Below are positions 1 through 36,263 of a stretch of 36,263 nt of DNA, one piece after another; the stretch's first letter is position 1, and every line of letters begins with the position of its first letter. The translations under genes were made by a program, and so were the position numbers. The stretch spans positions 1-36,263 of the forward strand of contig JAPOKK010000008.1 of NCBI GenBank assembly GCA_029977665.1, read 5' to 3'. The DNA is from Pseudomonadota bacterium. GTDB taxonomy: Bacteria; Pseudomonadota; Gammaproteobacteria; Ga0077536. The notes beneath the pieces are model-generated. The model worked only from the letters and a program-made list of their open reading frames with translations, was not told where the DNA came from and ran no database searches.

Positions 1-6
1 CTTCTA

Positions 7-293
7 TCACCTAAAAGCTGGACCAGGAATTCCGGGCTGGGTCACCCCGGGCAAGCCCGCCTTGGCCAGGCCAATCCCGATACCGACCTGGCTCGACGCG
101 GGACCGGGCAGGAACTGGCACAGCGCGACCAGGTCGCTGTAGGTCGCCTCGTCCAGCCAGCGGCGACGAACGCGTCGCGGAAGTAGCCGAGATGAGCGAT
201 CGGTCCGCCGAAGGAGGTGAGGCCCAGGCGAAGAAAGACGACGAAGACCTGCCAGGTGGTCTGGCGGCCGCTACCGGGTATCGGCTCCGTCAT
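7..293 (-). pseudogene. chrA: Chromate transporter ChrA remnant, frameshifted and truncated
   Basis: The start (ATG at 291-293) gives a typical ChrA N-terminus: residues about 14-40 read VFVVFLRLGLTSFGGPIAHL and then a GYFRDAFV stretch. At about 160-166 the frame shifts. The next frame continues ChrA with RWLDEATYSDLVALCQFLPG and PASSQVGIGIGLAKAGLPG, the conserved motif of the family. That frame stops at 7-9 after a short tail (VTQPGIPGPAFR) that does not look like ChrA. Full ChrA proteins are about 400 residues with some 10 membrane helices, so only the first quarter remains. One missing base explains the shift. The gene lies 27 bp downstream of the cytochrome c peroxidase on the same strand. 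It is almost certainly non-functional unless the frameshift is a sequencing error and the loss of the 3' part is an assembly edge. Confidence 0.82.
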
Positions 294-320
294 GAAGGTT
301 CGCCGTCCCTGCGCTCGATC

Positions 321-1337
321 TCATTCGGCGCCAGGCGGTGCGTAATGCGCTGGCAGCGGGCCGCTGAGCGCCGCGAGAAAGTCTGTGATCTCGCGGATCG
401 CCTGCGGGGACAGCGTCCGGCCGAGCTGCACGCGGGCCATCACGGCAACCGCTTCGCCGAGCGCGTCCACCGAGCCGTCGTGAAAATAGGGGCCGGTCTT
501 CGCGACGTTGCGCAACGGCTGTACCCGGAACTTGTCGCGATCCGCCTCCACGCCCGTCCTGGCCATCAGACCGGTATCGCCTGCATCCGATCCGGTATGG
601 GGGCGATAATCCTCCACCACGCCGAAGCGCTGCAGGCTGCCGCCACCGAACAGCGGCCCGGCATGGCACCCGCCGCAACCGGTCTCGATGAAGCGTTGCA
701 GTCCTTGCTTCTCACGCGCACCGAGTGCGGCGTCGTCGCCACCGAGCCAGGCGTCGAAAGGCGCGGGCGTGAGCAGCGTTTCCTGGTAGGCCTGAAGTGC
801 GCGGGCGTAGTGCTCGGCGGTGACCGGGTCGGGTTCCGCGGGATACGCTGCCGCGAACTGGCCGGCATAGCCGTGGTCGCGCAACGCGGCCTCCAGGGCT
901 GCCCGGTCGTCGAAGCCCATGGAGCCCGTGATCGAACCCAGCGCCTGCTCCGCGCCCGAGGCGCGGTCGGCCAGCCAACGCAAGCCGGCGCTTGCCCGCT
1001 GGGCGTTCAGCACGGATTGCGCGTGGCGCCTGGTCAGCTTGCCGCGCGCATCCGGCGAGCGCTTGCGCCGGTCGGCACCCGAGTCTGCGCGCAGATGGCA
1101 GCTCGCGCAGGCAGTCTTGCCGTCAGCGGACAGGCGCGGATCCCAGAACAGCGCCCGACCGAGCTCAATTTCCGGCGCGGCCACGGTTTCCGGGGCCGCG
1201 GCTGCTATCGCGCCGAACAGGGATGCCGCCTGCTCTCGCAACGTGTCATCGGCGGCGGCGACCACGTGCGCAGCCAGCGTCGCGGCGACTGCCAAGAGCA
1301 CCCGGACCCGTGAGCGGCTTGGCGATGGCAACGGCAT
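321..1337 (-). CDS. Diheme cytochrome c peroxidase / MauG-family protein
   Basis: A secreted c-type diheme protein of 338 residues that probably reduces hydrogen peroxide, or oxidises a partner, in the periplasm. The N-terminus is a signal peptide (basic SPSRSRVRV, then a hydrophobic stretch to about residue 29). Two CxxCH heme sites are visible: CASCH at 77-81 and CGGCH at 221-225. Between them is the family's LFWDPRLSADG...TACASCH context. After the second heme come conserved PLRNVAKTGPYFHDG residues (about 275-290). Length matches bacterial cytochrome c peroxidases and MauG homologues. I cannot tell a true peroxidase from a MauG-like enzyme without the axial ligand alignment. The chrA remnant follows 27 bp downstream; no partner gene is nearby. 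Function at family level is firm. Confidence 0.9.
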   Translation of the reverse strand: MPLPSPSRSRVRVLLAVAATLAAHVVAAADDTLREQAASLFGAIAAAAPETVAAPEIELGRALFWDPRLSADGKTACASCHLRADSGADRRKRSPDARGKLTRRHAQSVLNAQRASAGLRWLADRASGAEQALGSITGSMGFDDRAALEAALRDHGYAGQFAAAYPAEPDPVTAEHYARALQAYQETLLTPAPFDAWLGGDDAALGAREKQGLQRFIETGCGGCHAGPLFGGGSLQRFGVVEDYRPHTGSDAGDTGLMARTGVEADRDKFRVQPLRNVAKTGPYFHDGSVDALGEAVAVMARVQLGRTLSPQAIREITDFLAALSGPLPAHYAPPGAE

Positions 1338-1646
1338 GCAGTCTCCGGCAGGTAACGCGGTTCAGCAGCGGTGGGCGCAAGGGTTCAATGCGGGCATGGG
1401 GCAATACGATAGCGCATCCCGTGATACCGACCACCAATGACCGATGCCCCATGCCAACGCCCTACGCATCGACACCGTGTCCGTCGTCGAGCGGCGCCCG
1501 AGTCTGCGCCGGATGATGTTCCTCTTCATCGCTTGCCGCTGCGATCGCCCGCCAGGCCCGAGGTGACGCGAAGCCCCTACGTGATACAGCAAAGGGCGAC
1601 GACGCCGGGCAGGAACTGCGACGCGCCCGGCGATTCCCGCGGCCGG
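1338..1646. other. Gene-less 309-bp stretch upstream of the peroxidase
   Basis: No reading frame here looks like a real protein; the open frames are shadows. It holds the upstream region of the peroxidase gene and the 3' flank of the crotonase operon. The only structure I see is an 11-bp perfect inverted repeat, GGCATGGGGCA at 1393-1403 and TGCCCCATGCC at 1445-1455, separated by 41 nt. Its role is unknown and chance is possible. Confidence 0.5.
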
Positions 1647-2444
1647 CTAGATGTCTTCGAAATTACCGTGCCGCCCCTTACCGTCGGCGAAGCGCCGGGC
1701 TCCTGCCACGCCCTCGGCGGCGACCATCGCCGCGCTGATGCGCCACTCCGAACGCAGTCCATCGAGTTCACTCAGTCCCTCTTGCGCGTAAACCGATGCA
1801 CGATCGGCTCGCAGGCAGCCTTGCGGGAACTTCGCGATCTCCGCCGCGAGCGCTTCCGCAGCGGCCCGCGCCTGGCCGTCCGGGACGACGCGATCGCAGG
1901 CGCCGATACGCAGCGCTTCCTCGGCCGGCAGCTTGCGGCCGGTAAGGATCAGGTCGAGCGCGCGACCGCGCCCGACCAGGCGCGGCAGGCGCACGGTGCC
2001 GCCGTCGATCAGCGGCACGCCCCAGCGCCGGCAGTACACACCGAAGTACGCGCTCTCTTCCATCACGCGCAGGTCACACCACAGCGCGAGCTCGAAGCCG
2101 CCCGCCACCGCCGGCCCCGCGACGGCCGCGATCACGGGCTTGCTCAGCTGCAGCCGGCTCGGTCCCATCGGGCCGCGCGGGACGCTGCCGTCGTCGCCGA
2201 AATCGAGCGCCGCCAGCGGATTCTCCTCGCCGGCCAGTTCACTCGCGGATTTCAGATCCCAGCCGCCGCAGAACGCACCGCCCTCGCCCCAGAAGACGGC
2301 GACCAGGGCGTCATCATCGGCTTCGAACTCGAGGAAGGCCGCCGCCAGCGCCTCGGCCGACTCGTTGTTGACGGCGTTACGCACTTCCGGCCGGCTGTTG
2401 ATGACCGTCGTCACCGGCCCATTCTTCTCTACGCGTACTGTCAT
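1647..2444 (-). CDS. Crotonase-fold enzyme (enoyl-CoA hydratase/isomerase family)
   Basis: A cytosolic acyl-CoA-processing enzyme of 265 residues. The crotonase fold is shown by the first oxyanion-hole motif (GGAFCGGWDLK, about 55-65) and the second (VAGPAVAGGFELAL, about 108-121). The first catalytic glutamate of rat enoyl-CoA hydratase (Glu144) is kept as Glu118 in GGFE. The position of the second (Glu164) falls on Cys138 in FGVYCRRWG, so classical hydration of trans-2-enoyl-CoA is doubtful. The DGGTVRLPRLVG segment is typical of a large, poorly characterised crotonase subgroup. It is the last gene of the operon with the P450 and ferredoxin, 13 bp after the second crotonase, with GGGAAGA as a ribosome binding site. 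Likely role, by inference: processing the CoA ester of the oxidised substrate. Confidence 0.85.
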   Translation of the reverse strand: MTVRVEKNGPVTTVINSRPEVRNAVNNESAEALAAAFLEFEADDDALVAVFWGEGGAFCGGWDLKSASELAGEENPLAALDFGDDGSVPRGPMGPSRLQLSKPVIAAVAGPAVAGGFELALWCDLRVMEESAYFGVYCRRWGVPLIDGGTVRLPRLVGRGRALDLILTGRKLPAEEALRIGACDRVVPDGQARAAAEALAAEIAKFPQGCLRADRASVYAQEGLSELDGLRSEWRISAAMVAAEGVAGARRFADGKGRHGNFEDI

Positions 2445-2457
2445 GATGTCTTCCCGT

Positions 2458-3408
2458 TCAGTCCTTCTTCGCGATCAGCCGATCGAGTTCGGCGATCAAC
2501 GCGCGCGCCTCGTCGCCCTCCGGGATGGGGCGTCCCGAATCACGCCATGCGACCGCCTCCTTGAAACCATGTGCCTGGGCATGGCGGCGGAACCACAGGC
2601 CTTCGGGATTATGACGGGTGATGCCGTCAAACACCGTCGCGAGCGTCTGGCTGGCGAGCAGGCCCATGCGTTCGACGGCTTCGTTCACGATCATTTTCTG
2701 CATCTGCAACATCCCGATAGGAACACTCGCCATGCGCGCGGCGAGCGCATCGACCGCGGCGTCGAGATCGGCTGCCGGCACGGCTTCGCTGACCAGTCCC
2801 CACTCGCAGGCCGTGCGGCCGTCAATCAGGTCACCGGTCAGCAGCAAGCGCTTGGCACGCTCCGGGCCGAGACGGTACGTCCAATGCGCCGTCGTCGGGC
2901 AGCCCCATACCCGGGTCGGCATGTAGCCGATACGCGCGTCTTCCTCCATCACGACCTGGTCGCAGCACAACGCGATGTCCGAGCCGCCCGCAATGGCGTA
3001 CCGGTGTACCCGCGCGATGGTCGGCTTGGGCGAGCGCCACAGGGCCATGAAGTCGTCCGTGTAGCGCCGCATGGCTCGGTAATCGGCCATCGGGTCCCAT
3101 GGCTCGCGCTCCTGCTTACAAGGATGCTCGCCGGCCGCCTCGCCGAACAGGCCGATGTCGTAGCCGGCGCAAAACGCAGCGCCTGCTCCCTGCAGGACGA
3201 TGACATGGATGTCGTCATCGTCGTTGGCAAGTTCGACGGCTGCGCGAATCTCACCCGGCGTATCGAACGTGATCGCGTTCAACCGCTCCGGGCGATTGAA
3301 GGTGATGCGGGCCACGCGCTCGTTGGCCGCGTCCCGCGTCACCGTCAACGTCTTGAACGCGACCGCAGCGTCGAGTTCGCTGCCCGGAACCGTATCGTGC
3401 AAACTCAT
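2458..3408 (-). CDS. Crotonase-fold enzyme, second paralogue
   Basis: A 316-residue crotonase-superfamily protein. The oxyanion motifs are AAFCAGYD (about 77-84) and the IAGGSDIAL segment (about 139-147). The residue matching rat Glu144 is Asp144 and that matching Glu164 is Pro164 ([11 protein letters not shown]), so both classical acid/base glutamates are absent. This points to isomerase, hydrolase, decarboxylase or another crotonase chemistry rather than simple hydration. The [16 protein letters not shown] motif is found in many uncharacterised family members. The start ATG (3406-3408) overlaps the stop codon of the upstream membrane-protein gene in ATGA, implying translational coupling. 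It sits between that gene and the first crotonase in the P450 operon. Confidence 0.85.
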
Positions 3409-3800
3409 CGGTCAGCCTCCTCCGGACTTACAGGATTCGTTTCGCGGGTCGGCGCCGGTCGCCGCGTGGCATGAACGCCGAGCGCCAGCCCGATGGGATC
3501 ACCGCCGGCGGCAAAGCCGGCCCACAGCAGGTAGGGAAAGGTGAACATGCCGCCCCACACAACGCTCATCACACCGAACACGTGTCCCCGGCCGGTGAAT
3601 CCCTCGCGCCAAGAGATCCAGGCACCGAGCAGGACCAGGTGCAGCAACAAGTCGGTGTTGAACTGGGAACGCCAATCCAGCGGCACGAGATCCGGGAAGA
3701 AGGTTGCGGGCCAATTGCAGCCGTGACCGGCCGCCGCCGCGATGGAGACGGCAAAGATGGCGACGGTGAACAAGACCAGCAGGGTGTTGAAAGGGCGCAT
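3405..3800 (-). CDS. Small membrane protein of the P450 operon, unknown function
   Basis: A 131-residue protein that I do not recognise as a named family. It has three clear hydrophobic segments at about residues 5-24, 50-63 and 73-97, separated by short loops, and a polar proline-rich C-terminal tail. The middle loop has [16 protein letters not shown] and the third segment [20 protein letters not shown]. The ATG at 3798-3800 is chosen because the hydrophobic segment follows it at once. A TTG at 3864-3866 would add 22 residues and overlap the ferredoxin stop by 14 bp; neither start has a strong ribosome binding site. Its stop overlaps the next crotonase start (ATGA). Lying inside a P450/ferredoxin operon, it may help substrate entry or membrane docking; that is inference only. 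Confidence 0.7.
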
Positions 3801-3852
3801 ACCGGGGACCTGCGTAGTAGGGTGTGTGGTTACGGCGCGATTTGCGACGGAT

Positions 3853-4176
3853 TCAATGCTGGCCAAGCGGCAGCGTCACGACCAGGCCGTCCATGACCGG
3901 CGTCACCGTGACCTGGCATCCGAGCCGGCTCGCCGGCGTGACGCCGTCCGCGAAGCCCAGCATGTCGCGCTCGGTCTCGGAGCCGGCTTCGCCTATAACG
4001 CTGCGCCACGCGTCAGCGACGTAGAGATGGCAGGTCGCACAGGCACAGTTGCCGCCGCAATCGCCGTCGATGCCCGGGATGCCGTTGTCGACCGCCGCGG
4101 CCATCAGGTTGGTGCCGTCTTCGACGTCGACCTCGTGGCGCGTGCCATCGTGTTCGATGTAGGTAATGCGTGTCAT
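3853..4176 (-). CDS. [2Fe-2S] ferredoxin, adrenodoxin/putidaredoxin type
   Basis: A 107-residue electron carrier, expected to pass single electrons from an NAD(P)H ferredoxin reductase to the P450 encoded just upstream. Four cluster ligands fit the adrenodoxin pattern C-x5-C-x2-C-x37-C: Cys40, Cys46, Cys49 and Cys87, in the context DCGGNCACATCH and RLGCQ. Cys44 is an extra, non-ligand cysteine. The start at 4174-4176 is preferred because GGAAGG lies 6 nt upstream; an in-frame ATG at 4180-4182 is too close to it. The gap from the P450 stop is 34 bp, so the two are cotranscribed. No ferredoxin reductase is encoded in this operon or elsewhere in the window, so the reductase must come from another locus. 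Confidence 0.95.
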   Translation of the reverse strand: MTRITYIEHDGTRHEVDVEDGTNLMAAAVDNGIPGIDGDCGGNCACATCHLYVADAWRSVIGEAGSETERDMLGFADGVTPASRLGCQVTVTPVMDGLVVTLPLGQH

Positions 4177-4210
4177 GTTCATCCTTCCTTTAGGTATCTT
4201 GCCGATCGCC

Positions 4211-5473
4211 TCACGCGTTCCAAGGCACCAGGCGTACCGGGAGCTCGGAGTAGCCCATGATGATGTTGGAGCGGACCCGCACCGGGTCACCCACCACCTC
4301 CACCATGCGGAAGCGCTCGAGGATCTCTTCCCAGGCGACGCGCAATTGCAGTTCAGCCAGGCGATTGCCGACACAACGATGGATGCCGAAACCGAATGAC
4401 AGGTGGTTGCGCGGCCGCTCGCGGTCGACGATGAAATCGTTCGGGCGCTCTATCACGCGTTCGTCGCGATTGCCCGACAGGTACCACATGACCACCTTGT
4501 CGCCCGCCTGGATACGCTGCCCGCCGAGTTCTACATCCTCGAGTGCGGTGCGCTTCATGTGCGCGAGCGGCGTCTGCCAACGGATGGCCTCGGGGACGAA
4601 GCTGGCGATGAGCCCGCGATCGCGGCGAAGCTTCTCGTACTCGTCGGGGTGCTGGTTGAGCGCAAGCACGCTGCCGGTCAGGGTATTGCGGGTGGTGTCG
4701 TTGCCGCCGACGATCAGCAGCAAGACGTTGCCCATGAACTCGGCCCGGCTCATGTCGCGCGTCTCGGGTGCGCTCGCGAGCATCGACACCAGGTCGTAAC
4801 CGCCTGGCTTGCCGGTGCGCTCCCGCCACAGGCGGCTGAAATACTCGCCCATATCCTCGAGTTCGGCGCGGCGCGATTCCCAGCTTTCGACGATCCCGCT
4901 GCCGGGGACCGACACCGAGATGTCCGACCAGCGCGTGAGCATGCGTCGATCTTCGAAAGGGAAGTCGAACAAGGTCGCCAGCGTGCGCGTGGTCAGTTCG
5001 ACGGAGAAGGCATCGACCCAGTTGAACGCCTCGCCGACCGGCAGGTGATCGAGAATATCGACGCAGTTCGCGCGTATCTCGCTCTCCATCTTGCGCAGGT
5101 TCTCGGCGCCCACGGCCGGGCTCACGGCCTTGCGCGTGACGTCGTGGCGCGGCTGGTCCATCGCGATGAACATCGGCAGCTGGAATGCTTCTTCTTCGAT
5201 GAAGAACATCTCGTAACCGAGAATGTGGCCGCCGCGCGCGTGGTCCGAGGAGAACACCTTGTGGTTGGTGTCCACCGCCATGATGTCGTGGTAGCGGGTC
5301 ACCGACCAGAACGGACCGTAGTCCGATCCGGGCGTGAAATGCACCGGCGCCTCTGCCCGCAGGCGTTCGAAGTAAGGCAGCACCAGGTCGTGCTGGAAGA
5401 GATCCGGGTCGCTCATGTCGATGGCATCGAGTGGGAGGCTGTACGGATCCGAGACGGCTCTGGCAACGTTCAT
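4211..5473 (-). CDS. Cytochrome P450, CYP153 family-like (terminal hydroxylase)
   Basis: A soluble class I bacterial P450 of 420 residues. CYP153 enzymes hydroxylate terminal carbons of medium-chain alkanes, fatty acids or related alicyclic compounds. Signature regions match that family: PFWSVTRYHDI (54-64), FIAMDQPRHDVTR (102-114), the I-helix LLLIVGGNDTTRN (251-263), the ExxR pair Glu295/Arg298 in EAIRWQTPLAHMKR, GDKVVMWYLSGNRDER (324-339), and the heme loop FGFGIHRCVGNRLAELQL with Cys367 as thiolate ligand. The start ATG at 5471-5473 is preceded by GGAGAAC at good spacing; upstream in-frame codons are not conserved. It is the first gene of the operon with ferredoxin, membrane protein and two crotonases, and is divergent from an AraC regulator, the usual CYP153 arrangement. 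Exact substrate is not predictable. Confidence 0.93.
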   Translation of the reverse strand: MNVARAVSDPYSLPLDAIDMSDPDLFQHDLVLPYFERLRAEAPVHFTPGSDYGPFWSVTRYHDIMAVDTNHKVFSSDHARGGHILGYEMFFIEEEAFQLPMFIAMDQPRHDVTRKAVSPAVGAENLRKMESEIRANCVDILDHLPVGEAFNWVDAFSVELTTRTLATLFDFPFEDRRMLTRWSDISVSVPGSGIVESWESRRAELEDMGEYFSRLWRERTGKPGGYDLVSMLASAPETRDMSRAEFMGNVLLLIVGGNDTTRNTLTGSVLALNQHPDEYEKLRRDRGLIASFVPEAIRWQTPLAHMKRTALEDVELGGQRIQAGDKVVMWYLSGNRDERVIERPNDFIVDRERPRNHLSFGFGIHRCVGNRLAELQLRVAWEEILERFRMVEVVGDPVRVRSNIIMGYSELPVRLVPWNA

Positions 5474-5557
5474 GCGTTGTTCTCCGGCTGACGGTGGCTG
5501 CGCGGCGCCGGCGTGCCCGGCGGAACATGCATGCAAACTACCGTGGCGCCGGCATCC

Positions 5558-5599
5558 GGGCTTGTCCGCCAGGGAACGGGGGCTTGTCTGGGAGCGAAC
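5558..5599 (+). promoter_or_regulatory. Tandem AraC-type operator candidate
   Basis: Two 20-bp units, GGGCTTGTCCGCCAGGGAAC (5558-5577) and GGGCTTGTCTGGGAGCGAAC (5580-5599), match at 16 of 20 positions with identical first nine bases. Their offset is 22 bp, two helical turns, as is usual for the two half-sites bound by an AraC-family dimer. They lie in the 241-bp space between the divergent P450 operon and the araC-like gene. Binding by the adjacent regulator is inference. Confidence 0.65.
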
Positions 5600-5611
5600 T
5601 CGCGCAAGTTC
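5596..5611. promoter_or_regulatory. 16-bp near-palindrome in the P450/AraC intergenic region
   Basis: GAACTCGCGCAAGTTC reads the same on both strands at 14 of 16 positions, with perfect 5-bp ends. It overlaps the last bases of the second direct-repeat unit and could be a second regulatory site. It could also be chance in GC-rich DNA. Confidence 0.4.
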
Positions 5612-5714
5612 CCGCCGCCGCACGAGGCGGTCCGTTGTGCGATAAGAATGGACAACTGCCGGCGCTTTGCTGCCATTATTCCGATTGCCGCCGACGGCTT
5701 GGAGAGTAAAGCAC

Positions 5715-6656
5715 ATGAACGCGAGCGAATTGAGTGGACTGCGCAAGATTGGCGGTGCCGAGCTTAGCCATACGATCAGCGCGGCTCACCTGTCGTGGTG
5801 CTTCGACCCTGCCCAAACCCGGCGGCTGGAGGCCAGCCTGGCGCTGCGCAGTCTGGGCGCGCTACGCCTGGCCCGGGTTCGCGTGACCGAATGGAGCGGC
5901 CGGCGCTCAACGCGCGAGATTCGCGCGAACCCGGAACCCTACCTCACCGTCCTGATGCCTTTGCGCGGCTCAATCGAGCTGGCTTCCGAACAGGGATCTC
6001 AACGCGTTGGAAAACACGAACTGGGGATCTGGGACAGCACCCGGCCGATGTCTTTCGCGATCGGGCGCACGAGCCTGGAAATGCTCTCGGTGCTCGTACC
6101 GCAGCGCCTTCTGCGTGCGAGCCGCTCCGACTGCGCCGGTCAACACTGCTCACGGATCGGCCGTGACAACGTCCTGTCCGAGTTATGCGTTCGGCATATG
6201 ACCACGCTCGCTCGCTTTCTCGACGACGAGCTACGGCCCTATGAGCTCACGATCAGCGACCTCACCACAAGCATCTTCGATGCATTACTCGCAGGCGAGC
6301 GCGGCGGCCTGCGCGATCGGCACCGGCTGCTGGCCGATATCAAGGAATACATCGAGTGCTATATCGTCGAAGACACACTGTCGGCCGCGACCATTGCTGA
6401 CGCTTTCGACATCACGCCACGCTACGTCCATAAACTGTTCGAGCCAGGGGGCTGCTCGGTACGGGACTGGATCCTGCGCCGGCGCGTGGAACGCAGTACT
6501 AGCGATCTCGAGCAGAGCCGGGACAGCGTGACGACCATTGCGTACAAGTGGGGATTCAAGGATCTCGGGCATTACAGCCGGGTATTCCGGCGCGTATTCG
6601 GACTCCCGCCAAGCACCTGGCGTCTCTCGCGCGCGAGCCGCAACAGCGTACCGTGA
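5715..6656 (+). CDS. AraC-family transcriptional regulator of the P450 operon
   Basis: A 313-residue regulator. The N-terminal part (about 1-180) resembles the AraC-binding-like domain, with the block EPYLTVLMPLRGSIEL followed by GKHELGIWDSTRPMSF. The C-terminal 100 residues are the paired helix-turn-helix DNA-binding domain: first HTH around LSAATIADAFDITPRYVHKLF, second around SVTTIAYKWGFKDLGHYSRVFRRVFG, the conserved second-helix signature. The start at 5715-5717 is chosen because GGAGAG lies about 10 nt upstream and the preceding in-frame codons lack similarity. It is divergent from the CYP153 gene, an arrangement known for CYP153 loci, so it probably activates that operon when substrate or product is present. 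Its last 101 bp are antisense to the 3' end of the large propeller gene. Confidence 0.92.
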   Translation: MNASELSGLRKIGGAELSHTISAAHLSWCFDPAQTRRLEASLALRSLGALRLARVRVTEWSGRRSTREIRANPEPYLTVLMPLRGSIELASEQGSQRVGKHELGIWDSTRPMSFAIGRTSLEMLSVLVPQRLLRASRSDCAGQHCSRIGRDNVLSELCVRHMTTLARFLDDELRPYELTISDLTTSIFDALLAGERGGLRDRHRLLADIKEYIECYIVEDTLSAATIADAFDITPRYVHKLFEPGGCSVRDWILRRRVERSTSDLEQSRDSVTTIAYKWGFKDLGHYSRVFRRVFGLPPSTWRLSRASRNSVP

Positions 6657-9600
6657 CAGCGAGCAAGGCGATTACCAGCGCCGGTAACATCCACACCGGC
6701 AGCGGAACCGGTATCGCCGGCCCCGCTTCCAGCAGCGGTGACGGATCGACACCGTCAACCAGGCCATCGCCATCGGTATCCGGGTTGTTCGGATCGGTAT
6801 CGATTCCAGCCGTGTAATCGGAGGGATCGCCGTCCATTGCGACCTCCTGCAGATCGCTCAGCCCGTCGTCGTCGGTATCGAACAGGTAGGTGTGGGTTCC
6901 AAGGACATGCTCAAGCTGATTATCGAGCCCGTCGCCATCGATGTCGGGATCGCTGCCGTCGACGATCGCGTCGCCGTCCTGGTCCACGGCGACGTGAAAC
7001 AAGCGGAAATCACCAACGATATCCTGATCGGCCCGATAGACGGCGCGCGCGCCGTCCGGTGTCAACACGAACTTGTCGACGCGGCCGCCCGAAACCACCG
7101 GCGCATTCAAGTGCACCGGTGCCACCCCGCCGGTGATCGGTACGCTATAGAGCGCATCTGCGCCGTCGCCATAGTTGGCCACGTAGACAAGGCGGCTGCC
7201 GTCGGCCGTGATGGCGAGCTGCGCGATACCGGTCAACGGACCGGCGCCCGGCGGCGGCCGTGTCAGGAGCACGGGGACGCCACCCGCGACAGGCACGCTG
7301 TAGGCGCCGGCGATCGCGCTTTGCTGGTTCAGCTGCCGCCCGAGCAGGTAGACAACCCGGGCGCTATCCGGGGTAAGCGCGAAACCCAGCACCTCGTTGT
7401 CACCTGATGCGACGTTGAGTTTGACCGCTGCCTGCGCCCCATCGATCGGTACGCTGTAGAGTTCGGTCCGGTCCCACGTGTCCTGGTCGGCCAGGTAGAC
7501 CACGCGTGTGCCGTCCGGGGTCGGGGCGAACGTCTCCACGTCGCCGTTCTCCACGAGCGTCGCGCTGAGCTTGACCGCTGCGCCACCACTGAAGCGCACG
7601 CTGTACAGCTCGGTGACACCATCGATGTCCTGGTCGGCCAGGTAAACGAGCCGTTGACCGCCGGGCGAAGCAGCGACGGCCAGGCTGCCGGCCTGGCCGC
7701 CGGCGACGAGCGCAGCGTTCAACTTCAGTGGCGGCGCGCTCCCGTCGATCGGCACCCGATAGATCTCGTTGACCCCGACGACGTCCTGATCACCGCTGTA
7801 AATCACCGTGAAGCCGTCTGGCGCTATCGCGACGAAACCGATGTTGCCGCCGGCGGGCAATGGCGCGTTCAAGCGCAGCGGCGTGCCTCCTCCTGCGATC
7901 GGCACGCTGAACAGCTCTCGCGGACTCGTCCCGTCTACGCGAGCCAGGAACAGTGCGCGACTGGAATCGGGCGTGATCGGTGTGCCGCTGAAAACGTCTC
8001 CGCCGGTGCCGAGCACCTGGTTCAGCTTGTAAGCGGACGAGGACCCGTCGATCGGTGCCGCATACAACTCTTCCACGTGGGGGCTGTCCTGCGCGGCGCC
8101 GTAGAGCACCCGGCTGCTGTCAGGTGCGATCTCGAACCCCTGGACGATCCCTCCCTGCGGCAACGGGGGATTCAGCTGAGCGACCGTGCCTCCGGCGGTC
8201 GGCGCGCTGAACAGGTTGACCGGCGCGTCCGCGTCGCTGCGTGCGCGGTAGACCACGCGTGTGCCGTCCGGACTGATGCTCACCGTCGAGAAGATCTTGC
8301 CTGTTCGTGGCAACGGCGCACTTATGCGTAACGAGGCTGCGCTTGCATCGAGCGGCACGCTGAATACTTCGTCTAGCCCGTCGACGATTTCGTCGGCAAG
8401 GTAGACGGCCCGGCGACCGTCCGGGGTGATCAGAATCTCGGTGCTGACGCTGCCACCGGTGACAAGGTCGCCGGACAGGCGCGTGTCCCCGCCGGCAGCG
8501 TCCAGCGCGGCGACGAAGAGCTCCGGCACACCCGGCGACCTCTGGTCCGCGAGGTATACGACGTGGCCGGTCAGGCTGGCCGATGAGAAGGAGTCAACGC
8601 CCCACGCGGCGTCCCCGAAACCGCCGTTGAGTTTGACCGCAGCGCTCGTGCCGTCGACCGGCGCGCTGTACAGTTCGTGCGGACTGCCACCGTCATCGTT
8701 CGTCCGATAGATCACGCGCGTGCCATCGGCAGAAAGCGCGAACGAAGCGTGTACATAGCCGCCCGGCTGGAGCGCCCCGTTCAGGGTCACCGGCGCACCG
8801 CCGGCAGTGCCGACGCTGAACAGATCGTAGCGGTCCCGCTCGTTGCCGTTCGCGCCGTAGACCAGGCGGGAGCCGTCAGGTGTGAAGCGGAAACCGGCAA
8901 TCGATACGCTGCCTCCAGCGGGCAGAGGACCGTTCAGCTTGGTGGGTGTGCGACTGCCGTCCACGGCCGCGAGATAGAACTCCTCGCGGTTGTCGACGTC
9001 CTGGTCGGCGCGATACACCACGCTGGTACCGTCCGGGCTCAGCGCGAAGCGGCTGACGTCGCCGCGGTTGACCAGAGGGCCGTTGATGCGCACCGGCGCC
9101 GCGCTGCCGTCCACCGGAACCGAGTACAACTCGATGACGTCGTTGATCGCATGATCGGCGCGGTAGACCACGCGCCGGCCGTCGGCGCTGAAGCGAAATC
9201 CGTCGCCGTACTGGTAGGTCAGCTCGGCGAGCACATCGCCGCCGGCCGGTGGTGTCGGAGTGAGCCTGGTCGCCGCACCGCTGCCGTCGGCCGCAACGAC
9301 GTAGAGCTCGAACACCTCGTCGATGTCCTGGTCGGCCCGGTAGACGACGGTGGCACCATCCGGACTTACCTGGAACCCGACATCGGGATTGACCAGGTTG
9401 CCGTCGGCAGTGCTGCCGCCCGCGACGAGCGTGCCGTTGAGCTTGACCGGCTCGCTCCCCTCGGCGGCCGGCACGCTGTAGAGCTCGATCTTGTCGAGCG
9501 CGTCCTTGTTGGCGCGAAAGAACACGCGCGAACCGTCCGGTCCAACCACGAAGTTCGGGATCACGCCGCCGCCGCTCGTCATCGTCCCGCTGAGCTTGCT

Positions 9601-10161
9601 TGGTTGCTGTGCGCCGTCTACCGCCGCGACGTACAGGGCGTCCGATGCGGCGCCGTCCTGGTTGGCGCGATAGATGACACGCGCCGAATCCGGCGTGAAC
9701 CGGTACTCGGCGACGCGGCAAGCGAAACCCGCGCATGCGCCGGGGACGAACGCCGGATTCAATCTGCGCGCCGGCGCCGCACCGTCAATCGGGACACTGT
9801 AGAGTTCCTCGATCCCGTCCGTGTCCTGATCGCCGACGAACGCAACACGGGTACCGTCCGGACTGATCACGAAAGAGATCACGTCCGCAGCAGCGTGTGC
9901 CGGCTTATCGAGGCGTGTCGAGACGCCTGGATTCGCCAACATCACGCTGTACAGTCCTCGCTCGCCGTCGATATCTTCGTCGGCGATGTAGACCGCCCGC
10001 GTGTGATCGGGCGTGACGGCATAGCGGAACACCTGCCCTGTCGCCGTTTGAAAACCGGGCGTGAGGGCGAGCACTTCGCGCGCCGCGGCGGGGGCGGCGA
10101 GTACGCTCACGAGCGTCCACGCCAACAGCGCCGCGGCGATCGGCATGGCTGGATCGCGCAT
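6556..10161 (-). CDS. Large secreted PD40/TolB-like propeller-repeat protein with C-terminal anchor
   Basis: A 1,201-residue protein. Residues 1-27 form a signal peptide (PIAAALLAWTLVSVLAAPAAA). The body is about 20 tandem repeats of roughly 50 residues, consensus PDGtrVVYrADQDxdgxxELYSVPvDGsxxxxKLNgpLxxGGdV, the pattern of PD40 blades in TolB-type beta-propellers, enough for about three propellers. Residues about 1060-1147 are rich in DxDGDGLxD motifs like thrombospondin type 3 or calcium-binding repeats (DPDIDGDGLDN, DTDDDGLSDLQE, NNPDTDGDGLVDG). A hydrophobic segment (about 1155-1171) after a PVPLP motif looks like a CTERM-type anchor. Unusually, 30 further residues follow it (about 1172-1201), encoded antisense to the end of the AraC gene. 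Expected location is the cell surface or outer face of a membrane. Function and ligand are unknown. No strong ribosome binding site is seen for ATG 10159-10161; ATG 10144-10146 is an alternative. Confidence 0.88.
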   Translation of the reverse strand: MRDPAMPIAAALLAWTLVSVLAAPAAAREVLALTPGFQTATGQVFRYAVTPDHTRAVYIADEDIDGERGLYSVMLANPGVSTRLDKPAHAAADVISFVISPDGTRVAFVGDQDTDGIEELYSVPIDGAAPARRLNPAFVPGACAGFACRVAEYRFTPDSARVIYRANQDGAASDALYVAAVDGAQQPSKLSGTMTSGGGVIPNFVVGPDGSRVFFRANKDALDKIELYSVPAAEGSEPVKLNGTLVAGGSTADGNLVNPDVGFQVSPDGATVVYRADQDIDEVFELYVVAADGSGAATRLTPTPPAGGDVLAELTYQYGDGFRFSADGRRVVYRADHAINDVIELYSVPVDGSAAPVRINGPLVNRGDVSRFALSPDGTSVVYRADQDVDNREEFYLAAVDGSRTPTKLNGPLPAGGSVSIAGFRFTPDGSRLVYGANGNERDRYDLFSVGTAGGAPVTLNGALQPGGYVHASFALSADGTRVIYRTNDDGGSPHELYSAPVDGTSAAVKLNGGFGDAAWGVDSFSSASLTGHVVYLADQRSPGVPELFVAALDAAGGDTRLSGDLVTGGSVSTEILITPDGRRAVYLADEIVDGLDEVFSVPLDASAASLRISAPLPRTGKIFSTVSISPDGTRVVYRARSDADAPVNLFSAPTAGGTVAQLNPPLPQGGIVQGFEIAPDSSRVLYGAAQDSPHVEELYAAPIDGSSSAYKLNQVLGTGGDVFSGTPITPDSSRALFLARVDGTSPRELFSVPIAGGGTPLRLNAPLPAGGNIGFVAIAPDGFTVIYSGDQDVVGVNEIYRVPIDGSAPPLKLNAALVAGGQAGSLAVAASPGGQRLVYLADQDIDGVTELYSVRFSGGAAVKLSATLVENGDVETFAPTPDGTRVVYLADQDTWDRTELYSVPIDGAQAAVKLNVASGDNEVLGFALTPDSARVVYLLGRQLNQQSAIAGAYSVPVAGGVPVLLTRPPPGAGPLTGIAQLAITADGSRLVYVANYGDGADALYSVPITGGVAPVHLNAPVVSGGRVDKFVLTPDGARAVYRADQDIVGDFRLFHVAVDQDGDAIVDGSDPDIDGDGLDNQLEHVLGTHTYLFDTDDDGLSDLQEVAMDGDPSDYTAGIDTDPNNPDTDGDGLVDGVDPSPLLEAGPAIPVPLPVWMLPALVIALLAVTVRCCGSRARDARCLAGVRIRAGIPGCNARDP
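6700..10020 (-). repeat. About 20 tandem ~150-bp coding repeats
   Basis: The propeller gene is internally repetitive at DNA level: each roughly 145-180 bp unit carries a variant of the codons for VVYRADQD, ELYSVPVDG and KLN. Units are diverged rather than identical, so recent unequal crossover is not evident. Unit lengths vary because loops of 0-10 residues are inserted between blades. Confidence 0.75.
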
Positions 10162-10220
10162 CGGCCCGATTATGCCGCGCCACTGGGCATCGGATTGTGA
10201 AACTCTGCGAACAGCGTTAG

Positions 10221-10243
10221 CCCGCCGCCAACACGGCGGCGGG
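10221..10243 (-). terminator. Hairpin between the esterase and propeller genes
   Basis: A perfect 9-bp stem, CCCGCCGCC (10221-10229) with GGCGGCGGG (10235-10243), and a 5-nt loop. It lies after the esterase stop (10313) and before the propeller start (10161), both on the minus strand. On that strand the stem is followed only by CTAACGCTGTT, so there is no strong U-tract. It may be an intrinsic terminator or an mRNA-stabilising structure. Confidence 0.5.
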
Positions 10244-10312
10244 AAAGTACCTTCTCCAACCTGGTCTACCGGCCCCTGAAGCAGGACGCGCTCCCTTGGA
10301 ATACGTCCGCGG

Positions 10313-11512
10313 TCACTTCGTCATAGCGGCAAGCACCAGGCCACTGTAAACCCCCATGCGCTCGAAGCTGTAGCTGTCTTCCATCAGGCCGGTCGACAGG
10401 AAACACAAGGTCGTATCGCGGCCCGGATCGACGATGAAGCCCGTGGAGCCCGCGCCGAAGCCACCGAAAGCATTGGCGGAGTTCATGACGCTGAACGGCC
10501 CCGGGGTGTTGCCCGTGCCGCGTACGAAGAAGCCGCAGCCGATGCTCGCCGGGTACTCGATCCAGTTGCGCACCCCGATCCACATGTCGAACAGCACGTT
10601 GCGCAACGTGCCCGTGTGGTTCTGGGCGCAGAAGTCGAGCATGGCGGGAGAGAGGATCCGCGTGCCCTCGAGGATCCCGCCGCCGCGCAGCATCTCCGCG
10701 AAGCGATGCAGATCCTGGATGCTCGTCATGCAGCCACCGCCCGGAACTTCGCAGCCCGGCATCGCGAGCAGGGCGCCGATACCCTCCACGGCTTCCGGAG
10801 GTAACAAGGCAGGCAGATCCTCGTAAGCGACCTTGACCGGGCACAGCCGATCGGCGAGGTCGGCGCGCGGGCCGAGACTGGTGCTGGTCATACCCAGCGG
10901 TTCGAAGAGATCTTCGCGCAGCATGTCTGCGTACGTGCGGCCGCGGCCGTCGACCGCACGGCACATCGCGGCAATGATGCTATGGCCGAGCAGAATCGAG
11001 TAGTTCACGCGCTCGCCCGGCTGCGATTCGAGCGGCAGCGTACAGGCGTAGTCGACCAGTTTGTCGATATTCGTCAGCACTTCCGGCGGTACCGGCGGGA
11101 TAGCCGACTGGATGCCGCTGGTGTGGGTCAGCAGGTGATACAGGTTCACCTTCTCCTTGCCGAGATTGTCGAAACCCGGGATCACTTCCGCAACCGGCGC
11201 ATGCAGCTTGAGCAGGCCGCGTTCGACCAGTGACAACGCCAGCACGTTGGTGAACTGCTTGGCCACCGACATGGTGGCGAAAACCGCGTCGGCACCGAGC
11301 GCGCGCCCGGCGGCCTTGTCGGCGTGGCCTTCGACGAGATGGAGTACCGGCCGTCCGCCGCGCGCCGCGATCAGGGAAATGCCATGGCAGCGCCCGGATT
11401 CGATGTCCGAGAGCGCCATCTCGCGCACCCGCGCGAGCCGCGCCGGGTCGAAGCCCAGGGCTTCCAGATCGTTGTCATTCACCGCGCTCAGCGCGCTCCG
11501 TGGCTTGGCCAT
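10313..11512 (-). CDS. Serine hydrolase, class C beta-lactamase fold (family VIII esterase-like)
   Basis: A 399-residue serine hydrolase without a signal peptide, so probably cytosolic. The catalytic SxxK motif is Ser82-Val-Ala-Lys85 in ATMSVAKQFTNVLALSL. The HLLTHTSGI segment (about 126-134) is typical of the fold. The tyrosine of the second motif is Tyr171 in VNYSILLG; it reads Y-S-I instead of the Y-x-N of true AmpC enzymes, which fits family VIII carboxylesterases. A late GAGSTGFIVDPG segment is in the place of the third (KTG-like) motif. It probably hydrolyses esters rather than beta-lactams. A strong ribosome binding site, GGGGAGGA, precedes ATG 11510-11512. It follows the MFS transporter by 72 bp, and the two may be cotranscribed. 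Confidence 0.85.
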   Translation of the reverse strand: MAKPRSALSAVNDNDLEALGFDPARLARVREMALSDIESGRCHGISLIAARGGRPVLHLVEGHADKAAGRALGADAVFATMSVAKQFTNVLALSLVERGLLKLHAPVAEVIPGFDNLGKEKVNLYHLLTHTSGIQSAIPPVPPEVLTNIDKLVDYACTLPLESQPGERVNYSILLGHSIIAAMCRAVDGRGRTYADMLREDLFEPLGMTSTSLGPRADLADRLCPVKVAYEDLPALLPPEAVEGIGALLAMPGCEVPGGGCMTSIQDLHRFAEMLRGGGILEGTRILSPAMLDFCAQNHTGTLRNVLFDMWIGVRNWIEYPASIGCGFFVRGTGNTPGPFSVMNSANAFGGFGAGSTGFIVDPGRDTTLCFLSTGLMEDSYSFERMGVYSGLVLAAMTK

Positions 11513-11584
11513 GGTGTCGTCCTCCCCTGCCTGTCATGCCTCGAATCATCATAGCCGATAGGCAGCGGCAGGCACCTATCGCCT

Positions 11585-12781
11585 CTAACGTGCGTCGTCC
11601 GCCTGGGGATGCAGAAAGAACCAGGCGGCGCAGCCCAACGCGATCGCGAGTGGCCCGGCAATCAAGTAAGGGGCGCCGGCGCCCAGGTGTTCGAGGGCGG
11701 TTCCTGCCCACAAGTGCGACAGCACTGCGCCGGTACTCATCACGGTGCCCAGCAGGGTTTGTCCCGTCACACGCAGGCGCGCGGGCACCTCGCCTTCGAC
11801 GTAGAGCTGCATACCGATGATGAGGCCGACCACCACAGCACCGTGGATGAGCTGGATGCCGAAAATCCAAAGCACGTTCGGCGCCACGGCGGTAACCAGC
11901 CAGCGCAAGCCGTCGAGGGCGATGCCGGCCGCGATGAGGCCCCGCGCGCCCACCCGGCGCAGACCCGCACCAGCGAAATAGATTAGTGGGATCTCGAGGA
12001 GCAGCATCGGGATCCAGAGGCGACTGATGGTTTCAATGGTGCCACCGCGGTCGGCAACGAATACGGGGAACAGTGCGATGGGTCCTGACAACAGACCGAA
12101 GGCGAACAGAGCCAATATCAGCAACCTGCGGTAGGCGGCACGTCGCAGCAAGTCGCCCAGGTCCTCGCGCCGCGCGCGCACGGAGATGGCCGGCGATGGC
12201 GGTACGCGAAGCAGCACCAGGGCCGCGCTCAAGCAGAGCGCGGCGGCTATGGGGAAGACCAACTCCAGTCCCCGCATGCTTTCAGACATCGCGGTCTCGC
12301 CACGCAGCAATGGGAGCAACGCGGGAAAAGCGAGGATCATGACGAGATAACCGACAGTACCCCAGGCGCGCAGGCGCCCGAAGCGTATCGCCCCACCCGG
12401 ACCGAGTACGGCGAAGGACAGCGAAGCAGCGACCGCCATGGCCGGGGCCGCGAAGGCCGCCAGGAAGGCCAGGCACAACAGCAGCACCGGGAAAGTCGTC
12501 GCTTGAGGCACGAGGTAGTAGCCGAGCGCGGCACCGCAAGCAAGCGCGAACAAAGTACCCCTGCGGCGGCCGGTTCGATCGGCCCATTGGCCCCACAACG
12601 GTGACGCGATGATTCCCACCAGGGGTTGCATGGCCAGCGCGAGGCCGAGCTGAGTGCCACTCAGACCCACGTTGTGGCGGAAATAGAGGCTGAGATAGGG
12701 AAAGATCACCCCTAGCCCCGCCATGTACAAGAACCAGAAAGCCGCGACGGGGAAGGCGCCAGTGCGCACGGGGGAGGTCAT
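11585..12781 (-). CDS. MFS transporter (HcaT/nucleoside-symporter-like)
   Basis: An inner-membrane transporter of 398 residues with about 12 hydrophobic segments. The start resembles the HcaT/MFS_1-like group: FPVAAFWFLYMAGLGVIFPY then LSLYFRHNVGLSGTQLGLAL. The loop between helices 2 and 3 carries the MFS signature as GQWADRTGRRRG. Members import small organic acids or nucleosides with protons. ATG 12779-12781 (MTSPVRTG) is chosen because the preceding 28 codons lack hydrophobic or conserved content; no good ribosome binding site is visible. Neighbours on the same strand are an M20 amidohydrolase 268 bp upstream and the esterase 72 bp downstream, suggesting uptake of a conjugated compound followed by hydrolysis. 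That link is inference. Confidence 0.85.
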   Translation of the reverse strand: MTSPVRTGAFPVAAFWFLYMAGLGVIFPYLSLYFRHNVGLSGTQLGLALAMQPLVGIIASPLWGQWADRTGRRRGTLFALACGAALGYYLVPQATTFPVLLLCLAFLAAFAAPAMAVAASLSFAVLGPGGAIRFGRLRAWGTVGYLVMILAFPALLPLLRGETAMSESMRGLELVFPIAAALCLSAALVLLRVPPSPAISVRARREDLGDLLRRAAYRRLLILALFAFGLLSGPIALFPVFVADRGGTIETISRLWIPMLLLEIPLIYFAGAGLRRVGARGLIAAGIALDGLRWLVTAVAPNVLWIFGIQLIHGAVVVGLIIGMQLYVEGEVPARLRVTGQTLLGTVMSTGAVLSHLWAGTALEHLGAGAPYLIAGPLAIALGCAAWFFLHPQADDAR

Positions 12782-13049
12782 GGTTCGCCGATCATCGAAG
12801 TCCACTCGAGCAAGCGTCCGAGCTGCGCAATACGCAGCGTCCGTTGATCGACGATCGATCGACAACCCGCCGTGTGCCAGGGCGCCTGAACACGCTGTCG
12901 ACGAGCCCTGTCGCGATCAACTGGAGACACCAGACCGGCGGCCCTTGCCTGTTCTGTTGCCTTCTCGCATCACCTGAACGCTTGCCGCTGGACCGATGCC
13001 GGCAAGGGGGTAGAGCAGATCACGTCGCAGACCGTCCGCGGCGCCTGCC

Positions 13050-14219
13050 TCACTCACCGCGCAGTTCCGCGATCGCCTCGCGCACTACGCACTCGAAGTA
13101 GCGTGCGCCGACAGGCAGCAAGGCCTCCTCGAAATCGAACTGCGGGCTGTGCAGCGGAATATCGGGTTGATCGGCGCGGCGCGCACCGAAGCGCACGTAA
13201 CATCCCGGTGCGCTGGCCAGGTAGAACGAAAAGTCCTCGGCGCCCATGCTCGGCATCTCGTGCGTCATCACGCCCGCCTCGCCGACCGTCGCGACGGCAG
13301 CACGGCGGGCGATGGGGACCGCTTCGGCCGCATTGACCACGGCCGGGTAGTGCTTGTCGAACGTCACCGAGATTTGTGCGGCGAACGCCTCGCCGGTGTG
13401 CTGTGCTATCTCGCGCATGCGCTCGGCCAGACGCGGCACGCCATCCGGCGCGGTGGTGCGGATGATCCCCTCGAGCATCGCGCGGTCGGCAATGACATTG
13501 TGGGCGCTGCCCGCTTCGAGGCGGCCGATTGAGAGCACGGTCGGATGGAAAGCATTCGATTCGCGCGTGATCAGCGCTTGCAGCGCCATGACCAGCGCGG
13601 CGCTCGGGATCACCGTGTCCGAGCCTTCGTGCGGGCGCGCGCCGTGGCCGCCGCGCCCCTGGATGCGGAACTCGAACCGGTCGGACTGTGCCGCGACCAG
13701 GCCCGAAGGGATCATGATCTGCCCGAGCGTGTAGTGCCGGGTCATGTGTCCCCCGAACACCATCGACACGCCGTCCATGGCACCGCGCTCGACCATGAGT
13801 TTCGCACCGGCGCCGCCCTCTTCCGCCGGCTGGAAGATGGCGACCACGTTACCCGGCGGCGGATCGGCGCGTAAAAGGTCCAGGGCGCCGATCACCATCG
13901 TCATGTGACCATCGTGGCCGCAGGCGTGCATACGCCCTGCATGGCGCGAGCTGAACGGCAGCCCGGTCTGTTCGACGACCGGCAACGCATCCATTTCCGC
14001 GCGCAAGGCGATGGTCGGTCCGGCGCTGTCAGCGCCTGCAATTCGCGCCACGATGCCGCCGCCGGGACCGTGGTACTCGTAGCGTATTTCGCGCGCCTCG
14101 AGCTCATCGACGAGGCGCGCCGCGGTGAGCTTCTCCTCGTAGCCTAGCTCAGGGATCTGGTGCAGCGCGCGCCGGAGCGCGACGAGCTGGTCGAGCATCT
14201 GTCGTGGATCGCCCGTCAT
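13050..14219 (-). CDS. M20 family amidohydrolase (hippurate hydrolase-like)
   Basis: A 389-residue metal-dependent amidohydrolase that removes the acyl group from N-acyl amino acids or related amides; cytosolic. The di-metal site is visible as Cys100 and His102 in MHACGHDGHMTMVIG, the Glu133-Glu134 pair in QPAEEGGAGA, and His158 in GGHMTRH; a late SMGAEDFSFYL segment is also typical. The N-terminus RRALHQIPELGYEE is the family's conserved start. ATG 14217-14219 is preferred over an upstream TTG; GAGG lies about 9-10 nt before it. Members include hippurate hydrolases, N-acetyldiaminopimelate deacetylases and auxin-conjugate hydrolases; the substrate cannot be chosen from sequence alone. The adjacent MFS transporter may import the amide. 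Confidence 0.9.
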   Translation of the reverse strand: MTGDPRQMLDQLVALRRALHQIPELGYEEKLTAARLVDELEAREIRYEYHGPGGGIVARIAGADSAGPTIALRAEMDALPVVEQTGLPFSSRHAGRMHACGHDGHMTMVIGALDLLRADPPPGNVVAIFQPAEEGGAGAKLMVERGAMDGVSMVFGGHMTRHYTLGQIMIPSGLVAAQSDRFEFRIQGRGGHGARPHEGSDTVIPSAALVMALQALITRESNAFHPTVLSIGRLEAGSAHNVIADRAMLEGIIRTTAPDGVPRLAERMREIAQHTGEAFAAQISVTFDKHYPAVVNAAEAVPIARRAAVATVGEAGVMTHEMPSMGAEDFSFYLASAPGCYVRFGARRADQPDIPLHSPQFDFEEALLPVGARYFECVVREAIAELRGE

Positions 14220-14553
14220 GGGATCGCGGCCTCGCGGCAATCTGGTCAGACAGCATACCGGTGACGTCCGTACACGGCACCGCCCAAGGGGCGGCCAGGC
14301 TGACCTCGATCATGTCCTGGGTCTGCGCCGCCCGTGTCAATGATGTCGTACGGCTCGCGCGAAGCCGGCGCCGGCGCTGCGTGCCGGGCAGGCGCGCGGC
14401 TTCACGCGCCTGCGGGTCGTTCACGGTAATAGTTCACGATCCACGGTTCGGGCGCGCCCGAACCGGTCCTTTCGTACTGACACCGACTGGCCTCCCGGCG
14501 CTAGCTTCGGTCCCGTGTTCACGGCATCGATCCCCTTCACAGGAGACCTTCCA
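14220..14553. other. Gene-less divergent region with a 22-bp palindrome
   Basis: This 334-bp stretch separates the M20 gene (minus) from the PEP-CTERM gene (plus). It holds a perfect palindrome at 14444-14465 (listed separately) and the ribosome binding site AGGAGA at 14541-14546 for the PEP-CTERM gene. I see no credible protein-coding frame and no clear -35/-10 pair. Confidence 0.55.
14444..14465. promoter_or_regulatory. Perfect 22-bp palindrome upstream of the PEP-CTERM unit
   Basis: The half-site CGGTTCGGGCG is followed directly by its exact reverse complement, centred between 14454 and 14455. It ends 88 bp before the PEP-CTERM start. In RNA it could fold as a 9-bp stem with a CGCG loop followed by GTCCTTTCGT, so an attenuator or stray terminator is possible; in DNA it could be a dimer-binding operator. 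No plus-strand gene ends nearby, which argues for a regulatory role. Confidence 0.5.
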
Positions 14554-15096
14554 ATGTACGGGCGAATCCTCCTCCTGCTGCTTGGCAGCGTCGTCGCAGG
14601 TACCACGCACGCGACGCTCATCACCCACGAGTTCACGAACCTCGGCGGCAATACGTGGCAGGCCGAGTACGTGGTCGCGAACGACACCCTGACCGTGGCG
14701 ATCGAGGAGATCACGATCTGGTACGACCTCGGGGTCTACGAGAACATCGTCGCCGTGGGGGCGCCGCCGGATTGGGATGCGATCGCCATCCAGCCCGATC
14801 CGCTGCTTCCCGATGACGGTTTCTACGATGCCCTCGCGCTCGGCGCCCCGCTGGCCCCGGGGGGCAGCCTGGGCGGTTTCGTCGTACAGTTCGACCTGAT
14901 CGGCGCCACGGCGCCGGACAGCCAGTTCTTCGAAGTCTTCTGGAACGGCTTTTTCGACAGCGACAGCGGCTTCACCGTGGCGGCGCGGACCGGGCCCGGA
15001 CCGGTCCCGATGCCGGAACCGGGCAGCCTCTGGCTCGCGGCGCTCGGTACCCTCGGTCTCGCGCGTCGCCGGCTGGCGCGGCAGGTGGTCTCGTGA
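14554..15096 (+). CDS. PEP-CTERM sorting domain protein
   Basis: A 180-residue exported protein. It has a signal peptide (ILLLLLGSVVAGTTHA, about 4-20), a mature domain of about 125 residues with a beta-rich look and no recognised family, and a C-terminal PEP-CTERM signal: PMPEPGSLW (about 152-160), a hydrophobic helix LAALGTLGLA and an Arg cluster RRR (171-173). Such proteins are processed by a membrane exosortase (EpsH-type), often in organisms that make exopolysaccharide. No exosortase is in the window, so it must be elsewhere. AGGAGA at 14541-14546 is 7 nt before the ATG. Its stop overlaps the GTG start of the vWA gene, so the two are translationally coupled and probably act together. Confidence 0.88.
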   Translation: MYGRILLLLLGSVVAGTTHATLITHEFTNLGGNTWQAEYVVANDTLTVAIEEITIWYDLGVYENIVAVGAPPDWDAIAIQPDPLLPDDGFYDALALGAPLAPGGSLGGFVVQFDLIGATAPDSQFFEVFWNGFFDSDSGFTVAARTGPGPVPMPEPGSLWLAALGTLGLARRRLARQVVS

Positions 15097-16685
15097 GCGG
15101 CCGGGGCTTCGGCCGCCTGATGGTGGCGCTGCTGCTGGTGACTTCCGCACCGCTCGGCGCCGAGGAGATCAGCACCAGCATCGAAGTCGTCGAAATGACG
15201 TTGGTCGAGCGCCGCCGCGTCAGCCGCACGCACTTCGACTATTACTTCGACGTCACCTTCGTCAACAACGGGGAAGCCGTACGCGGCGCCCGCGCGGTGG
15301 CGCGTAGCGACTCCGGCGCCATCGGCGTCGAGACGGGCAACATCCGCATCGGCGACATGCCCGACGCGACGCCGCTCGCGGGTGACCGGCGACTGCTGCT
15401 CACGATCGATCGGCGCACGCGCTTCGATCCGCAGCAGATCGAATGGACCTTCTTCGTCGCCGGCCAGCCGGAGGTGGTCGTCACACCCACGGCGTTCGAC
15501 TTCCGCGGCACTCCCGCCACCTGCGAAGCGGCACTGCCGGTGCGCCTCGAGAACGTCGGCACGGAGCGGCTCGATCTGAGCAGCGTTCGCGTGACGCCGA
15601 ACGACATCGTCCCGACGATCCGCCTCGAGCTCGACCTGGGCCGGCGTCCCTGGCAACTGCGACCAGGCGAGTTTCGCGACGGCACGCTGCGCTACTTGCC
15701 GACCGAGCTCGCCGAGCACGTCGGGGCCCTCCTGGTCGAGAGCAACGACCCGGCCAGTCCCGCGCTGGAGATGCCGATCGCGGCATCCGGGATAGCGAAT
15801 GCCTTCGGCAACGAGAGCTTCGTACAGGCACCGAAGACCAATCCCAAGGTGGATGTCCTCATGACCATCGACAAGTCCGGTTCGATGGGACAGGAGATCG
15901 ACGCGGTCGTCGCCAACGCCAAGTCCTTCGCCGAGGGCCTGCTGACGAGTGGTGCCGACTACCGCTTTGCCATCGCGGTGGAGGACAACGGCTGCATCAA
16001 CGGTAATCCCCGCTGGATCGATGCGAGCACGAGCGTCGATGACATCGACGCCATCGTCGATACGATGCTCGGCACCAACTTCGAACAGCCCGACACCGAG
16101 CGCCTGTACACCATCGCCACGCGTGCCCTCGGCGAAGCGAACCTGGCGCCCGGTGGTTGCAATGCCGGGTTCCTGCGCGACGACGCACGCCTCGATGTCG
16201 TATTCGTCAGCGACGAACCCGAGCAGAGCATCAACCCCTGGCCGGTCTACGTACAGCAGCTCGAAGCCCTGAAAGCGACACCCGGGGACGTCACGCTGCA
16301 CGCGATTGCCGGCGACTGGCCGAGCGGCTGCGCCACCGCGTCGGCCGGCAGCGGTTACTTCGAGGGCGTCTCGCAGAGCGGTGGCCAGTTCCTTTCGATC
16401 TGTACCAGCGACTGGGCCGGCACGCTCGCCACGCTCGCCGATGCCGCCGCCGGTAACCGCAACACGAGCTTCCGCCTGGCGATGAACGCGGTACCGAACT
16501 CGGTGCGCGTCTGGGTGGACGGGGTGCAACAGGAGAGCGGCTGGACACATGTTGCGAACTATCGCAATGCACGCTTCCTTGGCACGCCGGTCCTCGACGC
16601 CATTCACTTCGACGCGGCGCACGTGCCGGCCGACCAGTCGGCGGTGGTCGTGGACTACGCCATCGTGCCGCAATGCCCAGACTGA
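15093..16685 (+). CDS. Secreted von Willebrand factor A domain protein
   Basis: A 530-residue exported protein. After a signal peptide (about 1-23, LMVALLLVTSAPLGAEE) there is an N-terminal region with no clear family, then an Ig-like/DUF1573-type segment (about 130-232, with VTPTAFDFRGTP and LPVRLENVGTERLDL), then a vWA domain (from about 252). Its metal-ion-dependent adhesion site is DKSGSMG, Asp260, Ser262 and Ser264. Cysteines later in the chain (NGCING, GGCNAG, SGCATA, SICTSD) suggest disulfides outside the cell. It starts at GTG 15093-15095 inside the GTGA overlap with the PEP-CTERM gene. It lacks its own CTERM signal. Likely role: adhesion or protein-protein binding at the surface, possibly with the PEP-CTERM partner (inference). 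Confidence 0.85.
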   Translation: MSGRGFGRLMVALLLVTSAPLGAEEISTSIEVVEMTLVERRRVSRTHFDYYFDVTFVNNGEAVRGARAVARSDSGAIGVETGNIRIGDMPDATPLAGDRRLLLTIDRRTRFDPQQIEWTFFVAGQPEVVVTPTAFDFRGTPATCEAALPVRLENVGTERLDLSSVRVTPNDIVPTIRLELDLGRRPWQLRPGEFRDGTLRYLPTELAEHVGALLVESNDPASPALEMPIAASGIANAFGNESFVQAPKTNPKVDVLMTIDKSGSMGQEIDAVVANAKSFAEGLLTSGADYRFAIAVEDNGCINGNPRWIDASTSVDDIDAIVDTMLGTNFEQPDTERLYTIATRALGEANLAPGGCNAGFLRDDARLDVVFVSDEPEQSINPWPVYVQQLEALKATPGDVTLHAIAGDWPSGCATASAGSGYFEGVSQSGGQFLSICTSDWAGTLATLADAAAGNRNTSFRLAMNAVPNSVRVWVDGVQQESGWTHVANYRNARFLGTPVLDAIHFDAAHVPADQSAVVVDYAIVPQCPD

Positions 16686-16690
16686 GAAGG

Positions 16691-16705
16691 CCCATCGTCG
16701 ATGGG
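16691..16705. terminator. Weak hairpin between convergent vWA and LysR genes
   Basis: CCCATC-GTC-GATGGG, a 6-bp stem with a 3-nt loop, begins 6 bp after the vWA stop. There is no U-tract on either side, so terminator function is uncertain. Confidence 0.3.
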
Positions 16706-16834
16706 GAACGATGACGCGCCCGGCGACCCCTGCGACGGGACGCCGGGTGTGCAAGGCATGGTGCCCTGGATGTTGCGGGACGTGTCGTCGCTCGCCTCGT
16801 CCGGCAACGCCCAGGCGCGCCGCTGACACCGGAA

Positions 16835-17758
16835 TCAGCGCGCCCGTAGACCTCCGGCAATGCCCAGCACCTCGCGCAAGCGCGGCACCGCGAAGTCGAG
16901 AAAGCAGCGCATCTTGAGCGGCATCTGGCCACGGGACGCGTGCACGAGGTGGACGGGCTGCGGTTCCGGCTCGTAGTCCTCGAGGAGGATCTGCAACCTG
17001 CCGGCAGCGAGTCCGCGCGCCGCCTGGTAGTAGAGCAGGCGCGCCACGCCGACACCGTGAGCGGCCGCCTCGGCGGCGGCCTCGGTGCTCGATACCGACA
17101 AGCGCGGCGTCACCGGTACCTCGACAACAGCCGAACCGCCCGGCACGCGGAAGCGCCAGGAGGGCGAGAGGATCGGCGCATCAACGGTGACGCAGGGCAG
17201 CTGGCGCAGGTCTTGCGGACGTCGCGGCGTCCCGTGCTCGGCGAGCAGCGCGGGGCTGGCACAGATGATCGTGCGCATCTCGCCGACCCGGGTCGCGACC
17301 ATCGTGCTGTCCGGGAGGCGGCTGATGCGTACGGCCATGTCGACGTGGTCTTCGACGATGTCGACGTTGCGATCGGTGAGGGACAGCCGAATGTTGATCT
17401 CCGGCCAGGTCGCGAGAAACTCCGCCACGACGGGCAGCACGTGCAGCCGGCCGAACATGACCGGCGCCGTCAGGGTGAGTTCGCCGCGCGGTACGGTGTA
17501 CTCGCCGGCAGCTTCTCGTTCGGCGTCCTCGACGGCCTCCAGTATGCGGCGCGCCGCGGCCACGTAAGCGATACCGGCGTCGGTCAGCGAAAGACTGCGG
17601 GTGGTCCGGATCAGCAGCCGTGCACCGACCAGCTTCTCCAGATCCGAGACCTTGCGACTGAGCGTGGCGAGGGGTACACGAAGGTGGCGGGCGGCGGCGG
17701 AGAGGCTGCCCTGCTCCGTGACCGTCACCAGCATGGCCATGGCCTCAAGACGGTCCAC
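16835..17758 (-). CDS. LysR-family transcriptional regulator
   Basis: A 307-residue regulator. The N-terminal winged HTH (about 1-60) reads MAMLVTVTEQGSLSAAARHL then VPLATLSRKVSDLEKLVGARLL, the LysR signature. The rest is the effector-binding domain (about 90-295). The group RxTRSLSLTDAG...LTAPVMFGRLHVLPVVAEFL is typical of the large LysR set that controls small redox or detoxification operons. The start is GTG at 17756-17758; ATG 17738-17740 is an alternative. It is divergent from the AhpD-like/PPOX/DUF1348 genes and most likely controls them, in the usual LysR arrangement. Effector unknown. Confidence 0.92.
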   Translation of the reverse strand: MDRLEAMAMLVTVTEQGSLSAAARHLRVPLATLSRKVSDLEKLVGARLLIRTTRSLSLTDAGIAYVAAARRILEAVEDAEREAAGEYTVPRGELTLTAPVMFGRLHVLPVVAEFLATWPEINIRLSLTDRNVDIVEDHVDMAVRISRLPDSTMVATRVGEMRTIICASPALLAEHGTPRRPQDLRQLPCVTVDAPILSPSWRFRVPGGSAVVEVPVTPRLSVSSTEAAAEAAAHGVGVARLLYYQAARGLAAGRLQILLEDYEPEPQPVHLVHASRGQMPLKMRCFLDFAVPRLREVLGIAGGLRAR

Positions 17759-17780
17759 ACATCTTCTCGATTTTCGGGAG

Positions 17781-17795
17781 ATACGTTCTCAATAT
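17781..17795. promoter_or_regulatory. Candidate LysR box
   Basis: ATACGTTCTCAATAT has ATA and TAT ends in dyad symmetry and fits the T-N11-A core of LysR-type binding sites. It lies 22 bp from the regulator start and 81 bp before the AhpD-like gene, in an unusually AT-rich stretch of this GC-rich window. Confidence 0.45.
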
Positions 17796-17876
17796 TAGCG
17801 GATTCTCTTTTTATCTGGATATCTCCACCATGCCTCCACCGGGTCGATACCGCCCCGTCAATCCAAGGAGATAGCC

Positions 17877-18422
17877 ATGTCACGCCTCACCATCCCCAGC
17901 CACGAGGACACACCCGAAGCCGCCCGGGCCACGCTCGATGCCATCGAGAAGCAGCTCGGCACGGTACCGAACCTGTTCCGCCTGCTCGCCAACAGCCCCG
18001 CCGCGCTGCAAGCCTACACCGGCCTGCAGGGAGCGCTCGGCAAGACGCTCGACCTCAAGACGCGCGAACGCATCGCGCTGGCCGTCGCCCAGGTCAACGG
18101 CTGCGACTACTGCCTCTCGGCGCACACCTACCTGGGACACAACCTCGCGAAGCTGGGTACCGAGGAGATCGCTCTGAACCGCCGCGGTCATTCCGCCGAT
18201 GCCCGGGCCGACGCCGTGGTGAACTTCGCCGCCACCGTTGCCCGCGAGCGCGGCCATGTCGCCGATGCCGATATCGAGGCGGTGCGCCGGGCCGGCTTCA
18301 GCGATGCACAGATCGTCGAGGTCGTCGCGCTCGTCGCCGAGAACAGCTTCACCAACTTCCTCAACGAGGTCGCCCGCACCGAGATCGACTTCCCCGTCGT
18401 GCTCGCCGCGGATGCCGCCTGA
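17877..18422 (+). CDS. Carboxymuconolactone decarboxylase/AhpD-like family protein
   Basis: A 181-residue all-helical cytosolic protein of the CMD/AhpD superfamily. The peroxidase-type motif is Cys76-x-x-Cys79 with His83 in NGCDYCLSAHTYLGHN, preceded by Glu64 in KTRERIALAV, the proton-relay set of AhpD. This favours alkylhydroperoxidase-like redox activity over lactone decarboxylation, since decarboxylases lack the CxxC. Proteins with this layout are often induced by electrophiles or peroxides under a LysR regulator, which here is divergent. The next gene encodes a flavin-binding PPOX-fold protein, possibly its redox partner (inference). ATG is 17877-17879, with AAGGAG about 8 nt upstream. 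Confidence 0.88.
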   Translation: MSRLTIPSHEDTPEAARATLDAIEKQLGTVPNLFRLLANSPAALQAYTGLQGALGKTLDLKTRERIALAVAQVNGCDYCLSAHTYLGHNLAKLGTEEIALNRRGHSADARADAVVNFAATVARERGHVADADIEAVRRAGFSDAQIVEVVALVAENSFTNFLNEVARTEIDFPVVLAADAA

Positions 18423-18433
18423 GTCCGCCGAGG

Positions 18434-18464
18434 CCGGGGGCGCGTCCCGCCCCCGGTCTTCGTT
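18434..18464 (+). terminator. Hairpin between the AhpD-like and PPOX genes
   Basis: A perfect 9-bp stem, CCGGGGGCG (18434-18442) with CGCCCCCGG (18448-18456), a 5-nt loop, then TCTTCGTT. It begins 12 bp after the AhpD-like stop and 47 bp before the PPOX start begins. It looks like a leaky intrinsic terminator that would lower expression of the two downstream genes. Confidence 0.55.
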
Positions 18465-18502
18465 CCCGCGTTTCCCGAAACACCCCCGGCAGGAGAATCG
18501 AT

Positions 18503-19135
18503 ATGTCCACGGGATTCCTCGATATCGCCGTCACGCCAAGCGTCCGCGCTGTGCAACGCGAAATGGGTAGCGACGCGCTGTGGCAGGCGCGGATGCCGCA
18601 ACAGGCCTCCGACCGCCTGACCGAGCGTGAACACGCGTTCATCGCCGCACGTGACAGCTTCTACATCGCCACTGTCTCCGAAACCGGTTGGCCGTACGTG
18701 CAGCACCGCGGTGGGCCGCCCGGTTTTCTCAAGCCGATCGATGCGTCCACGCTCGCGTTCGCCGACTTCCGTGGTAACCGCCAGTACATCAGCGCAGGCA
18801 ACGCGACGGCGAACGACCGGGCCTGCCTGTTCCTGGTCGACTATCCGCGGCGCGCGCGCCTGAAAATCTATGCACGCGTCGAGTTGCTGACGCTCGATGC
18901 CGATCCGGCACTGACCGCGCAGGTCACCGTGCCCGGCTACCGGGCAAGACCCGAACGCATCTTCCGCCTTCGGCTCGAGAGCTTCGACTGGAACTGCCCG
19001 CAGCACATCACGCCACGATTCACCGAGGAAGCGATCGCCGCACGACTCCGCCCGCTCGAGGAGCGCCTCGCCTTGCTCGAAACCGAGAACGCCGCGTTGC
19101 GCGCGCGGCTCGCCGAAGCGGGAGCGCGGTCATGA
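18503..19135 (+). CDS. Pyridoxamine 5'-phosphate oxidase-fold flavin-binding protein
   Basis: A 210-residue cytosolic protein of the PPOX-like split-barrel group that binds FMN or F420-type cofactors. The barrel spans about 40-165, with [52 protein letters not shown] and [20 protein letters not shown]. The C-terminal 25 residues ([20 protein letters not shown], about 183-202) form a short coiled coil, an addition seen in a subgroup of this family. ATG 18503-18505 has AGGAGAA 5 nt upstream. The stop overlaps the next ATG (ATGA). Reaction unknown; probably reduces or senses a small electrophile together with the AhpD-like protein. Confidence 0.85.
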
Positions 19136-19602
19136 CCGAACGACGCCCACCCGTGCCGCCCTTCGATGCGGACACCGCCCGGCAGAAAGTCCGGCTTGCC
19201 GAAAATGCCTGGAACAGCCGCGACCCCGCACGCGTGGCGCTCGCCTACACGCCCGACAGCGCGTGGCGCAACCGTGCCGAGTTTCTCCGTGGCCGCGCGG
19301 CGATCACGGCGTTCCTCGAGCACAAGTGGCGCCGCGAACTCGACTACCGCCTGGTCAAGGAGCTGTGGGCCTTCGAGGGCCACCGCATCGCGGTGCGCTT
19401 CGCCTACGAGTGGCACGACGATAGCGGCAACTGGTTCCGCTCCTACGGCATCGAGAACTGGGCATTCGACGAGCACGGCCTGATGCGACAGCGCCATGCA
19501 AGCATCAACGACCTGGCTATCGACGAAGCGGCACGGCTCTTCCACTGGCCGCTCGGCCCGCGGCCGGATCATCACCCGGGACTGAGCGACTTGAACCTCT
19601 AG
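19132..19602 (+). CDS. DUF1348 NTF2-like protein
   Basis: A 156-residue protein of the DUF1348 family (nuclear transport factor 2 fold). It shows the family's features: [20 protein letters not shown] near the N-terminus, then [20 protein letters not shown] and [18 protein letters not shown], then [18 protein letters not shown] and [14 protein letters not shown]2-like proteins of this size act as small enzymes or ligand-binding pockets; this family has no settled biochemical role. It is translationally coupled to the PPOX gene (ATGA overlap), making the third gene of the LysR-linked unit. Confidence 0.88.
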
Positions 19603-19696
19603 CGCGAGCCGCCGGTCAGCGGCCATACCGGTCCGCGCCGAGCGCCTCGTCGCGAAGCGCGCGTGAACGCGGTAGCGGTCTGGAGCGTCGCGCGGC

Positions 19697-20704
19697 TCAG
19701 AGCTCGATGACGATCTTGCCGAAGTGCCCCGCAGCCTGCATGCAATGAAATGCTTCGCGGGCCTCGGCCAGCGGAAAGCGCCGGTCGATGACGGGCTCGA
19801 GTCCGTTCACGCCGAATGCCGCATTCATGTTCTCGAACATCTCGCGGCTGCCAACATAGATACCCTGCACATCGACGCTCTTGAACAATACGGGCATGGG
19901 ATCGACGGTGTTCTCGAAGCCGGTCAGGACGCCGATCAGCCAGACGTGGCCGCCGAACGCAGTGGCGTTGATGGACTTCGCCAACGTACCCGAGCCGCCC
20001 ACCTCGACGACGTGATCGACGCCGCGGCCGCCGGTCAGTTCGAGCACCGCCTGGTCCCACTCCGGCACGTCACGGTAGTTGATGGTGTCGTCGGCGCCGA
20101 GCGCGCGCGCACGCTCGAGCTTGGCATCGCTGCTCGAGGTCAGGATGACGCGCGCACCGTGCATCTTCGCGATCTGCAGCGCGAACAGCGAGACACCGCC
20201 GGTACCGAGTACGAGCACCGTCTCACCGGCCATCACGCGTCCCTTGGCAACGAGCGCATGCCACGCGGTCAGCGCCGCGCACGGCAGCGTCGCCGCCTGG
20301 GCGGTCGTCCAGCCGCGCGGCACGTGCACCGCGCCCTCCTCGTGCAGGCACACGTACTCAGCGAGCATGCCCTGCTCGCGCCCACCGAGCGCGGACTCCA
20401 TGACCTCGGCGGTGATACGCCCGGCAGGCCAGCGTTGGAAGAACGTACCGGCGACCTGGTCGCCGGCCTTGAAACGCGTCACGGACGGCCCCACGGCAAC
20501 CACTTCGCCGGCTCCGTCTGAGCAGGGCACGAGCGGCCAGCGGTCCTGGTCGACCACGCCCAGCACATGCAGCAGGTCGCGATAATTGAGCGAGACGGCG
20601 GCGACGCGCACGACGATGTCATGGGCACCTGGTTCCGGCACCGCGCGCGTCACGGGGACGAGGGCATCGATACCGCCGTCGGTCTGGATCTCCCAGGCAT
20701 TCAT
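19697..20704 (-). CDS. MDR-superfamily zinc-free NAD(P)-dependent oxidoreductase
   Basis: A 335-residue medium-chain dehydrogenase/reductase. The N-terminal GroES-like domain covers about 1-125 (VVRVAAVSLNYRDLLHVLG), and the Rossmann domain holds the nucleotide motif VLVLGTGGVSLFALQIAK (163-180). The catalytic zinc cysteine position reads NYRD rather than CxxD, and the structural-zinc cysteines are absent, so it resembles the quinone oxidoreductase-like or zinc-free alcohol dehydrogenase-like branch. ATG 20702-20704 has AAGGAG 8 nt upstream; the track-style longer start is not supported. It is divergent from the alpha/beta hydrolase-LLM genes, across a region with a 7-bp inverted repeat, and may oxidise an alcohol or reduce an enone in the same pathway. 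Confidence 0.9.
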   Translation of the reverse strand: MNAWEIQTDGGIDALVPVTRAVPEPGAHDIVVRVAAVSLNYRDLLHVLGVVDQDRWPLVPCSDGAGEVVAVGPSVTRFKAGDQVAGTFFQRWPAGRITAEVMESALGGREQGMLAEYVCLHEEGAVHVPRGWTTAQAATLPCAALTAWHALVAKGRVMAGETVLVLGTGGVSLFALQIAKMHGARVILTSSSDAKLERARALGADDTINYRDVPEWDQAVLELTGGRGVDHVVEVGGSGTLAKSINATAFGGHVWLIGVLTGFENTVDPMPVLFKSVDVQGIYVGSREMFENMNAAFGVNGLEPVIDRRFPLAEAREAFHCMQAAGHFGKIVIEL

Positions 20705-20914
20705 GCGATGGACTCCTTGGCTGCGGGGAGCGCGATTATGGCTCGCACAGGGCAGACACGAAAGCGCACGCGGCGGCGTACGTCGCGAGGCCGGAAGATG
20801 CGGAGACAACCTCATGAACCTCCTCGCGCCGGAGCGTCGATGCCCAGGAAGCGCGCTGCCGCACCCACAGCCGTCCGACACGCACCCGACCCGGCAGTCA
20901 CGCGGCGTGCACCG

Positions 20915-20937
20915 CGCATGTACGCTGATAACATGCG
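20915..20937. promoter_or_regulatory. Inverted repeat operator candidate before the hydrolase-LLM operon
   Basis: CGCATGT (20915-20921), a 9-bp spacer, and ACATGCG (20931-20937) form perfect 7-bp arms. It ends 11 bp before the AAGGAGGT ribosome binding site of the hydrolase gene. A TetR- or GntR-type dimer could bind; no such regulator is in the window. Confidence 0.5.
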
Positions 20938-20963
20938 ATGCGGTTCCCAAGGAGGTCTTTTCA

Positions 20964-21794
20964 ATGAGCTTCATCCCCGCGTTCGAACACACGGACGTGC
21001 CCCGCCCGGCGCGCTATTACACAGAGCCCGCTTTCGAGGACGTGCTGGGCCTGCCCATGGCCTATCGTCGTGACGGCTCAGGCGAAGCGACTGTCCTGCT
21101 GCACGGCGCCGGCTTCACCCGCATGTGGATCCCGTTCTACGCCATGCTTGCCGAGCGGCTCGACTTCATCGCTCCGGAAGCGCCTGGCTTTGGCGAGACA
21201 CCGTTGCCGTCATGGCTGCGCAGCTTCGACGACCTGACCATTCTTCATGACCAGTTGTTCGAACAGCTGGGGCTCGAGAAGATTCATCTGATCGGTTTCT
21301 CAATGGGTGGCTGGGCGGCGTCCGAGTTTGCCGCTTTCTATCCACGCCGCCTCAAGTCGCTGACCCTGATCACGCCGGTCGGTCTGCGTCTCGAGGACGA
21401 ACCCGGCGTCGACATCTTCCAGCTCTCGCCGCCCGACCTCATGGACCGACTGTTCAAAGACAAGACTGTCATGCAGGAATGGCTGCCGGACCCGGAGAAC
21501 TTCGATGAGGGCGTGCACCTGTATGCCGAGTTCTCGGCCGCGGCACGCCTGATGTGGGCGCCGCGCTATAACCTCGCGCTGGAGCGCCGCCTCAAGCGGC
21601 TGACCTGCCCGGCGCTCGTCATCGGCGCCGAAGAAGACCGCCTCGTACCGAACGCGATGTCCGACAAGTTCGCCGAGGTCCTGCCCGGAGGGCGCCTCGT
21701 ACGCATTCCCGGCACCGGTCACGAGCCGCTGCTCGAACGCCCACGCGAGCTCGCCGACCACATCATCGAATTCATCACGGAGGTCGCGCAATGA
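20964..21794 (+). CDS. Alpha/beta hydrolase
   Basis: A 276-residue cytosolic hydrolase. The catalytic triad is visible: nucleophile Ser113 in GFSMGG, Asp225 in EEDRLVP and His253 in GTGHEPLLE. The oxyanion HG is in VLLHGAGFTRMW (44-55). A cap region of about 60 residues follows strand 6. The ribosome binding site AAGGAGGT (20949-20956) is near-consensus with 7-nt spacing, suggesting strong translation. Its stop overlaps the LLM start (ATGA). A hydrolase coupled to a flavin monooxygenase is the expected arrangement for lactone or ester cleavage after oxygen insertion; meta-cleavage C-C hydrolases are a second option. Substrate unknown. Confidence 0.9.
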   Translation: MSFIPAFEHTDVPRPARYYTEPAFEDVLGLPMAYRRDGSGEATVLLHGAGFTRMWIPFYAMLAERLDFIAPEAPGFGETPLPSWLRSFDDLTILHDQLFEQLGLEKIHLIGFSMGGWAASEFAAFYPRRLKSLTLITPVGLRLEDEPGVDIFQLSPPDLMDRLFKDKTVMQEWLPDPENFDEGVHLYAEFSAAARLMWAPRYNLALERRLKRLTCPALVIGAEEDRLVPNAMSDKFAEVLPGGRLVRIPGTGHEPLLERPRELADHIIEFITEVAQ

Positions 21795-23149
21795 ACAAGC
21801 TGCGCTTCTATGCATTTCACCTGATGCCCTACCCGTATTTCCCGCCGGCGGAAGAGATCGAGTCGAGCTGGGTATCGCTGTCGAACAAGTACTACGACCC
21901 GCATCGCGGTCGCGTGCTCTACAACGAGTACATCGACCAGCTCGTGGCAGCCGAGAAGTTCGGTTACGACGGCGTCGGTGTCAACGAGCACCACGCCAAC
22001 TTCTACGGCACCATGCCCTCGCCCAACATCATTGCGGCGATGCTGGTTCAGCGCACGACGCAGATCCCGATTGGCGTCATCGGCAATGCCATCCCGCTAC
22101 ATGGCAATCCGCTGCGCGTGGCGGAGGAGATCGCGATGCTCGATGTCATTTCGGGCGGCCGCATCATCTCGGGTTTCGTACGCGGCATCGGCTGCGAATA
22201 CTTCAACAACCCCGTCGCGCCGGCCGATTCGACCGAGCGCTTCGCCGAGGCGCATGACCTGATCATCAGGGCCTGGACCGACGAAGGCCCCTTCACCTGG
22301 CAAGGTGACCACTTCTACGTGCCGAACGTGAACATCATTCCCAAGTGTATTCAACAGCCGCACCCGCCGATCTGGATTCCGGGACAGGGCTCGCTCGAAA
22401 CGCTGCAGTTCATCGCCAGGCATCGCTACACGTACATGATGGTGTTCTCGCCCCTGTGGTTCACCAAGATGGCTTTCGACGGCCTGCGCGAGGAATGCGC
22501 GCGGCTCGGTTACGAGGCGGACAAGAACATGTTCAACGCCTGCGTGCCGACCTACGTGGCCGAAACCGATGCCCAGGCTCACCGCGAAGCCAAGGCCCAC
22601 CTGTCGTGGGTGTTCAACACCGGGCTCAAGATCCCGGATCAGTTCTTCTTTCCGCCCGGCTACATGTCCAACAAGTCGTTCCGCAACTTCATGACGCAGT
22701 TGCAGAAGGGCAAGGTCAAGCCGCAGGCCCAGCTCAGTTATGACGAACTGCTGAAGGACCGCTACATCATCGTCGGCTCGCCGGAAACGGTGAAGAACCA
22801 GCTCGGCGAGTACGTCGAAGCGGTCGGCGCAGGCGGCATGATCGGCGCAGGCTCACCGTTCGGGCCGATGCCCAACTGGATGGTGATGAAGAACATGCAG
22901 TTGTACGCCGAGGAAGTGATCCCCGAGTTCCGCGAGGCGGACGGATTGCCCGACTACCAGCGTACCGCGCCGAATTCACCGCGTTCGCATGCAGCGCTGG
23001 CGGCACAACGTGGAAGTCCGCCCGAAGCCGCTCGCTCGCGCGTGACAGGCGGCATGGAACTCGTCGATCACCGCCTCTCGCATGTTGCCGAAGTCATCGA
23101 CCCGACGATGGCAGGCGGCGGCAGCGGGCGCGAAGCGTCGGCAGGCTGA
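21791..23149 (+). CDS. LLM-class (luciferase-like) flavin-dependent monooxygenase
   Basis: A 452-residue TIM-barrel flavoprotein of the bacterial luciferase family that uses reduced flavin and oxygen. Family blocks: AAEKFGYDGVGVNEHHANFY (about 53-72), PIGVIGNAIPLHGNPLRVAE (about 93-112), EIAMLDVISGGRIISGFVRG (about 113-132), and HPPIWIPGQGS (about 191-201). The last 55-60 residues, from about DYQRTAPNSP, are Ala/Gly/Ser/Arg-rich and not part of the fold, an unusual tail. It is translationally coupled to the alpha/beta hydrolase. No flavin reductase is seen in the window. It could be a type II Baeyer-Villiger-like oxygenase or another FMNH2-dependent enzyme. Confidence 0.9.
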   Translation: MNKLRFYAFHLMPYPYFPPAEEIESSWVSLSNKYYDPHRGRVLYNEYIDQLVAAEKFGYDGVGVNEHHANFYGTMPSPNIIAAMLVQRTTQIPIGVIGNAIPLHGNPLRVAEEIAMLDVISGGRIISGFVRGIGCEYFNNPVAPADSTERFAEAHDLIIRAWTDEGPFTWQGDHFYVPNVNIIPKCIQQPHPPIWIPGQGSLETLQFIARHRYTYMMVFSPLWFTKMAFDGLREECARLGYEADKNMFNACVPTYVAETDAQAHREAKAHLSWVFNTGLKIPDQFFFPPGYMSNKSFRNFMTQLQKGKVKPQAQLSYDELLKDRYIIVGSPETVKNQLGEYVEAVGAGGMIGAGSPFGPMPNWMVMKNMQLYAEEVIPEFREADGLPDYQRTAPNSPRSHAALAAQRGSPPEAARSRVTGGMELVDHRLSHVAEVIDPTMAGGGSGREASAG

Positions 23150-23466
23150 ACGCGCTGCTGTACCACCATTCGGCGGCCCGGGGACCGTTGCGCTGAGCAT
23201 ACCTGCGTCACCATGACGCGCAGCAATGGCCGGGCCACCATCACCGCCTGCCCGGCGCTACCCCGAGTTCCCGGGCACTTCGAGCGGGATTACGGGCCGC
23301 GAGCGTCCGGCAGGGCCGGGCCATGTCCCCGACGCGGCTATGCACGGAATCGCGGCACTCGGCGCTGCAGTACGCGGTATCGCGCCGCGGCGATGCAACG
23401 CCGGGCCACTCCACCGCACAGAACAGCAGGTTCAGAGCGCTTCACCAGTACGGGAGAATGAACAAC
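23150..23466. other. Gene-less 317-bp stretch
   Basis: No convincing gene. One perfect inverted repeat, GCGTCA-CCA-TGACGC at 23205-23219, could be an operator or weak terminator after the LLM gene. An open frame from 23323 runs into the next gene, but its first 48 codons look random, so I treat them as noncoding. GGGAGA at 23452-23457 is the likely ribosome binding site of the next gene. Confidence 0.45.
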
Positions 23467-24858
23467 ATGAACACCATCGAGACGGATTACCTGGTCGTCG
23501 GCGCCGGCGCCGCCGGCATGGCGTTTGTCGATACCCTTATCGGCCAGGGCGATGCCGATGTCGTGATGGTCGACCGGCGCCACGCCCCGGGCGGCCACTG
23601 GCACGATGCCTATCCCTTCGTGCGCCTGCACCAGCCGTCCGCAACCTACGGCGTGGATTCGCGGCCGCTCGGGGGCGACACGCGCGACGCCCTGGGCTCC
23701 GACGCCGGCTTCTACGAGCGCGCGACGGCCGCGGAGATCTGCGGTTACTACCGGAAGGTCATAGACGAAGTGCTACTGCCCTCGGGCCGGGTACGTTTCT
23801 TGGCGATGCACGACTACGCGGGCGACTTCGCGACTGAGAATGTGATCACCTCGAGGCTGACCGGCAGCCGATCCCGAGTGCACGTGCGACGCAAGGTCGT
23901 TGATACGACCTACCTCGAAGTCTCGGTGCCGGCGACGCACGAGCCGTCGTTCGCGATCGACGCGGACGTGCGCTTCATGCCGGTCGGCGGCATCGTGCAC
24001 CTCGACGAGGCACCCAGCGGTTACACCATCCTCGGCGGCGGCAAGACCGCCATGGATGCGTGTTACTGGTTGATGGAGCACGGTGTCGCGCCAGAGCGCA
24101 TCCGCTGGATCCGCCCGCGCGATTCCTGGGTGCTGCCCCGCACGTGCTTTCAACCGCGCGACCTGGTCGGACCGACGCTCGCGGTGTTCGCCGATGCCCT
24201 CGACATCCTGGCCCGGGCAACGAGTGTCGATGACCTCTACCAGCGCCTCGAGAATGCCGGCCTCGCGCGGCGATTCGATCGGAGCGTGACACCGACCATG
24301 TTCCGTGGCGCCATCCTGAGCGAGGCGGAATGCGACGCCCTGGAGCGGATCGACAACGTCGTCCGCCTCGGACGCATCCGTCGGCTCAGCACCGAGCGCA
24401 TCGTCCTCGAGCACGGCGAGCTGCCCAACGATCCGCGCCAGGTGCACATCGATTGCACGGCGAGTGCCTTCAAGGTCAATCCCGAGCGCCCGATCTTCGA
24501 ACCCGGGCGCATCACCATCCAGGGCCTGGTCGGCGGTTTCACGAGCTTTTCCGCTGCCACCATCGGATTCGTCGAAGCGACGCGCAGCGACGATGCGGAG
24601 AAGAACCGCCTGTGCAGGCCGACGCGCACGCTGAACGAGCCAAGCGACTGGATTCGCGCCTACCGCGGCATGATCCACACCAACATCATGAACGCGACCG
24701 ATCCGGACATGGCTGCCTGGCTCGAGCGCACGCGGCTCAACATCACGAGCGGGCTGGCCAGGTTCGAGAGCGACCCACAAGTGCAAGGCGCCCTGACCCG
24801 CATCGCCGAACTCGCCGAACCCGCCCGTAGCAACGCCGACCGACTCCTCGCGTCCTGA
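23467..24858 (+). CDS. FAD-dependent monooxygenase-like flavoprotein
   Basis: A 463-residue two-dinucleotide-binding flavoprotein. FAD site: YLVVGAGAAGMAFVDTLI (8-25, GxGxxG) with VVMVDRRHAPGGHWHDAYPF after it. A second nucleotide site: GYTILGGGKTAMDACYWL (185-202). This is the layout of flavin-containing monooxygenases and related NAD(P)H-dependent hydroxylases, but I do not find the FxGxxxHxxxW fingerprint of type I Baeyer-Villiger enzymes, so the reaction is open. ATG 23467-23469 is preferred; ATG 23458-23460 is in frame but sits only 1-2 nt from GGGAG. It lies between the LLM gene and the Old Yellow Enzyme gene, on the same strand. Confidence 0.85.
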   Translation: MNTIETDYLVVGAGAAGMAFVDTLIGQGDADVVMVDRRHAPGGHWHDAYPFVRLHQPSATYGVDSRPLGGDTRDALGSDAGFYERATAAEICGYYRKVIDEVLLPSGRVRFLAMHDYAGDFATENVITSRLTGSRSRVHVRRKVVDTTYLEVSVPATHEPSFAIDADVRFMPVGGIVHLDEAPSGYTILGGGKTAMDACYWLMEHGVAPERIRWIRPRDSWVLPRTCFQPRDLVGPTLAVFADALDILARATSVDDLYQRLENAGLARRFDRSVTPTMFRGAILSEAECDALERIDNVVRLGRIRRLSTERIVLEHGELPNDPRQVHIDCTASAFKVNPERPIFEPGRITIQGLVGGFTSFSAATIGFVEATRSDDAEKNRLCRPTRTLNEPSDWIRAYRGMIHTNIMNATDPDMAAWLERTRLNITSGLARFESDPQVQGALTRIAELAEPARSNADRLLAS

Positions 24859-25074
24859 ACGGTGCGCCGGTACCCGTGTCGCCGTGCCCAGCCCCGGCGG
24901 TTGCCTGCCGCGCAACGGCCTGATAGCGTCCCGCGGCGCCGCCCATCGCATGCGCGGCCGCACAGCCACGACGTCTTCTGCGTGCATTCGTGCCGACGGT
25001 GCCAAATCCGAACGATGGAATCGCGCCACGGCCGCCGCACGGCAACCCGTAATCGAATTTCAAGGTAGTAATTC

Positions 25075-26190
25075 ATGAGTGCTTTGTTCACGCCCCTCTC
25101 CTTCAACCGCGGTCCGACCATGAAGAATCGCTTCATGCTCGCACCACTGACCAACCAGCAGAGCCACGAGGACGGCACCTGCTCCGAAGGGGAGCATCGC
25201 TGGCTGACCATGCGTGCCGAGGGTGGGTTCGGCCTCACGATGACCTGTGCGGCACACGTCCAGGCCGAGGGCAAGGGCTTCCCGGGGCAGCTCGGGATCT
25301 TCTCCGACGATCACCTCCCCGGCCTGACGCGCCTGGCGAAGGCCATCAAGAGCCACGGTAGTATCGCGAGCGTGCAGCTCTACCACGGCGGCATGCGCTG
25401 CCCCAAGGACGTGATCGGCATGCAGCCGCTGTGTCCGTCGGACAACGACAAGTGGGGTGCGCGGGCGATGGCCACTGCCGAGGTCGAAGCGATGATCGAG
25501 GCGTTCATCGTGGCCGCCCAGCGCGCCGAGCGCGCCGGTTTCGACGGCGTCGAACTGCACGGGGCGCACGGCTACATCCTGGCCCAGTTCCTCTCGCCCG
25601 AGGTCAACCAGCGCGATGACCAGTTCGGCGGTTCACTCGAGAACCGCCAGCGCCCGCTGCTGCAGATCATCGACGGCATCCGTGCGCGCTGCGGCAAGGA
25701 CTTCCAGCTCGGCGTGCGCCTCTCGCCCGAGCGTTTCGGCATGCACCTGCCGGAAATCGTGAGCCTCGCCGGGCATCTCATGGGCAACGAACTCGTCGAG
25801 TATCTCGACATGTCGATGTGGGACGTCTTCAAGCAGCCCGAGGACGAAGCCGCCGGGGGGCGCAGCCTGCTCTCCTACTTCACCAGCCTCGATCGCAAGG
25901 GCGTGCGTCTCGGCGTCGCGGGTAAGCTGCGCACACCGGCGGACGTCGAACGTGCCATGGACGAGGGCGTGGACTGGGTCATGCTCGGTCGTGCCGCCAT
26001 CCTGCACCACGACTTCCCCAACCGCATGCAGTTCGACGCGAACTTCACCCCGGTGGAGCTGCCGGTCACGCCGGCGCACCTCACGGCGGAGGGCTTGAGC
26101 CCGCCCTTCGTCGAGTACATGAAGAACTGGAAGGGCTTCGTTGCCGGCACCGAGGGCGTGGTCGATACCGCGCTCATCCTGAACAGCTGA
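25075..26190 (+). CDS. NADH:flavin oxidoreductase / Old Yellow Enzyme family ene-reductase
   Basis: A 371-residue FMN-dependent TIM-barrel enzyme that reduces activated C=C bonds (enones, enals, nitro-alkenes). Motifs: NRFMLAPLTNQQSHEDG (18-34), QLYHGGMRC (101-109), the signature GVELHGAHGYILAQFLSPEV then NQRDDQFGGSLENRQRPLL, and the phosphate-binding end VMLGRAAI. It lacks the C-terminal iron-sulfur and Rossmann domains of the dienoyl-CoA reductase type, so it is a classic OYE. ATG 25075-25077; AAGG is 9 nt upstream. 216 bp of noncoding DNA separate it from the FAD-monooxygenase gene, but strand and theme fit one pathway. In alicyclic terpenoid catabolism such an enzyme saturates the ring before oxygen insertion. 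Confidence 0.93.
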   Translation: MSALFTPLSFNRGPTMKNRFMLAPLTNQQSHEDGTCSEGEHRWLTMRAEGGFGLTMTCAAHVQAEGKGFPGQLGIFSDDHLPGLTRLAKAIKSHGSIASVQLYHGGMRCPKDVIGMQPLCPSDNDKWGARAMATAEVEAMIEAFIVAAQRAERAGFDGVELHGAHGYILAQFLSPEVNQRDDQFGGSLENRQRPLLQIIDGIRARCGKDFQLGVRLSPERFGMHLPEIVSLAGHLMGNELVEYLDMSMWDVFKQPEDEAAGGRSLLSYFTSLDRKGVRLGVAGKLRTPADVERAMDEGVDWVMLGRAAILHHDFPNRMQFDANFTPVELPVTPAHLTAEGLSPPFVEYMKNWKGFVAGTEGVVDTALILNS

Positions 26191-26208
26191 CGAAGCCCGG
26201 CCTGGCCA

Positions 26209-26234
26209 GGCTCCTGCGCGCCGCCGCAGGGGCC
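26209..26234. terminator. Hairpin between convergent OYE and MarR genes
   Basis: A 10-bp stem with one G-U pair, GGCTCCTGCG (26209-26218) with CGCAGGGGCC (26225-26234), and a 6-nt loop. It lies 19 bp after the OYE stop, in the 123 bp between two convergent genes. There is no U-tract. A bidirectional transcription stop is plausible. Confidence 0.45.
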
Positions 26235-26313
26235 TGGCGCCGTCGGCGCAAGAGCCGGTCTCCGCGCCTTGCGTTCGTGACGACACGCCCCACCGCGCGG
26301 CAACCCGCCGCAC

Positions 26314-26802
26314 TCAGTCCTCGAAGCCGTCGACGATGCGCTCGATGCTGCGGAAGAACTCGAGCCCGTTGACGATCTCCGCACCGCTCATGTGATCGAT
26401 GATGCGCTGCACGTAGGCCGTGCCGCGCGCGATCATCGCCTCGATATGCGCTTCACCGCGCGGCGTCAGGCGCACGATCTTTTCGCGCCCCGAACGCGGA
26501 TCCTCTTCAAGGCGCACGAGTTCGAGCGGCGACGCCGACATGCCGCGGATGGCCTTGGTGATGGCAGCGCCGGAGACCTCGAACCACTGTCGCAGCGAAC
26601 GCTCGATGGCCTTGCGGTTCATGGCGCGGCGACCCTCGCCCTCGGAATGGATCAGCCAGAGGATGGCGACCTGGTGACGGCCGAGTTCGCCGCCGCGCAG
26701 CGCATCTTCGACGCCGATGCCCGCCTTGTAGTGGATCGGGTAATAGAGTTCGAGGAACAGCCGCGCGGCGTCTGCGGGCGGACTGAATGGGGGTTTGGGC
26801 AC
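26314..26802 (-). CDS. MarR-family transcriptional regulator
   Basis: A 162-residue winged-helix regulator. HTH and wing: LGRHQVAILWLIHSEGEG, then FEVSGAAITKAIRGMSASPL, then the wing LVRLEEDPRSGREKIVRLTP and the MarR-typical RGEAHIEAM helix. The chain begins with GTG at 26800-26802, without a good ribosome binding site. It is divergent from the second P450 across 127 bp that include an AT-rich palindrome, so it probably represses that operon and is relieved by an aromatic or lipophilic ligand, as MarR proteins usually are. Ligand unknown. Confidence 0.88.
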   Translation of the reverse strand: MPKPPFSPPADAARLFLELYYPIHYKAGIGVEDALRGGELGRHQVAILWLIHSEGEGRRAMNRKAIERSLRQWFEVSGAAITKAIRGMSASPLELVRLEEDPRSGREKIVRLTPRGEAHIEAMIARGTAYVQRIIDHMSGAEIVNGLEFFRSIERIVDGFED

Positions 26803-26867
26803 GCGCGCGGCACCGTCAATGGATGGTGGCGAGCAGTTTAACCGCCGTGCTTTATCAAGGATAACTA

Positions 26868-26880
26868 TTTACTTAGTAAA
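26868..26880. promoter_or_regulatory. MarR operator candidate
   Basis: TTTACTTAGTAAA is a perfect 6-1-6 palindrome in the most AT-rich patch of the window (about 26852-26898), 49 bp before the P450 start. MarR proteins bind such AT-rich dyads over promoters. A weak -35/-10 pair, TTTACT then TATTGA at 26891-26896 with 17-bp spacing, would place the operator on the -35 element of the P450 promoter. Confidence 0.6.
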
Positions 26881-26929
26881 TTATTTAGTTTATTGATCTT
26901 GTCCCTGGTGAATCAAACAGGCGACGATC

Positions 26930-28162
26930 ATGACCGAAACCGAGCAACTGGTAACCGCGCTGCCGCGGCCGGAAACCATCGTCGATCCCTACCCGCTCTA
27001 CCAGCGCTTGCGACGCCATACACCCGCCTGGGGCTACCGCGACTATCCTCCCGGCACGGTGCCGGATGCCGACGAGCCAGTTACCGCCTGGGTGCTGATG
27101 AAGTACGCCGAGGTCGTCGCCGCGGCACGCGACCACGATACGTTCTCCTCGCGCGATCCCCTGCAGGAGAGTTCCTCCGCGCCGACCCTCATGCTGGTCA
27201 ACCACGACAACCCGGAGCACGATCGCCTGCGCGGCATCGTCGCCCTGGCCTTCTCGCGCAAACGCATCCTGGCACTGGAGGAATGGTTGAACGGCATCGT
27301 CGGCGAGATGCTGGTGGCGCTGCCGGGTGGCGAGTGTGAGGCGGTCGGCACCATCACCTCGGTGATCCCGGCACGCGCCATGCTGCGCCTGTTCGGCCTG
27401 CCGGATGCGGATGCGGAACGGTGCCGCCGCTGGGCCACGGCATTCATGCTCTCGGCCGCGCTGAGCCCCGCCGAGCGCGAAGCCAGCAATCGCGAGCTTG
27501 CGGCCTACTTCGCCGACAAGGTCGGCGCGGCGGCCGCCGCCCGCGCCGCGGGTGCGCCGCCTGCCGATGGGCTGATCGCCGCGCTCCTCGACGCCGAGCA
27601 GGACGGTGAGCGCCTTAGCCTGGAGGAAGTCATTCGTTTCTGCGTGACGCTCATCGTCGCCGGTGCCGAGACCACCACCTTCCTGCTCGCCAACCTGCTC
27701 CATTACCTCGCGACCCTGCCGGGCATGTTCGACACGCTCGCCGCCGACCGCGGGCTTCTCGAGCGTTTCATCGACGAGGCCTTGCGGCACGGCGGGCCGC
27801 CGCAACGCCTGTTCCGCATTGCCACGCGGGACGTCGAGGTGGGAGACAAACACATCGCCGCCGGCGACTGGGTCGCGCTGTTCTTCGCCGCCGCCAATCA
27901 CGACCCGGCCGTGTTCCCCGATCCAGCGCGTTTCGACCTCGACCGGCCCAACCTGCGCCAGCAGCTCAGCTTCGGCTATGGCCTGCATCATTGCCTGGGT
28001 TTCGCGCTCGCGCGTCTGGAAGCGCGCGCCATGCTCAACGCCGTGCTCGACCGTTATGCCGCCGTCACGCTCGGGCCAACACCGCCGCGACGCCAGCGCG
28101 CCAGCCTGCTGACCTGCGGCTTCGACAGCCTGCACCTCGTCTTCACGCCGCGCGCGGCCTGA
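26930..28162 (+). CDS. Cytochrome P450 (second, not CYP153)
   Basis: A 410-residue soluble bacterial P450. I-helix [14 protein letters not shown] (244-257) with acid-alcohol pair Glu247-Thr248, ExxR Glu283/Arg286 in [14 protein letters not shown], and heme loop [20 protein letters not shown] with Cys355 as thiolate. It is clearly a different family from the CYP153-like enzyme (no GGNDTTRN, different heme loop). It has no ferredoxin or reductase gene beside it; the ferredoxin at 3853-4176 could serve both. It is followed 15 bp later by a SnoaL-like gene and is divergent from the MarR regulator. An Ala-rich loop (about 199-209) is longer than usual. Substrate unknown; hydroxylation of a ring or side chain is likely. 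Confidence 0.92.
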
Positions 28163-28177
28163 CCCGGAGACCCGACC

Positions 28178-28573
28178 ATGAACAACATCGAAACGACCCA
28201 GGCGATCTTCGCCGCGTTCGGCGCCGGCGACATCCCTGCCATCCTCGAACACCTCGCCGATGACATCGTCATCGAATTCTACGGGCCCGCGCCCATTCCT
28301 TATGCCGGCACCTGGCGGAGCCACGCCGAAGCGCGGCGCTTCTTCGAAACGGTGCTGTCGTCGGTGCGCATCAACCAGTTCGATCCCGAAGAGTTTCTTG
28401 CCGATGCCGACAAGGTCATCGTCACGGGACACCTGAACCTGGTCGCGCTCACAACCGGCCGCACCATCGACTCCGATTTCGTGCACGTCATCACGCTCAG
28501 CGAGGGCCAATGGACGCGCTTCCGCGACTTCATGAACACGGCCGTCGCTGCTGCCGCGTTCACGGTGGGGTGA
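28178..28573 (+). CDS. SnoaL-like / ketosteroid isomerase-fold protein
   Basis: A 131-residue protein of the SnoaL/NTF2-like fold. N-terminal NNIETTQAIFAAFGAGDIPA, then ILEHLADDIVIEFYGPAPIP and AGTWRSHAEARRFFETVLSS fit the common pattern for this group (limonene epoxide hydrolase/SnoaL-type). It begins 15 bp after the P450 stop with GGAGA about 9 nt before ATG, so it is cotranscribed. Members may isomerise, cyclise or hydrate small ring compounds; this one may act on the P450 product (inference). It is one of three NTF2-like proteins in the window. Confidence 0.85.
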   Translation: MNNIETTQAIFAAFGAGDIPAILEHLADDIVIEFYGPAPIPYAGTWRSHAEARRFFETVLSSVRINQFDPEEFLADADKVIVTGHLNLVALTTGRTIDSDFVHVITLSEGQWTRFRDFMNTAVAAAAFTVG

Positions 28574-28594
28574 TCCCGCATCCCGGCAGTCGTA

Positions 28595-28614
28595 CGCGGC
28601 GTCGAGACGCCGCG
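28595..28614 (+). terminator. Hairpin after the P450-SnoaL operon
   Basis: CGCGGCGTC (28595-28603) and GACGCCGCG (28606-28614) form a perfect inverted repeat, with a short loop when folded. It begins 22 bp after the SnoaL-like stop. There is no long U-tract (GTCGTT follows). A probable transcription end before the convergent DUF2306 gene. Confidence 0.55.
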
Positions 28615-28786
28615 GTCGTTCCCGTGGCGGCCGTTGTGCCCGCTTTCGTTCCCGCCCTCGGAACGTTGGCGATGACCACGCGTTGACGAACCGCGCCGTA
28701 GCCCCTAGTTCCGACGTTTCGGCTGCCGGGGTCTTGCAGGGCTCCGCGTGCGGCCACCCTGCGCGCCCCCGTTCGACGGCATCGAC

Positions 28787-30277
28787 TCAGGTCACAGGGA
28801 AGTGAGCGCTTCTCGACGTGTCTCGATCGCCCGCAGACAGCCGGCCTGAACCCGAGGCTCCGCGCACACCGGGCATCTCGCGCGGCCGATCGAGCAGGTG
28901 CGTTATGGCGAGATGCGCGACAAGGTAGTGACCGATAAACGATAGCGTGACCGCGGTTTGCACGGCCGTATCGAGATCCATGACGTCCAATAGCTCCCAC
29001 AACGGTACCTGCGGTATCACGGAAAGCGGCAACCAGGCGAGCGCGGCGCTGTAGACGGTCCAATCCCGTGCAACCAACGCCCGTCCCGAGCGTCCGGCCC
29101 GCAACGCCAGCAGGACCGCAAAACTCCATAGCCCGGCCAAGGCCCACCAGTAGAACATTGCCGGCCAGCCGCCGGGAAGGTCCGCGCCGCGCGCCGTGGC
29201 CAGCAAACCGCCGGCGATCGCGGCGGCGATGCAACTGGTATGAAATCGCCAACTGACCTGCCGCCCGCATACCACCGCGGCAACCGCGCCGAGGCTGGCC
29301 GCCATTGCGCTTGCGCTGGCAAGCGCGTAGAGCACGAACAAGGGCCAGGCCGAGGCAAACCCGGCGGCAGCGCCCGCGCCGCCTTCCGGAGTCAGCCAGG
29401 TGATGGATTCGAACGGCGCGACGAAGCGCAACACGCAGGCGAACGCGAGAACGGCAACGCCCGCGACCAACGCGACATGCCCGCCGCGACGCCAGCGAAC
29501 CCGGCTTGCCGCAGCGGGTTCGAAGGTCCGTGGTCGCATCGTGCCGTGCTGTGCAGCCACCCACCACAACATGCCGGTGACGCACAAGGGCAACAGGAAC
29601 GTCGTGATGGCGAGGTTGGTCACGGCCTGCACTTCGCCGGGGAACATCCAGCCAAAGGCGATCCACAACAGGCGCAGGACCGGCGTCCCGAGCAGCAGGC
29701 CGAAATTGAACGCCATCCACGAACGGTGCGTGCCAAACGCGCGCCGGCGCGCGGCAGCGAAGGCCAGCCACGCGGTCCACAGCACCATTACGTCGAGGCC
29801 CAACAGGGCAACGTAGAACATCGGCCCGGAGAACACCGCCGTCATCGGCGTGGTGGCCAGGTAGGCGAGCCCGCCGAACATGCTCAACACGGCGCCGATG
29901 AGATAGGTCTTGCCAGCCGTGCGATGCACGGCCGGGTAGCGCCGCCGCAGGCGATTGGAGAACTGCAACGGGCCGAGCGCCATGGCGACCGCGCCCATGA
30001 CGGTATGCATCAGGAGGAACTGCAGCCCTTCACGGTAGGCCATCGCCTGCTCGACGTGTACCGAGCCCTGACCGAACGCGTGTTCGCGCGACACCAGCGC
30101 CGCGAACAGGCGCATCCACAAGCCTTCGCGCCCGGCCCCGAAGCCGAGAAAATAGTCGAAAGCCAGCACCGCGTAGAACACGCAGGCGACCGCGAAGCCG
30201 CCTTTGAGAACAGTGCCGGCATAATGCTCGAAACCACGCGCCGCCGGCGCGAGCGTCTTCTCCGGAACAGCTGACAC
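28787..30277 (-). CDS. DUF2306-containing multi-pass membrane protein
   Basis: A 496-residue integral membrane protein with about 10-12 hydrophobic segments. The N-terminal half carries the DUF2306 pattern: LLMHTVMGAVAMALGPLQFS, then NRLRRRYPAVHRTAGKTYLI (about 88-127) and the AFGTHRSWMAFNFGLLLGTP block (about 190-209). The C-terminal half (about 265-470) is a second set of helices, which is longer than the plain DUF2306 proteins of about 200 residues, so this may be a two-domain fusion. Role unknown. It stands alone on the minus strand, next to the second AraC regulator. ATG 30275-30277; the N-terminus is polar. Confidence 0.85.
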   Translation of the reverse strand: MSAVPEKTLAPAARGFEHYAGTVLKGGFAVACVFYAVLAFDYFLGFGAGREGLWMRLFAALVSREHAFGQGSVHVEQAMAYREGLQFLLMHTVMGAVAMALGPLQFSNRLRRRYPAVHRTAGKTYLIGAVLSMFGGLAYLATTPMTAVFSGPMFYVALLGLDVMVLWTAWLAFAAARRRAFGTHRSWMAFNFGLLLGTPVLRLLWIAFGWMFPGEVQAVTNLAITTFLLPLCVTGMLWWVAAQHGTMRPRTFEPAAASRVRWRRGGHVALVAGVAVLAFACVLRFVAPFESITWLTPEGGAGAAAGFASAWPLFVLYALASASAMAASLGAVAAVVCGRQVSWRFHTSCIAAAIAGGLLATARGADLPGGWPAMFYWWALAGLWSFAVLLALRAGRSGRALVARDWTVYSAALAWLPLSVIPQVPLWELLDVMDLDTAVQTAVTLSFIGHYLVAHLAITHLLDRPREMPGVRGASGSGRLSAGDRDTSRSAHFPVT

Positions 30278-30373
30278 GACATCCCCTCCCGCGCGTACAC
30301 TCGCTTCACAGCGTGCTCGAGCGCACCCGACGGCGCAAGGCCGACCGCGCCGCGGCAGCGCAACTCCGGACGT

Positions 30374-31309
30374 TCAGGACATCGCGCCGGACAAACCCGA
30401 CATCCCGGCACCGCGTTGCCGGGCCTCGCGGCGAAACGCGGCCGGGGCGGTACCCGTAGAGCGCCGGAACGTCTGGACGAAATGCGACACGCTGGCAAAC
30501 CCGCATTGCGCGGCGACCGCGGTCAACGACGCTTCCGGCACGTGGCACAAGAGGTACCTGGCGCGCTCGATACGACGCTCGCGAACGAAGGCGGCCGGGG
30601 TCTGCCCGAAGGTGGCGACGAAGTGCTCGTGGAATGCGGAGCGACTCATGTGGCAGTGGCGGGCGAGCGTCACCGCGTCGAGGGTTCCGTCGAGATGATC
30701 CTCGATGTAGCGGGCGAGATCCCCGAGGCGTGACGACCGCGACGTTTTCGAGAGCAGTGCTGCGCGCGCGCTCGACTGCATGACGTAGAGGACCAGTTCG
30801 CGCGAGATGGTATCGATGAGCAGATCACGCCTGGTCACCGTACCGCTGCCGCGCAGCAGGCGGTCGATCCGACGTATGGCAGCCGCGGCATCGGCATGCA
30901 TGAACGCATCGATGTCGTCCAGCGCGTAGAGCGGTGCGTAATCCTCGCCATCGGGCCAGTGCACTGAACTTCGGCCGCGTACAGCCGTGATGGTCTCGTC
31001 GTCGATCTCGAGCGTGATGCAGGTCAACGGTCGTGTGCCGGTCGGCTGCAGATAGTCCGTGTAGACCGGGACATTGCGGGGTACGAGCAGGATATCGTCG
31101 CGCCGATGATGAATCTGCTGGGGCGAAACATCGGTTGAGTAGCGGATCTCGCCGCGCTGCGTGAGCACCACCAGCAAGGCGTCAAAGCGGTAGGCAACAC
31201 GTTCGGCCGGCGCAATCGCAGTGCGCAGGCTCAGGTTCACATGATCGGCGACGACTGATTCGACAAAACTCTTCTTGTCTTCGCGATAATCGCCGGGTAT
31301 GTGCTGCAT
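30374..31309 (-). CDS. AraC-family transcriptional regulator (second)
   Basis: A 311-residue regulator with a cupin-like N-terminal domain (about 20-150, QQIHHRRDDILLVPRNVPVY) and a C-terminal paired HTH: LDAVTLARHCHMSRSAFHEH then FVATFGQTPAAFVRERRIER, and ASLTAVAAQCGFASVSHFVQ then TFRRSTGTAPAAFRREAR. ATG 31307-31309 is chosen because the upstream in-frame 92 codons are low-complexity and lack similarity; the ribosome binding site is weak. It lies 96 bp upstream of the DUF2306 gene on the same strand. Its target could be that gene or a catabolic unit elsewhere; no matching repeat was found nearby. Confidence 0.9.
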   Translation of the reverse strand: MQHIPGDYREDKKSFVESVVADHVNLSLRTAIAPAERVAYRFDALLVVLTQRGEIRYSTDVSPQQIHHRRDDILLVPRNVPVYTDYLQPTGTRPLTCITLEIDDETITAVRGRSSVHWPDGEDYAPLYALDDIDAFMHADAAAAIRRIDRLLRGSGTVTRRDLLIDTISRELVLYVMQSSARAALLSKTSRSSRLGDLARYIEDHLDGTLDAVTLARHCHMSRSAFHEHFVATFGQTPAAFVRERRIERARYLLCHVPEASLTAVAAQCGFASVSHFVQTFRRSTGTAPAAFRREARQRGAGMSGLSGAMS

Positions 31310-31699
31310 GACGTACCGCCGATCGGTGGAAGCATGGTCCGCGGCCGATCCGTGCCACGAATCGTGAACCGTCGGACATGGACGCACGAACGCCTGGCCT
31401 GTGGCATCTCGCGCCAGCGCGGCGCAACCCGCCGGGCGCGCTTCGCGCCCGCGCTCGTCCCCCGCCCTGGCCCTGCGGGCCGGGTTCCTGCAAGCTGCCT
31501 CAACATAGCCGGCCACGACGGGCGCGTAAATACCTGGCGCGCGCCCCGCACTGCCCGCCTTTATCGACGCACGACAAATACGCATGGCGGAGCGCTGTGC
31601 AACGCCGCCGCCGAGAGGCTCAGCCGTTCGTCCGGAGCCTTGTCAATTCACCGCAACGCACGCTTCGCGATCTCGGCCCGCGGCGTCGAGCAACGCTGC
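31310..31699. other. Gene-less 390-bp stretch
   Basis: Nothing I can support is encoded here. It is the upstream region of the second AraC gene and the 3' flank of the SnoaL-like gene on the same strand. Open frames across it have shadow-like, Arg/Pro-rich composition. I saw no strong hairpin, direct repeat or promoter. Confidence 0.5.
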
Positions 31700-32086
31700 T
31701 CACGGCGCCTGCTTGCGCATCGCGTTCTTCACCGCGATCTTGCCGTCCTTGAACGTGTAGACGTCGCAGCCGCGCGCCTTCACCCGCTTGCCGTCGCTCT
31801 TTCTCGTGCCGGTGAAGATCCATTCCGAGCAGGCACGATCGCCGACGATGAAATCCTCGCCGACGGGTTCGAAGTGCGCATCCGGGTAGTTCTCCCACAA
31901 ACTCGCGAAGCCCTTGCGGACTTCCTCGCGCCCGACCCACCGGGTCCCTTCGACTTCGGGGCCGACCGAGGCCATGAAGACGCACTCATCCGCCATGTGA
32001 TCCATGAGCTTGTCGAGATCCTGGTCGTTCCAGGCCTGGGTGAAAGAGGCGAGAAAATCCGGGCTAACCTGGTTCGTCTTGCTCAT
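31700..32086 (-). CDS. SnoaL-like / nuclear transport factor 2-fold protein
   Basis: A 128-residue NTF2-fold protein. Blocks: FLASFTQAWNDQDLDKLMDH then MADECVFMASVGPEVEGTRW, VGREEVRKGFASLWENYPDA, and a conserved strand FEPVGEDFIVGDRACSEWIF followed by TGTRKSDGKRVKARGCDVYT and FKDGKI. The domain is a common small ligand-binding or isomerase fold. ATG 32084-32086 has AGGAG about 10 nt upstream; the longer open frame upstream is not supported. It is divergent from the amidase gene by 145 bp. Reaction unknown. Confidence 0.87.
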   Translation of the reverse strand: MSKTNQVSPDFLASFTQAWNDQDLDKLMDHMADECVFMASVGPEVEGTRWVGREEVRKGFASLWENYPDAHFEPVGEDFIVGDRACSEWIFTGTRKSDGKRVKARGCDVYTFKDGKIAVKNAMRKQAP

Positions 32087-32231
32087 GCGGTGGGGGCTCC
32101 TGTGTTGTCGGGTAGATCTGGCGCCCCGGAGTGTAAGGGACTCGGATACGCCGTTGAACCTCCCCAAGAGTGGGTAATCGCCATTTGCACGAGCGCGGCA
32201 TAATGTCCGCTCGAAATGACGAGGATCAGGC

Positions 32232-33734
32232 ATGGCCATTTCCCGCCCGGGGCCGCGACAGGTACAGGAGCTCGGTGAATCCGTTTTTCTCGACATCGGC
32301 GACGCCGAGGCGGCCGAATTCGCGGCCCTGATGCACGGCAATCTCGAGATTTACGAAGCCCTCGATGCGCTGCCGGACGACCTGCCCCCGGTACGCTACC
32401 CGCGTACACCCGGCCGGCGCCCGGCGCCGGCGGACAACCCGCTCAATGCATGGTACTGGCAGACGGATATCGCCGGCGCCGCAGACGGGCCGCTCGCCGG
32501 CCGGCGCGTCGTGTTCAAGGACAACATCCTGGTTGCCGGGGTGCCCATGATGAACGGCTCGTCGACGCTCCAGGGCTACGTCCCCGACGTCGATGCAACC
32601 GCCGTGACACGCATTCTCGACGCCGGCGGCACGGTCGCCGGCAAGGCGCACAGCGAGTACTTCTGCACCTCGGGTGGCAGCCACACCAATGCAACCGGCC
32701 CGGTGCGCAACCCCCACGATGCCGCACGCACCGCCGGTGGCTCCTCGAGCGGCTGTGCCGCGCTCGTCGCCAACGGTGACGTGGACCTCGCCGTCGGCAC
32801 CGACCACGGCGGTTCGTGCCGCATCCCGGCCTCGTTCTGCGGCATCGTCGGCATGAAGCCGAGCTACGGCCTCGTGCCGTACACCGGCGTCATGCCGATC
32901 GACATCACCATCGATTACGTCGGCCCGATGACACGGACGGTTGCCGACAACGCGCTGTTGTTGAACGTGCTGGCCGGCGCCGACGGCATCGACCCCATGC
33001 AGGCCGGGATCCGGACACACGACTACCTCGCGCGACTCGGCGAACCGCTGGGCAGCCTCCGAATCGGGGTGGTCGAAGAAGGCTTCGCGCACGCCAACTC
33101 CGATCCGGGTGTCGATCGCCTGGTCCGCGCAGGCGCCGACACCCTGCGTCGTCTCGGCGCGACCGTCGAGCCGGTATCGATACCGCTGCATCGTTCGAGC
33201 GCCGCAATCTGGACCCCGATCTACATCGAAGGGCTGGTGGTTTCGATGATGCACGACAACGGCTTCGGTAAGAATCGCGCCGGCGCCTACGTCCCCAGCC
33301 TGATGAAGTACCACGCGGCGTGGCGCACGCAGACGCACAAGTTCGGCCCGCAGACCAAGCTGGTGATGCTGACCGGCGAGTACATGACCCGGGCCTACGG
33401 CGGTCAGTACTACGCCAAGGCGCAGAACCTGCGGCCACGCTTGCGGGCGGCCTACGATACGGCGCTGGCCGAGTACGACGTGCTGCTCATGCCGACCCTG
33501 CCGCTGACCGCACCGCCGCTACCGCCGCCGGACGCCGGCGCCGCCGAGATCGTCGCGCGCGCGCTTGAGATGGTGCCCAACACGCCGGCGTTCGACCTCA
33601 CCGGCCACCCGTCGCTGTCGCTGCCCTGCGGCACGCTCGACGGCCTGCCGGTGGGCATGATGCTGACCGGCCGCCATTTCGACGAGGCGACCCTCTACCA
33701 GGTCGCCCACGCGTTTGAACAGGATGCCGCCTGA
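32232..33734 (+). CDS. Amidase signature enzyme, nitrile-pathway (Rhodococcus AmdA-like) type
   Basis: A 500-residue serine amidase (acylamide to carboxylate and ammonia). The Ser-cisSer-Lys triad is Lys96 (VFKDNILVAGVPMMNGSST), Ser171 (AGGSSSGCAALVANGD) and Ser195 (GTDHGGSCRIPASFCGIVG), the same residue numbers as I recall for the rhodococcal nitrile-degradation amidase, with long further likeness (NPLNAWYWQTDI, TGHPSLSLPCG, GLPVGMMLTGRHFD). No nitrile hydratase subunit is in the window, so the amide may be imported or made otherwise. GAGG precedes ATG 32232-32234 by about 8 nt. An alpha/beta hydrolase gene follows 33 bp later, probably cotranscribed. It is divergent from the SnoaL-like gene. 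Confidence 0.92.
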   Translation: MAISRPGPRQVQELGESVFLDIGDAEAAEFAALMHGNLEIYEALDALPDDLPPVRYPRTPGRRPAPADNPLNAWYWQTDIAGAADGPLAGRRVVFKDNILVAGVPMMNGSSTLQGYVPDVDATAVTRILDAGGTVAGKAHSEYFCTSGGSHTNATGPVRNPHDAARTAGGSSSGCAALVANGDVDLAVGTDHGGSCRIPASFCGIVGMKPSYGLVPYTGVMPIDITIDYVGPMTRTVADNALLLNVLAGADGIDPMQAGIRTHDYLARLGEPLGSLRIGVVEEGFAHANSDPGVDRLVRAGADTLRRLGATVEPVSIPLHRSSAAIWTPIYIEGLVVSMMHDNGFGKNRAGAYVPSLMKYHAAWRTQTHKFGPQTKLVMLTGEYMTRAYGGQYYAKAQNLRPRLRAAYDTALAEYDVLLMPTLPLTAPPLPPPDAGAAEIVARALEMVPNTPAFDLTGHPSLSLPCGTLDGLPVGMMLTGRHFDEATLYQVAHAFEQDAA

Positions 33735-33767
33735 CAGGCGGCCGAGTGATCGAGGAGACAACCTGTC

Positions 33768-34538
33768 ATGGTTCTGGGACACGAGCTGTTCGGTACCGGG
33801 GAAGAAGGCGTCATCGTGATGCACGACTTCTACGGCTGCCGGGCTACCTGGGCTTTCGCCCGCAATTTCTTCGACGTGCGCCGTTTCACCTGGGCCTTCA
33901 CCGAGGTTCGCGGCTACGGCGAATCGCGACACATCGCCGGCGAATACACCCCCGTCGAGACGGCCGCCGACATCATGGCGCTGGCAGACAACCTCGGCTG
34001 GGAGCGGTTTCACATCGTCGGCCACTCCATGAGCGGCATGCTGGCGCAACGCGTCGTGCTCGACGGCGGTCCGCGCATCAAGTCCGCGGTGCTCAACACG
34101 CCGGTCGCGGCATCGGGTTTGAGCTTCACGCCCGAGGGCTTCGCTATCATCGAAGGCTCCATCACGAGCAATGCCCTGCTCGATCAGGCCTTCGACGCCC
34201 TGACCGGCGAGCGTCTGTGCCCGGAATGGCGTGAGGTCAAGACCCGACAGACACGTTCGAAGCGACTGGTCGCCGCGCAGCAGGCCTACCTCGAGAACCT
34301 GACGGAGCAGGGCTTCCTCGACGAGATTCGCGGCAACACCACGCCCATGCTGGTCATCATCGGTGAGTACGACATGGAACCCTTCACCGAGAAGACCGCG
34401 CGCGAAACGTTCGCCGCGTGGTATCCGAACGCCGAGATCGCGGTATGCCGCAACGCCGGTCACTATCCGCAGCAGGAAGCGCCCGTGTACGTCGCCACGG
34501 TCATGAACGAGTTTCTCGCGCGTCAGATCGATCGATGA
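33768..34538 (+). CDS. Alpha/beta hydrolase, second
   Basis: A 256-residue cytosolic hydrolase. Triad: Ser87 in VGHSMSGMLAQ, Asp202 in IGEYDMEPF, His232 in NAGHYPQQEAP. The oxyanion segment is VIVMHDFYGCRATW, with His-Asp in place of the usual His-Gly. Sixty-odd cap residues lie at about 115-185. It is 33 bp after the amidase stop with GAGGAGACAACCTGTC before ATG, so it is cotranscribed. It may cleave an ester or act after the amidase on the resulting acid's precursor; the order is not known. It is not closely like the hydrolase at 20964-21794. Confidence 0.87.
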   Translation: MVLGHELFGTGEEGVIVMHDFYGCRATWAFARNFFDVRRFTWAFTEVRGYGESRHIAGEYTPVETAADIMALADNLGWERFHIVGHSMSGMLAQRVVLDGGPRIKSAVLNTPVAASGLSFTPEGFAIIEGSITSNALLDQAFDALTGERLCPEWREVKTRQTRSKRLVAAQQAYLENLTEQGFLDEIRGNTTPMLVIIGEYDMEPFTEKTARETFAAWYPNAEIAVCRNAGHYPQQEAPVYVATVMNEFLARQIDR

Positions 34539-34751
34539 CGGACTCGGCCAGTTGTCGGGATCCTCAATAAGCCCGCGACAGCAGCTTGCCGGCGCGCGGC
34601 ACGCGTGTCGGCAGTCCGAACTCACGCATCCGGTTGCACGCCGCGGGCGCCGCGTGACCTCGACGAAACACGCCCGCCCGGATCGTACGTCAGGGAGTAC
34701 GCCCGCATCCCTGCACCACCCGACCGCGGGCAGCGCAATCGTTCCTGGCGG

Positions 34752-35450
34752 TCAGCAGGCATCACGTAGACGCAGAAAGATTCCCAAGCCAAGAGCCAGC
34801 AAAGGAAACGCTGCTGGTAACGGAACGGGCGTGTATTCGATCAGCAGCACCGGCGCGCTCGCCAGGCCCGCCTCTTTGGTATTCCAGGAGACACCACGAT
34901 TGGGCGTGGTCGTCAGGTCATCCGCCACACGGAGCATGTAGGAAACATAGCCATCGCCAATATCCGGAGCCCAGTCCCATACGCCCGCCGCGGGGAGGCT
35001 CCAATGCGCCCAATTGATGGGGTCGCCCGGGGACCATTGGCGAGTTGCCAGGGGAGTGGCGACACCCAGAGAAGGTGCGGTATTCCAAGTCACCTCGCCT
35101 TCGCCCCAGCCATCGTCACCGAGGTGGTTGAGCTGGACGACGAGCGGGTTCGACGTGTAGCCGGCCGGGGTCAACACCAGCGTCGCGCTCTCGATCGTCA
35201 CCGCGTCCGACAAGCCCGAGAGGTCGAACTTGAGCAGCGTGCGCGACACGCGGTCCCAGTCGAAGGCGATGCGCGATGTCGACGCAGCCGCCGCGCTGGA
35301 GGTGCCGTAGTTCTTGTCTGGTTCGTCAGCGTAGAAACCCACGCCGAAGACGACCTGCGTGTCGTCGACCGGATGAAGTTCCAGCACGGCGGCAGGTGCC
35401 GCGCTACTGAACAGATAAACCCCGAGCGCAGCAATGAGCTTCGTTTGCAT
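34752..35450 (-). CDS. VPLPA-CTERM DNRLRE-type exported protein
   Basis: A 232-residue exported protein. Signal peptide about 1-21 (KLIAALGVYLFSSAAPAAV). The mature part has the DNRLRE/CBM96-like pattern of a beta-sandwich: PVDDTQVVFGVGFYADEPDK with NYGTSSAA after it, SRTLLKFDLSGLSDAVTIES, GEGEVTWNTAPSLG and SYMLRVADD. The C-terminus is a VPLPA-CTERM sorting signal: VPLPAAFPLLALGLGIFLRL (209-228) then RD. GGAG lies 8 nt before ATG 35448-35450. An exosortase or archaeosortase-like enzyme elsewhere is required. It may bind polysaccharide at the surface, by analogy with other DNRLRE proteins. Confidence 0.88.
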   Translation of the reverse strand: MQTKLIAALGVYLFSSAAPAAVLELHPVDDTQVVFGVGFYADEPDKNYGTSSAAAASTSRIAFDWDRVSRTLLKFDLSGLSDAVTIESATLVLTPAGYTSNPLVVQLNHLGDDGWGEGEVTWNTAPSLGVATPLATRQWSPGDPINWAHWSLPAAGVWDWAPDIGDGYVSYMLRVADDLTTTPNRGVSWNTKEAGLASAPVLLIEYTPVPLPAAFPLLALGLGIFLRLRDAC

Positions 35451-35796
35451 GTGGCACTCCGTGGATCCGCGCGCGGCGCGGGAGTTGTATGTGATTGACG
35501 CCTTGAATCGTATGCCGCCGCTGGCGGTCGATACTGACCACGGTCAATCCGCCACGATGGCTGCCGGCTAGCGCGGCAGCTGCCTGCGAGCCGCTCATCG
35601 AGCGCGGAAGCCGTTTCCGATCCTGGTCAAGGCGGACCTGCGAGATCGGCACGAAGCTGCACGCCTTCGCGTGCCCGGAGGGGTAGACTGTCCACGGCGT
35701 CGCCGCCCCGGTGTCGCCGCTGTCGTTCGCGCCCCGCGACGAGTGATTCCGCTACCATCCGCGCGCGCGAGGCATGCGAGCCGAGGTCACGCTACG
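35451..35796. other. Gene-less divergent region
   Basis: This 346-bp stretch lies between the VPLPA-CTERM gene (minus) and a methyltransferase (plus). It should hold both promoters. I see CCGCC-GCT-GGCGG (35516-35528) and TGACC-AC-GGTCA (about 35535-35546), small inverted repeats of uncertain meaning, and no coding frame with a recognisable product. Confidence 0.45.
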
Positions 35797-36263
35797 ATGA
35801 ACGAACTCGATCTTCTGGTCGACCTGCACCGCGATGGTCGTCGTCAAGGCCCCGGCGGGGACGACGCAACCCGCCTGGCGATCACCCTCGCGGGTCTGGC
35901 CGCCGGCAAGGATCTCAGAATCGCCGACATCGGCTGCGGCACCGGCGCCGCCACGTTCGTATTGGCGAGGACGCTCGATGCCACCGTCACCGCGATCGAT
36001 TTCCTGCCGGCGTTTATCGACGAGCTTGCAGCCGCTGCCGCGCGCGCGGGGCTCGACGAGCGTATCGAGGCGCGCGTCGCCACGATGGAGGCGCTGCCTT
36101 TCGAGCCGCAGTCCTTCGACGCCATCTGGTCGGAGGGTGCCATCTACAACATGGGTTTCACGCGTGGCATCCAGGCGTGGCGTCGCTATCTGAAACCCGG
36201 CGGCATCCTGGCGGTGTCGGAACTCACCTGGCTGACGCGGACACGCCCCGCCGAACTCGAACA
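35797..36263 (+). CDS. Class I SAM-dependent methyltransferase, 5' part
   Basis: A gene that runs off the right edge; 155 codons are visible and no stop. ATG 35797-35799 follows GAGG by about 9 nt. SAM-binding motif I is IADIGCGTGAATFVLARTL (42-60) with Asp68 in ATVTAIDFLPAF as the acidic residue of motif II. Further on, MEALPFEPQSFDAIWSEGAI (97-116) and YLKPGGILAVSELTWL (131-146) are the post-I motifs of the UbiE/Methyltransf_11 group. The N-terminal MNELDLLVDLHRDGRRQGPG (1-20) followed by GDDATRLAITLA resembles methyltransferases of small molecules. Acceptor unknown. Confidence 0.9.
   Translation, partial: MNELDLLVDLHRDGRRQGPGGDDATRLAITLAGLAAGKDLRIADIGCGTGAATFVLARTLDATVTAIDFLPAFIDELAAAAARAGLDERIEARVATMEALPFEPQSFDAIWSEGAIYNMGFTRGIQAWRRYLKPGGILAVSELTWLTRTRPAELE

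Follow-up and report, generated by a model that had tools for sequence, protein, structure and literature searches.

An exported gammaproteobacterial protein of twenty PD40-type blades, best read as two tandem rings of ten

The locus and the parts of the encoded protein

The window, i.e. the whole stretch of DNA that was analysed (36,263 nucleotides of contig JAPOKK010000008.1, from a gammaproteobacterial assembly), contains a reading frame of 1201 aa with an ATG start (6556-10161, -). The frame is genuine, not spurious. Its translation matches PD40 in Pfam with E = 4.9e-28 (96.9 bits against a curated cut-off of 20.9), and no second domain of comparable strength was found there. A blade HMM, derived from this protein and five relatives, detected exactly 20 blades with a spacing of 49-60 aa and a period of about 50 aa. 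Likewise, an HMM of the B-C hairpin recovered 19 blades and one 104-residue gap, giving 20 in total, so that the count of about 20 TolB/PD40-like blades in the first-pass annotation is confirmed by both models. Within each blade the strands follow the order A (F.ISPDG), B (VVY.AD), C (ELYSVP) and D (KLN).

The N-terminus is hydrophobic and resembles a signal peptide (residues 1-27; 10081-10161, -) ending in AAPAAA, with cleavage before REV as judged from sequence composition, in agreement with the export proposed previously. The blade array then runs from a D strand at residue 28 to a C strand, RLFHVAVD, at residue 1060, and with these ends no strand needed for closed rings is missing. Blades 1-10 (residues 28-554; 8500-10080, -), delimited by the blade HMM and by alignment to the second half and to the relative L027 described below, constitute the proposed first ten-bladed ring; here the outer D strand (EVLALTP, residue 28) comes first and a C strand (ELFVAALD) last. 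Blades 11-20 (residues 555-1060; 6982-8499, -), delimited by identity and register relative to L027, constitute the proposed second ring.

The array is followed by an acidic stalk (residues 1061-1148; 6718-6981, -), in which four DxDxDG-type loops can be read from about residue 1060 onwards. The TSP3_bac model gives a weak match to this segment (E 2.6; 8.4 bits against a cut-off of 25), and comparison with the thrombospondin type 3 (TSP3) parts of CglD and MtsD returned E-values of 2e-5 and 1.6e-3. The earlier designation as a thrombospondin type 3-like segment is thus retained on the strength of the loops, with weak model support. Immediately downstream lies a hydrophobic segment, IPVPLPVWMLPALVIALLAVTVR... 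(residues 1150-1170, with the hydrophobic stretch itself at about 1153-1170; 6652-6714, -). CTERM models gave no match to the protein at E up to 10, and no EpsH-type exosortase was found in the source genome, in a search whose control rang in one archaeon only. Consequently, the segment is referred to as a probable membrane anchor and no more: of the CTERM-like anchor suggested at first, the hydrophobic C-terminus stands and the CTERM label is dropped.

Downstream of the anchor, a 31-residue tail containing Cys and Arg (6556-6651, -) coincides with the 3' end of an AraC-family gene that is convergent with the propeller gene (5667-6656, +). The two 3' ends overlap by 101 bases, corresponding to the last ~33 residues of the propeller protein, and the tail may have originated through loss of an earlier stop. 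The GC content of the gene region equals that of the remaining window (63-69%), hence there is no compositional sign of recent transfer. Elsewhere the window encodes two cytochromes P450, a luciferase-like monooxygenase, an Old Yellow Enzyme-type reductase and a zinc alcohol dehydrogenase (4211-5746, -, and 19697-30277), and it looks like a catabolic region.

Relatives, blade counts and tethers

Thirty-five other genomes of its family or order, one congener included, yielded no relative of the gene, and in a phylum sample of 399 genomes the source genome alone carries it. A class-wide search recovered relatives in about 2% of 369 genomes, and many paralogues occur in one proteobacterial family (f143). 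The plasmid search returned distant matches only (23-26% identity), no relative was found among the viral contigs searched, and viral predicted structures yielded generic propellers only (best TMq 0.49). In solved structures, a first-pass sequence search found no relative beyond chance and a profile search gave weak S9/DPP-IV matches only. Consistent with the earlier decision to leave the function unassigned, no close homologue of known function was found.

The protein L027 (555 aa), encoded by a Lysobacterales MAG (JANQOZ010000122.1), matched the window protein at 3e-73 in the genome scan, with 38% for the best segment. The same genome encodes two further paralogues, L055 and L056 (~555-562 aa). 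All three share the blade consensus and have ten blades, but they comprise a single ring and end with an [IL]F.DGFE-type motif instead of a stalk and anchor. A neighbouring gene in the L055 locus (5877-8714, -) encodes an exported protein of 945 aa ending in IFNSSFEGDD, which suggests a C-terminal tag shared with the [IL]F.DGFE proteins.

Ten units were counted in 14 apparently complete relatives when gaps in the B-C hairpin HMM were filled (L027, which also carries the label L054, L055, L056, L063, L064, L066, L083-L089 and L091). Six others, L057, L060, L061, L082, L090 and L094, reach ten blades only if degenerate ones recognised by eye are included, and L058 has five plus five blades with a frameshift between them. 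This last gene (4867-6572, -) is accompanied by several intact paralogues in its genome, and the split reflects either decay or an assembly error. Nine blades are found in L059, L062, L065 and probably L095, and eight or nine in L093; ten is therefore not absolute. Among the proteins counted, the window protein alone is a multiple, with 20 blades. A '1272-aa' frame in genome G414 was considered as a possible second tandem and rejected, the actual ORF being 584 aa with ten blades. L028 from Verrucomicrobia was likewise rejected as a family member, since it is a TolB-like propeller fused to an apparent aminopeptidase. In the lipoprotein L066 of genome G319 (5153-8074, -) several of the ten blades are near-identical with a 53-residue period, as in a recently amplified ring of size ten. 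At a contig end, L067 (G073:C219) is a putative Ig-like repeat protein with a few degenerate similar blades at its C-terminal end.

The means of attachment varies between relatives. Lipobox-like cysteines are present in L062, L063, L064 and L066, and the rest have C-terminal motifs. In f143 and genome G098 (L057, L060, L061, L082-L091, L093-L095) the C-termini carry two cysteines about 15 residues apart, e.g. CFPIKASNNNVAVVCL. NCBIfam returned no model for this motif in the one member scanned (L088), and it is possibly an undescribed sorting or anchoring signal. The domain order recurs in L061 (genome G177), from another proteobacterial family, in which about ten blades by eye are followed by TSP3 repeats (Pfam E 3.9e-39) and a C-terminal motif. 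L061 differs from the window protein in having one ring, and in carrying a cysteine-containing motif (CFPLKSQSGQVALICI) where the latter has its membrane span. The architecture, described as uncommon in the first-pass annotation, is thus not the main oddity; the ring size stands out instead, with blades in tens.

Ring closure and the partition of the 20 blades

Chains of the L027 type start with a D strand and end with a C strand, whereas the lipoproteins L063 and L064 of genome G247 start with B and end with A. In either case all 40 strands are present, as would be expected if a ring closes and its ends are circularly shifted, but difficult to reconcile with an open array. The fold was examined with AlphaFold2 on the natural L027 chain (residues 37-555), using a three-sequence MAFFT alignment with both halves of the window protein; the three are in register end to end. 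The resulting model had a pLDDT of 80.1 and a pTM of 0.79, and Foldseek against the PDB returned propellers at E 1e-11 to 1e-13. The ten-bladed domains of sortilin and SorCS2 gave the highest TM-scores among the matches listed (TMq 0.62-0.65, rmsd 5.8-6.6 Å over ~550 columns), whereas eight-bladed DPP-IV scored 0.46-0.49 (10-13 Å) and six-bladed TolB 0.28. DPP-IV ranks first by E-value, probably on account of greater sequence similarity between the blades; ring size was judged by global shape. On the TM-scores of this model, the ten-blade unit of L027 would form a closed ring. The whole-chain structure prediction called for by the first-pass annotation was less informative, the full-length window protein reaching a pLDDT of 34 from a single sequence, and it is for the single-ring relative that a propeller fold is modelled.

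Since the L027 model lies nearest to ten-bladed sortilin and SorCS2 and not to TolB or DPP-IV, the 20 blades of the window protein are most readily interpreted as two ten-bladed rings (1-10 and 11-20); given the low pLDDT of the full-length fold, we infer this partition from the comparisons that follow. Blades 1-10 and 11-20 are 41.5% identical over 492 aligned residues, and of the ten registers between the halves the direct one has the highest score (P 0.025, uncorrected). Blades 11-20 are 40% identical to L027 in the same register. Among the 11 consecutive ten-blade stretches of the window protein, they also match L027 best (mean 72.6), followed by the stretch starting at blade 8 (71.2). Permutation places them in register 0 with P 0.008 for L027 and 0.024 for L055, both uncorrected for ten registers, and a long B-C loop (14 vs 11) is common to blade 18 of the window protein and blade 8 of L027 and L055. 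For blades 1-10 the comparison with L027 weakly favours register 9 over register 0. Within the window protein, offset 10 is among the top offsets in blade-to-blade similarity. Together these comparisons make a good, though indirect, case for 10 + 10.

In sequence the blades are those of PD40/TolB-like propellers (PF07676; TolB, DPP-IV, tricorn), with the shared A-B-C-D order SPDG / VVY / ELYSV / KLN. Whereas TolB has six blades and DPP-IV eight, the unit of the present family is ten, doubled in the window protein, from which peptidase, TolB N-terminal and Pal-binding domains are all absent. The window protein is not itself a TolB (six-bladed, length ~430): with the TolB equivalog it reaches 47 bits, the cut-off being 405. 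The likeness of the L027 model to the Vps10p domain of sortilin and SorCS2, a ten-bladed ring with a wide channel, is one of fold size only and not of membership: sequence identity is 12-14%, and no Asp-box (S-x-D-x-G-x-T-W), strict or relaxed, was found in the window protein and 18 relatives.

Alternative readings and the proposed role

An arrangement of the 20 blades as three ordinary PD40 propellers, e.g. 7+7+6 or 8+6+6, would fit the grouping of PD40 in a hub of 5- to 8-bladed propellers (PMC3797127), and the chain has no obvious inter-ring linker. There is also precedent in the repetitive propellers of Pereira and Lupas 2022, likewise long single-chain blade arrays that split into rings, in which a 15-blade WD40 chain was modelled as 7 + 8 (PMC9218822). 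The text of that study is without PD40 or TolB and treats its larger array as combinations of 6 to 9 blades, whereas the present family is divergent and its rings are mostly of ten. We regard the three-propeller arrangement as unlikely: where a free-standing relative has regular, complete blades their number is ten or sometimes nine, not 6-8, the L027 model is far closer to sortilin than to six- or eight-bladed structures, and blade similarity at periods of 7, 6 and 8 lies below that at 10.

The suggestion in the first-pass annotation that calcium is bound at every blade through an ADQD loop, which would make the protein a calcium-dependent adhesin, draws on the D-x-D-x-D motif in the B-C loops of blades 1, 2, 5, 7 and 16 and on the TSP3-like stalk, calcium-binding by its look. 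The ADQD and RADQD motifs, stated to recur in most blades, were found in 5/20 and 3/20, respectively, and D-x-D-x-D in 5/20. Over 217 family blades the loop reads A(75%) D(72%) Q(52%) D(36%) T D(38%) ... E(79%). With the first Asp at 72% but the second and third at 36-38%, a calcium site in each blade is not maintained, and a structural role for the conserved Asp is the simpler reading; TolB-like blades carry S-x-R-x-G where this family has its acidic loop. The adhesin reading thus appears improbable, and the likely calcium site of the window protein is the stalk. Still less credible is an orphan substrate-gating propeller derived from S9/DPP-IV-type peptidases, working with a separate hydrolase such as the product of the neighbouring beta-lactamase-fold gene. 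Genes for a serine hydrolase and an M20 peptidase do lie close by on the same strand, and DPPIV_N and S9 peptidase profiles match weakly. These matches are at superfamily level and cover one to a few blades, the ring size is unlike that of DPP-IV, and the flanking P450, serine hydrolase and MFS genes are matched in related genomes that have no propeller gene, so that the linkage is not conserved.

We therefore favour, as reasonably probable, an exported and membrane-tethered binding protein composed of two tandem ten-bladed PD40-type propellers, a TSP3-like stalk rigidified by calcium and a transmembrane anchor at the C-terminus. The two toroids would close separately, each with an unusually wide central channel, and the stalk, stiffened by calcium, would be held on the cell envelope by the anchor. 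The ring would be the conserved functional unit, since relatives appear to place one ring on a lipobox, a C-terminal Cys motif, a DGFE motif or a TSP3 stalk; that a conserved ring is paired with exchangeable tethers is what chiefly argues for binding at the envelope. A peptide, protein or glycan ligand might be bound at the rim or in the channel in a sortilin-like manner, with two rings providing two sites. The likely function of this protein, presumed to be tethered to the membrane, is accordingly to bind ligands through two wide-bore rings held on the cell envelope.

Elsewhere, rings of ten have been described chiefly for the animal sorting receptor sortilin and related proteins. Sortilin was the first and only ten-bladed propeller as of 2009 (PMC2716378) and still the only known one in 2013 (PMC3797127). 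Its tunnel, 25 by 37 Å, binds ligands (PMC2716378, PMC3797127), and the cause of the rarity of such propellers has been said to be unclear. Ten blades have been suggested from sequence for RCC1-type proteins and yeast Laf1/Dgr2 (PMC2716378, PMC7760575), and a WD40 fragment of five blades failed to form a ring of ten by dimerisation, for which its authors blame strain (PMC6805158). No ten-bladed PD40 family was found in the open-access literature, an absence that is not proof. It appears somewhat probable that a bacterial PD40 lineage settled on ten-bladed rings without Asp-boxes, as a second natural single-chain lineage besides the Asp-box/Vps10 one, with the window protein as a 2 x 10 tandem on a stalk. 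Ordinary-looking bacterial blades in groups of ten, alongside a few naturally nine-bladed members, would offer a test case for what sets blade number and for the use of a wide channel, and the family may provide an easily expressed counterpart of the sortilin ring size.
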